Part shown: positions 1 to 36,652 of the stretch, piece after piece
Layout: each line of letters starts with the position of its first letter
How positions within the stretch are numbered: position 1 is the stretch's first letter
Assembly (NCBI GenBank): GCA_902362875.1
Contig: CABIYF010000029.1
Coordinates: forward strand, 1 to 36,652
Reading direction: 5' to 3'
From: Eubacteriaceae bacterium
GTDB lineage: Bacteria; Bacillota; Clostridia; Lachnospirales; Lachnospiraceae
DNA length: 36,652 nt
Program-made: the position numbers and the translations under genes
Notes under the pieces: model-generated
Seen by the model: the letters and a program-made list of their open reading frames with translations, nothing else
Databases searched by the model: none
What the model was told of the DNA's origin: nothing

Positions 1-166
1 ATCAGCGACCGTTCAAAACGGCGAGCAAAATTTCTGGTCTGGATCCTCTATGTTATTATTTCGTTTTTCTCATATACAATCCCCACGACTACCTTTCAAA
101 TTAAAATTTTTCATATACAGAATATAGAACGGTATATTTTGTATACACTCATTTATCGCTTTAAAG
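1..166. other. Window-edge sequence upstream of the first operon
   Basis: AT-rich edge sequence without a recognisable complete gene. The plus frame starting at base 1 stays open to a stop at 187-189, so it could be the last ~62 codons of a gene beginning outside the window. Its translation (hydrophobic, rich in Ile, Phe and Tyr) matches nothing I recognise, and its end overlaps a good promoter. A tiny hairpin (CCGTT/AACGG, 9-21) has no U-run, so I do not call it a terminator. Confidence 0.2.
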
Positions 167-195
167 TTGCATATTATCAGAAAATTTGATATAAT
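167..195 (+). promoter_or_regulatory. Sigma-A-type promoter of the oxoprolinase operon
   Basis: TTGCAT (167-172) and a perfect TATAAT (190-195) are separated by 17 bases, about 40 bases before the first start codon. It is the only good promoter seen ahead of the six-gene operon. Confidence 0.7.
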
Positions 196-233
196 CGTCT
201 CATTATAATCAAAAAGAAAGGGAATTTTTTACT

Positions 234-1457
234 ATGAAGAAAGAGAATAACAAGAAAAGTGCAAGCGCTTTAATCGGTGCAGCATTTCTTATGGCAACAT
301 CGGCAATTGGACCTGGATTTCTTACCCAGACTGGTAAATTTACAGACAGTCTGCATGGAAGTTTCGGATTTGTAATTTTAATCTCCGTTATCTTGGCAGC
401 GATCGTACAGTTAAATGTATGGAGAGTTCTGTGTGTGTCTGGAATGCGTGGACAGGATGTAGCGAATAAAGTACTTCCTGGACTTGGATATGTGATCGCA
501 TTCTTAGTTGTTGCAGGTGGATTAGTATTTAATATTGGTAACGTTGGTGGAGGAGCTTTAGGTTTTAATACACTCCTTGGAATTCCAACAACTGCAGGAT
601 ACTTTATCGCAGGAGCAATCGCAATCCTCGTATTTTTAATGAAAAATGCAATGAATGCAATGGATAACCTTACCAAAGTTCTTGGTGGTATTATGATCCT
701 TGTCATCTTTATCGTTATCCTGATCGTGCAGCCTCCAATTGGCATGGCAGCGAAAGAAACAGTACTTCCAACAGCATCTATGGGTGATATCTTCCCAGCA
801 ATCCTTACATTACTTGGAGGAACAGTTGGTGGATACATTACATTTGCTGGTGCTCATCGTCTGATCGATGCAGGAATTACTGGAAAAGAAAACTTAAAAG
901 AGATCAATAAGAGTTCCGTTATGGGAATGGGAATCGCAACGATCGTTCGTATTTTCTTATTCCTTGCAGTATTAGGAGTCGTTGTAGCAACAGCAACTTC
1001 ACCAGCTCATACATTAGATGCTGCAAACCCAACAGCAGATGCATTCTTACAGGGAGCAGGACAGATCGGATATCGTTTCTTCGGTCTTGTGATCTTATGT
1101 GCAGCGATCACATCTATCGTTGGATGTGCTTACACATCAGTATCTTTCCTTAAGACATTCAGCAAAACGATCGAGAAGAATGAAAAATGGTTTATCGTTG
1201 GATTTATCGCAGTCAGCACGATCTGTATGGCAATTGCTGGACAGCCAGCTGTATTACTTGTACTTGCAGGAGCATTAAACGGACTGATCTTACCGATCAC
1301 ATTAGGAGTCTGCCTGATCGCTTCCCAGAAGAAATCCGTTATGGGAGAAGACTATCATCATCCAGTACTTTTACTGATTCTTGGAATCGTGGTAGTTATC
1401 GTTTCCGGATATCTTGGAATTACATCATTAAGCAGCTTAAGTGCATTATTTGCATAA
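234..1457 (+). CDS. NRAMP-related membrane transporter (YcsG-like)
   Basis: A 407-aa polytopic membrane protein with about 11 hydrophobic segments and an NRAMP-like first helix (GPGFLTQTGKFT near residues 25-36). It resembles the YcsG branch found next to 5-oxoprolinase genes in Bacillus (ycsF-ycsG-kipI-kipA region). The DPGN metal-binding motif of classical NRAMP Mn/Fe transporters is absent (GPGF instead), and no MPH motif is seen in the sixth helix, where FAGAHR stands in the same area. It may therefore import something other than Mn2+/Fe2+, perhaps the pathway substrate; that is inference from position. AAAGAAAGGG lies about 11 bases before ATG 234. It is first in an operon with pxpB 36 bases downstream. 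Confidence 0.8.
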   Translation: MKKENNKKSASALIGAAFLMATSAIGPGFLTQTGKFTDSLHGSFGFVILISVILAAIVQLNVWRVLCVSGMRGQDVANKVLPGLGYVIAFLVVAGGLVFNIGNVGGGALGFNTLLGIPTTAGYFIAGAIAILVFLMKNAMNAMDNLTKVLGGIMILVIFIVILIVQPPIGMAAKETVLPTASMGDIFPAILTLLGGTVGGYITFAGAHRLIDAGITGKENLKEINKSSVMGMGIATIVRIFLFLAVLGVVVATATSPAHTLDAANPTADAFLQGAGQIGYRFFGLVILCAAITSIVGCAYTSVSFLKTFSKTIEKNEKWFIVGFIAVSTICMAIAGQPAVLLVLAGALNGLILPITLGVCLIASQKKSVMGEDYHHPVLLLILGIVVVIVSGYLGITSLSSLSALFA

Positions 1458-1493
1458 AAACACAGACTGACCGAAGGGAGTATGTGAAGAAAC

Positions 1494-2222
1494 ATGGAAG
1501 AAGTAAAAATCAGCACTGCGGGAGATTCTGCCTTACTCATTGAGTTTGGGCAGGAGATTTCCCCAGAGATCAATGCAAGGATCACAGCTTTTGTACATCT
1601 TTTAAAAGCACAGCATATCGAAGGTGTACAGGATCTGATTCCAGCATTTACAAGCCTTCTGATCAACTATGATCCGAGAGTTGTAAATTATAAATCATTA
1701 ACAAAGCGTTTGCAGAAGTTATTAAAACTTGATGTAAATGAAGAAGCGTCCGCATCCAGAGTCTTTGAGATTCCAGTATGTTATGGAGGGGAATACGGAC
1801 CAGATATCGAGAATATTGCGAAGAATGCAGGGTTAAGCGAAGAAGAAGTAATTAAGATTCATTCTTCCAAAGACTACTTAATCTACATGCTTGGGTTCTT
1901 GCCAGGATTTTCATATCTTGGAGGACTGGATGAGAGAATTCATACACCAAGACTTGCAAATCCAAGAATTAAAATTCCAGCAGGAAGTGTTGGAATCGGT
2001 GGTTCTCAGACAGGAATCTATCCACTGGATTCACCGGGAGGATGGCAGTTACTTGGTCTGACACCGGTAAAAACATATGATCCAGAGCGAGAGAATCCAA
2101 TTCTTTTTGAAGCTGGAGACTATATCCGTTTTGTGCCTGTATCAGAAGAAGAATATTTAAAGATCAAAGAGCAGGTTGAAAATGGAACTTATGAATGTGT
2201 CGTTTATACGAAGGAGGTGTAG
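1494..2222 (+). CDS. pxpB: 5-oxoprolinase subunit PxpB (KipI family)
   Basis: A 242-aa protein of the KipI/allophanate-hydrolase subunit 1 family. Family features are visible: an early GDSALLIEFG segment, a central YLIYMLGFLPGFSYLGGL block and the PRIKIPAGSVGIGGSQTGIYP segment with a conserved SPGGW further on. With PxpC and PxpA it forms the bacterial ATP-dependent 5-oxoprolinase that opens 5-oxoproline to glutamate. PxpB and PxpC are also homologous to the carboxyltransferase domain of urea carboxylase, which matters here because biotin carboxylase and biotin carrier genes follow. AGGGAG lies 12 bases before ATG 1494. The stop codon is three bases from the pxpC start, with the pxpC ribosome binding site inside the pxpB 3' end. 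Confidence 0.9.
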   Translation: MEEVKISTAGDSALLIEFGQEISPEINARITAFVHLLKAQHIEGVQDLIPAFTSLLINYDPRVVNYKSLTKRLQKLLKLDVNEEASASRVFEIPVCYGGEYGPDIENIAKNAGLSEEEVIKIHSSKDYLIYMLGFLPGFSYLGGLDERIHTPRLANPRIKIPAGSVGIGGSQTGIYPLDSPGGWQLLGLTPVKTYDPERENPILFEAGDYIRFVPVSEEEYLKIKEQVENGTYECVVYTKEV

Positions 2223-2225
2223 ATC

Positions 2226-3230
2226 ATGGGAATTCGTGTATTAAAAGGCGGAATGCTGACAACGGTACAGGATCTTGGAAGAACAGGATATCAGAGTCAG
2301 GGATTCAGCGTATCTGGAGTTATGGACGTTCGTTCCTTTAAGATCGCAAACCTCTTACTGGACAACCCGGAAAATGAGGCGGTTCTTGAATTTACTCTAA
2401 TAGGACCAACCCTTGAATTTACGTCAGAAACGATCATTTCCATCACAGGCGGGGATTTCAGTCCACAGATCAATGGAAAACCAGCGAAGATGTATACAGC
2501 GATTTATATGTACCGTGGAGATATTCTGACATTTGGCGGAGCAAGAACTGGAACAAGAGGGTATATCGCATTCTCAAGTTATCTTGATGTACCAGTTGTG
2601 ATGGGAAGCCGCTCTACAAACATCAAGTGTCAGATCGGTGGATTTAAAGGCCGCAAACTGGAAGATGAAGATTATATCGGATTTAGGGCAAAACGAAGAT
2701 ATCTGCCATATTATTTATCAAGAAGCCTGGATTTAAATGAATTTGATCAGGAAAAAGTAACCTTAAGAGTTGTCATGGGTCCTCAGGAGAAGATGTTTAC
2801 CAAAGAAGGACGTGAGACATTCTTAAATTCAGAATATACAGTGACAAGTGAGTTTGACCGTATGGGATGCCGTCTGGAAGGACCATTTATTGCATATAAA
2901 ACGACATCCGATATCATTTCGGATGGAATCGCATTTGGATCCGTTCAGGTGCCAAGCCATGGAAAACCGATCATCTTATTAGCAGACCGCCAGACAACCG
3001 GTGGATATGCAAAGATCGCAACCGTTATTTCTGTGGATATTCCAAAACTTGTCCAGAGAAAGACAGAACAAAAGATCAGATTTCAGGCAGTATCAGTAGA
3101 AGAGGCACAGAAACTGTTGGCAGATGAGATGAAAGAGCTGAATGATTTCAGAAGCCAGATTTATACACCTTGTAAAGAAGTATTAGACTGCCGTTTAGTC
3201 GCAAAACGTGTCAGCACACTGTTTGAGTAG
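2226..3230 (+). CDS. pxpC: 5-oxoprolinase subunit PxpC (KipA family)
   Basis: A 334-aa protein of the KipA/allophanate-hydrolase subunit 2 (biotin-dependent carboxyltransferase) family. It begins with the typical VLKGGMLTTVQDLGRTGYQ block and carries SGVMD, a GGDFSPQINGKP segment and, near the C-terminus, SHGKPIILLADRQTTGGYAKIA. It is the partner of PxpB in 5-oxoprolinase and corresponds to part of the carboxyltransferase half of urea carboxylase. The length is normal. AAGGAGGTG overlaps the end of pxpB, so the two are probably translationally coupled. Its stop is followed at once by the ribosome binding site of the biotin carrier gene. Confidence 0.9.
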   Translation: MGIRVLKGGMLTTVQDLGRTGYQSQGFSVSGVMDVRSFKIANLLLDNPENEAVLEFTLIGPTLEFTSETIISITGGDFSPQINGKPAKMYTAIYMYRGDILTFGGARTGTRGYIAFSSYLDVPVVMGSRSTNIKCQIGGFKGRKLEDEDYIGFRAKRRYLPYYLSRSLDLNEFDQEKVTLRVVMGPQEKMFTKEGRETFLNSEYTVTSEFDRMGCRLEGPFIAYKTTSDIISDGIAFGSVQVPSHGKPIILLADRQTTGGYAKIATVISVDIPKLVQRKTEQKIRFQAVSVEEAQKLLADEMKELNDFRSQIYTPCKEVLDCRLVAKRVSTLFE

Positions 3231-3246
3231 AAAAGGAGAAGACACT

Positions 3247-3681
3247 GTGAATTTAGAAAAAATCGAAAAATTAGTAAAGATCATCGAGAATTCTTCCATG
3301 CTGGACTTCAGCATTCAGGAAGGTGATGTAAAAATCAAAATGAGCAGAAGAGGAAGTCAGGGAGCACCAGCTGCACCAATGGCAGTTTCCACACAGGGTG
3401 TTGACAGTGCTGCAGACGGACTTGATTCCGAAGACGAAGCATACATCACATCCCCAATCGTAGGTACATTTTATTCTGCACCATCTCCAGATGCCAAAGC
3501 ATTTGTCAAAGTTGGAGATCGTGTCAAAGCAGGGCAGACGGTATGTATCCTTGAAGCAATGAAATTAATGAACGAGATCGAAAGTGACTTTGACTGTGAG
3601 ATCGAAGCTGTCTTAGTAAGTAATGAACAGAAGATTGAATACGGGCAGCCATTATTCAAAGTAAAAAAACTTGAAGACTAA
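3247..3681 (+). CDS. accB: Biotin carboxyl carrier protein
   Basis: A 144-aa biotin carrier protein. The C-terminal lipoyl/biotinyl domain contains EAMKLM, with the biotin acceptor at about Lys106. The N-terminal part (NLEKIEKLVKIIENSSM) is the usual AccB helix, and an Ala/Pro/Ser-rich linker joins the two. I chose GTG 3247 because AAAGGAGAA ends six bases before it and MNLEKIEKL is the family N-terminus. An in-frame ATG at 3208 would overlap pxpC and lacks a ribosome binding site. No carboxyltransferase genes (accA/accD) are present. Sitting between pxpC and accC, it probably serves the Pxp complex rather than, or as well as, acetyl-CoA carboxylase. Confidence 0.88.
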   Translation: MNLEKIEKLVKIIENSSMLDFSIQEGDVKIKMSRRGSQGAPAAPMAVSTQGVDSAADGLDSEDEAYITSPIVGTFYSAPSPDAKAFVKVGDRVKAGQTVCILEAMKLMNEIESDFDCEIEAVLVSNEQKIEYGQPLFKVKKLED

Positions 3682-3693
3682 AGGGGGCATTCT

Positions 3694-5040
3694 ATGTTTC
3701 GAAGTATATTGATCGCGAACCGTGGAGAAATCGCAGTCAGGATCATCCGTGCCTGCCGTAATATGGGAATTAAGAGTATCGCGGTTTATTCAAAAGAAGA
3801 TAAAGACAGTCTTCATGTACAATTAGCAGACCGAAGAGTATGTATCGGAGAAGGGCCTGCAAAGAATAGTTACCTTAACATGGAACGTATCATTTCTGCA
3901 GCAAAGAATACAGATGCAGATGCGATCCATCCAGGATTTGGTTTCTTATCTGAAAATGCTGACTTTGTCCGTCTATGTAAAGAAAATGATATTGCATTCA
4001 TCGGACCAAGTGCTGAAGTTATCGACAGCATGGGAAATAAATCAAATGCAAGAAAAACAATGATGGAAGCAGGCGTTCCAGTCGTACCAGGAACAAAAGA
4101 ACCTGTTTATGATGCTGTCACAGGAGAGAAATTAGCAGACGAGATCGGCTACCCAGTCATGATCAAAGCATCCTCAGGTGGTGGTGGAAAAGGAATGCGT
4201 GTTGCAAAATCCAAAGAAGATTTTGAATTTAATTTTAACACTGCCCAGAGAGAATCAGCTAATGCATTCGGGGATGACACGATGTATATTGAAAAATTTG
4301 TCGAGAATCCACGACACGTCGAGATTCAGATCATGGCAGATGAACACGGAAATGTCGTAGCCTTAGGAGAACGTGACTGTTCTGTTCAGAGAAACCACCA
4401 GAAACTGATCGAAGAATCACCATCTCCAGCGATCACAGATGAGATCAGAAAATCCATGAACCATGATGCGATCCTTGCAGCAAAAGCCGTAGGCTATACA
4501 AATGCAGGAACCGTAGAGTTTATCCTTGATCCAAAAGGAACTTATTATTTCATGGAAATGAATACACGTATTCAAGTAGAACACGGAGTTACAGAGATGG
4601 TTACAGGAACAGACCTGATCATCGAACAGATCCGTGTAGCGATGGGAATGGAATTAAGCTTTACACAGGAAGACGTTCAGATTAATGGACATGCGATCGA
4701 ATGCCGTATCAACGCAGAGATTCCAGAGAAAAACTTCATGCCAAGCCCTGGAGTGATCAAGAACATGCATCTTCCAGCTGGAAATGGAGTCCGCGTGGAT
4801 ACATCCATCTATACAGGATACCGCATCCCATCCGAATACGATTCCATGATCGCAAAAGTCATCGTACACGCATCAGATCGTGACGCAGCATTACAGAAAA
4901 TGAGAACAGCCCTCGATGAAATGGTAATCTTAGGAATTCATACAAACCTTGATTTCCAATATCAGCTCATGAATAACCGCGAATTCTGCGAAGGAAAAGC
5001 AGATACAGGATTTATCGAGAGATTATTAAGATTAGACTAA
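3694..5040 (+). CDS. accC: Biotin carboxylase
   Basis: A 448-aa ATP-grasp biotin carboxylase of normal length. It starts with [20 protein letters not shown], has the Gly-rich ATP-binding loop [12 protein letters not shown] (near residues 159-170), [16 protein letters not shown], and the active-site block [16 protein letters not shown]. It carboxylates the biotin on the neighbouring carrier protein using ATP and bicarbonate. AGGGGG precedes ATG 3694. With accB and the pxpBC carboxyltransferase homologues, the operon holds the same parts as urea carboxylase (BC, CT, BCCP) as separate genes. It could still supply acetyl-CoA carboxylase if no other accC exists in the genome. Confidence 0.92.
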
Positions 5041-5092
5041 GAAAGATACTCAAAAGAATGGGTATACAAAAGAAAGTGAGGCATCATTTATT

Positions 5093-5848
5093 ATGTATCA
5101 GGTAGATTTAAACAGTGACCTTGGAGAAAGCTTTGGAAGATATACAATTGGAAATGATGAAAAGATCATTCCACTGATCACATCCGCAAACGTAGCATGC
5201 GGATACCACGCATCCGATCCAGTCGTTATGACACAGACGATCCAGAGAGCCAAAGAAGCAGGCATCGGAATCGGAGCCCATCCAGGACTTCCAGATCTTA
5301 TGGGATTTGGACGAAGAAGCATGGCAATCTCAAACGAAGAAGCCAAAGCATATACCCTGTACCAGATCAGCGCCTTAGGCGGAATGTGCAAAGCAGCCGG
5401 AGTGAAATTACAGCACGTAAAACTACACGGAGCATTATATAACATGGCAGCGAAAGACTATGAGCTTTCCAAAGCTATCTGCGAAGCAATTTACGAATAC
5501 GACAAAGATCTGATCGTGATGGGATTATCCGGAAGCGAAATGATCAAAGCCGCAAATGACTGCGGACTAAAAGCAGCCAGCGAAGTATTCGCTGACCGTG
5601 CCTACGAAGAAGACGGAACACTGGTAAACAGAAGAAAAGCTGGAGCTATGATCGAAGATGAAGACGAAGCGATCAAGAGAGTTGTCCGTATGGTAAAAGA
5701 AGGAAAAGTTACTTCAATTACGGGAAAAGATATTGATATTAAGGCAGACTCTATCTGTGTCCATGGAGATGGAGAGAAAGCATTACTGTTTGTGGAGAAG
5801 ATCCGCAAGGCATTAGCCGAAGAAGAGATAGAGATTCGTCATTTATAA
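5093..5848 (+). CDS. pxpA: 5-oxoprolinase subunit PxpA (LamB/YcsF family)
   Basis: A 251-aa LamB/YcsF family protein, normal length. Hallmarks are [12 protein letters not shown] at the N-terminus, [40 protein letters not shown] and, late, VHGDGEKA. PxpA is the subunit of 5-oxoprolinase that most likely carries the ring-opening site; PxpB and PxpC are needed for ATP-dependent activity. It is the last gene of the operon, 52 bases after accC, preceded by GTGAGG and followed by a strong terminator. No KipR-like regulator is present next to the operon. Confidence 0.93.
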
Positions 5849-5864
5849 GAACTAATATAAAAAT

Positions 5865-5908
5865 AAAAATCTGATATGTAATCTGTGGGTTATATATCAG
5901 ATTTTTTT
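5865..5908 (+). terminator. Rho-independent terminator after pxpA
   Basis: A 13-bp stem (AAAAATCTGATAT 5865-5877 with ATATCAGATTTTT 5894-5906) closes a 16-base loop and runs into seven Ts. It lies 16 bases after the pxpA stop. Confidence 0.85.
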
Positions 5909-5962
5909 GCCTTAGATAAAACTTTAGGATAAAATATGGAAATGATTATATCAAAAAATGAA

Positions 5963-5991
5963 TTGAATCAAGGAAATTCACAAGATATAAT
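5963..5991 (+). promoter_or_regulatory. Promoter of the ubiD-ubiX pair
   Basis: TTGAAT (5963-5968) and TATAAT (5986-5991) have a 17-base spacer and lie about 70 bases before the ubiD-family start codon. Confidence 0.7.
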
Positions 5992-6059
5992 AAAAAACAT
6001 AAAATGAATTATTAAATTGCAAATTAAGATATCATCATAACAAAGAAAGAAGGAAAAGC

Positions 6060-7520
6060 ATGGCAGACAAAGTAAGAGACTTAAGAAGTGCCCTAGAACG
6101 TTTAAAAACAATGGAAGGGCAATACATAGAAACTGACGTAGAAGTTGATCCAATGGCAGAACTTGCCGGAGTTTACCGTTATGTAGGTGCAGGTGGAACA
6201 GTCAAACGTCCGACAAAAGAAGGACCAGCAATGGTATTTAACAATGTCAAAGGACATAAAGATGCCAGAGTAGCGATTGGTGTTCTAGCAAGCAGAAAGC
6301 GTGTAGCAGCTCTTTTAGACTGTAAACCAGAAGAATTAGGAAAGAAACTTTATCACAGTGTAGATAACCCAATCCCACCAGTTGAATATCAGGGAGCGCC
6401 ACCATGTCAGCAGGTCGTTCATAAAGCAGAAGATCCAGACTTCAACCTATACGATCTGGTACCAGCCCCAACCAACACACCAGATGATGCGGGTCCATAT
6501 ATCACCCTTGGAATGTGCTATGCAACACATCCAGACACAGGAGTTCATGATGTGACGATCCATAGATTATGTATTCAGGGAAAAGATGAACTCTCTATTT
6601 TCTTCACTCCGGGAGCAAGACATATCGGAGCAATGGCAGAGCGTGCAGAAGAATTAGGACAGAAACTTCCAATCTCTATCAGTATCGGAGTCGATCCGGC
6701 AATCGAGATCGGTTCCTGCTTTGAAGCACCAACAACACCACTAGGATATGACGAATTATCCGTAGCAGGAGCTTTAAGAAATGAACCAGTGGAATTATGC
6801 AAATGTTTAACAGTCGACGAAATGGCGATTGCAAATGCAGAATATGTCATTGAAGGAGAAGTCATTCCAAACGTCCGAGTACAGGAAGACCAGAACAGCC
6901 ACACAGGTTATGCAATGCCAGAATTTCCGGGATATACAGGACCTGCAAGTTCCCAGTGCTGGCTGATCAAAGTCAAAGCGGTAACACACAGAGAAAATCC
7001 AATCATGCAGACATGTATCGGACCAAGTGAAGAACATGTATCCATGGCAGGAATTCCGACAGAAGCAAGTATTTACGGAATGGTAGAAAAAGCAATGCCG
7101 GGACGTCTTCAGAACGTATATTGTGGATCAGCAGGTGGTGGAAAATATATGGCAGTTTTGCAGTTTAAGAAACGAGAAGCCAGTGACGAAGGAAGACAAA
7201 GACAGGCAGCATTATTAGCATTTTCTGCGTTTAGTGAATTGAAACATGTATTTTTAGTAGATGAAGATGTTGACTGTTTTGATATGAATGATGTCTTATG
7301 GGCAATGAATACAAGATTCCAGGGAGATGCAGATATCATCACGATTCCGGGAGTCAGATGCCATCCATTAGATCCATCCAACGATCCAACATGTTCTCCA
7401 AGCATCAGAGATCATGGAATCGCATGCAAGACGATCTTTGACTGTACGGTTCCATACGATCAGAAAGAACGATTTAAGAGAGCAAGATTTATGGAAGTAG
7501 ATCCAGAACATTGGTTATAA
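6060..7520 (+). CDS. UbiD family decarboxylase
   Basis: A 486-aa UbiD-type decarboxylase, which uses prenylated FMN to decarboxylate (or carboxylate) unsaturated or aromatic acids. Family blocks are visible: PPVEYQGAPPCQQVV, NTPDDAGPYITLG, SISIGVDPAIEIGSC, the EYVIEGEVIPN active-site region carrying conserved Glu residues, and CHPLDPSNDPTCS late in the chain. ubiX, which makes the cofactor, follows after 24 bases. The small third subunit (VdcD/ShdD type) of some hydroxyarylic acid decarboxylases is absent. The substrate cannot be told from sequence; a phenolic or other aromatic acid is a guess. AGAAGGA lies just before ATG 6060. Confidence 0.88.
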   Translation: MADKVRDLRSALERLKTMEGQYIETDVEVDPMAELAGVYRYVGAGGTVKRPTKEGPAMVFNNVKGHKDARVAIGVLASRKRVAALLDCKPEELGKKLYHSVDNPIPPVEYQGAPPCQQVVHKAEDPDFNLYDLVPAPTNTPDDAGPYITLGMCYATHPDTGVHDVTIHRLCIQGKDELSIFFTPGARHIGAMAERAEELGQKLPISISIGVDPAIEIGSCFEAPTTPLGYDELSVAGALRNEPVELCKCLTVDEMAIANAEYVIEGEVIPNVRVQEDQNSHTGYAMPEFPGYTGPASSQCWLIKVKAVTHRENPIMQTCIGPSEEHVSMAGIPTEASIYGMVEKAMPGRLQNVYCGSAGGGKYMAVLQFKKREASDEGRQRQAALLAFSAFSELKHVFLVDEDVDCFDMNDVLWAMNTRFQGDADIITIPGVRCHPLDPSNDPTCSPSIRDHGIACKTIFDCTVPYDQKERFKRARFMEVDPEHWL

Positions 7521-7544
7521 ATTAAGAAAAGGAAATTTATTTTA

Positions 7545-8114
7545 ATGAAGAAACGACTAATCATAGGAGCAACGGGGGCAAGTGGAATGCCGATTTTGAT
7601 CCAGTGTCTAAAACTGATGAAAGAGCAGGATGATTTTGAATCTTATTTAATTATGACAGACAGTGCAAAGTTAACTTTGGAACATGAAACAAAAATGAAA
7701 ATAGAAGAAATAGAACAACTTGCGGATCATGTCATAGATTCAAGAGAGATTGGAGCAGGCCCAGCCAGTGGATCATTTAAAACAGAAGGAATGCTCATTG
7801 TTCCATGCAGTATGAAGACGATCGCAGGAATTCACAGTGGATATGCAGACAATCTGGTATTAAGGGCAGCAGATGTAACGATCAAGGAGCATAGACCACT
7901 GGTACTTGCAGCAAGAGAGACACCATTAAGTGCGATTCATTTAAGAAATCTTCAAGAATTGGCGATGATTCCAGGAGTTCATATTATTCCTCCGATGATG
8001 ACATTTTATCATATGCCAGAGACAATTGAGGAGATGACATATCATATTGCAGCAAAACTATTGGAACCATTTGGGATAGAAGCAAAAGAATATAGGAGAT
8101 GGACTGGAATATAA
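7545..8114 (+). CDS. ubiX: UbiX flavin prenyltransferase
   Basis: A 189-aa UbiX/Pad1 family protein that prenylates FMN to make the cofactor of UbiD-type enzymes. Visible motifs are the N-terminal flavin-binding IIGATGASG, the GSFKTEGMLIVPCSMKT block, NLVLRAADVTIKE, and LAARETPLSAIHLRN. The length is typical. It follows the UbiD-family gene in the same operon and ends at a bidirectional terminator. Confidence 0.92.
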   Translation: MKKRLIIGATGASGMPILIQCLKLMKEQDDFESYLIMTDSAKLTLEHETKMKIEEIEQLADHVIDSREIGAGPASGSFKTEGMLIVPCSMKTIAGIHSGYADNLVLRAADVTIKEHRPLVLAARETPLSAIHLRNLQELAMIPGVHIIPPMMTFYHMPETIEEMTYHIAAKLLEPFGIEAKEYRRWTGI

Positions 8115-8132
8115 AATCCATATAATTAACAA

Positions 8133-8171
8133 AAAAAGGAACCCCCAAAATATCAAGAGGTTCCTTTTTTG
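8133..8171. terminator. Bidirectional terminator between ubiX and the epimerase gene
   Basis: AAAAAAGGAACC (8133-8144) pairs with GGTTCCTTTTTT (8160-8165 plus six Ts to 8171). A-tract and T-tract flank the stem on the two sides, so it can end both converging transcripts. Confidence 0.85.
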
Positions 8172-8172
8172 A

Positions 8173-9054
8173 TTATAATATTTCGATTGAGAAGCTTAAA
8201 GTTTCTGATTCACCAGATTGTAAGAATCGAACCCCGCGTTTATGCTCAAACACATCATCCTCATCACTACATGTAGAAGTTCCGCTCCAAGGTTCCAAAG
8301 CAACAAATGGTCCATCATTCGCACTAGACCAAACCCCAAGATAATCAAAATCAGGGAAAGAAACTAAAATACCATGACCAGTTTTCTTGTGTTTCAGAGC
8401 AACTTTTCTAGATTTCAACGCATCAAAGACTAAAGCATCCTTATAGAATAAAGAATGTCTCACAGGGATAAACGCTTCATTTTCAAGAACAGAAACTCGG
8501 TCAGCGTTGTTGATCAGTCCATCCTCTGTAAGTTGTGCACAGGTAGCATTCTCTGGCTGCTCAAATTCTACGATATAATCTTCAAAGGATTCATTTTCAA
8601 AAACAGGACAGTTAAATGCAGGATGACCACCAACACAGTATGGCATTACCACAGAATCATGATTGATCACAGTGTGACTTACTTTTACGCCGTGTTCTGT
8701 CAATTCATATGTCATCTGAAGTTCAAAATCATAGGGATACTGTTCCTTTGTTTTATCATTAGCTTTTAAAGAATATGTAATGCAGGTATCAGAAGAAGAA
8801 ACAAGATCAAATTCTAATCTTCTTGCAAGTCCATGTCGCCCAAAAGAGCATGTTTTGTTGTCGCCGATCGTGGCAGTTCCATTTCGAAGACATCCAACAA
8901 TTGGGAATAATACAGGAGCCTGTCCACTCCAGAATTTAGGGTTCCCCTGCCAGAGATATTCAGTGCCAGAAGCATCTTTGATAGAAGTTAATTCAGCACC
9001 AAGAGATTTTAAAGTAACAGATACATTTTCATTGTGTAAAGTTGTGTTGCTCAT
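8173..9054 (-). CDS. Aldose 1-epimerase family protein (LacX-like)
   Basis: A 293-aa galactose-mutarotase-fold protein. Likely catalytic residues are His74 (GRHGLARR), His144 (GGHPAFN) and Glu254 (ALEPWSG). The family interconverts alpha and beta anomers of aldoses; this LacX/YihR-like subgroup often has unknown sugar specificity. AGGAGG lies seven bases before the start (9062-9067, minus strand). A minus-strand TATAAT (9087-9092) is a likely -10 box, but I see no convincing -35. It is a single gene facing the ubiDX operon, with no sugar genes nearby to indicate a substrate. Confidence 0.85.
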   Translation of the reverse strand: MSNTTLHNENVSVTLKSLGAELTSIKDASGTEYLWQGNPKFWSGQAPVLFPIVGCLRNGTATIGDNKTCSFGRHGLARRLEFDLVSSSDTCITYSLKANDKTKEQYPYDFELQMTYELTEHGVKVSHTVINHDSVVMPYCVGGHPAFNCPVFENESFEDYIVEFEQPENATCAQLTEDGLINNADRVSVLENEAFIPVRHSLFYKDALVFDALKSRKVALKHKKTGHGILVSFPDFDYLGVWSSANDGPFVALEPWSGTSTCSDEDDVFEHKRGVRFLQSGESETLSFSIEIL

Positions 9055-9248
9055 GAGAAATCCTCCTAGATTTAATATTATTTTTTATTATACCATGAAT
9101 CAGCTTGTAAAAAAACGTACCTTTTATAAGGAAAAACATTGTTTTTCATAAGAATCAGTAGAAATTTTTATAGGTGTGTGATAATATGACTAAGTATGCG
9201 TAGAAAAGTAAAATGATAGATAGAAAGAATAGAAAAGAGGAAAAAACT

Positions 9249-10844
9249 ATGGCAAACAGCATTGAGCAGGAAATCGGCCGCAGAAGAACCTTTGCGATCA
9301 TTTCTCATCCGGATGCAGGTAAGACAACGCTGACAGAGAAATTCCTTTTATATGGAGGAGCGATCAATACAGCGGGGTCAGTCAAAGGAAAAGCAAATTC
9401 AAAACATGCAGTTTCAGACTGGATGGAGATTGAGAAGGAGAGAGGTATCTCTGTAACTTCTTCTGTACTGCAGTTTGAATATGAAGGAAAATGTATTAAC
9501 ATTCTGGACACACCAGGACATGAGGACTTCTCAGAAGATACTTATCGTACACTGATGGCAGCAGACTGTGCTGTCATGGTAATTGATGCATCTAAGGGTG
9601 TCGAACCACAGACAATTAAGTTATTTAAAGTTTGTGTAATGAGACATATTCCAATCTTTACATTTATTAATAAGATGGACCGTGAAGCAAAAGATACATT
9701 TGATCTGTTAGATGATATCGAGAAAGTATTAGGAATCGAGACATGTCCGATCAACTGGCCGATCGGATGCGGTAAAGAATTTAAGGGTGTATACGAACGT
9801 GCAACAAGAAATATCTTAAGATTCGAAGCAGTATCTACAGGTGGAGCAAAAGAAGCGAAAGAAACGATCATTTCAGCAGATGATGATAACGCAGCAGATC
9901 TGATCGGGGAAGATTTCTATGAGAATCTGATGGAAGAGATCGAATTATTAGATGGTGCAGCAGCGGAACTTGATATGGACAAAGTACATCAGGGTAAATT
10001 ATCCCCTGTATTCTTTGGATCAGCTCTTACAAACTTCGGTGTAGAGCCATTCCTTGAGCATTTCTTAAAGATGACAAACAGACCGCTTGCAAGAACATCC
10101 AAGGGAGAAGAAGTAGATCCTGTGGAAAATGGATTTTCAGCGTTTGTATTTAAGATTCAGGCAAATATGAACAAAAACCACCGAGACAGAATCGCATTTA
10201 TGAGAATCTGCTCTGGAAAATTCGAAGCGAACATGGAAGTAAAACATGTGCAGAGCAAGAAAAAGATGAGACTTTCCCAGCCACAGCAGATCATGGCACA
10301 GGAACGTAAGATCGTTGATGAAGCTTACGCAGGAGATATCATCGGTGTATTTGATCCTGGAATCTTTTCCATCGGAGATACAGTGTGTCTTCCAAAAGAT
10401 GATTTTGAATATGAAGGAATCCCAACATTCGCACCAGAGCATTTCGCAAGAGTTATCCAGCTTGACTCTATGAAGAGAAAACAATTTGTAAAAGGTGTGG
10501 AACAGATCGCGCAGGAAGGTGCCATCCAGATTTTCCAGGAACACGAAGCAGGATTTGCAGAGATCATTGTTGGTGTTGTAGGTACACTTCAGTTTGATGT
10601 ATTAAAATACCGTCTGGAGAATGAGTACAACTGTGAGATCCGTTTAGAGCCTCTCCCATATCAGGCAATCCGCTGGATCAAAGACCGCGATACAGATATG
10701 AACAAGCTAAGAGGCGTATCAGAGGTCAAGAAAGTAAAAGATATGAGAGGAAATCCATTGCTGTTATTTAAGAACGAATGGGGTATTCAGTTTGTATTAG
10801 ACCGCAACGAAGGACTTGAGTTAGTAGAGTTCAGCAAAGAGTAA
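9249..10844 (+). CDS. prfC: Peptide chain release factor 3
   Basis: A 531-aa translational GTPase. G-domain motifs are SHPDAGKTT (G1, about residues 19-27), the switch-I region with GISVTSS, DTPGHEDF (G3) and NKMD (G4); RF3-type domains II and III follow. RF3 recycles RF1/RF2 from the ribosome after termination. I chose ATG 9249 because GAGG (9237-9240) is eight bases before it and MANSIEQEIGRRRTFAIISH is the family N-terminus; an upstream in-frame ATG at 9213 would give an odd basic extension. It is monocistronic. A weak AU hairpin with a short T-run follows at about 10853-10867. Confidence 0.95.
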   Translation: MANSIEQEIGRRRTFAIISHPDAGKTTLTEKFLLYGGAINTAGSVKGKANSKHAVSDWMEIEKERGISVTSSVLQFEYEGKCINILDTPGHEDFSEDTYRTLMAADCAVMVIDASKGVEPQTIKLFKVCVMRHIPIFTFINKMDREAKDTFDLLDDIEKVLGIETCPINWPIGCGKEFKGVYERATRNILRFEAVSTGGAKEAKETIISADDDNAADLIGEDFYENLMEEIELLDGAAAELDMDKVHQGKLSPVFFGSALTNFGVEPFLEHFLKMTNRPLARTSKGEEVDPVENGFSAFVFKIQANMNKNHRDRIAFMRICSGKFEANMEVKHVQSKKKMRLSQPQQIMAQERKIVDEAYAGDIIGVFDPGIFSIGDTVCLPKDDFEYEGIPTFAPEHFARVIQLDSMKRKQFVKGVEQIAQEGAIQIFQEHEAGFAEIIVGVVGTLQFDVLKYRLENEYNCEIRLEPLPYQAIRWIKDRDTDMNKLRGVSEVKKVKDMRGNPLLLFKNEWGIQFVLDRNEGLELVEFSKE

Positions 10845-10881
10845 TTAGTATAATTGTATTATTTTTAGATAAGTAAAATCA

Positions 10882-10910
10882 TTGTAACTAAAGTAAAAAG
10901 ATGATATATT
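10882..10910 (+). promoter_or_regulatory. Promoter of the first exopolysaccharide operon
   Basis: TTGTAA (10882-10887) and TATATT (10905-10910) are 17 bases apart and lie 65 bases before the cpsB-like start. The -10 box touches the left arm of an inverted repeat (10908-10951), which may be an operator. Confidence 0.65.
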
Positions 10911-10951
10911 ATATGAGAGTATTCGTTTATAAATGGATATTCTCATATAAT
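10908..10951. repeat. 17-bp inverted repeat at the eps promoter
   Basis: The arms 10908-10924 and 10935-10951 match at 15 of 17 positions when one is reverse-complemented (core ATTATATGAGA). The 10-base loop is AT-rich. The left arm overlaps the -10 box and start point, so it could be a repressor site or a 5' leader hairpin. There is no T-run after it, so it is not a classical terminator. Confidence 0.6.
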
Positions 10952-10975
10952 ACCAACACTAGAAAAGAGATTGTT

Positions 10976-11686
10976 ATGGGATTGATAGATATTCATACAC
11001 ACATATTATATGGAGTTGATGATGGAGCGAAGACACTGAGCGATTCCATGGGACTTCTGGATGAAGAACGGGAACAAGGTGTGGATGCCGTTATAATGAC
11101 ACCACATTATGGACCGAAGTTTGGACATCCGGATAAAGATGTACTAAGAGAACATTTTGATGAGATTTCCCAGAAGGCTGAAAGATATTATCCGGAGATA
11201 AGCTTATATCTTGGAAGTGAGTTATATTATCAGGAGAATACAATCTCTGATTTAGACGGGGGAAAAGCGTTGACAATGAATGGAACACGGTATGTTTTGG
11301 TAGAATTTGGAGTGAAAGATCCATATACATATCTATATCGTGCGATTCAGAGTTTCGTTTATGCAGGTTATATTCCAATCATAGCACATGCAGAACGTTA
11401 TGAAGCAGTGTTCCGCCACATGGACAGGATTGAAGAACTAATTAGTCTTGGGGCATATATTCAGATTAACGCAGAAAGTTTGATTGGAGGGATCTTTGAC
11501 AAGCGTTCATCATTTTGCAGGAAACTTGCGAAAGAGGGAATGATACATTTCCTTGGAAGTGACTGCCACGATTTTAGAAACCGCAGACCGAATATGAAGA
11601 AGGCAGCAGAAGTTATTTTGAAGAAGAACGCACAACAGATCCTGGAAACGAATCCACATAATATGCTGGAGGGGAAAAGTATCTAA
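10976..11686 (+). CDS. CpsB/YwqE-type protein-tyrosine phosphatase
   Basis: A 236-aa PHP-fold Mn-dependent phosphotyrosine phosphatase of the CpsB/YwqE family, which dephosphorylates the CpsD-type kinase of exopolysaccharide operons. Metal-binding blocks are visible: DIHTHILYGVDDGA at the N-terminus, MTPHYGP, a conserved Glu in YLGSELYY, IAHAERY and GSDCHDFRNR near the end. I start at ATG 10976 because MGLIDIHTHIL is the normal family start; ATG 10901 would add 25 unusual residues encoded by the promoter dyad. The ribosome binding site (AAGAGA) is weak. It is first in the cpsB-cpsC-cpsD operon. A second copy lies at 31859. Confidence 0.88.
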   Translation: MGLIDIHTHILYGVDDGAKTLSDSMGLLDEEREQGVDAVIMTPHYGPKFGHPDKDVLREHFDEISQKAERYYPEISLYLGSELYYQENTISDLDGGKALTMNGTRYVLVEFGVKDPYTYLYRAIQSFVYAGYIPIIAHAERYEAVFRHMDRIEELISLGAYIQINAESLIGGIFDKRSSFCRKLAKEGMIHFLGSDCHDFRNRRPNMKKAAEVILKKNAQQILETNPHNMLEGKSI

Positions 11687-11704
11687 GGAAAGGGAAACAT
11701 ATCT

Positions 11705-12424
11705 ATGTATGAATTAGAAAATGACGACGAAATTGAGATTGATTTAAGAGAGTTATTTCTTGCATTAAAGAAAAAGATTGTCTGGATTCTGCTTACAACG
11801 ATCGTGTTTGCAGGTGCAGCAGGACTTATTACCAAGTTTGCAATGACACCAGTTTATTCTTCCAGTGCACAGCTTTATGTTATGTCCAAGAGTGGAATTT
11901 CACAGCTTACAGACTTAACAATGGGAACACAGCTTACACAGGATTACATGGTAATCGTTAAGACAAGACCAGTTCTTGAACAGGTGATCAATGATCTGAA
12001 GCTTGATATGGATTACAAAGAATTAAGCGGCAAGATCACAGTTGAGAATCCAACAGATACACGAATCATGCAGATCACAGTATCTGACAAAGATCCGGAA
12101 CTTGCCAAGGACATCACACAGGATCTTGCAGAAGTAACATCAAAGACAGTTGCAGAGAAGATGGATGTCAAATCACCAACGATCATCGAGAATGCTTACA
12201 AGGCAGAACAGCCAGACAGCCCAAGTCTTAAGAAGAATGTGGCAATCGGAGCAATCCTTGGATTTATTCTGATGGCAGCAGTGATCGTGATCCAGTATCT
12301 GATGAATGATACGATCCTTAAGGAAGATGATATTGAGAAATATCTTGGAATCAATACTTTAGCGCAGTTACCATTAGTGAAAGGTACATCAAAGCGTACA
12401 AAGAAAGTAAAGAGGGCGAGGTAG
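11705..12424 (+). CDS. CpsC/Wzz-type chain-length and kinase-activator protein
   Basis: A 239-aa polysaccharide co-polymerase. It has a short cytoplasmic N-terminus, a membrane helix at about residues 28-48, an extracytoplasmic domain, and a second helix at about 178-198 followed by a basic cytoplasmic tail. In Firmicutes this protein controls polymer chain length and activates the separate CpsD kinase through its C-terminal tail. AAGGAAAGGG precedes ATG 11705, and the kinase gene starts four bases after the stop. Confidence 0.88.
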   Translation: MYELENDDEIEIDLRELFLALKKKIVWILLTTIVFAGAAGLITKFAMTPVYSSSAQLYVMSKSGISQLTDLTMGTQLTQDYMVIVKTRPVLEQVINDLKLDMDYKELSGKITVENPTDTRIMQITVSDKDPELAKDITQDLAEVTSKTVAEKMDVKSPTIIENAYKAEQPDSPSLKKNVAIGAILGFILMAAVIVIQYLMNDTILKEDDIEKYLGINTLAQLPLVKGTSKRTKKVKRAR

Positions 12425-12428
12425 TACA

Positions 12429-13136
12429 ATGAAGAAAGTAACAATGAATCTGCCAGAGATCAAAGACTATCGTCTGACAGAAGGATTAAATCAATTAAAG
12501 ACAAATCTTGCATTTTGCGGAAAAGATATCAAAGTTATCACTATGACAAGCAGTGTGCCAAACGAGGGAAAGAGTTCAGTTTCATTTGATCTTTCCAAGA
12601 CGATGGCAGAAGGCGGCAAGAAGATTCTGATGGTCGATGCAGATCTTAGAAAGTCCGTACTGGCTGCGAAGTATCACATTCAGGGAATCGATAAAGGATT
12701 AAGCCACTATCTGACGGGACAGGCAGAGATTGAAGATATTATTTATGAGACAGAGACGGAAGGATTTTATCTGACAGTTGCTGGACCATTATCACCAGAT
12801 CCAACAAGCATTCTTGATTCTGAACAGTTTCAGAAATTTATCGATAAAGTAAGAGATGATTATGACTATGTGATCATTGATGCACCTCCTCTTGGAGTTG
12901 TAATTGATGCAGTGATCATCGGCAAATACTGTGATGGTGCTGTCCTTGTGATCGAGCAGGGAGTTATCAAACGTAAAGTAGTACAAGATGTCATCAAGCA
13001 GTTAAAAAGGGGCGGGGTGCGTATCCTTGGGGCTGTATTAAATAAAGTTGATGAACGTATCGGAGCGTATGGAAGCTATGATTATAAATATTCATATTCA
13101 TACTATGGACATTCTGATGCGGAAGACAAACATTAA
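12429..13136 (+). CDS. CpsD-type bacterial tyrosine kinase
   Basis: A 235-aa BY-kinase cytoplasmic domain without its own membrane part. Walker A is SSVPNEGKSS (about residues 38-47), Walker A' is ILMVDADLRKS and Walker B is DYVIIDAPPLG. The C-terminal tail carries seven tyrosines in about 20 residues (GAYGSYDYKYSYSYYGHS), the usual autophosphorylation cluster. It pairs with the preceding CpsC protein and the CpsB phosphatase to control exopolysaccharide synthesis. Two more BY-kinases of the fused type occur at 33487 and 35120. Confidence 0.92.
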   Translation: MKKVTMNLPEIKDYRLTEGLNQLKTNLAFCGKDIKVITMTSSVPNEGKSSVSFDLSKTMAEGGKKILMVDADLRKSVLAAKYHIQGIDKGLSHYLTGQAEIEDIIYETETEGFYLTVAGPLSPDPTSILDSEQFQKFIDKVRDDYDYVIIDAPPLGVVIDAVIIGKYCDGAVLVIEQGVIKRKVVQDVIKQLKRGGVRILGAVLNKVDERIGAYGSYDYKYSYSYYGHSDAEDKH

Positions 13137-13162
13137 AATACTTAATAAGGAGGAATGTAAGT

Positions 13163-14407
13163 ATGAGTAACAAAATGATCAAGAAAGCAGCAGCTTGTGG
13201 TTTATCAGCAGTTATGGCTTTCGGACTTGTTGCAGTTACAGAAGCACCAAAGACAACAAATGTAAGTGCTGCAACAAAAAAAGTTAAGAAACTTTCTTTT
13301 AAAAAGAAAGGCTATGTGATGAAGAGTGCAGGACGTTGGATGAATGTAAGAATCCGTCTGAACTTCTCACCAAAAAGCTCTAAAACTAAGAATCTGACTT
13401 ACAAATCAAGCAACAAAAAGATTGCTACAGTTTCTAAATCAGGTATCTTAAGAACAAAGAAAAAAGGTACAGTAACAATCACAGCAATTGCAAAAAACAA
13501 TAAGAAAGCAAAAGCTACAATGACACTGACTGTTGGTAAAGTTGTGAAAACTCTGAAGTTCAAAGAAGGAACAAAAGCAACTAAGACAGAAGGTCAGAAG
13601 TTTACACTGCACCCAACATACAAACCAAGTGATGCTGCAACAAAATCCGTAACATGGAAATCAAGCAACACAAAAGTTGCAACAGTATCATCTAAAGGTG
13701 TTGTTACAGCAAAGAAAGCTGGTAATGCTACAATCACAGCAACAGCAAAAGACGCTGGTAAGAAGAAAGCTACTTTCAAAGTAACTGTTAAGGCAAAAGC
13801 AGTAAAACCTTCAACAACTACTACAACTACAACAGTTAAACCAGTTGTTTCTGGTAACAAAGTTACATTAAGTGGAATCGATGCAAGCGCAACACAGTAT
13901 GTTGTAAAACGCAATGGTAAAGAAGCAATTCTTTCAGCAGCAGACGTAAAAGAAGCATTAGGATACCTTGGTAATCCAGCATCTGCTTACAAAGAATGGT
14001 TAGCAACAACATCACGTACAGAATTATTTGTGACAGTAGAAGGTACAAAAGGCAGTGCAACAAAGACTGTAACAGTTACAAATGTAAATGATCAGTACAA
14101 TGGTGAATACACAGTAACTGTAACAGAAGTAAAAGCTGGAACAGAATACAATGTAAAAGCAGTCAAAACATCTACTGGTGCAACACGTAACATCAAAGTA
14201 ACAGTTGCATCTAACGGAACAGTTACAGCTGAAAGCAACAAATACAAAGTAGTATCTGACAAATCAGCAACAAACGTAACAATTACAAACAAAGAATCTA
14301 ATAGTACATACACAACTAAAAAATCTAATGGTAAATACACAATCGAATTACCAGCATCAATCGGAAAAGATGTAACAATCACTCAGACTGTTACAGTAAC
14401 AAAATAA
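13163..14407 (+). CDS. Secreted Ig-like (Big_2) domain protein
   Basis: A 414-aa exported protein with a signal peptide of about 37 residues (ending near NVSAAT). Two bacterial Ig-like group 2 repeats follow (about residues 40-125 and 130-208), each with the S(S/G)NxK(I/V)ATVS(S/K)xG pattern. A poly-Thr linker follows, then a 200-residue C-terminal part I cannot assign. It is very rich in Lys and Thr and has no LPXTG-type signal or transmembrane tail, so it may stay attached by charge to the envelope or be part of the matrix. AAGGAGG precedes ATG 13163, 26 bases after cpsD, which suggests co-expression with the exopolysaccharide regulators. Confidence 0.8.
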   Translation: MSNKMIKKAAACGLSAVMAFGLVAVTEAPKTTNVSAATKKVKKLSFKKKGYVMKSAGRWMNVRIRLNFSPKSSKTKNLTYKSSNKKIATVSKSGILRTKKKGTVTITAIAKNNKKAKATMTLTVGKVVKTLKFKEGTKATKTEGQKFTLHPTYKPSDAATKSVTWKSSNTKVATVSSKGVVTAKKAGNATITATAKDAGKKKATFKVTVKAKAVKPSTTTTTTTVKPVVSGNKVTLSGIDASATQYVVKRNGKEAILSAADVKEALGYLGNPASAYKEWLATTSRTELFVTVEGTKGSATKTVTVTNVNDQYNGEYTVTVTEVKAGTEYNVKAVKTSTGATRNIKVTVASNGTVTAESNKYKVVSDKSATNVTITNKESNSTYTTKKSNGKYTIELPASIGKDVTITQTVTVTK

Positions 14408-14427
14408 TCATTTTAAATGATCATAAA

Positions 14428-14470
14428 AGGAATTCTGGAGGAGATTTTTCTCTGGAATTCCTGTTTTGTT
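14428..14470 (+). terminator. Possible terminator after the first Big_2 gene
   Basis: AGGAATTC (14428-14435) pairs with GAATTCCT (14455-14462), with partial pairing inside the stem. The following tract is TTTTGTT, so the U-run is imperfect and some read-through into the next Big_2 gene is likely. Confidence 0.55.
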
Positions 14471-14521
14471 ATAAGAGATAAAACCAAACATACACGATAG
14501 TATAGAAGGAAGATCACATCA

Positions 14522-15466
14522 ATGAAGAAAAAGATCACAGCATTTTTAATGTCTGTATGCCTGATTGCTGCAATGACTGCACAGCCAGCACAGGCAGCAT
14601 CAAAAAAGGCATATATTAAAACAGGAGTCAGCAGTAAAGTGACGGTATTATGCGGAAAGACTCTGAATTTAAAAGCAAAGACAGTAAATAAAAAGAAAAA
14701 AATTACATACAAAAGTTCAAAGAAATCTGTTGCAACAGTCAGTTCAAAAGGAATCGTAAAAGGTAAAAAATACGGAACAGCAGTGATCACACTTAAAGCA
14801 AGTGGAATGAGCACAAAGAAAGTAAAAGTTTATGTAAGAAAACCTGTGACTTCCATCAAACTGACCTCAAAAGCATCCCTGACCCTTGGAAAAGGAAAGA
14901 CATCCCAGATTAATACAAAAGTATATCCGGGTGGAAAACAAATGGTAAATGCCAAACTGTATTACAAAAGCAGTAACACAAAAGTAGCAACAGTAAGTTC
15001 CACTGGAAAGATCACAGCTAAGAGTGGTGGATATGCAAAGATTACAGTTTCTACAAGCAAGAGCGCAGGCAAGGTATGCACAAAATATGTAGATGTGTTT
15101 GTTTATCAGGGCTTCGATGATGTCTGTGTGGAAACATCAGGAAATACAACATTATTTACCGTGAATCCAAACTGGGCTGGACTGAAAGTTTCTTTCAAAG
15201 GAAAGAATGGAAAGACATATTCCTACGAATTTGATAATGTCAAACTTTCATTTGCAATGATAAAAAGTCTGAAAGTAAACTCTGGAGGATCAAACGGACA
15301 GATCCGAATCATAAAGAAAGCTGCCAATAAGATTAACATTGCATTAGTTGGAACAACTGAGAATTATGATGTTTATGTAGACTACAACAAATATCAGCTG
15401 AAATTTACCCAGAGCCTGAAAGATTCTAAAGGAAATTTAAGAGTTTCATTTACAGTAGAAAAATAA
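14522..15466 (+). CDS. Second secreted Ig-like (Big_2) domain protein
   Basis: A 314-aa exported protein with a clear signal peptide (MKKKITAFLMSVCL... cleaved near AQAAS, residue 26). It has two Big_2-like repeats (about residues 30-110 and 115-200), recognisable from YKSSxKxVATVSSxGxxxxK, and a C-terminal 110-residue domain without a recognised family. There is no cell-wall sorting signal. GAAGGAAG lies before ATG 14522. The gene is paralogous in its repeats to the preceding one and seems to be in the same transcription unit, unless the hairpin at 14428 stops most transcripts. Confidence 0.8.
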   Translation: MKKKITAFLMSVCLIAAMTAQPAQAASKKAYIKTGVSSKVTVLCGKTLNLKAKTVNKKKKITYKSSKKSVATVSSKGIVKGKKYGTAVITLKASGMSTKKVKVYVRKPVTSIKLTSKASLTLGKGKTSQINTKVYPGGKQMVNAKLYYKSSNTKVATVSSTGKITAKSGGYAKITVSTSKSAGKVCTKYVDVFVYQGFDDVCVETSGNTTLFTVNPNWAGLKVSFKGKNGKTYSYEFDNVKLSFAMIKSLKVNSGGSNGQIRIIKKAANKINIALVGTTENYDVYVDYNKYQLKFTQSLKDSKGNLRVSFTVEK

Positions 15467-15485
15467 GAAAATACACAAAAATTAC

Positions 15486-15515
15486 TTGACAATCAAAAAT
15501 AAAGCATGATATAAT
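15486..15515 (+). promoter_or_regulatory. Strong promoter of the infC-rpmI-rplT operon
   Basis: Both boxes are perfect consensus: TTGACA (15486-15491) and TATAAT (15510-15515), with an 18-base spacer. The start point would be just before the L20-type leader. Confidence 0.9.
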
Positions 15516-15520
15516 ACTAA

Positions 15521-15680
15521 AAGTTGCGAAAGAGCAACCCAAACAACAAAGAAGAGTATCCACTCTCACCTTAGCACATAAGATAGATTAGGAAGTGACT
15601 TGGGTTAATATTTAAGAATATGATATTTCGTGATCATGCTTGAATTTTATGTGGATAGTCTTATAACTATCCACTTTTTT
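15521..15680 (+). ncRNA. L20-type leader (transcription attenuator) of infC
   Basis: Between promoter and infC lies a structured leader like the Firmicutes L20 leader, in which ribosomal protein L20 binds the mRNA and favours termination. Visible pairings are GTTGC/GCAAC (15523-15527 with 15534-15538) and a long-range AACCCAA/TTGGGTT (15536-15542 with 15600-15606). TATCCAC occurs twice, at 15557-15563 and 15668-15674, and both copies can pair with GTGGATA at 15651-15657, giving a choice between antiterminator and terminator. The L20 assignment rests on position and on family knowledge; I could not run a covariance search. Confidence 0.8.
15651..15680 (+). terminator. Attenuator terminator ahead of infC
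   Basis: GTGGATAGT (15651-15659) pairs with ACTATCCAC (15666-15674), a perfect 9-bp stem followed by six Ts. It lies between the promoter and the infC ribosome binding site, so it works only as a regulated terminator. Confidence 0.85.
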
Positions 15681-15698
15681 AATTATCATGGAGGTGTA

Positions 15699-16211
15699 AT
15701 TATCAGCGAATTAATGATTAACGGACAGATCAGAGATAAAGAAGTACGTCTGATCGCGAATGATGGCGAACAGCTTGGAATTATGTCCGCAAGGGAAGCA
15801 CAGAAGTTAGCAGATGAAGCAGGATTAGATCTTGTAAAGATCTCACCAAAGGCAAAACCACCGGTTTGTAAGATTATCGACTACGGTAAGTACAAATACG
15901 AGCAGACAAGAAAAGAAAAGCTGGCGAAGAAGAAACAGAAAGTCATCGATGTGAAAGAAGTCCGCATGTCACCAAACATTGACACAAACGACTTAAACAC
16001 AAAGATTAATCATGCAAAGAAATTCCTTTCCAAAGGCGCAAGAGTGAAAGTCACACTTCGATTCAGAGGAAGAGAACTTGCACATGTGAACGCAAGCAAG
16101 TATATCTTAGATGACTTCGCGAAAGCATTAGAAGATGTAGCCACCATCGATAAGAAACCTAAATTTGAAGGAAGAAGCATGACAATGTTTTTAGCTCCAA
16201 AGAACAACTAG
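15699..16211 (+). CDS. infC: Translation initiation factor IF-3
   Basis: A protein of about 170 aa with the IF-3 N-domain (INGQIRDKEVRLI, GEQLGIMS, DLVKISPKAKPPVCKIIDYG) and C-domain (KEVRMSPNIDTNDL, AKKFLSKGARVKVTLRFRGRE). IF-3 binds the 30S subunit and checks start codons. No ATG, GTG or TTG fits the ribosome binding site GGAGGTG (15690-15696). The likely start is the rare ATT at 15699 or ATC at 15702, in line with the AUU start known for infC in E. coli and Geobacillus, where it allows self-control by IF-3. The ATG at 15630 lies upstream of the attenuator hairpin and the one at 15714 is too far from the ribosome binding site. Confidence 0.9.
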   Translation: MISELMINGQIRDKEVRLIANDGEQLGIMSAREAQKLADEAGLDLVKISPKAKPPVCKIIDYGKYKYEQTRKEKLAKKKQKVIDVKEVRMSPNIDTNDLNTKINHAKKFLSKGARVKVTLRFRGRELAHVNASKYILDDFAKALEDVATIDKKPKFEGRSMTMFLAPKNN

Positions 16212-16267
16212 GAGTTTAAGATATTCAAATATGAGTAGATACAAGCAGGATTAAGGAGGAAATAACC

Positions 16268-16465
16268 ATGCCAAAAATGAAGACATGTAGAGCAGCTGCA
16301 AAAAGATTTAAAAAGACAGGAACAGGAAAATTAAAAAGAAATAAGGCATACAAGAGCCATATCTTAACAAAGAAATCTCCTAAGAGAAAGAGAAATTTAA
16401 GAAAAGCTGCAATGACAGATGCAACAAACGAAAAGAACATGAAGAAGATTTTACCATATCTGTAA
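16268..16465 (+). CDS. rpmI: 50S ribosomal protein L35
   Basis: A 65-aa, very basic protein with the L35 signature: [20 protein letters not shown] at the start and a central [21 protein letters not shown]. The length is normal. AAGGAGG lies eight bases before ATG 16268. It is the second gene of the infC-rpmI-rplT operon. Confidence 0.97.
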
Positions 16466-16494
16466 GATGGATCGTTAAGGAGGAAATGTAAGCA

Positions 16495-16851
16495 ATGGCA
16501 AGAATCAAAGGCGGAATGAACGCAAAGAAAAAACACAATAGAGTATTAAAACTGGCTAAAGGATACAGAGGTGCCAGATCTAAACAGTATAGAGTAGCAA
16601 AACAGTCTGTTATGAGAGCTTTAACAAGTTCTTACGCAGGAAGAAAACAGAGAAAACGTCAGTTCAGACAGTTATGGATCGCACGTATCAACGCTGCTAC
16701 AAGAATGAACGGACTTTCTTACAGCAAATTCATGCACGGATTAAAATTAGCTGGTGTTGACATCAACAGAAAAATGTTATCTGAGATGGCTATCAGCGAA
16801 CCAGAAGCATTCAAAGCTTTAGTAGACGTAGCAAAAGAAAAATTAGCTTAA
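16495..16851 (+). CDS. rplT: 50S ribosomal protein L20
   Basis: A 118-aa L20 protein of normal length. Signature segments are [33 protein letters not shown] [18 protein letters not shown] and [19 protein letters not shown]. It binds 23S rRNA early in 50S assembly and, in Firmicutes, represses its own operon through the leader upstream of infC. AAGGAGG precedes ATG 16495. A strong terminator follows 39 bases after the stop. Confidence 0.97.
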
Positions 16852-16860
16852 TTCATAGAA

Positions 16861-16980
16861 TTAACATTGTAAAAACATCTTGACTTTAAAACGATGGTTG
16901 TCAGTCTGAATGGACAGATGACCATCGTATTTTTTACAAATGGCAGTGACAGATTTCAGCCCAGTACCAATGCAGTTTTT
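16861..16980 (-). other. Out-of-frame 3' end of the histidine kinase
   Basis: Reading the minus strand one frame away from the annotated kinase gives CIGTGLKSVTAICKKYDGHL and then about 18 more residues to a TAA at 16861-16863. This is the G box (GTGLKSV) and final strand of the GHKL ATPase domain, which the 407-aa open frame lacks. One extra A in the five-A tract (T5 at 16976-16980 on the plus strand) would join the two parts into a 439-aa kinase reading FLPATKNCIGTGLKSV. Either the gene carries a one-base deletion, the tract is variable, or the base call is wrong. Confidence 0.8.
16891..16935 (+). terminator. Terminator after rplT, inside the kinase 3' region
   Basis: ACGATGGT (16891-16898) pairs with ACCATCGT (16921-16928), with further pairing of TTGTC/GACA inside, and is followed by ATTTTTT. 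On the other strand the same bases encode the out-of-frame tail of the convergent histidine kinase. Confidence 0.85.
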
Positions 16981-18179
16981 GTGGCGGGAAGAAAGGAATC
17001 CACTGGCATTTTTTTGATTTCATGTTCATAAGGATTCTCGATCATCAGAACATAAGCCCCAGGTGCAGTCTGGAGAGCTTTGAGCTGTATGAATTTCTTA
17101 TATTTTTTCAAAGTGATACATTCAAGATAAGCATTTTCTAAAAGATTCCCAAGGATCATACAGAAATCAACCGAAGAGATTGTGAAAGATTCAGGAAAAT
17201 CAACGGCAAAATTAGCCTCAATATGATCTTTCTTACATAAATAATCATAATGGGAAAGCAAAGCATTGACAGCAGGCTGCCGGCAGTAGATCTTGGCAGG
17301 ACTGGAGATAGAAGCTTCATATTGGGCAAGATATTTGTTTAAGGAATCATAATCCTTTTGGTTTAAAAGTTCAGAGATAATAGCAATCTGGTGGCGAAAA
17401 TCATGACGAAGCTGTCTTGTTTCCTGTACATGTTTAGACAGCTGTGAATATTGTTTCGCCTGAACTTCCAGAATCTTTTGTTCTTCCAGAATACGCTGGT
17501 TTTCCACATAGTTGTAAGTGAGATTGTAAAATAAAATGTATAACAAAATTATAAAAATCAGTAAAGTCACTGTCATGGAGTAATAGATATGCATGGCATG
17601 TCTTGAATACATATCATAATAGTCGTAAGGAACATAAGTGACTGCAGCAAGAGTAAAAAAGCAAGGGAAAATACATGCAATTCTCCATACAAAGATATTC
17701 TCAAAATGTGAAACCATCCACCCGAGATATTTGCGGGCAGGAAAATACAAAAGTATGTCAGAGACGATCAGAAATATGAGCTGTGCAAGAATAGATTCTA
17801 TATAATTTGTTGTATAATGACCATGTGGGTATAAAAGCATGCCGCAGCTTTGGTAAACAATATAAGACAAAGCACCAAGACAGCAGGCAGTCAGCATAAT
17901 AAAAAGAGAGGCAGATGGAAGAATATCTGTCTCTTTCTGGTATAGATAAAAGAAAACAGGAACAGCAGGAAACATAAGAGCGTTGCCAAGATCCCGTTTG
18001 AGTACAAGATAGACAATAAAAACAATTATGAAATAACACACAAAAACAAGCCCTATTTTACATAGTAAATGAGAAAGAGGATGTTTTAGATGATCGATCA
18101 CTGGAAACAGGCAGAAAACAGCCATAGGAATGACGATCAAAAACGTAGATAAGTATAGAAAAATATCATAAGCATTCAT
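16956..18179 (-). CDS. AgrC-like sensor histidine kinase, C-terminally frameshifted
   Basis: A 407-aa open frame of the GHKL histidine kinase type. Six or seven membrane helices fill residues 1-222, a coiled-coil linker follows, the phospho-acceptor is His259 in LRHDFRH, and the N box is LGNLLENA (about 343-350). The frame then ends abruptly with ATKTALVLG, before the ATP-binding G box. The missing part is present in another frame just downstream (16861-16980). As read, the protein probably cannot bind ATP properly. It lies two bases after its LytTR response regulator. AgrC-type kinases usually sense peptides or other surface signals; no agrD/agrB-like genes are adjacent. Confidence 0.85.
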   Translation of the reverse strand: MNAYDIFLYLSTFLIVIPMAVFCLFPVIDHLKHPLSHLLCKIGLVFVCYFIIVFIVYLVLKRDLGNALMFPAVPVFFYLYQKETDILPSASLFIMLTACCLGALSYIVYQSCGMLLYPHGHYTTNYIESILAQLIFLIVSDILLYFPARKYLGWMVSHFENIFVWRIACIFPCFFTLAAVTYVPYDYYDMYSRHAMHIYYSMTVTLLIFIILLYILFYNLTYNYVENQRILEEQKILEVQAKQYSQLSKHVQETRQLRHDFRHQIAIISELLNQKDYDSLNKYLAQYEASISSPAKIYCRQPAVNALLSHYDYLCKKDHIEANFAVDFPESFTISSVDFCMILGNLLENAYLECITLKKYKKFIQLKALQTAPGAYVLMIENPYEHEIKKMPVDSFLPATKTALVLG

Positions 18180-18181
18180 TC

Positions 18182-18898
18182 TTATCCCTCCTCAAGTTTC
18201 AAGAACTGGTATTGAATATACTGTTCACGTATCTGTTTGCGTCCTTTCGTTTTGATCGGAAAACACTTAGAGTTCGTCATTTCAAAATAATCAGATTCCA
18301 TTGTTTTTATGTAGTCCATATTCAACATGATTCCACGGTTACACTGTAGAAAGCGTGGATCATTAAGATTCTCTGTAATAGAATAAAAAGGAAGACGGAA
18401 TGTCTGGCTGCCATTACTGGTATGGATAATGACTTCATGATTATTTGAATAAATATACTGAATCTTTGACAAAGGAAAATGAACATCAAAATTACGATAT
18501 TCAAAAGTCAGTTCAACTTCACTCTTAGGCAGGATCTGCTGTGCTTCATCCAAAACATGAGAAATCTGTTTGTATTCAAAAGGCTTCAATATATAATCAA
18601 AAAAATGAAATGGTGCGGCTTCAAAAATATGGTCAGCACTGGTTGTCAAAAAGACGATCAGCACCTTAGAATCCGTCTGCCGTATCTTGCGTACAATATC
18701 AATGCCATTCTGGTCTGCTAAAAAAATATCCATAAAAACCAGATCGTAATCAACGGATTGATAAGCACCCAGAAATGAACCACCATCTGAAAATGTCTCA
18801 ATTTCAAAATGGACAGAATGTTCCTTGCTGTAAACATCCAGAGTATTTAAAATAATTTCCTGTTCAATTTCATTGTCGTCAACAATTGCCAATTTCAT
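18182..18898 (-). CDS. LytTR-family response regulator
   Basis: A 238-aa response regulator. The receiver domain has the acidic pair Asp7/Asp8, phospho-acceptor Asp57 in FMDIFL and Lys in YILKPFE. The C-terminal half (about residues 130-235) is a LytTR DNA-binding domain with IQYIYSNNHEVIIHT and FLQCNRGIMLNMDYI. Such regulators bind paired direct repeats at promoters. It precedes the kinase gene by two bases on the minus strand, with AAGGAG before its start. The partner kinase appears frameshifted, so the pathway may be broken or switched off in this isolate. Confidence 0.9.
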   Translation of the reverse strand: MKLAIVDDNEIEQEIILNTLDVYSKEHSVHFEIETFSDGGSFLGAYQSVDYDLVFMDIFLADQNGIDIVRKIRQTDSKVLIVFLTTSADHIFEAAPFHFFDYILKPFEYKQISHVLDEAQQILPKSEVELTFEYRNFDVHFPLSKIQYIYSNNHEVIIHTSNGSQTFRLPFYSITENLNDPRFLQCNRGIMLNMDYIKTMESDYFEMTNSKCFPIKTKGRKQIREQYIQYQFLKLEEG

Positions 18899-18939
18899 AT
18901 CATCTACTCCTTATTATAGGAAAATAATTTGATATCTTA

Positions 18940-18968
18940 AGTATAACTTGCCAAGGAAAGGAAAGCAA
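18940..18968 (-). promoter_or_regulatory. Promoter of the two-component operon
   Basis: On the minus strand TTGCTT (18963-18968) and TATACT (18940-18945) are separated by 17 bases, about 40 bases before the regulator start. Confidence 0.55.
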
Positions 18969-19083
18969 GCAGTGAAAAGATAATATTTCTAAATAAATAG
19001 GTATCATAGGAAGTATATTTCAAACTTCGTGAAAATATGGCATAATAATACAAAGAAGACATTTAAGAAAGGAGAAATAAGCC

Positions 19084-19929
19084 ATGAATGAAGTATATGA
19101 TAAAGTGAAAAAGTGTTATGAACAAATCAGAGAAAAAACAGATTTTAAACCACAGATTGCAATGATCTTAGGATCAGGACTCGGAGATTATGCAGAAACG
19201 ATCGAGATTGAGAAGATCATTGATTATCATGAAATTGAAGGTTTCCCAGTTTCAACCGTACAAGGACATAAAGGACGCTTTGTATTAGGATATGTTGAAA
19301 GTGTTCCAGTTATCATCATGGAAGGACGGGTTCATTACTACGAGGGATATTCCATGAGTGATGTAGTTTTACCAGTACGTTTGATGAAGATGATGGGCGC
19401 AGAGATTTTGTTTTTAACAAACGCATCCGGTGGAATCAACAAAGAATTTCATGCCGGTGATTTTATGATGATCAAAGACCAGATTGCATGTTTTGTTCCA
19501 TCTCCTTTAAATGGGCCGAATATAGAGGAGTTAGGAGAACGTTTTCCAGATATGAGTCATATTTATGATGAGGAACTTCAGGATATGATAAGACAGAGTG
19601 CTAAACATCTTGAGATCGACTTGAAAGAAGGCGTTTATATCCAGCTCGCAGGACCGAATTTTGAATCTCCGGCAGAAATCAGGATGTGTAAGATCATCGG
19701 TGCAGATGCGGTTGGGATGAGTACGGCATGTGAAGCAATCGCAGCTAATCATATGAAAATGAAGATCTGCGGTATTTCCTGTATTTCAAATCCAGCGGCA
19801 GGAATCAGTGCAAATCCGCTAAGTCATGAGGATGTACAGAAAATGGCAGATGAAGCAGCACCGAAGTTCAAACTGCTTGTAACGGAAGCAGTGAAAAGAA
19901 TGGGGAAATATTTAGAAACAAAGAGGTGA
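19084..19929 (+). CDS. punA: Purine nucleoside phosphorylase
   Basis: A 281-aa trimeric-type PNP (inosine/guanosine class). Family blocks are LGSGLGDYAE (phosphate-binding loop), GHKGRFVLGY, MEGRVHYYEGY, LTNASGGIN, GPNFESPAEIRMCK and GADAVGMSTACEAIAA with the base-specifying Asn in ISNPAAGIS. It splits purine ribonucleosides with phosphate to base and ribose-1-phosphate. AGAAAGGAG precedes ATG 19084; the -10-like CATAAT (19041-19046) has a poor -35. The next gene's ribosome binding site overlaps its stop, so it is co-translated with the deaminase, which can feed it inosine. Confidence 0.93.
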   Translation: MNEVYDKVKKCYEQIREKTDFKPQIAMILGSGLGDYAETIEIEKIIDYHEIEGFPVSTVQGHKGRFVLGYVESVPVIIMEGRVHYYEGYSMSDVVLPVRLMKMMGAEILFLTNASGGINKEFHAGDFMMIKDQIACFVPSPLNGPNIEELGERFPDMSHIYDEELQDMIRQSAKHLEIDLKEGVYIQLAGPNFESPAEIRMCKIIGADAVGMSTACEAIAANHMKMKICGISCISNPAAGISANPLSHEDVQKMADEAAPKFKLLVTEAVKRMGKYLETKR

Positions 19930-19934
19930 TAACG

Positions 19935-21212
19935 ATGATAAGAATTTATCATGCAAGAATTCTGACAATGGAAGAGGGAAAGGATATCTTTGACGGAGAA
20001 ATATGGATTTCCGGGACAAAGATCGTATATACAGGTCCGGACAAGAAGGAAGAAGCAGCGAAGATAACATGGGAGCGGCAGATAGATGCAAAAGGGAACC
20101 TGGTGATGCCGGGATTTAAAAATGCACATACACATTCGGCAATGACATTTTTAAGGTCCCATGCAGATGACATGCCGCTGTTATCCTGGCTGAATGAACA
20201 GGTATTTCCATATGAAGCGAAGCTGACTCCGGATGATATCTATCACTTATCCAAACTTGCAGTCATGGAATATCTGACAAGCGGAATCACAGCGAATGCA
20301 GATATGTATCTGACTCCGGACACGATCATCGAAGCATCCAGAGACTGCGGATATCGAACAATCGTGATCGGGGCGGTCAATAATTTTACACAGTCGGTAG
20401 AACTTCTTGACGAATGTTATAAGAGATACCATAAGAAAGAAAATCTTATCAATTTTGAACTAGGATTTCACGCAGAATATACGACAAAGAAAGAGATTTT
20501 AGAAGGAATTGCGGATTTGGCAGAGAAATACCATGCTCCTGTATATACACATAATTCTGAGAGTGAATCAGAAGTAGCACAATGTGTCGAGAGGACAGGA
20601 ATGACACCAACCGTCTATATGCATCGCCTTGGAGTGTTCAATTATGGCGGTGGATTTTATCATTGTGTTCATATGACACAGGATGATCTTGATATTGTAA
20701 AGGAACACAATATATCCGTGGTTACAAACCCAGCATCGAATCTAAAGCTTGCAAGCGGAATTGCACCGATCGATCATATGTTAAAAGAAGGAATCAATCT
20801 GGCGATCGGAACAGACGGACCGGCAAGTAATAACTGCCTTGATATGTTCCGTGAGATGTTTCTTGTAACAGCACTCGCCAAGTACAGGGAAAATGATGCA
20901 AGTGCAGTGGATGCAGTGGATGTATTAAAAATGGCAACAACAGGCGGAGCAAAAGCAATGAATCTTCCAGATTGTGATGTTCTGGCAGAAGGGAAAGAAG
21001 CTGATCTTATCATGATCGATCTGAATCAGCCGAATATGCAGCCAATTCATAATATACAAAAGAATCTTGTATACAGTGGAAGCAAGCAAAATGTAAAAAT
21101 GACAATGGTAGCAGGAAAGATTCTATACGAAAATGGTGAATTTTTCATAGGAACAGATGCGTATAAAATCTACGAAAAAGCAAATGATATAGCAAAAAGA
21201 ATTGTCGGATAA
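19935..21212 (+). CDS. mtaD: MTA/SAH deaminase-like amidohydrolase
   Basis: A 425-aa metal-dependent amidohydrolase of the 5'-methylthioadenosine/S-adenosylhomocysteine deaminase family. Metal ligands are visible in NAHTHSAM (HxH), GFHAEYT and THNSESESE, and the Asp in IGTDGPASNN. These enzymes deaminate MTA, SAH or adenosine to the inosine form. The partner PNP upstream would then release hypoxanthine, so the pair looks like a purine/methyl-cycle salvage unit. I chose ATG 19935, six bases after GAGGTG, over the in-frame GTG at 19926, which lies in the ribosome binding site. The symbol is by family; the true substrate may be adenosine or SAH. Confidence 0.83.
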   Translation: MIRIYHARILTMEEGKDIFDGEIWISGTKIVYTGPDKKEEAAKITWERQIDAKGNLVMPGFKNAHTHSAMTFLRSHADDMPLLSWLNEQVFPYEAKLTPDDIYHLSKLAVMEYLTSGITANADMYLTPDTIIEASRDCGYRTIVIGAVNNFTQSVELLDECYKRYHKKENLINFELGFHAEYTTKKEILEGIADLAEKYHAPVYTHNSESESEVAQCVERTGMTPTVYMHRLGVFNYGGGFYHCVHMTQDDLDIVKEHNISVVTNPASNLKLASGIAPIDHMLKEGINLAIGTDGPASNNCLDMFREMFLVTALAKYRENDASAVDAVDVLKMATTGGAKAMNLPDCDVLAEGKEADLIMIDLNQPNMQPIHNIQKNLVYSGSKQNVKMTMVAGKILYENGEFFIGTDAYKIYEKANDIAKRIVG

Positions 21213-21216
21213 GAAT

Positions 21217-21253
21217 AAAAAGAGACAGGGGACGAAGATTTCCTGTCTCTTTT
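21217..21253. terminator. Bidirectional terminator between mtaD and sulP
   Basis: AAAAGAGACAGG (21218-21229) pairs with CCTGTCTCTTTT (21242-21253). A-rich and T-rich flanks let it serve both convergent genes. Confidence 0.85.
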
Positions 21254-21279
21254 GTTGTATAGTATGAAAATATTAAAAT

Positions 21280-22926
21280 TTATAGATTTATAATTTCTTC
21301 TGCATGTTTCAAAGCCGCAGAGATATTCGGACAAAAATGCTCCTCTCCAACAAGTTTGATAAATTCAGCCTTTTTCATAACCTTCATAGGCTGTTCATTT
21401 ACATGAGAAAATACGATCGTAATGCCTTTCTTTTCACATGTAGTAACAAGGTCTTTTAAAGCATTTAAAGCGGTACTGTCAAGAGCAGGAACACTTCGCA
21501 TACGAAGGACCAGACATTTGGTAAAGTCTTTGACAATGATGTGTTCAATTGCGTCAGAAGCACCAAAGAACAATGGTCCGGTAATCTCATAGACACGGAT
21601 TGCCAATGGAAGTCTTCTTAAATGTTCATCAATCTCTGGTGTATCATCATCGACATAGACCCAGCTTTTTACATTGGTTTCTTCACTCATGCGTTTGATA
21701 AATAAAAGGCAGGCGAAGACCATTCCGATTTCAATCGCTACAACAAGGTCAAAGACGATCGTCAGGATAAATGTAACGATCAGCACGATAATATCACTCT
21801 TAGGAGCTGTTTTTAACATATGAACGAAGGTTCTCCACTGACACATATTATAAGCAACGACAAAAAGAATCGCAGCGATCGTAGGCATAGGGATCATTCC
21901 TGCAAATGGCATTAAGATAACAAGAACGATAACCAGAGTAATTGAATGTACGATACCAGCGATCGGAGTACATCCTCCATTTTTAATATTTGCAGCGGTT
22001 CTTGCGATGGCTCCTGTTGCAGGGATTCCGCCAAACAGGGCAGAAGCAATATTTCCAAGTCCCTGGGCAATCAATTCAGTGTCAGAACGATGTTTTCCGT
22101 TGATCATTCCGTCAGCAACAACACATGATAACAGAGATTCGATCGCTGCAAGTATAGCAATTGTAAATGCGTTAGGCAGTGCAGACTGTACCATGGAAAA
22201 TTTAATCGCAGGCATATGAAAAGATGGCAGATCATTTGTGATCGTGTAAAGGTTGCCGATCGTTGAGACATTTAATGGTAGATAATGAACCATTAAAATA
22301 CCAGCAATTACAGCGATCAGAGATCCAGGTATTTTTTTTAGAAAATATGGGCTGATGATCAGGATTGCAAGGCTTATGACACCAACGATCAGTGCATCCA
22401 TATGAAAAGAAGAAAAGCCAAGTACAAAGGCTTTTAATTTTTCTGTAGTTTCAATCGGTTTTAGTCCATTTGGATAAGTGACACCAAAGAAATCTTTTAA
22501 CTGTCCGATAACGATCGTAACAGCGATTCCAGAAGTAAAACCGGTTGTGATCGTATAAGGAATAAATTTGATCAGGCTTCCAAAACGACAGATTCCCATC
22601 AGGATTAAGAAAATTCCAGCGAGAATCGTAGAGATGATAAGACCATCAAGCCCATCTTTGGCAACAATGCCGGCAACGATCGTGGCAAAGGCTGCGGTTG
22701 GACCAGCGATCTGGACGCTGCTGCCACCAAAGGCAGAGATAACAAAACCAGCAACGATTGCGGTAAAAATACCAGCTTGAGGGCCAACACCTGAAGCAAG
22801 AGCCAGTGCAATAGACAAAGGAAGTGCGATGATCGCAACAATAATCCCTGCAGTGACATCTTTTGCAAATTGTGATCGGTCGTAGGATTTTAAGCTAGTC
22901 AGTAACATAGGTTTGAATAAGTTCAT
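21280..22926 (-). CDS. SulP/SLC26 family anion transporter with STAS domain
   Basis: A 548-aa SulP transporter. The membrane part (about residues 15-420, 10 or more helices) includes IALPLSIALALASGVGPQAG, the SSVQIAGPTAAF block and the GSLIKFIPYTITTGFTSGIA region. The cytoplasmic STAS domain (about 440-548) carries MRSVPALDSTALNALKD. The family moves sulfate, bicarbonate or dicarboxylates, often with Na+ or H+; the substrate cannot be read from sequence. AAAGAAAGGA lies about 12 bases before the start. It is a single gene on the minus strand between two terminators. Confidence 0.9.
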   Translation of the reverse strand: MNLFKPMLLTSLKSYDRSQFAKDVTAGIIVAIIALPLSIALALASGVGPQAGIFTAIVAGFVISAFGGSSVQIAGPTAAFATIVAGIVAKDGLDGLIISTILAGIFLILMGICRFGSLIKFIPYTITTGFTSGIAVTIVIGQLKDFFGVTYPNGLKPIETTEKLKAFVLGFSSFHMDALIVGVISLAILIISPYFLKKIPGSLIAVIAGILMVHYLPLNVSTIGNLYTITNDLPSFHMPAIKFSMVQSALPNAFTIAILAAIESLLSCVVADGMINGKHRSDTELIAQGLGNIASALFGGIPATGAIARTAANIKNGGCTPIAGIVHSITLVIVLVILMPFAGMIPMPTIAAILFVVAYNMCQWRTFVHMLKTAPKSDIIVLIVTFILTIVFDLVVAIEIGMVFACLLFIKRMSEETNVKSWVYVDDDTPEIDEHLRRLPLAIRVYEITGPLFFGASDAIEHIIVKDFTKCLVLRMRSVPALDSTALNALKDLVTTCEKKGITIVFSHVNEQPMKVMKKAEFIKLVGEEHFCPNISAALKHAEEIINL

Positions 22927-23052
22927 TTAAAGTGTGTATCCTTTCTTTTCAGTTTTCAGGCTGTATTGTATACAAGTATAACATGTTAAGATAACGTTAA
23001 GAAATAAAAAACTGGAATGTTTTGAATAATATACAAGAGAAAGGGAATAACT

Positions 23053-23084
23053 AAAAAAAGAGCCGCATTCAGGCTCTCTTTTTT
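23053..23084. terminator. Bidirectional terminator at the end of the small membrane gene
   Basis: AAAAAAAGAGCC (23053-23064) pairs with GGCTCTCTTTTTT (23072-23084), with T-runs on both strands. On the minus strand it follows directly on the stop of the 53-aa gene. Confidence 0.8.
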
Positions 23085-23230
23085 ACTGGAAATGGATGAT
23101 ATTTTTTCTTCCAGACTTTTAATAAATGTTTAATCTTTAAGACTTTATATTTTTTGTAACCTTGAAATCCTAAAAAGGCCAATAAAAAAATAAGAATATG
23201 AGTGACAATGAGTTTAATGATCCGATGCAT
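23069..23230 (-). CDS. Small membrane protein, 53 aa, unknown function
   Basis: A short minus-strand gene with a perfect AGGAGG five bases before ATG (23236-23241 on the plus strand) and a terminator right at its stop, so it is probably real. It encodes 53 residues: a short basic start (MHRIIK), one membrane helix (about residues 7-24, LIVTHILIFLLAFLGF) and a strongly basic tail with the aromatic residues of YKKYKVLKIKHLLKVWKKKY. I do not recognise a family. The layout (one helix plus a Lys-rich tail) is like small regulatory membrane peptides or type I toxins; no antisense RNA promoter could be confirmed. It is separate from sulP, which has its own ribosome binding site. Confidence 0.65.
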   Translation of the reverse strand: MHRIIKLIVTHILIFLLAFLGFQGYKKYKVLKIKHLLKVWKKKYHPFPVKKRA

Positions 23231-23300
23231 AAAAACCTCCTGATATAAATCTGAGTATATAGAATAAACGTGTTAACTTCATCATAACAAAAACAGAATA

Positions 23301-23339
23301 AATAGTCCAATACAATAGAAACTATTGCCTTAGACTATT
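23301..23339. promoter_or_regulatory. Dyad upstream of the XRE regulator gene
   Basis: An imperfect inverted repeat (15 of 19 positions) centred at 23320, with AATAGTC and GACTATT at the ends. Its core is a perfect 15-base palindrome, CAATAGAAACTATTG (23313-23327). It lies 54 bases before the XRE gene and is a good candidate for the regulator's own operator. Confidence 0.55.
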
Positions 23340-23392
23340 ATTTGTAAAGTTGATTCATAATAAAATCAGAGTATATAAGGAGTGTGGGAATT

Positions 23393-23740
23393 ATGACCAT
23401 CGATTATAAAGCTCTGGGAGCAAAGATTAAAGAATATCGCAAAAAAGAAAATATAACACAGGAACAGTTAGCAGAGATGGCTGATATCTCATTAAGCCAT
23501 ATGTCTAATGTAGAAACAGCTTCCGCAAGTGTATCACTGCCAGCTTTGAAGTTGATCGCAGATGCACTGGATGTGACATTGGATGAATTACTGGTAGACA
23601 GTTACAGCAAAAAGCAGAAAGAATATTTGTACAGCAGGAAGTTAGAATGTATTCTGGAACAATGCGAGACTGTAGAGCAAGAGATCATAGTTAATACAGC
23701 ATCAGCACTAGCGGATAATTTGATGAAGAACCGAAAATAA
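23393..23740 (+). CDS. XRE-family helix-turn-helix regulator
   Basis: A 115-aa protein with an N-terminal Cro/C1-type HTH (about residues 9-63: GAKIKEYRKKENITQEQLAE, then SLSHMSNVETASASVSLPAL and the LDVTLDELL end). The C-terminal 50 residues are probably helical and may dimerise. AAGGAG (23378-23383) is nine bases before ATG 23393; an in-frame GTG at 23384 directly abuts the ribosome binding site and is unlikely. A palindromic site lies upstream. It faces the kinase gene of the peptide locus with a hairpin between them; a role in controlling that locus is possible but not shown. Confidence 0.88.
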   Translation: MTIDYKALGAKIKEYRKKENITQEQLAEMADISLSHMSNVETASASVSLPALKLIADALDVTLDELLVDSYSKKQKEYLYSRKLECILEQCETVEQEIIVNTASALADNLMKNRK

Positions 23741-23794
23741 TAAGAGACAGGTTTTAAAGGAGGTCAATGGGCTTATAAAAACCTGTCTCTTATT
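23739..23794. terminator. 17-bp hairpin between the XRE and kinase genes
   Basis: AATAAGAGACAGGTTTT (23739-23755) is perfectly complementary to AAAACCTGTCTCTTATT (23778-23794), with a 22-base loop. It starts at the XRE stop codon. The T-run is broken (TTATTACAT), but the long stem in a convergent gap suggests termination in both directions. Confidence 0.65.
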
Positions 23795-23843
23795 ACATAT
23801 AATTATATAACCTTTAGATTGTATGACGTTTAAAATATCATTT

Positions 23844-24698
23844 TTATAGTACATCATGAATCAAAGATTCGAGAGTATCAACTGCATTTTCTTCCATATT
23901 ACAATGATAATAAAATACAGGAACTTCTGCAGCAAGATCTTCGGCCATGGACCAGATTTTTTCGACCACAGAAGGATTCCATGCATTGATCGTCAACTGG
24001 CTGATCAATTGTTTTGTAGCATCAAAATACCTGCATTTCATACCACCATTTTCAGGAGACTGATCTAGAAAAACAATGGCTTTCACAGGAAAACTTTCAT
24101 TATGACAGATTTCAGAAGAACCACAGATCGGCCATCCAAGAGACATCCAGCGATCACCTAACTTCTGAAGCAAAGTACGATCTCCATTGATTACTCTGGC
24201 ACCACGATGTTTTACCCAGAGATCTGCATGTGTTGACTTTCCAATACCGCTTGGTCCGCTAAATAAGATTACACCATCATCAACCTGCAAAGCAGAACAA
24301 TGCAGCACCATGGCATCATGGGCAAACATTCGCTTCTCCATAGCAAAAAGAGAAACAAACACGGTATCCGCTGAAAGCATGGAGAGAAACGAACGTTTAA
24401 AATAAGAATAGATCACACGTTCAGATTTTTCTTCATATACACCATAAGGTTCAGGAATTCCGACAAAATTCATGCGCCGGCTTTCAAGATTCCCATTTTG
24501 AAATACCTGCAAATCATTTCGTGTAGTAATACATTCGCCCTGTGGTTCTGGAAGTTCATCAACGATTTTAATAAAATATTCAGTTTGTATATCTTCGGGA
24601 GAAGATGAGATTTCAAACTTTTTGAAATTCTCTGGGATATCCAGAGATTCGTCCATATGGACTTCGAAGATGAAATCTGCGATTTTGTATAGTTTCAT
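23844..24698 (-). CDS. HPr-kinase-like protein of the peptide-modification locus
   Basis: A 284-aa P-loop protein related to HPr kinase/phosphorylase. It has a 100-residue N-terminal region, VLHCSAL (His133, the HPrK-like His), Walker A GPSGIGKST (148-156), NGDR (171-174) where HPrK has its acidic pair, then SLGWPICGSSEICHNES and AIVFLDQ. Short HPrK-like kinases of this sort occur in RiPP clusters. In lasso-peptide clusters such as paeninodin, a homologue phosphorylates the hydroxyl of the C-terminal Ser of the precursor. Here both precursor-like proteins end in Ser, which fits. It follows the first precursor gene on the minus strand, separated by a hairpin, with AAAGGAG before the start. True carbon-catabolite HPrK is unlikely: it is shorter, and the usual HPrK end region is absent. 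Confidence 0.8.
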   Translation of the reverse strand: MKLYKIADFIFEVHMDESLDIPENFKKFEISSSPEDIQTEYFIKIVDELPEPQGECITTRNDLQVFQNGNLESRRMNFVGIPEPYGVYEEKSERVIYSYFKRSFLSMLSADTVFVSLFAMEKRMFAHDAMVLHCSALQVDDGVILFSGPSGIGKSTHADLWVKHRGARVINGDRTLLQKLGDRWMSLGWPICGSSEICHNESFPVKAIVFLDQSPENGGMKCRYFDATKQLISQLTINAWNPSVVEKIWSMAEDLAAEVPVFYYHCNMEENAVDTLESLIHDVL

Positions 24699-24728
24699 AG
24701 AGGAACTCCTTTTTGCTTGATATTATAA

Positions 24729-24768
24729 AAGCTGAAATCAAAATAAGAGATTATCTTGATTTCAGCTT
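24729..24768 (-). terminator. Hairpin between precursor 1 and kinase (partial terminator)
   Basis: AAGCTGAAATCAA (24729-24741) is perfectly complementary to TTGATTTCAGCTT (24756-24768). On the minus strand the stem is followed by TTTATAAT, a weak U-run. It lies seven bases after the precursor 1 stop and 30 bases before the kinase start, so it probably gives much precursor mRNA and little kinase mRNA, a common arrangement in peptide clusters. Confidence 0.7.
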
Positions 24769-24775
24769 ATAAAAT

Positions 24776-25231
24776 TTAAGAATGATTAGGACGACTAGAA
24801 TCTAAAGGTTTTAATATACCATAATGATTCCAACGTCTGTCTACAGATGACTGTCCCCAATAATTGGTTGTTTTACTTTCTGTATGCCAATAAATTCCGT
24901 CATTAGTATCAACAATGCCATTATGATTTCTATCATCCCAATAATCAAATCCACCATTAAGCCAGCCTTGATCTTTATTATATTCACCAACGCTCTTAAC
25001 AACAGAACCATCATTAGTGATAACACGGTTAGCACTTGCGTCAGTACAAGTTCCAGATACGAAATCATGTTCATGATAAACATAACCTTTTTCGTTATAT
25101 TTCCATTTGTTTCCTTTATCACCTTTATTACCGGAACCAACACTGCAGGCAAGGCTGTAACAAGCAGCTACATATTCATTCGCAATAAAAGCTTCTTGAA
25201 TTGCCATAGGCTTTTCATAAATTCGTTTCAT
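24776..25231 (-). CDS. Precursor-like peptide 1 (151 aa)
   Basis: A 151-aa protein without signal peptide. Residues 1-29 match precursor 2 at 21 of 29 positions (MKR.YE.P.A..E.F.ANEYVAACYSL.C). It has just three cysteines, Cys24, Cys29 and Cys62, and His53 lies nine residues before Cys62 exactly as in precursor 2. The middle is rich in Trp, Tyr, Asn, Gly and Asp and contains an EF-hand/dockerin-like loop, DRNHNGIVDTND (100-111). The end, HYG then RPNHS (147-151), matches precursor 2 with the same spacing. I interpret residues 1 to about 23 as a leader for the modifying enzymes and the rest as a large core. AAGGGGGAG lies six bases before the start. Alternatively it is a small secreted binding protein exported by the ABC transporter. 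Confidence 0.75.
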   Translation of the reverse strand: MKRIYEKPMAIQEAFIANEYVAACYSLACSVGSGNKGDKGNKWKYNEKGYVYHEHDFVSGTCTDASANRVITNDGSVVKSVGEYNKDQGWLNGGFDYWDDRNHNGIVDTNDGIYWHTESKTTNYWGQSSVDRRWNHYGILKPLDSSRPNHS

Positions 25232-25543
25232 AGCAACTCCCCCTTAGTTGTTTTGAAATTCTTATCAATTTAAAATTTCACAAGTCTATTATATAGGGGA
25301 TATCAGAGTAAGACAAGATAAATTTTTTAAATGATAAAAATTCCTTATTTATTATCGCTATTTAGTGTGATATCTATATTACAAAATGTATGCCAAAAGG
25401 AAGATTACGCTAAAAAAATGCCTTTTACATCTACTTTATCGCTTATGCTGGTAAATCTTAGTACAATAAAATTACAAAAGAAGAATGTGGTATGGAATGA
25501 AGACGATAAGAGATAGAATTTAAGATAGAAAGGGGACATTGTT
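25232..25543. promoter_or_regulatory. Divergent control region between the two precursor genes
   Basis: A 312-base, very AT-rich gap between divergent precursor genes. It holds a good minus-strand promoter for precursor 1 (25288-25316). For precursor 2 only a ribosome binding site (AAAGGGG ending eight bases before ATG 25544) and a weak TACAAT near 25461 are seen. A 61-codon plus-strand frame (25331-25516) has no ribosome binding site and I do not call it a gene. Confidence 0.5.
25288..25316 (-). promoter_or_regulatory. Promoter of precursor 1 and the kinase
   Basis: On the minus strand TTGTCT (25311-25316) and a perfect TATAAT (25288-25293) have a 17-base spacer, 57 bases before the start codon. 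Confidence 0.72.
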
Positions 25544-25948
25544 ATGAAAAGAAGATATGAAAGACCAAGTGCCTATTTTGAGACATTTGCAGCAAATGAA
25601 TATGTAGCTGCATGTTACTCTTTATATTGTGAGGTTGCGGGGGATAATCTAAAATATACTAGAGATACGTATTTTAATAATGATGTAACATGGGATGGAA
25701 AAAGAGTAGTGCATGATGGATTATTACATGGTCGTCCATGTGCAGAAAAATCCAGTTACAACGATACTACAAAAACGTTTATGGAAAATAAAAAAGCTTC
25801 AAAAATAGATTCTATAGAAATTCTTAGCCCAGCAGGAAATGGAAGATATTATGCCGTGTGGGGATCTGATGATGTTAACAAAACAGGGTATTATAAACAT
25901 TATGGATGGGCAGTGTTGGATGATAAAAACAGACCGAATCATTCATAA
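25544..25948 (+). CDS. Precursor-like peptide 2 (134 aa)
   Basis: A 134-aa paralogue of the divergent 151-aa protein. The N-terminus has the same motif with KxYExP, ExF, ANEYVAACYSL and Cys24/Cys29; the third and last cysteine is Cys66, nine residues after His57. Residues 30-118 are mostly different from precursor 1 apart from a WG..xV patch (106-111). The end HYG (119-121) to RPNHS (130-134) has the same 11-residue spacing. The EF-hand-like loop of precursor 1 is missing. The pattern of fixed ends and a variable middle fits a leader, a diverged core and a C-terminal recognition tail for a tailoring enzyme. It has its own terminator and so is probably expressed alone and strongly. Confidence 0.75.
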   Translation: MKRRYERPSAYFETFAANEYVAACYSLYCEVAGDNLKYTRDTYFNNDVTWDGKRVVHDGLLHGRPCAEKSSYNDTTKTFMENKKASKIDSIEILSPAGNGRYYAVWGSDDVNKTGYYKHYGWAVLDDKNRPNHS

Positions 25949-25969
25949 AAAGTTATAAAGATTGAGAAG

Positions 25970-26002
25970 AAAAGTCAGATAATAAGAAAAATCTGACTTT
26001 TT
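25970..26002 (+). terminator. Terminator after precursor 2
   Basis: AAAAGTCAGAT (25970-25980) pairs with ATCTGACTTTT (25991-26001), followed by TACTTTTTTT. It ends precursor 2 transcription before the remnant and the radical-SAM gene. Confidence 0.8.
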
Positions 26003-26406
26003 ACTTTTTTTACAAAATCATACAAAAGCTGTACAACATCTGCATCTTCTTCCAATTCATCAACAATTTGCTCAAAAGACTTATTTTTATGAACTTTTTT
26101 CAGGATTAGTTTAAGTTTATTTTCTACTTGTCCTTGTAATCGTCCTTCCTGACGGCCTCTTTCTTCTAATTCTTCAAGTGCTTTACACATATTCACATTC
26201 CCTCCTTTTTCTTCAGATGCTACAGCATCATTAATCAATTTTTGCGATTCCGTAATACATCCAATGATCATAGCCAGTTCAGGGGATATATTTTCTTCTT
26301 TATATATATCAGTAATCTTATCATACTTTTTATCAAAAATAAACTTATTGATATTAAATATTTTTCTAATGCTATTGCAAAAATAAAAAACTTCCTTTTT
26401 CCATAA
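25975..26406 (-). pseudogene. Remnant of an Rpn/PD-(D/E)XK nuclease family transposase-like gene
   Basis: The minus strand is open for 143 codons from a stop at 26407-26409, but the first ATG is at 26271. The reading before that ATG (DKKYDKITDIYKEENISPEL) continues sensibly into it. The C-terminal part, NMCKALEELEERGRQEGRLQ and a final EDADVVQLLYDFVKK, is the typical tail of the Rpn/PD-(D/E)XK recombination-promoting nuclease family common in Clostridia, which is normally about 300 residues. The catalytic N-terminal domain is gone, so this is a decayed 3' fragment. It sits between precursor 2 and the radical-SAM gene in opposite orientation. Confidence 0.72.
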
Positions 26407-26452
26407 TCACATCATATAATAGAACAGAACACACAAGAAAGAAGGTGAGCCA

Positions 26453-27565
26453 ATGTATGATTTAGACAACATGGATTCAATGGAAAAGAGATTGATTCAA
26501 AAAGCATATATAAAACAAGCTCCGATCAATGGAAGTTTAGAGCTGTTACCACTTTGTAATATGAATTGCGACATGTGTTATGTTCGTTTATCCAAAGCAG
26601 AGATGGAACAAAAAGGCCGTTTAAGAACGAAAGAAGAATGGATTTCACTGGCTCATCAGATGAAAGATGCAGGTACATTATTTTTATTATTAACAGGCGG
26701 GGAACCATTGTTATTTCCAGAATTTAAAGAGTTGTACAAAGAACTTCAGAATATGGGAATGATTTTGACAATAAATTCAAATGGAACACTGATCAATGAA
26801 GAATGGGCTGATTTCTTTGCAAAGTATAAACCACGCAGAATCAATATTACATTATATGGGGCAGATGATCAGGCATATGGAAAGTTATGTCATTATCCAG
26901 CTGGTTTTCAAAAGACAGTAAATGCAATCAGGATGCTTAGAGATAGAGAAATCGATGTCAAAATTAATGGAAGTATTACATCAAAAAATGAGGAAGATAT
27001 AAAAAAGATCTTAGATATTGCAAAACAATACGATGCAGCAGTAAACCTGGATACATACATGTATCCGGCAAGCAGGGAAAGAAATAAGCCGTTTGATGAA
27101 CAAAGCCGTATGAATCCAAAGGATGCGGCAATGGCAAAAGTATTGATTTATAAATACCAGATGGGAGACATTGCATTTGAAGAATATAGAAGAGCAATAA
27201 TAAATACGATAGAACAATATATACCAGAAAACTATGGCTATGACCGGCATATTTCCTGTCTTGCAGGTAATTGCTCTTTTACAATTAATTGGCAGGGAAT
27301 GATACGTCCATGTGTGATGCAAAGTATGCCACAGGTAAATGTATTCGATAAAGGATTTTTACAAGGATGGGAAACGATTTCAAATGAAACAAAAAAGATA
27401 CTTATCAATGAAGCATGTGTATCATGCAGGTACCGTCCAATCTGCAACACCTGTGCAGCTGCAGCATTGCTTGAAACAGGAAACTATGATGGAATACCAG
27501 AATATATTTGTGAATATACAAAAGAATTTTACAGAATCATGAAAGAAGGTGCTCGTATATGTTAG
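26453..27565 (+). CDS. Radical SAM/SPASM peptide-modifying enzyme
   Basis: A 370-aa radical SAM protein. The AdoMet [4Fe-4S] motif is CNMNCDMC (Cys35, 39, 42), with TGGEP at 81-85. The C-terminal SPASM region has Cys269, 274, 287, 322, 325, 331, 334 and 353, enough for two auxiliary clusters. SPASM enzymes of this kind install thioether, C-C or other crosslinks, or epimerise residues, in ribosomal peptides. I see no PqqD-like leader-binding domain in it or nearby. A TATAAT lies at 26415-26420 without a clear -35, and GAAGGTGAG precedes ATG 26453. Its last seven bases overlap the ABC transporter start (ATGTTAG), so they are coupled. Its likely substrates are the two precursor-like proteins. 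Confidence 0.88.
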   Translation: MYDLDNMDSMEKRLIQKAYIKQAPINGSLELLPLCNMNCDMCYVRLSKAEMEQKGRLRTKEEWISLAHQMKDAGTLFLLLTGGEPLLFPEFKELYKELQNMGMILTINSNGTLINEEWADFFAKYKPRRINITLYGADDQAYGKLCHYPAGFQKTVNAIRMLRDREIDVKINGSITSKNEEDIKKILDIAKQYDAAVNLDTYMYPASRERNKPFDEQSRMNPKDAAMAKVLIYKYQMGDIAFEEYRRAIINTIEQYIPENYGYDRHISCLAGNCSFTINWQGMIRPCVMQSMPQVNVFDKGFLQGWETISNETKKILINEACVSCRYRPICNTCAAAALLETGNYDGIPEYICEYTKEFYRIMKEGARIC

Positions 27566-29355
27566 ATGATGAAAATCAGGATCAATCAAATCAGAAAATA
27601 TCATTTGAATCTTTGGACATTCTGATCGGAAAATGGAAAGATGGAACATTTTCAGAGATCATTGATGACTGGAAATGGATCTTTTCATACAGTAAACGAT
27701 ATAAAGGTGCAATTGCATTTTATACGATCCTTGGTATTTTCAGTACATCGATGGGACTGGTAGGAAGTGTTGCCAGTAAATATATGATCGATATCATCAC
27801 AGGATATCAGATGAGTAAGTTGTGGATCATGGTGGTGATCACGCTGGGAAGTGCATTTTTCAGTCTGACTGTTGGAAATGTGATCGGACGTATTTCGACG
27901 AAGTTAAGTATTTACATTAATAATGATATTCAGGCGGATATTTTTGATAAGATCATAGATGCGGACTGGATGGAGATCAGCCAGTACAGCAATGGAGATG
28001 TATTAAACAGGTTTAACAGCGATGTCAGCACGATCAGTGGGAATGCGATCAGCTGGCTGCCGACGATCATTATTGCAGTTTATGATTTTATTGCGACATT
28101 TGCGGTCATCTGGCATTATGACAAGATCATGTCACTGTTGGCATTTGCAAGTGCACCTTTTATGCTCGTGATGTCTAAATTTCTGATCTCAAAGCAGAGA
28201 GAATATGGAAAGAAAGTCCGTGAAATGAGCAGTGAGATGATGACGTTTGAAGTAGAGACATTTTATAATTTTGATACGATCAAATCATTTGGAATTTCTT
28301 CTCTATATGGAAAGAAGATGAGACAATGGCAGGAGAAATTTAAAGATATCAGTTTAAAATACAACATGTTCACGATCAAAACGAATATCTTAATGTCACT
28401 GGTTGGAATGGTCGTACAATATGCGGCATTTGGATATTGCCTGTTCCGATTGTGGACAAGAGATATCACTTATGGAACGATGACTTTGTTTTTGCAGCAG
28501 AGAAGCAGTTTAAATGGCGCATTTAACAATCTGGTATCAATTATTCCAAATTTTTTAAACAGCTCCATTTCAGCACATCGTATCAGAGAGCTTGCACAGC
28601 TTAAGAAAGAAGTACATATTCCAGAAAGTTCAGAGATGGACGATTATGTGGAAGATGGATTTGAAGTGAAGATGCGGGATGTAAACTTCTCTTATATCGA
28701 AGGAAACCGAGTTATCACAGATTCAGCATTTGTGGCAAAACCGGGAGAGATCGTGGCGTTGGTTGGTCCGTCTGGAGAGGGAAAGACAACGATGATCCGT
28801 TTGATCTTAGGTCTGATCCGACCGGAAAAGGGAGAAGCATATTTAAAAGCATCCAATGGAAAACAGGTGGAAATGAATGCCGATACTCGCCATTTATTTG
28901 CCTATGTACCACAGGGCAATACAATACTTTCTGGAACGATCGCTGAGAATCTAAGAATGGTAAAGCAGGATGCGACGGACGAAGAAATGATAGAAGCTTT
29001 GAAGATTTCCTGTGCGTGGGATTTTGTAAAGGAGATGGATGAAACGATCTATACAAAGATTGGAGAGAGAGGCCGCGGATTTTCAGAAGGACAGGCGCAG
29101 AGAATTGCGATCGCAAGAGCAGTCTTAAGAGATGCACCGGTATTATTACTGGATGAAGCGACATCGGCACTTGATGTAACAACAGAACGTAAGGTATTAA
29201 GAAATATCATACAACAGCGTCCGAACAAGACATGTATCGTGACAACTCACAGACCAAGCGTGTTAAATATGTGCCAGAGAGTCTACAGAGTTATGGAAAC
29301 ACAGGTCACAGAATTATCAGAACAAGAATCAAGTAAGATGGCAATGGACTTTTAG
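27559..29355 (+). CDS. ABC exporter (fused permease and ATPase)
   Basis: A 598-aa half-transporter. A 45-residue cytoplasmic start is followed by six membrane helices (about residues 50-320) and an ATPase domain with Walker A GPSGEGKT (403-410), Q-loop VPQGN, signature FSEGQ (508-512, in place of LSGGQ), Walker B LLLDEATSALD and the H-loop TTHR. There is no C39 peptidase domain, so leader removal, if any, needs another protease. It is translationally coupled to the radical-SAM gene and most likely exports the modified peptides. A multidrug or lipid role cannot be excluded from sequence alone. Confidence 0.9.
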   Translation: MLDDENQDQSNQKISFESLDILIGKWKDGTFSEIIDDWKWIFSYSKRYKGAIAFYTILGIFSTSMGLVGSVASKYMIDIITGYQMSKLWIMVVITLGSAFFSLTVGNVIGRISTKLSIYINNDIQADIFDKIIDADWMEISQYSNGDVLNRFNSDVSTISGNAISWLPTIIIAVYDFIATFAVIWHYDKIMSLLAFASAPFMLVMSKFLISKQREYGKKVREMSSEMMTFEVETFYNFDTIKSFGISSLYGKKMRQWQEKFKDISLKYNMFTIKTNILMSLVGMVVQYAAFGYCLFRLWTRDITYGTMTLFLQQRSSLNGAFNNLVSIIPNFLNSSISAHRIRELAQLKKEVHIPESSEMDDYVEDGFEVKMRDVNFSYIEGNRVITDSAFVAKPGEIVALVGPSGEGKTTMIRLILGLIRPEKGEAYLKASNGKQVEMNADTRHLFAYVPQGNTILSGTIAENLRMVKQDATDEEMIEALKISCAWDFVKEMDETIYTKIGERGRGFSEGQAQRIAIARAVLRDAPVLLLDEATSALDVTTERKVLRNIIQQRPNKTCIVTTHRPSVLNMCQRVYRVMETQVTELSEQESSKMAMDF

Positions 29356-29370
29356 GACAAAGGATGTCCG

Positions 29371-29396
29371 AATACGGAAGATTCGTTGACCGTATT
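29371..29396. repeat. Inverted repeat over the sortase promoter
   Basis: AATACGG (29371-29377) and CCGTATT (29390-29396) are complementary with a 12-base loop; TTTTC follows. It could be a weak terminator for the ABC operon or an operator, because its right arm overlaps the -35 box of the next promoter. Confidence 0.45.
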
Positions 29397-29414
29397 TTCA
29401 AAAAAATGTATAAT
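29386..29414 (+). promoter_or_regulatory. Promoter of the sortase/second exopolysaccharide operon
   Basis: TTGACC (29386-29391) and TATAAT (29409-29414) have a 17-base spacer, about 40 bases before the sortase start. Confidence 0.8.
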
Positions 29415-29453
29415 ATACTTGATAAAATCTATGAAAAAGTAAGGGGGAAGATG

Positions 29454-30245
29454 ATGAAGAAGAACGGATGGAAGATCATTCTGGCAATTGCAGTGTTAGT
29501 CTGTGTGGTCTGCCTTGGACGTTTTGGATGGATCAAGTACCAGAATTATAAGACAGAGCAGGCAAGGCAAGAGACATTAAAAGCCATTGCAAGCACTGAA
29601 TTTACTGGAGAGAATGATGGGGACGAACCAGAGAAAGTTCCAGCGGGAGTTAAGCATGGACAGAAGATTGATTTTAAGAAACTGATCAAGATCAACAGTG
29701 ATATTTATGCATGGATTTATGTACCGGGAACAAGAATTGACTATCCTGTGGCACTGAATCAGGAAGATGATACCCACTATTTAAAATATAACTTTAAGAA
29801 TGAACCAGAATTTGCAGGATGTATCTATACAGAGAAAGCAAACAAAAAGGATTTTACAGATCCAAACACTATTTTTTATGGACATAATATGAGAAATGGA
29901 TCAATGTTCCAGAATCTTCACAAATTTGAAGATGAACAGTTCTTTAACAAACATAAAGAAGTGTATGTATACACGCAAAAGAAGACATATACATATACGA
30001 TCTTTGCAGCTTACAAATTTGATGACAGACATTTATTAAAGACATTTGATTTTAAGAACAAAACGAAGTTTGAGAATTATTTAAGAAATGTCAAGAATAT
30101 CAGGAATATGGAAAGCCATATAAGAACAAAGCAGAAAGTTACAAGCAATGACAGGATTATTACGCTGAGCACCTGCGTAGGAGGACAGCCACATAATCGT
30201 TATCTAGTACAGGCGGTGTTAACAGATGAAAGAAGTGCAGAATAA
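29454..30245 (+). CDS. Class B sortase
   Basis: A 263-aa membrane-anchored sortase. An N-terminal helix (about residues 7-24) is followed by the class B core: INSDIYAWIYVPGTRIDYPV, the active-site His in IFYGHN, the catalytic Cys in TLSTC and Arg in NRYLVQA. Class B enzymes in Clostridia cut at (S/P/N)PxTG-type signals, and a protein with SPKTG is encoded two genes downstream. I chose ATG 29454 (or 29451) after AAGGGGG; an ATG at 29364 would place the promoter inside the gene. It overlaps the LCP gene by 20 bases. Confidence 0.9.
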   Translation: MKKNGWKIILAIAVLVCVVCLGRFGWIKYQNYKTEQARQETLKAIASTEFTGENDGDEPEKVPAGVKHGQKIDFKKLIKINSDIYAWIYVPGTRIDYPVALNQEDDTHYLKYNFKNEPEFAGCIYTEKANKKDFTDPNTIFYGHNMRNGSMFQNLHKFEDEQFFNKHKEVYVYTQKKTYTYTIFAAYKFDDRHLLKTFDFKNKTKFENYLRNVKNIRNMESHIRTKQKVTSNDRIITLSTCVGGQPHNRYLVQAVLTDERSAE

Positions 30246-31407
30246 AGTAGATGAAGCAAAGAAACTCAATGACGAACTGAAGAAAGAGCTGGAAGGATAT
30301 GATTCAGAGACAAAAGAAGAATTCCAAGGCTATGAAGTAAAGGAAGAGAAGCCGGAGAAGAAAAAGCAAAAGAAAAAGAAAACTCCGAAACAAATCGTAA
30401 AGAGAATTGTGATCGTGGCAGCGATCATCATACTACTTCCAACAGCGGTTATTTTAGGAATGTGGGCAATTGGGAAAAGTTCTCTTTTTGGCGGTAAAGT
30501 AGACATGTCGAAATCAGTGGATGGCGTAAAAGTCCAGAATAAGGGGGATTTGGTCATTTACAAAGGCCACAAATACCAGTATAATGAGAATATAACAAAT
30601 ATCTTATTTATGGGTGTAGACAAAGAGAATCTTGATTCCAAAGAAAGCAAGCTCAAGATGCGTGGAGCCGGGCAGGCTGACACCATATTTGTAGCAGCAG
30701 TTGATACCTCAACGGGCAAGGTTACACTTGTCAACGTTCCAAGAGATATTATGACTTACGTCAGATCATATGATAAGAACGGCAAATATGACGGGAAGAA
30801 ACTTCGTCAGATCTGTCTGGCTTATGCATATGGGGATGGAAAGAAGAAGAGCTGTGAGAATGTAGCATATGCTGTATCCGAAGTATTATACGGAGTACCG
30901 ATCCAGTCTTATATGTCTATTGATCTGTCAGCCATCAGCGTTTTGAATGATGCAGTTGGCGGAGTGAATGTTCAGGTGATCGGAGATCTGACAAGCGCAG
31001 ATCCATCTTTGAAAGAAGGAGCGAATGTCACACTGCTTGGGGGTCAGGCAGAGACATATGTAAGATCCAGAGAGTTTGAACCACTGGATGCGAATTTGAA
31101 GCGTATGCAGAGACAGCAGCAGTATATTACATCTTATGCACAGAAAGCATTGCAGGAGATGAAGAACGACTTGACGTTACCAATTGATTTATTGAATCTT
31201 GTGTCTGACAATTCAGTAACGAATCTTTCAGCACCGAAGATCACATATCTGGCAACGAAAGTTTCAGGAAGCAGTTTTTCATCTGATGATATTCAGAGTA
31301 TTGAATGTAACATCAAAGAAGGTGAGACAGGATATGCAGAATATTATCCAGATGAGACGAAACTCTTTGAGATGATATTAAAGGTATTTTATAAACAGGT
31401 CAGCTAA
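30226..31407 (+). CDS. LCP (LytR-CpsA-Psr) family glycopolymer ligase
   Basis: A 393-aa LCP-family protein that attaches wall teichoic acid or capsule-type polymers to peptidoglycan. An unusual cytoplasmic N-terminus of about 60 residues is dominated by Lys and Glu (EEKPEKKKQKKKKTPKQIVK at its end). A membrane helix follows (about 65-85), then the LCP domain with NILFMGVDKE, the Asp and Arg of GQADTIFVAAVD and VNVPRDIMTYV, and YVRSREFEPLDANLKRMQRQ. The start overlaps the sortase end, implying coupled expression. Confidence 0.9.
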   Translation: MKEVQNKVDEAKKLNDELKKELEGYDSETKEEFQGYEVKEEKPEKKKQKKKKTPKQIVKRIVIVAAIIILLPTAVILGMWAIGKSSLFGGKVDMSKSVDGVKVQNKGDLVIYKGHKYQYNENITNILFMGVDKENLDSKESKLKMRGAGQADTIFVAAVDTSTGKVTLVNVPRDIMTYVRSYDKNGKYDGKKLRQICLAYAYGDGKKKSCENVAYAVSEVLYGVPIQSYMSIDLSAISVLNDAVGGVNVQVIGDLTSADPSLKEGANVTLLGGQAETYVRSREFEPLDANLKRMQRQQQYITSYAQKALQEMKNDLTLPIDLLNLVSDNSVTNLSAPKITYLATKVSGSSFSSDDIQSIECNIKEGETGYAEYYPDETKLFEMILKVFYKQVS

Positions 31408-31434
31408 GCTGAACTATTTAAGGGGGAACAAACT

Positions 31435-31788
31435 ATGAAGAAGATAATCGTAATGTTAGCAACATTGATCATGAGTTTTGCTTTTGCAATATCTGTAATG
31501 GCAGCACCAAGTCCTGAGGACGAATACGATCATGATAATGGACCAACAACAACTTCACAGAAAAAAGAAACTCAGGAAAAGATTGATAAGAAAACAAAGA
31601 TTAGAGAAGATGAATTTGACAAAGACGGGGATAATGGAAGTTCTTCAAAGACATCAACTACAATGAATACAACATCTTCCTCTCCGAAGACTGGTGATCA
31701 TGGAGCACCGGTTACATTAGTATATGTATCACTGGCAGCTGCAGCATTAGCAGTATATGCAGCAAAACATGTACAAGAACAGAATTAA
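31435..31788 (+). CDS. Small sortase substrate with SPKTG signal
   Basis: A 117-aa exported protein. A signal peptide (about residues 1-23, cut near VMAA) is followed by an acidic, low-complexity mature part, then SPKTG (83-87), a hydrophobic stretch (91-109) and a short tail with Lys and His. This is a cell-wall sorting signal of the type used by class B sortases in Clostridia; the tail is less basic than usual. Two related acidic units, EDEYDHDNG (28-36) and EDEFDKDGDNG (58-68), flank a Lys-rich linker. Between the sortase/LCP genes and cpsB, it may be an anchor or metal-binding wall peptide; its function is unknown. Confidence 0.8.
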   Translation: MKKIIVMLATLIMSFAFAISVMAAPSPEDEYDHDNGPTTTSQKKETQEKIDKKTKIREDEFDKDGDNGSSSKTSTTMNTTSSSPKTGDHGAPVTLVYVSLAAAALAVYAAKHVQEQN

Positions 31789-31806
31789 TCACAATGTGCA
31801 CCAAAC

Positions 31807-31840
31807 AAAACCTCCGGTCGTAAAGAGACTGGGGGTTTTT
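31807..31840 (+). terminator. Terminator after the SPKTG protein gene
   Basis: A 13-bp stem with two G-U pairs (31807-31819 with 31827-31839; core ACCTCC/GGGGGT) and a 7-base loop, followed by TTTTTC. It may reduce transcription of the downstream cpsB operon, for which I see no separate strong promoter. Confidence 0.8.
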
Positions 31841-31858
31841 CGAATATGAGGGTTGACT

Positions 31859-32590
31859 ATGATAGATATACATACACATATTTTGCCAGGATTAGATGAT
31901 GGTGCAAGAGATATGGACGATTCCCTCGAGATGGCAGCAATTGCAGCACAAAGCGGGGTTCATGCACTGGCGGCAACATCACATGCGAATACGGGAGGAT
32001 TTTTCTCAGAATACAGCGTGGAAGAATATATGAAACGGCTTTCGGATTTCAGAAGAGAACTGGATAGAGAAGCTATTCCGCTAGCAGTTTTATCAGGAAT
32101 GGAGATTTTTATGACACATGAAGTTCCAGATATGATCAGGGAAGAAAGATTGCTGCCGCTCAATGAGACAGACTATTTCCTTATGGAATTCAGCTTTGGA
32201 ATTGAGCAGGAAGAGATGGATGAACTGATAGATGGAGTGATGGAACTTGGAGTAACACCGATCATTGCACATCCAGAACGTTATCAATGTGTACAAGAAT
32301 CGGCAAGGGGAATCTTTTACTGGATGGAACAAGGGTGTCTTACACAGGTAAACAGAGGAAGTATCTTTGGAAGATTCGGAGAAAGAGCAAAGATATGTGC
32401 CGATCATTTATTGTCAAAAAGGATGGTTACCTGTATTGCAAGTGATGCACACAAACCATATGAACGGACAACATATATGGCAGATATAAAAGAATATATG
32501 GAAGATCATTATTCTTTTGAATATTCAAAGAAATTATTATATGATAATCCTAAGAAGATTTTTGAAGGAAAGAAGATCATACAAAAATAA
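31859..32590 (+). CDS. CpsB/YwqE-type protein-tyrosine phosphatase, second copy
   Basis: A 243-aa PHP-fold phosphatase, paralogue of the gene at 10976. Metal-binding blocks are MIDIHTHILPGLDDGA, AATSHANTGG, the conserved Glu in LSGMEIFMTHE, IAHPERYQ and ASDAHKPYERTTYM. It should dephosphorylate the tyrosine kinases encoded just downstream. GAGGG ends six bases before ATG 31859; an in-frame TTG at 31853 is too close. It follows a terminator-like hairpin. Confidence 0.88.
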   Translation: MIDIHTHILPGLDDGARDMDDSLEMAAIAAQSGVHALAATSHANTGGFFSEYSVEEYMKRLSDFRRELDREAIPLAVLSGMEIFMTHEVPDMIREERLLPLNETDYFLMEFSFGIEQEEMDELIDGVMELGVTPIIAHPERYQCVQESARGIFYWMEQGCLTQVNRGSIFGRFGERAKICADHLLSKRMVTCIASDAHKPYERTTYMADIKEYMEDHYSFEYSKKLLYDNPKKIFEGKKIIQK

Positions 32591-32613
32591 CAGAAGTTAG
32601 GAGACTTAGTGAG

Positions 32614-33471
32614 ATGAAGAAATTAAAGATGGCAAGTTTTGTGATATTTTGTATATCACTGGCGGCGAGTTTGCTTTTTTGGTTTACACAAGTCAGAAAA
32701 GGGGACAGGATCGGACCAGTGATCACAATTGATCAAAAAGAACTTACAGTGGATTTGAATGCGACAGATAAGGATTTCTTAAAAGGTGTAAAAGCAATTG
32801 ATGCAAACGACGGTGATGTGACATCTTCTGTTGTTGTAGAAAGTGTATCAAACTTCTTAAGCGGAGGGCGCCGTCTTGTCGTTCTGGCAGCAGTGGATAA
32901 TCATAACAATGTCAGCAGAGCCAATCGCATTGTAAAATATGCGGGGTATACCTCTCCGACATTTGATCTGAAGAAGCCATTGTGTTTTGAGTCAGGAGGA
33001 TCTGTAAAGAATGAGGATCTGTTGAAGAATCTGACAGTCAAAGACAAGATTGACGGAGATTTGTCAAATCAGGTAAAGATTCTAACGAATTCTGTAGTAG
33101 ATCTTTATACACCAGGGGAATATCCGGTAAAATTACAGGTAAGCAACAGTGCAGGAGATACTGTATCATTTCAGGCAACGATACAAGTATATAATGGAAC
33201 AGAGAGATCAGAGATTCCATTTATCCATTTGAAGAAATATCTCGTGTATACAAAGAAAGGACATAAATTAAATGCCAAATCTTATATTTCAAAAGTATGT
33301 ATGGGCGGAGATTATGAATCAAATGTCAAAGGGGACGTTAATAATAAGAAAGTAAGCATTAAGGACGAAGTAGATTATAACAAAGCAGGTTCCTATGAGA
33401 TCACATATTCTGTAAAGAGTGGGAAGAGCCGTACAGGTACCGTAAGACTGATCGTGATCGTTACAGAATAG
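32614..33471 (+). CDS. Membrane-anchored Ig-like protein of the exopolysaccharide locus
   Basis: A 285-aa protein with one N-terminal membrane helix (about residues 6-25) and no cleavable-looking signal, so it is probably anchored and faces outside. The rest has two or three Ig-like repeats of the DUF5011/HYR type, recognised from GVKAIDANDGDVTSSVVVES and VKDKIDGDLSNQVKI, and a C-terminal GSYEITYSV. It lies between cpsB and the Wzz-kinase fusions, suggesting a role in polymer assembly or attachment at the surface; the exact function is unknown. Confidence 0.75.
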   Translation: MKKLKMASFVIFCISLAASLLFWFTQVRKGDRIGPVITIDQKELTVDLNATDKDFLKGVKAIDANDGDVTSSVVVESVSNFLSGGRRLVVLAAVDNHNNVSRANRIVKYAGYTSPTFDLKKPLCFESGGSVKNEDLLKNLTVKDKIDGDLSNQVKILTNSVVDLYTPGEYPVKLQVSNSAGDTVSFQATIQVYNGTERSEIPFIHLKKYLVYTKKGHKLNAKSYISKVCMGGDYESNVKGDVNNKKVSIKDEVDYNKAGSYEITYSVKSGKSRTGTVRLIVIVTE

Positions 33472-33486
33472 GAGGCAGGATGAGAT

Positions 33487-35127
33487 ATGAGTAATGAAAA
33501 ACATAATATATCGGTAAATGATTATGAAATGAATATAGATCTGTACAGCATTCTCAGAGATATCAGCAAATATATTGTAGTGATTCTGCTGTTAGCCGCA
33601 TCTATGAGTCTGTTGGCTTATGTATATGTAGGAAGAAGTTATCACAAGCAATATGAATCAACCAGCACATTTATTGTCAGCAGCAAAGGAAGTAACAACA
33701 GTGTATATTCTGATCTGGGCACAACGACAGAGATGGCAACAAAATTTTCAGAAATCTTAAATAGCAGTATTTTACAGAAAAAAGTTGCCAAAGAGATGAA
33801 TATGGATTATTTTCCAGGAACTGCTTCGGCAGAAGTTGTAAATGAAACGAATCTTCTTGTACTGAAAGTACAGGCGGATTCACCAGAGATGGCATTCAGG
33901 CTGAACAAAGCGATCATGAACAATTATTCCGTTGTCACGAATCAGCTGATCGGTACAGTTGTACTCGACGTATTACAGAATCCAACCGTACCAAGTGGTC
34001 CGGTAAATGAATTTCAGCCAGCCGCATTGATGAAGAAAACTTTTGTTATGACGATTATAGCATTATGCGGTCTGATTGCAATTGTATCTTTTTTGAAGGA
34101 TACCGTGAGAAAACCCAAAGAAGTTTCTAAAAAACTGGACGGAACGTTGCTTCAGACACTTTATCATGAGAGAATTTACAAGTCATGGAAAGCACGAATC
34201 CACAGGAAAAAGAGTAGTGTATTGTTGACAAATCCAGGAACAAGTTTTCAATATGTGGAAGATATGAAGAAACTGGCACGAAAAGTCAGTAGTAAGATGA
34301 AAGATAAGCAGGCGAAAACCCTTCTTGTAGCCAGTGTAGAAGAGAATGAAGGAAAATCAACTGTGGCAGCGAATCTGGCACTGGCACTCGCAGAAGAATC
34401 AGAGAAAGTGCTATTGATCGATGCAGATTTAAGAAAACCATCACAGTATAAGATTTTTGGACTTGCACCAGAAGAAGTACAGGAATTTGGTGAGGTGCTG
34501 AATGGAAATGAAAAGGCAGACCATTTGGTTCATGCACTGGCAAAGTCAGAGTTACTTTTGGTTACAGGAACTATGATCTACCCGAATTCTACAGAAATGA
34601 TCGCATCAGATATGTTTTATAAGATCGTAGATTTCTTTAAAGATCGTCTGGATTATGTGATCATTGACACACCTCCGATGTCACAGGCAGCAGATGCAGA
34701 AGAACTTGTAGATTATGCAGATGCATCAATTCTTGTAGTACGCCAGCACACAGCACTCGTAAAGGATATCAACGAAGCGATCAGTGTTTTGAATTCCGGA
34801 GATGGAACAATGCTTGGATGCGTATATAACGATGTATTCCATGGGATTGCCCAGACAGCAAGGAATTATGGATATCGTTATGCATATGGAAGTGGAAGCA
34901 GCTATGGTTACGGCTATGGCTACGGAAGCAAATATGGTTATGGTGGTAAATACGGCTACGGTTATGGTTACGGCTATGGAAGAAGCAGCAGACAAAGCCA
35001 GAAAGAAGATCAGAAAGAAGAACACCAGAAAGAACAATATAAGAAAGAAGATCATAACAAAGAACAGAAGGAACAACATAACAAAGATTCAGTGACAGAA
35101 CGGCAGGTGAAGAAAGAAGATGAGTAA
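33487..35127 (+). CDS. Wzz-BY-kinase fusion with Tyr/Gly-rich tail
   Basis: A 546-aa single-chain polysaccharide co-polymerase and tyrosine kinase. The Wzz part has membrane helices at about residues 31-50 and 180-200. The kinase part has Walker A ENEGKST (286-292), VLLIDADLRKP (Walker A') and DYVIIDTPPMS (Walker B). The tail is extreme: residues 459-499 hold 15 tyrosines, mostly as YG pairs, then about 45 residues made almost only of Lys, Glu, Gln, Asp and His. Known BY-kinases usually have fewer tail tyrosines. It overlaps the next fusion by eight bases. The fused form is typical of proteobacterial Wzc; Firmicutes mostly have split CpsC/CpsD as at 11705-13136. Confidence 0.88.
   Translation: MSNEKHNISVNDYEMNIDLYSILRDISKYIVVILLLAASMSLLAYVYVGRSYHKQYESTSTFIVSSKGSNNSVYSDLGTTTEMATKFSEILNSSILQKKVAKEMNMDYFPGTASAEVVNETNLLVLKVQADSPEMAFRLNKAIMNNYSVVTNQLIGTVVLDVLQNPTVPSGPVNEFQPAALMKKTFVMTIIALCGLIAIVSFLKDTVRKPKEVSKKLDGTLLQTLYHERIYKSWKARIHRKKSSVLLTNPGTSFQYVEDMKKLARKVSSKMKDKQAKTLLVASVEENEGKSTVAANLALALAEESEKVLLIDADLRKPSQYKIFGLAPEEVQEFGEVLNGNEKADHLVHALAKSELLLVTGTMIYPNSTEMIASDMFYKIVDFFKDRLDYVIIDTPPMSQAADAEELVDYADASILVVRQHTALVKDINEAISVLNSGDGTMLGCVYNDVFHGIAQTARNYGYRYAYGSGSSYGYGYGYGSKYGYGGKYGYGYGYGYGRSSRQSQKEDQKEEHQKEQYKKEDHNKEQKEQHNKDSVTERQVKKEDE
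34861..34980 (+). repeat. Coding repeat for the YG-rich kinase tail
   Basis: An in-frame, degenerate run of TAT/TAC-GGT/GGC/GGA codons that encodes alternating Tyr and Gly. Codon choice varies, but near-repeats such as GGTTACGGCTATGG recur several times, so copy number could change by slippage or recombination. Confidence 0.7.
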
Positions 35128-36535
35128 AGATTATGCAGAACATAGAGAGAATAGGGAGAATCTGATCGATATTGCCGGACTATTTGATAATCTGGTAAAA
35201 GTAGCATTTCAGTTGAAATTTAAATTTCTGATCACGATCATAGTATGTGGTGTAATTTTCTGTGGATATAAAAGGTTTACATATTCTCCATATTATATTG
35301 CATCGTCAACATTTACGATCAGTTCTAGTATTTCATCAGAGAATTCTAATACCTATATAGAGAATGCAACAGCTAACCAGATGGCAAAGTCATTTCCATA
35401 TATTCTGCAAAGCGGAGCATTTAAACAGGTATTAGCAGAGGATCTTGGAATGCAGTCTGTTCCAGGAACAATTGAAGCGGAAGTTATGGAGAATACAAAC
35501 TTATTTACGTTAAAAGTTACAGAAAGTAATCCAGAACTTGCACAAAAAGTTTTAGAATCAGTTGTTAAGAATTATCCGTCAGTTGCGGAATTTGTTATCG
35601 GAAGTTCCCAGCTGACACTGATGGATGAAAGCGGAGTCCCAACAGCACCTGCTAATCCATTCAGTTATAAGCACGAGATAGAGATTGGTGCTGTAATAGG
35701 TATTCTTTTATGTATGTTTTTAGATGTACTTCTTGCATTTGGAAAGAACACAGTGAAGAAAGAAGAAGATTTCAAACGCTTATTCCACGTAGACAGTCTT
35801 GGAATCCTGCCACATGCGAAGTTCCATAAGAAACGTACACAGGTAGAAGAACTGGTTGTTTTAGACAATCCAAGACTTCCAAGAAGCTTTCTGGAAGCAT
35901 CAAGAACAGTACGAAGAAGAATTGAACGAGCACAAAAAGAAACAGGCATGAAATCATTCCTTGTAACAAGTGCGATGCCAGGAGAGGGAAAATCTACAGT
36001 GTCAGCAAACATTGCGATATCTCTGGCGATGAAAGGATATAAAGTAATCCTCGTTGATGCCGACTTAAGAAATCCATCTACTGCAAAGGTTCTTGGAATG
36101 CAGGAGCAGGAACTTGGAACATTACAGGTACTAAAAGGAGAAGTCAAGATTGAAGATGCCGTACAGCCATATAAAGACACAAGCGTTATGGTACTGGCAG
36201 GTTCAACACCAATTCAGGATACATCCACTGTCCTAAGCGGTGAAAATATGAGACAGTTTATAAAAGAACTGGAAGCAGAGGCCGATTTTGTGGTAATCGA
36301 TACACCACCAAGTGCATTATTATCCGACGCAGCGATCGTTGCCCAGTATGTAGACGGCGCAGTCTTTGTTATCCGACAGGATTATACGGAAGCAGACCGC
36401 ATCCTTGAAGGTATGGAGATTCTTTCAGGATCAGGAGCACAGATTACAGGGTGTATTTTGAATGATGCGAATGTGAAGGCGAATAGTTCGGAGCATTATA
36501 AGAATAGTTATCGGTCGAAGAGTGAAGTTGTATAA
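35120..36535 (+). CDS. Second Wzz-BY-kinase fusion, tyrosine-poor tail
   Basis: A 471-aa fusion of a Wzz-type co-polymerase (membrane helices near residues 34-50 and 190-210) and a BY-kinase domain with Walker A PGEGKST (287-293), VILVDADLRNP and DFVVIDTPPSA. The C-terminus (SSEHYKNSYRSKSEVV) has only two tyrosines, so it lacks the usual tyrosine cluster. It overlaps the Tyr-rich fusion by eight bases and is paralogous to it, so the two may form mixed rings in which this subunit phosphorylates the other's tail. That is inference. Confidence 0.88.
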   Translation: MSKDYAEHRENRENLIDIAGLFDNLVKVAFQLKFKFLITIIVCGVIFCGYKRFTYSPYYIASSTFTISSSISSENSNTYIENATANQMAKSFPYILQSGAFKQVLAEDLGMQSVPGTIEAEVMENTNLFTLKVTESNPELAQKVLESVVKNYPSVAEFVIGSSQLTLMDESGVPTAPANPFSYKHEIEIGAVIGILLCMFLDVLLAFGKNTVKKEEDFKRLFHVDSLGILPHAKFHKKRTQVEELVVLDNPRLPRSFLEASRTVRRRIERAQKETGMKSFLVTSAMPGEGKSTVSANIAISLAMKGYKVILVDADLRNPSTAKVLGMQEQELGTLQVLKGEVKIEDAVQPYKDTSVMVLAGSTPIQDTSTVLSGENMRQFIKELEAEADFVVIDTPPSALLSDAAIVAQYVDGAVFVIRQDYTEADRILEGMEILSGSGAQITGCILNDANVKANSSEHYKNSYRSKSEVV

Positions 36536-36652
36536 ATTCTGATTTTGTGGGCAATTGGCCAACTGGAGTCTTTCTGTATATGATAAAAAATAAATAATAG
36601 TCTGAAAAAGCAGCTAGAGAATTTATGCACACGTTTTTTACCGATCGCTTAT
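36536..36652. other. Window-edge sequence after the second fusion
   Basis: No gene seen. It contains the palindrome TTGGCCAA and AT-rich sequence; neither a clear terminator nor a promoter could be assigned before the window ends. Confidence 0.3.

Follow-up and report, generated by a model that had tools for sequence, protein, structure and literature searches.

The window analyzed here (the whole stretch of 36,652 nt) contains, around two related small proteins, genes for an HPrK-like kinase, a radical-SAM/SPASM-type enzyme and an MsbA-type ABC exporter; all five open reading frames (ORFs) were found in the places given by the earlier note (Table 1). The start of the exporter gene overlaps the region of the radical-SAM stop codon (27559 vs 27565), and the domains listed for the exporter do not include a C39 peptidase domain. 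The adjacent surface-polysaccharide module encodes an LCP transferase, a sorting-signal-like protein, CpsB, an Ig-like membrane protein and Wzz/tyrosine-kinase-like proteins. The exporter-sortase-LCP gene order recurs in three Anaerostipes-group genomes (L012, L020 and L087).

Table 1. Predicted features of the cassette and its neighborhood in the 36,652-nt window
Feature	Position	Strand	Remarks
HPrK-like kinase, 284 aa	23844..24698	-	predicted target: C-terminal Ser of the precursors
Precursor 1, 151 aa	24776..25231	-	YxxP leader motif, NEYVAAC; C24, C29, C62, W115, H136; C-terminal Ser
Precursor 2, 134 aa	25544..25948	+	leader as in precursor 1; C24, C29, C66, W106, H119; C-terminal Ser
Radical-SAM/SPASM-type enzyme, 370 aa	26453..27565	+	PF04055, E 1.3e-26; predicted core-modifying enzyme
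MsbA-type ABC exporter, 598 aa	27559..29355	+	PF00664 + PF00005
Class B sortase	29364..30245	+	TIGR03064 above cut-off; between exporter and surface-polysaccharide genes
Surface-polysaccharide module (neighbor; presumed member)	30226..36535	+	

As the earlier note had it, the two putative precursors share an N-terminal block (21 of 29 positions identical) and the C-terminal HYG...RPNHS, and contain three cysteines each. When part of the shared block was turned into a degenerate DNA pattern, it had exactly two matches in the window, namely both precursor genes, and none in 100 shuffles. A database search for homologues yielded 70 matches at E <= 0.01. Across 91 aligned precursors (the column counts omit two of the 93 precursor ORFs, both <100 aa), 96-100% of the rows keep Pro8, Phe15, Cys24, Cys29, Cys62, Trp115, His136 and the final Ser, with one extra residue beyond this Ser in two precursors. 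Because the Cys, Trp and His columns are common to both proteins, the claim that their middles differ is only partly right. The leaders carry [YWF]xxP followed mostly by ...F..NEYVAAC, and most precursors are 125-160 aa long. The AF2 model of precursor 1 (mean pLDDT 82; about 90 for residues 41-140) contains five strands; the rows of the structure alignments were hand-chosen (78 in A2, 50 in A3).

The C-terminal Ser is present in 91 of the 93 precursors compared to 55 of 975 other called ORFs, in all 13 matches of a precursor-first search, and in 8 of 9 precursors from a sister radical-SAM lineage with different cores (for two of the nine, those of L109 and L110, the choice was made visually and from the leader motif; L108 contributed none). 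Among the database matches, 57 of 70 end in Ser, as do 41 of the 49 leader-bearing ones of at least 110 aa; the other eight closely resemble precursor 1 but continue in a different sequence before the C-terminus is reached and, by eye, appear frameshift-like.

The kinase shows weak matches to the Pfam and NCBIfam HprK families, below the curated cut-off. A Foldseek search with its AF2 model (pLDDT 96) identified HPrK/P as the best match (E 8.4e-6, probability 1.00) and also PEPCK, with low TM-scores of 0.2-0.55. G153, K154 and T156 of the P-loop, along with H133, N171 and D173, are invariant in the 50 rows aligned, and the modeled protein is predicted to adopt the HPrK/PEPCK fold with a P-loop. 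In the available text of PMC9266682, a His-Lys-Asp-Asp motif characterizes the lasso peptide kinases; in our 50 rows, His, Lys and one Asp are invariant whereas the second Asp was not found.

We analyzed the co-occurrence of these genes in 250 genomes from one family. The precursor, a close radical-SAM relative and a close kinase relative are present in exactly the same 9 genomes (the cut-offs for 'close' were chosen after the score gaps had been seen), and the exporter, at >=57% identity, in 8 of these 9. Thus, at the genome level, the precursor homologues are not found mostly without radical-SAM, kinase or ABC genes, the outcome that the earlier note had named as evidence against its proposal. 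At the same identity, the exporter is found in 17 of the 250 genomes, and 16 of these 17 also encode the radical-SAM enzyme at E 1e-60. Absences in these searches are soft because scoring was limited to 5 exporter candidates and at most 8 radical-SAM candidates per genome. In the precursor-first search, a close radical-SAM enzyme was detected in 9 of 9 genomes; 7 of the 13 precursor matches have no radical-SAM gene inside a flank of about 1.5 kb.

Relatives of the radical-SAM enzyme were drawn from 73 loci, which comprise the best 80 of 81 matching stretches; with the exclusion from all counts of L069-L073 (24-32% identity), 68 remain, at 40-59% best-segment identity. Within the sequence examined, these 68 loci encode a precursor in 62 cases, a PqqD-like leader binder in 57, the kinase in 49, the exporter in 41 (possibly including a few generic ABC proteins), an S24/S26 protease in 35, a PF14907 nucleotidyltransferase in 27 and capsule genes in 36, as counted with HMMs built on those same loci. 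Unsupervised clusters give lower numbers (precursor 52, PqqD 46, kinase 45, exporter 36, S24/S26 28, PF14907 27); the names PqqD, S24/S26 and PF14907 come from Pfam searches with example proteins. A precursor gene is located within 1 kb upstream, on the same strand, of 72 of 89 radical-SAM genes, and the PqqD gene typically precedes that of the precursor directly, as in 47 adjacent pairs. Among relatives with at least 20 kb of sequence, 18 of 36 combine the precursor with all five accessory genes known from LPP loci (see below); in 7 of the 36 long loci, precursors ending in Ser occur without a kinase in the locus sequence, although one of these (G001) has a kinase on the same contig. The hosts, as named in the database entries, are gut-type Clostridia, Erysipelotrichaceae and some Bacteroidales. 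Thus, in sequence terms, a conserved-leader precursor adjoins predicted tailoring enzymes and an exporter, and these genes co-occur in relatives, which supports the RiPP-type reading of the earlier note. The reported lack of a PqqD-like domain was borne out for the window, where a permissive six-frame scan detected no PqqD, S24/S26 or PF14907 gene, yet such PqqD genes are typical of the related loci, and a PqqD-like RRE was found in 4 of 4 related genomes searched, partly on other contigs.

Among the closest described systems is that of the linear polyphosphorylated peptides (LPP), published in 2026 for lpp of Paenibacillus alginolyticus (PMC13381572). According to the available text of that paper, LPP loci encode a discrete RRE, an HprK-like kinase, an NTP transferase, a signal-peptidase-I-like protease and an MsbA-like exporter, lie in capsule loci, and their precursors, of 35-200 aa, combine an N-terminal [Y/W]xxP leader with variable C-terminal parts. 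Judging from the genes alone, our relatives share this accessory set (complete in 18 of the 36 long loci), the capsule setting, the leader motif and the variable C-terminal parts, so that the cassette might be a plain LPP-family one, with an optional radical-SAM enzyme and a kinase that targets a Ser inside the precursor, as for LppA. We consider this quite unlikely given that a close radical-SAM enzyme is present in every genome of the precursor-first search, that no Ser column other than the last reaches 55% among the 91 aligned precursors, and that neither 'radical SAM' nor 'rSAM' occurs in the available main text of the LPP paper. As to further differences from LPP, in that text the phosphate of LppA is on core Ser3, not at the C-terminus; the leader NEYVAAC differs, in a comparison by eye, from YxxPxVLxHQxIxFETxxS and does not match the LPP consensus; and the window itself lacks the RRE, protease and NTP transferase, the kinase and exporter being the only members of the accessory set in it. 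The words 'Clostridia' and 'gut' do not occur in the available text either. The suggestion of a possible new system therefore has to be qualified: the accessory set is already that of LPP RiPPs, and the new elements compared to them are a radical-SAM enzyme, cores that are large and probably folded, and a C-terminal Ser in nearly all precursors, the last of these not mentioned in the earlier note.

The latter feature links the cassette to the paeninodin and pseudomycoidin type of lasso peptides (PadeK, ThcoK, PsmK, PsmN), with which it shares, as far as the available sources go, the HPrK-like kinase, the C-terminal Ser, the [Y/W]xxP leader and, in the relatives, the nucleotidyltransferase. According to the available text of PMC9266682, the Ser phosphorylated by PadeK is C-terminal and highly conserved, and PsmN attaches a hexose to the phosphorylated Ser; an HPr kinase is also found in some lasso clusters of anaerobes (PMC4289311, available part). 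The combination of the C-terminal Ser with an HPrK-like kinase is what we observe in the precursors and in most of the loci. Unlike the lasso clusters, the window encodes a radical-SAM enzyme, and a Pfam scan of 40 window ORFs detected no asparagine-synthase or transglutaminase-like domain, that is, no lasso cyclase or B2-type peptidase domain. Lasso peptide cores are short, in contrast to the precursors described here.

The radical-SAM enzyme shows sub-cut-off matches to PqqE, PapB, AlbA and other maturases. Together with the three conserved Cys, these matches are compatible with a sactipeptide- or ranthipeptide-like system, in which the SPASM enzyme would form thioethers from the Cys residues and the kinase would be regulatory. 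As a whole, this explanation seems unlikely: sactipeptide and ranthipeptide maturase models are all below cut-off among the best 25 families listed, the precursors are mostly 125-160 aa long, with one modeled as a folded beta domain, and the presence of the kinase tracks that of the precursor. Its thioether part is compatible with a phosphorylated RiPP. By the names of the NCBIfam models, the SynChlorMet (Scm) cassette, which we take to consist of the PqqD-related ScmD, the radical-SAM/SPASM proteins ScmE and ScmF, and ScmC, presumably HprK-like and weakly matched by our kinases, is similar as well. However, none of the ScmC, ScmD, ScmE and ScmF models is above cut-off, and the scores are far below it (16 and 26 of 125 bits for ScmC, 23 of 100 for ScmD, 75-82 of 400 for ScmE). 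In the literature searched, which included few subscription papers and no preprints, we found neither the SynChlorMet cassette by name nor, under rSAM with HprK, HPr kinase or capsule, a description of the present system; 'HPr' does not occur in the available text of PMC10352776.

The radical-SAM lineage follows the core type, that is, the two are co-inherited. A tree of 69 rows (enzymes of at least 300 aa with an adjacent precursor >100 aa, plus that of the window; close relatives are not independent) requires 10 changes of core type, compared to a mean of 31.7 and a minimum of 26 over 300 shuffles. Where one locus contains two labeled radical-SAM genes, the adjacent core types differ in 11 of 11 cases, with one full-length kinase in 10 of the 11. 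The enzyme of the window groups, without firm support, among those of KS-type cores, whereas its precursors are of the HS type.

Taken together, the leader motif, the PqqD genes, the co-inheritance of radical-SAM enzyme and core, and the C-terminal Ser point to the precursors as the substrates. We propose, with a probability of about 0.72, that the cassette represents a branch, equipped with a radical-SAM enzyme, of phosphorylated RiPPs of the LPP/paeninodin type and produces exported small proteins. The [Y/W]xxP leader would be bound by a PqqD-like RRE, here presumably encoded elsewhere in the genome; the radical-SAM/SPASM enzyme, each lineage largely with one core type, would modify the Cys/Trp/His-bearing core; and the HPrK-like kinase, common to different core types, would phosphorylate the C-terminal Ser, as suggested by its conservation and by the paeninodin kinases. 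Where present, PF14907 proteins may further modify the phosphate, and leader removal may fall to the S24/S26 protease, by analogy with pseudomycoidin and LPP. Finally, the dedicated MsbA-type exporter would secrete a product that presumably functions on the cell surface, close to the capsule, the genes of which are observed next to the cassette. Several of the above results count against the proposal: the lack of PqqD, S24/S26 and PF14907 genes in the window, the core Ser3 site in LPP, the single invariant Asp and the sub-cut-off matches of the kinase, the precursors with a final Ser but no kinase in the locus or no radical-SAM gene nearby, the grouping of the window's radical-SAM enzyme with those of KS-type cores, and the degenerate variants of precursor 1 described below.

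The capsule setting also admits the reading that the kinase, radical-SAM enzyme and exporter serve the neighboring capsule pathway (e.g., with a sugar or lipid substrate) and that the small proteins are unrelated surface proteins. Apart from the capsule genes that adjoin the cassette in 36 of the 68 loci, the evidence runs against this idea, which we regard as very improbable: in the other 32 loci, many of them short, no capsule genes were seen in the sequence examined, and the features listed above indicate the precursors as substrates. An extension of our proposal, improbable at present, is that the products, rather than peptides, are small folded beta-domain proteins, cross-linked internally by the radical-SAM enzyme, with a PF14907-extended C-terminal phospho-Ser through which they would be tied to, or prime, the capsule of the adjacent operon, yielding a doubly modified protein-polysaccharide conjugate of gut bacteria.

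If correct, the proposed scheme adds radical chemistry to the phosphorylated RiPPs and extends their range to hosts of the gut Clostridia type and Bacteroidales. It also entails a testable substrate rule, namely the C-terminal Ser for the kinase and the core type for the radical-SAM enzyme. A 650-aa natural fusion of the two enzymes, detected in one relative (L087:12201-14153) and itself in favor of the scheme, would be a ready reagent, and the repeated association with capsule genes provides an entry point to what LPPs and paeninodins do. Many sequences closely related to precursor 1 have a missing leader Pro, an internal deletion or a shift into another frame, so that, judged by sequence, some members of the population may carry a degenerating copy of this gene.

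All five ORFs of the window (Table) are real and lie at the positions assigned to them in an earlier note, and its description of the two precursors holds: 21 of the first 29 residues are identical, and each protein contains three cysteines and a C-terminal HYG...RPNHS. A degenerate DNA pattern for part of this N-terminal block matched twice in the window and not at all in 100 shuffles, and a profile search yielded 70 precursor homologues from 104 candidates. The middle regions, described previously as different, are indeed variable in part; nevertheless, Cys24, Cys29, Cys62, Trp115 and His136 (precursor 1 numbering) are retained in 96-100% of 91 precursors. AlphaFold2 models precursor 1 with a domain rich in beta structure, at a mean pLDDT of 82 overall and about 90 across residues 41-140; no convincing match to it was found among solved structures.

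Features of the window, with neighboring genes
Position	Strand	Feature
10901-13136	+	second CpsB-Wzz-ATPase set, ~18.7 kb from the set after the exporter
13163-15466	+	two bacterial Ig-like (Big_2) domain proteins adjoining the first capsule set
16956-18898	-	GHKL histidine kinase and LytTR response regulator, pairs of this kind commonly serve in peptide sensing; cassette ~5 kb away
23844-24698	-	kinase
24776-25231	-	precursor 1
25544-25948	+	precursor 2
25975-26271	-	98-aa ORF between precursor 2 and rSAM; weak, below-cut-off match to TIGR01784 (Rpn/PD-(D/E)XK transposase-type nucleases)
26453-27565	+	radical-SAM enzyme (rSAM)
27559-29355	+	exporter
31435-31788	+	small secreted-looking protein with SPKTGD sorting-like signal; adjoins class B sortase and LCP protein

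A scan of 84,980 species, each represented by a single genome, with short peptides from the window rSAM produced 73 loci (from the best 80 of 81 matching stretches), of which five with 24-32% rSAM identity were left out; the remaining 68 show 40-59% identity by best segment. Their hosts, as labelled in the records, are mostly Clostridia-type bacteria and Erysipelotrichaceae, many plainly gut-derived, with four Bacteroidales (loci L049, L052, L054 and L056). Neighbor families were defined by label-free clustering, and a rescan with HMMs made from these clusters detected the precursor in 62 of the 68 loci, PqqD in 57, the kinase in 49, the exporter in 41, an S24/S26 protease in 35, the PF14907 nucleotidyltransferase in 27 and surface-polysaccharide genes in 36. 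All six cassette families accompany the rSAM in 18 of the 36 loci of at least 20 kb, and the order rSAM-kinase-exporter/protease-CpsB-Ig-like protein-Wzz recurs in 16/68. Example proteins score above the cut-offs of Pfam PqqD, Peptidase_S24 and NTP_transf_5. At locus L085, precursors are flanked by two unlabelled ORFs that start identically.

Because this set had been picked by the rSAM, the test was reversed, starting from the precursor in 250 genomes of one family. The precursor profile matched nine genomes (E 1e-6 or better), and exactly the same nine contain the rSAM at E 1e-100 or better (next genome 9.2e-89) and the kinase at E 1e-55 or better (next genome 9.8e-39), both cut-offs having been chosen once the gaps were visible; at looser cut-offs, the rSAM is found in 18 genomes (1e-60) and the kinase in 44 (1e-15). 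The suggested co-occurrence with kinase, rSAM and ABC exporter is thus borne out, the exporter being present in 8/9 precursor genomes. At 57% identity or more, the exporter occurs in 17 genomes, namely these eight, eight of the nine in which the rSAM is of a more distant kind only, and one genome of neither group. PF14907 shows lower specificity (76 genomes, including all precursor genomes except G243). Linkage is not absolute: the rSAM lies within a short flank (about 1.5 kb) for 6 of 13 precursor matches, and genome G002 carries two precursors on other contigs. The cassette genes belong together.

On a quick rSAM tree (23 of 66 inner branches lack support), the adjacent precursor switches C-terminal type 10 times, compared with a mean of 31.7 and a minimum of 26 in 300 shuffles. 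In 11/11 loci with two labelled rSAM genes, the two adjoin differing core types, and 10 of these loci hold one full-length kinase. Given these patterns, the rSAM appears to be core-specific and the kinase common to core types, which fits a kinase that reads the common C-terminus. The window rSAM groups, without firm support, among those of KS-type cores, and the window precursors are HS-type (types named by C-terminal ends). The rSAM and kinase genes overlap in 30/35 adjacent pairs, with starts called mechanically, and form a single 650-aa ORF in one related genome (one assembly).

Serine is the last residue in 91/93 precursors versus 55/975 other called ORFs of the same loci; the two exceptions, ending INSSI and INASA, come from a divergent subgroup. 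In a sister rSAM/kinase lineage, the precursors are shorter and built differently, and 8/9 have the terminal Ser (the ninth ends SST). According to the consulted part of PMC9266682, PadeK phosphorylates the extremely conserved C-terminal Ser of paeninodin precursors and, in pseudomycoidin, PsmN adds a hexose to the phosphorylated Ser. The window kinase model (pLDDT 96) best matches HPr kinase/phosphatase and PEPCK among solved structures, with low TM-scores. Invariant positions in the kinase alignment are an upstream His, the Lys of the P-loop and, in an NGD motif, N and D; the His-Lys-Asp-Asp motif reported in that part of PMC9266682 has a second Asp, for which no counterpart was identified. 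Taken together, the kinase most likely phosphorylates the last Ser of the precursor. The sister lineage comprises L102-L107, L109, L110 and L114; its rSAM and kinase are more distant, and its short precursors (about 80-110 aa), which in many cases end C[YF]..P...Ser, represent a second core family.

In 91/91 aligned precursors, an aromatic-xxP motif retains its Pro; this motif is close to the [Y/W]xxP of lasso and linear polyphosphorylated peptide (LPP) leaders that, in the consulted sections of PMC13381572 (May 2026), is bound by discrete RREs. The reported absence of a PqqD gene was confirmed by a search of the window. An RRE acting in trans is plausible for this cassette, since PqqD genes are present in 4/4 related genomes searched, in part off the cassette contig. 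The LPP family set in those sections (SpI, RRE, HprK-like kinase, NTP transferase, MsbA-like transporter, capsule loci) matches the accessory set of the rSAM cassettes. The present cassettes differ in including the rSAM ('radical SAM' and 'rSAM' are absent from the main text of PMC13381572 as consulted), in the NEYVAAC leader and in the predicted acceptor, the C-terminal Ser rather than Ser3. No description of an rSAM version of a phosphorylated-RiPP cassette was found in the open-licence literature searched.

Close variants of precursor 1 start with YEKL in place of YEKP in 13/70 homologues; among those listed, four YEKL variants have an internal deletion that, by eye, spans Trp115. In eight leader-bearing variants, the C-terminus is replaced by another sequence. 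The precursor 1 gene may be undergoing loss in part of the population; full-length forms dominate, as three clusters of the 151-aa protein hold 59, 14 and 464 sequences.
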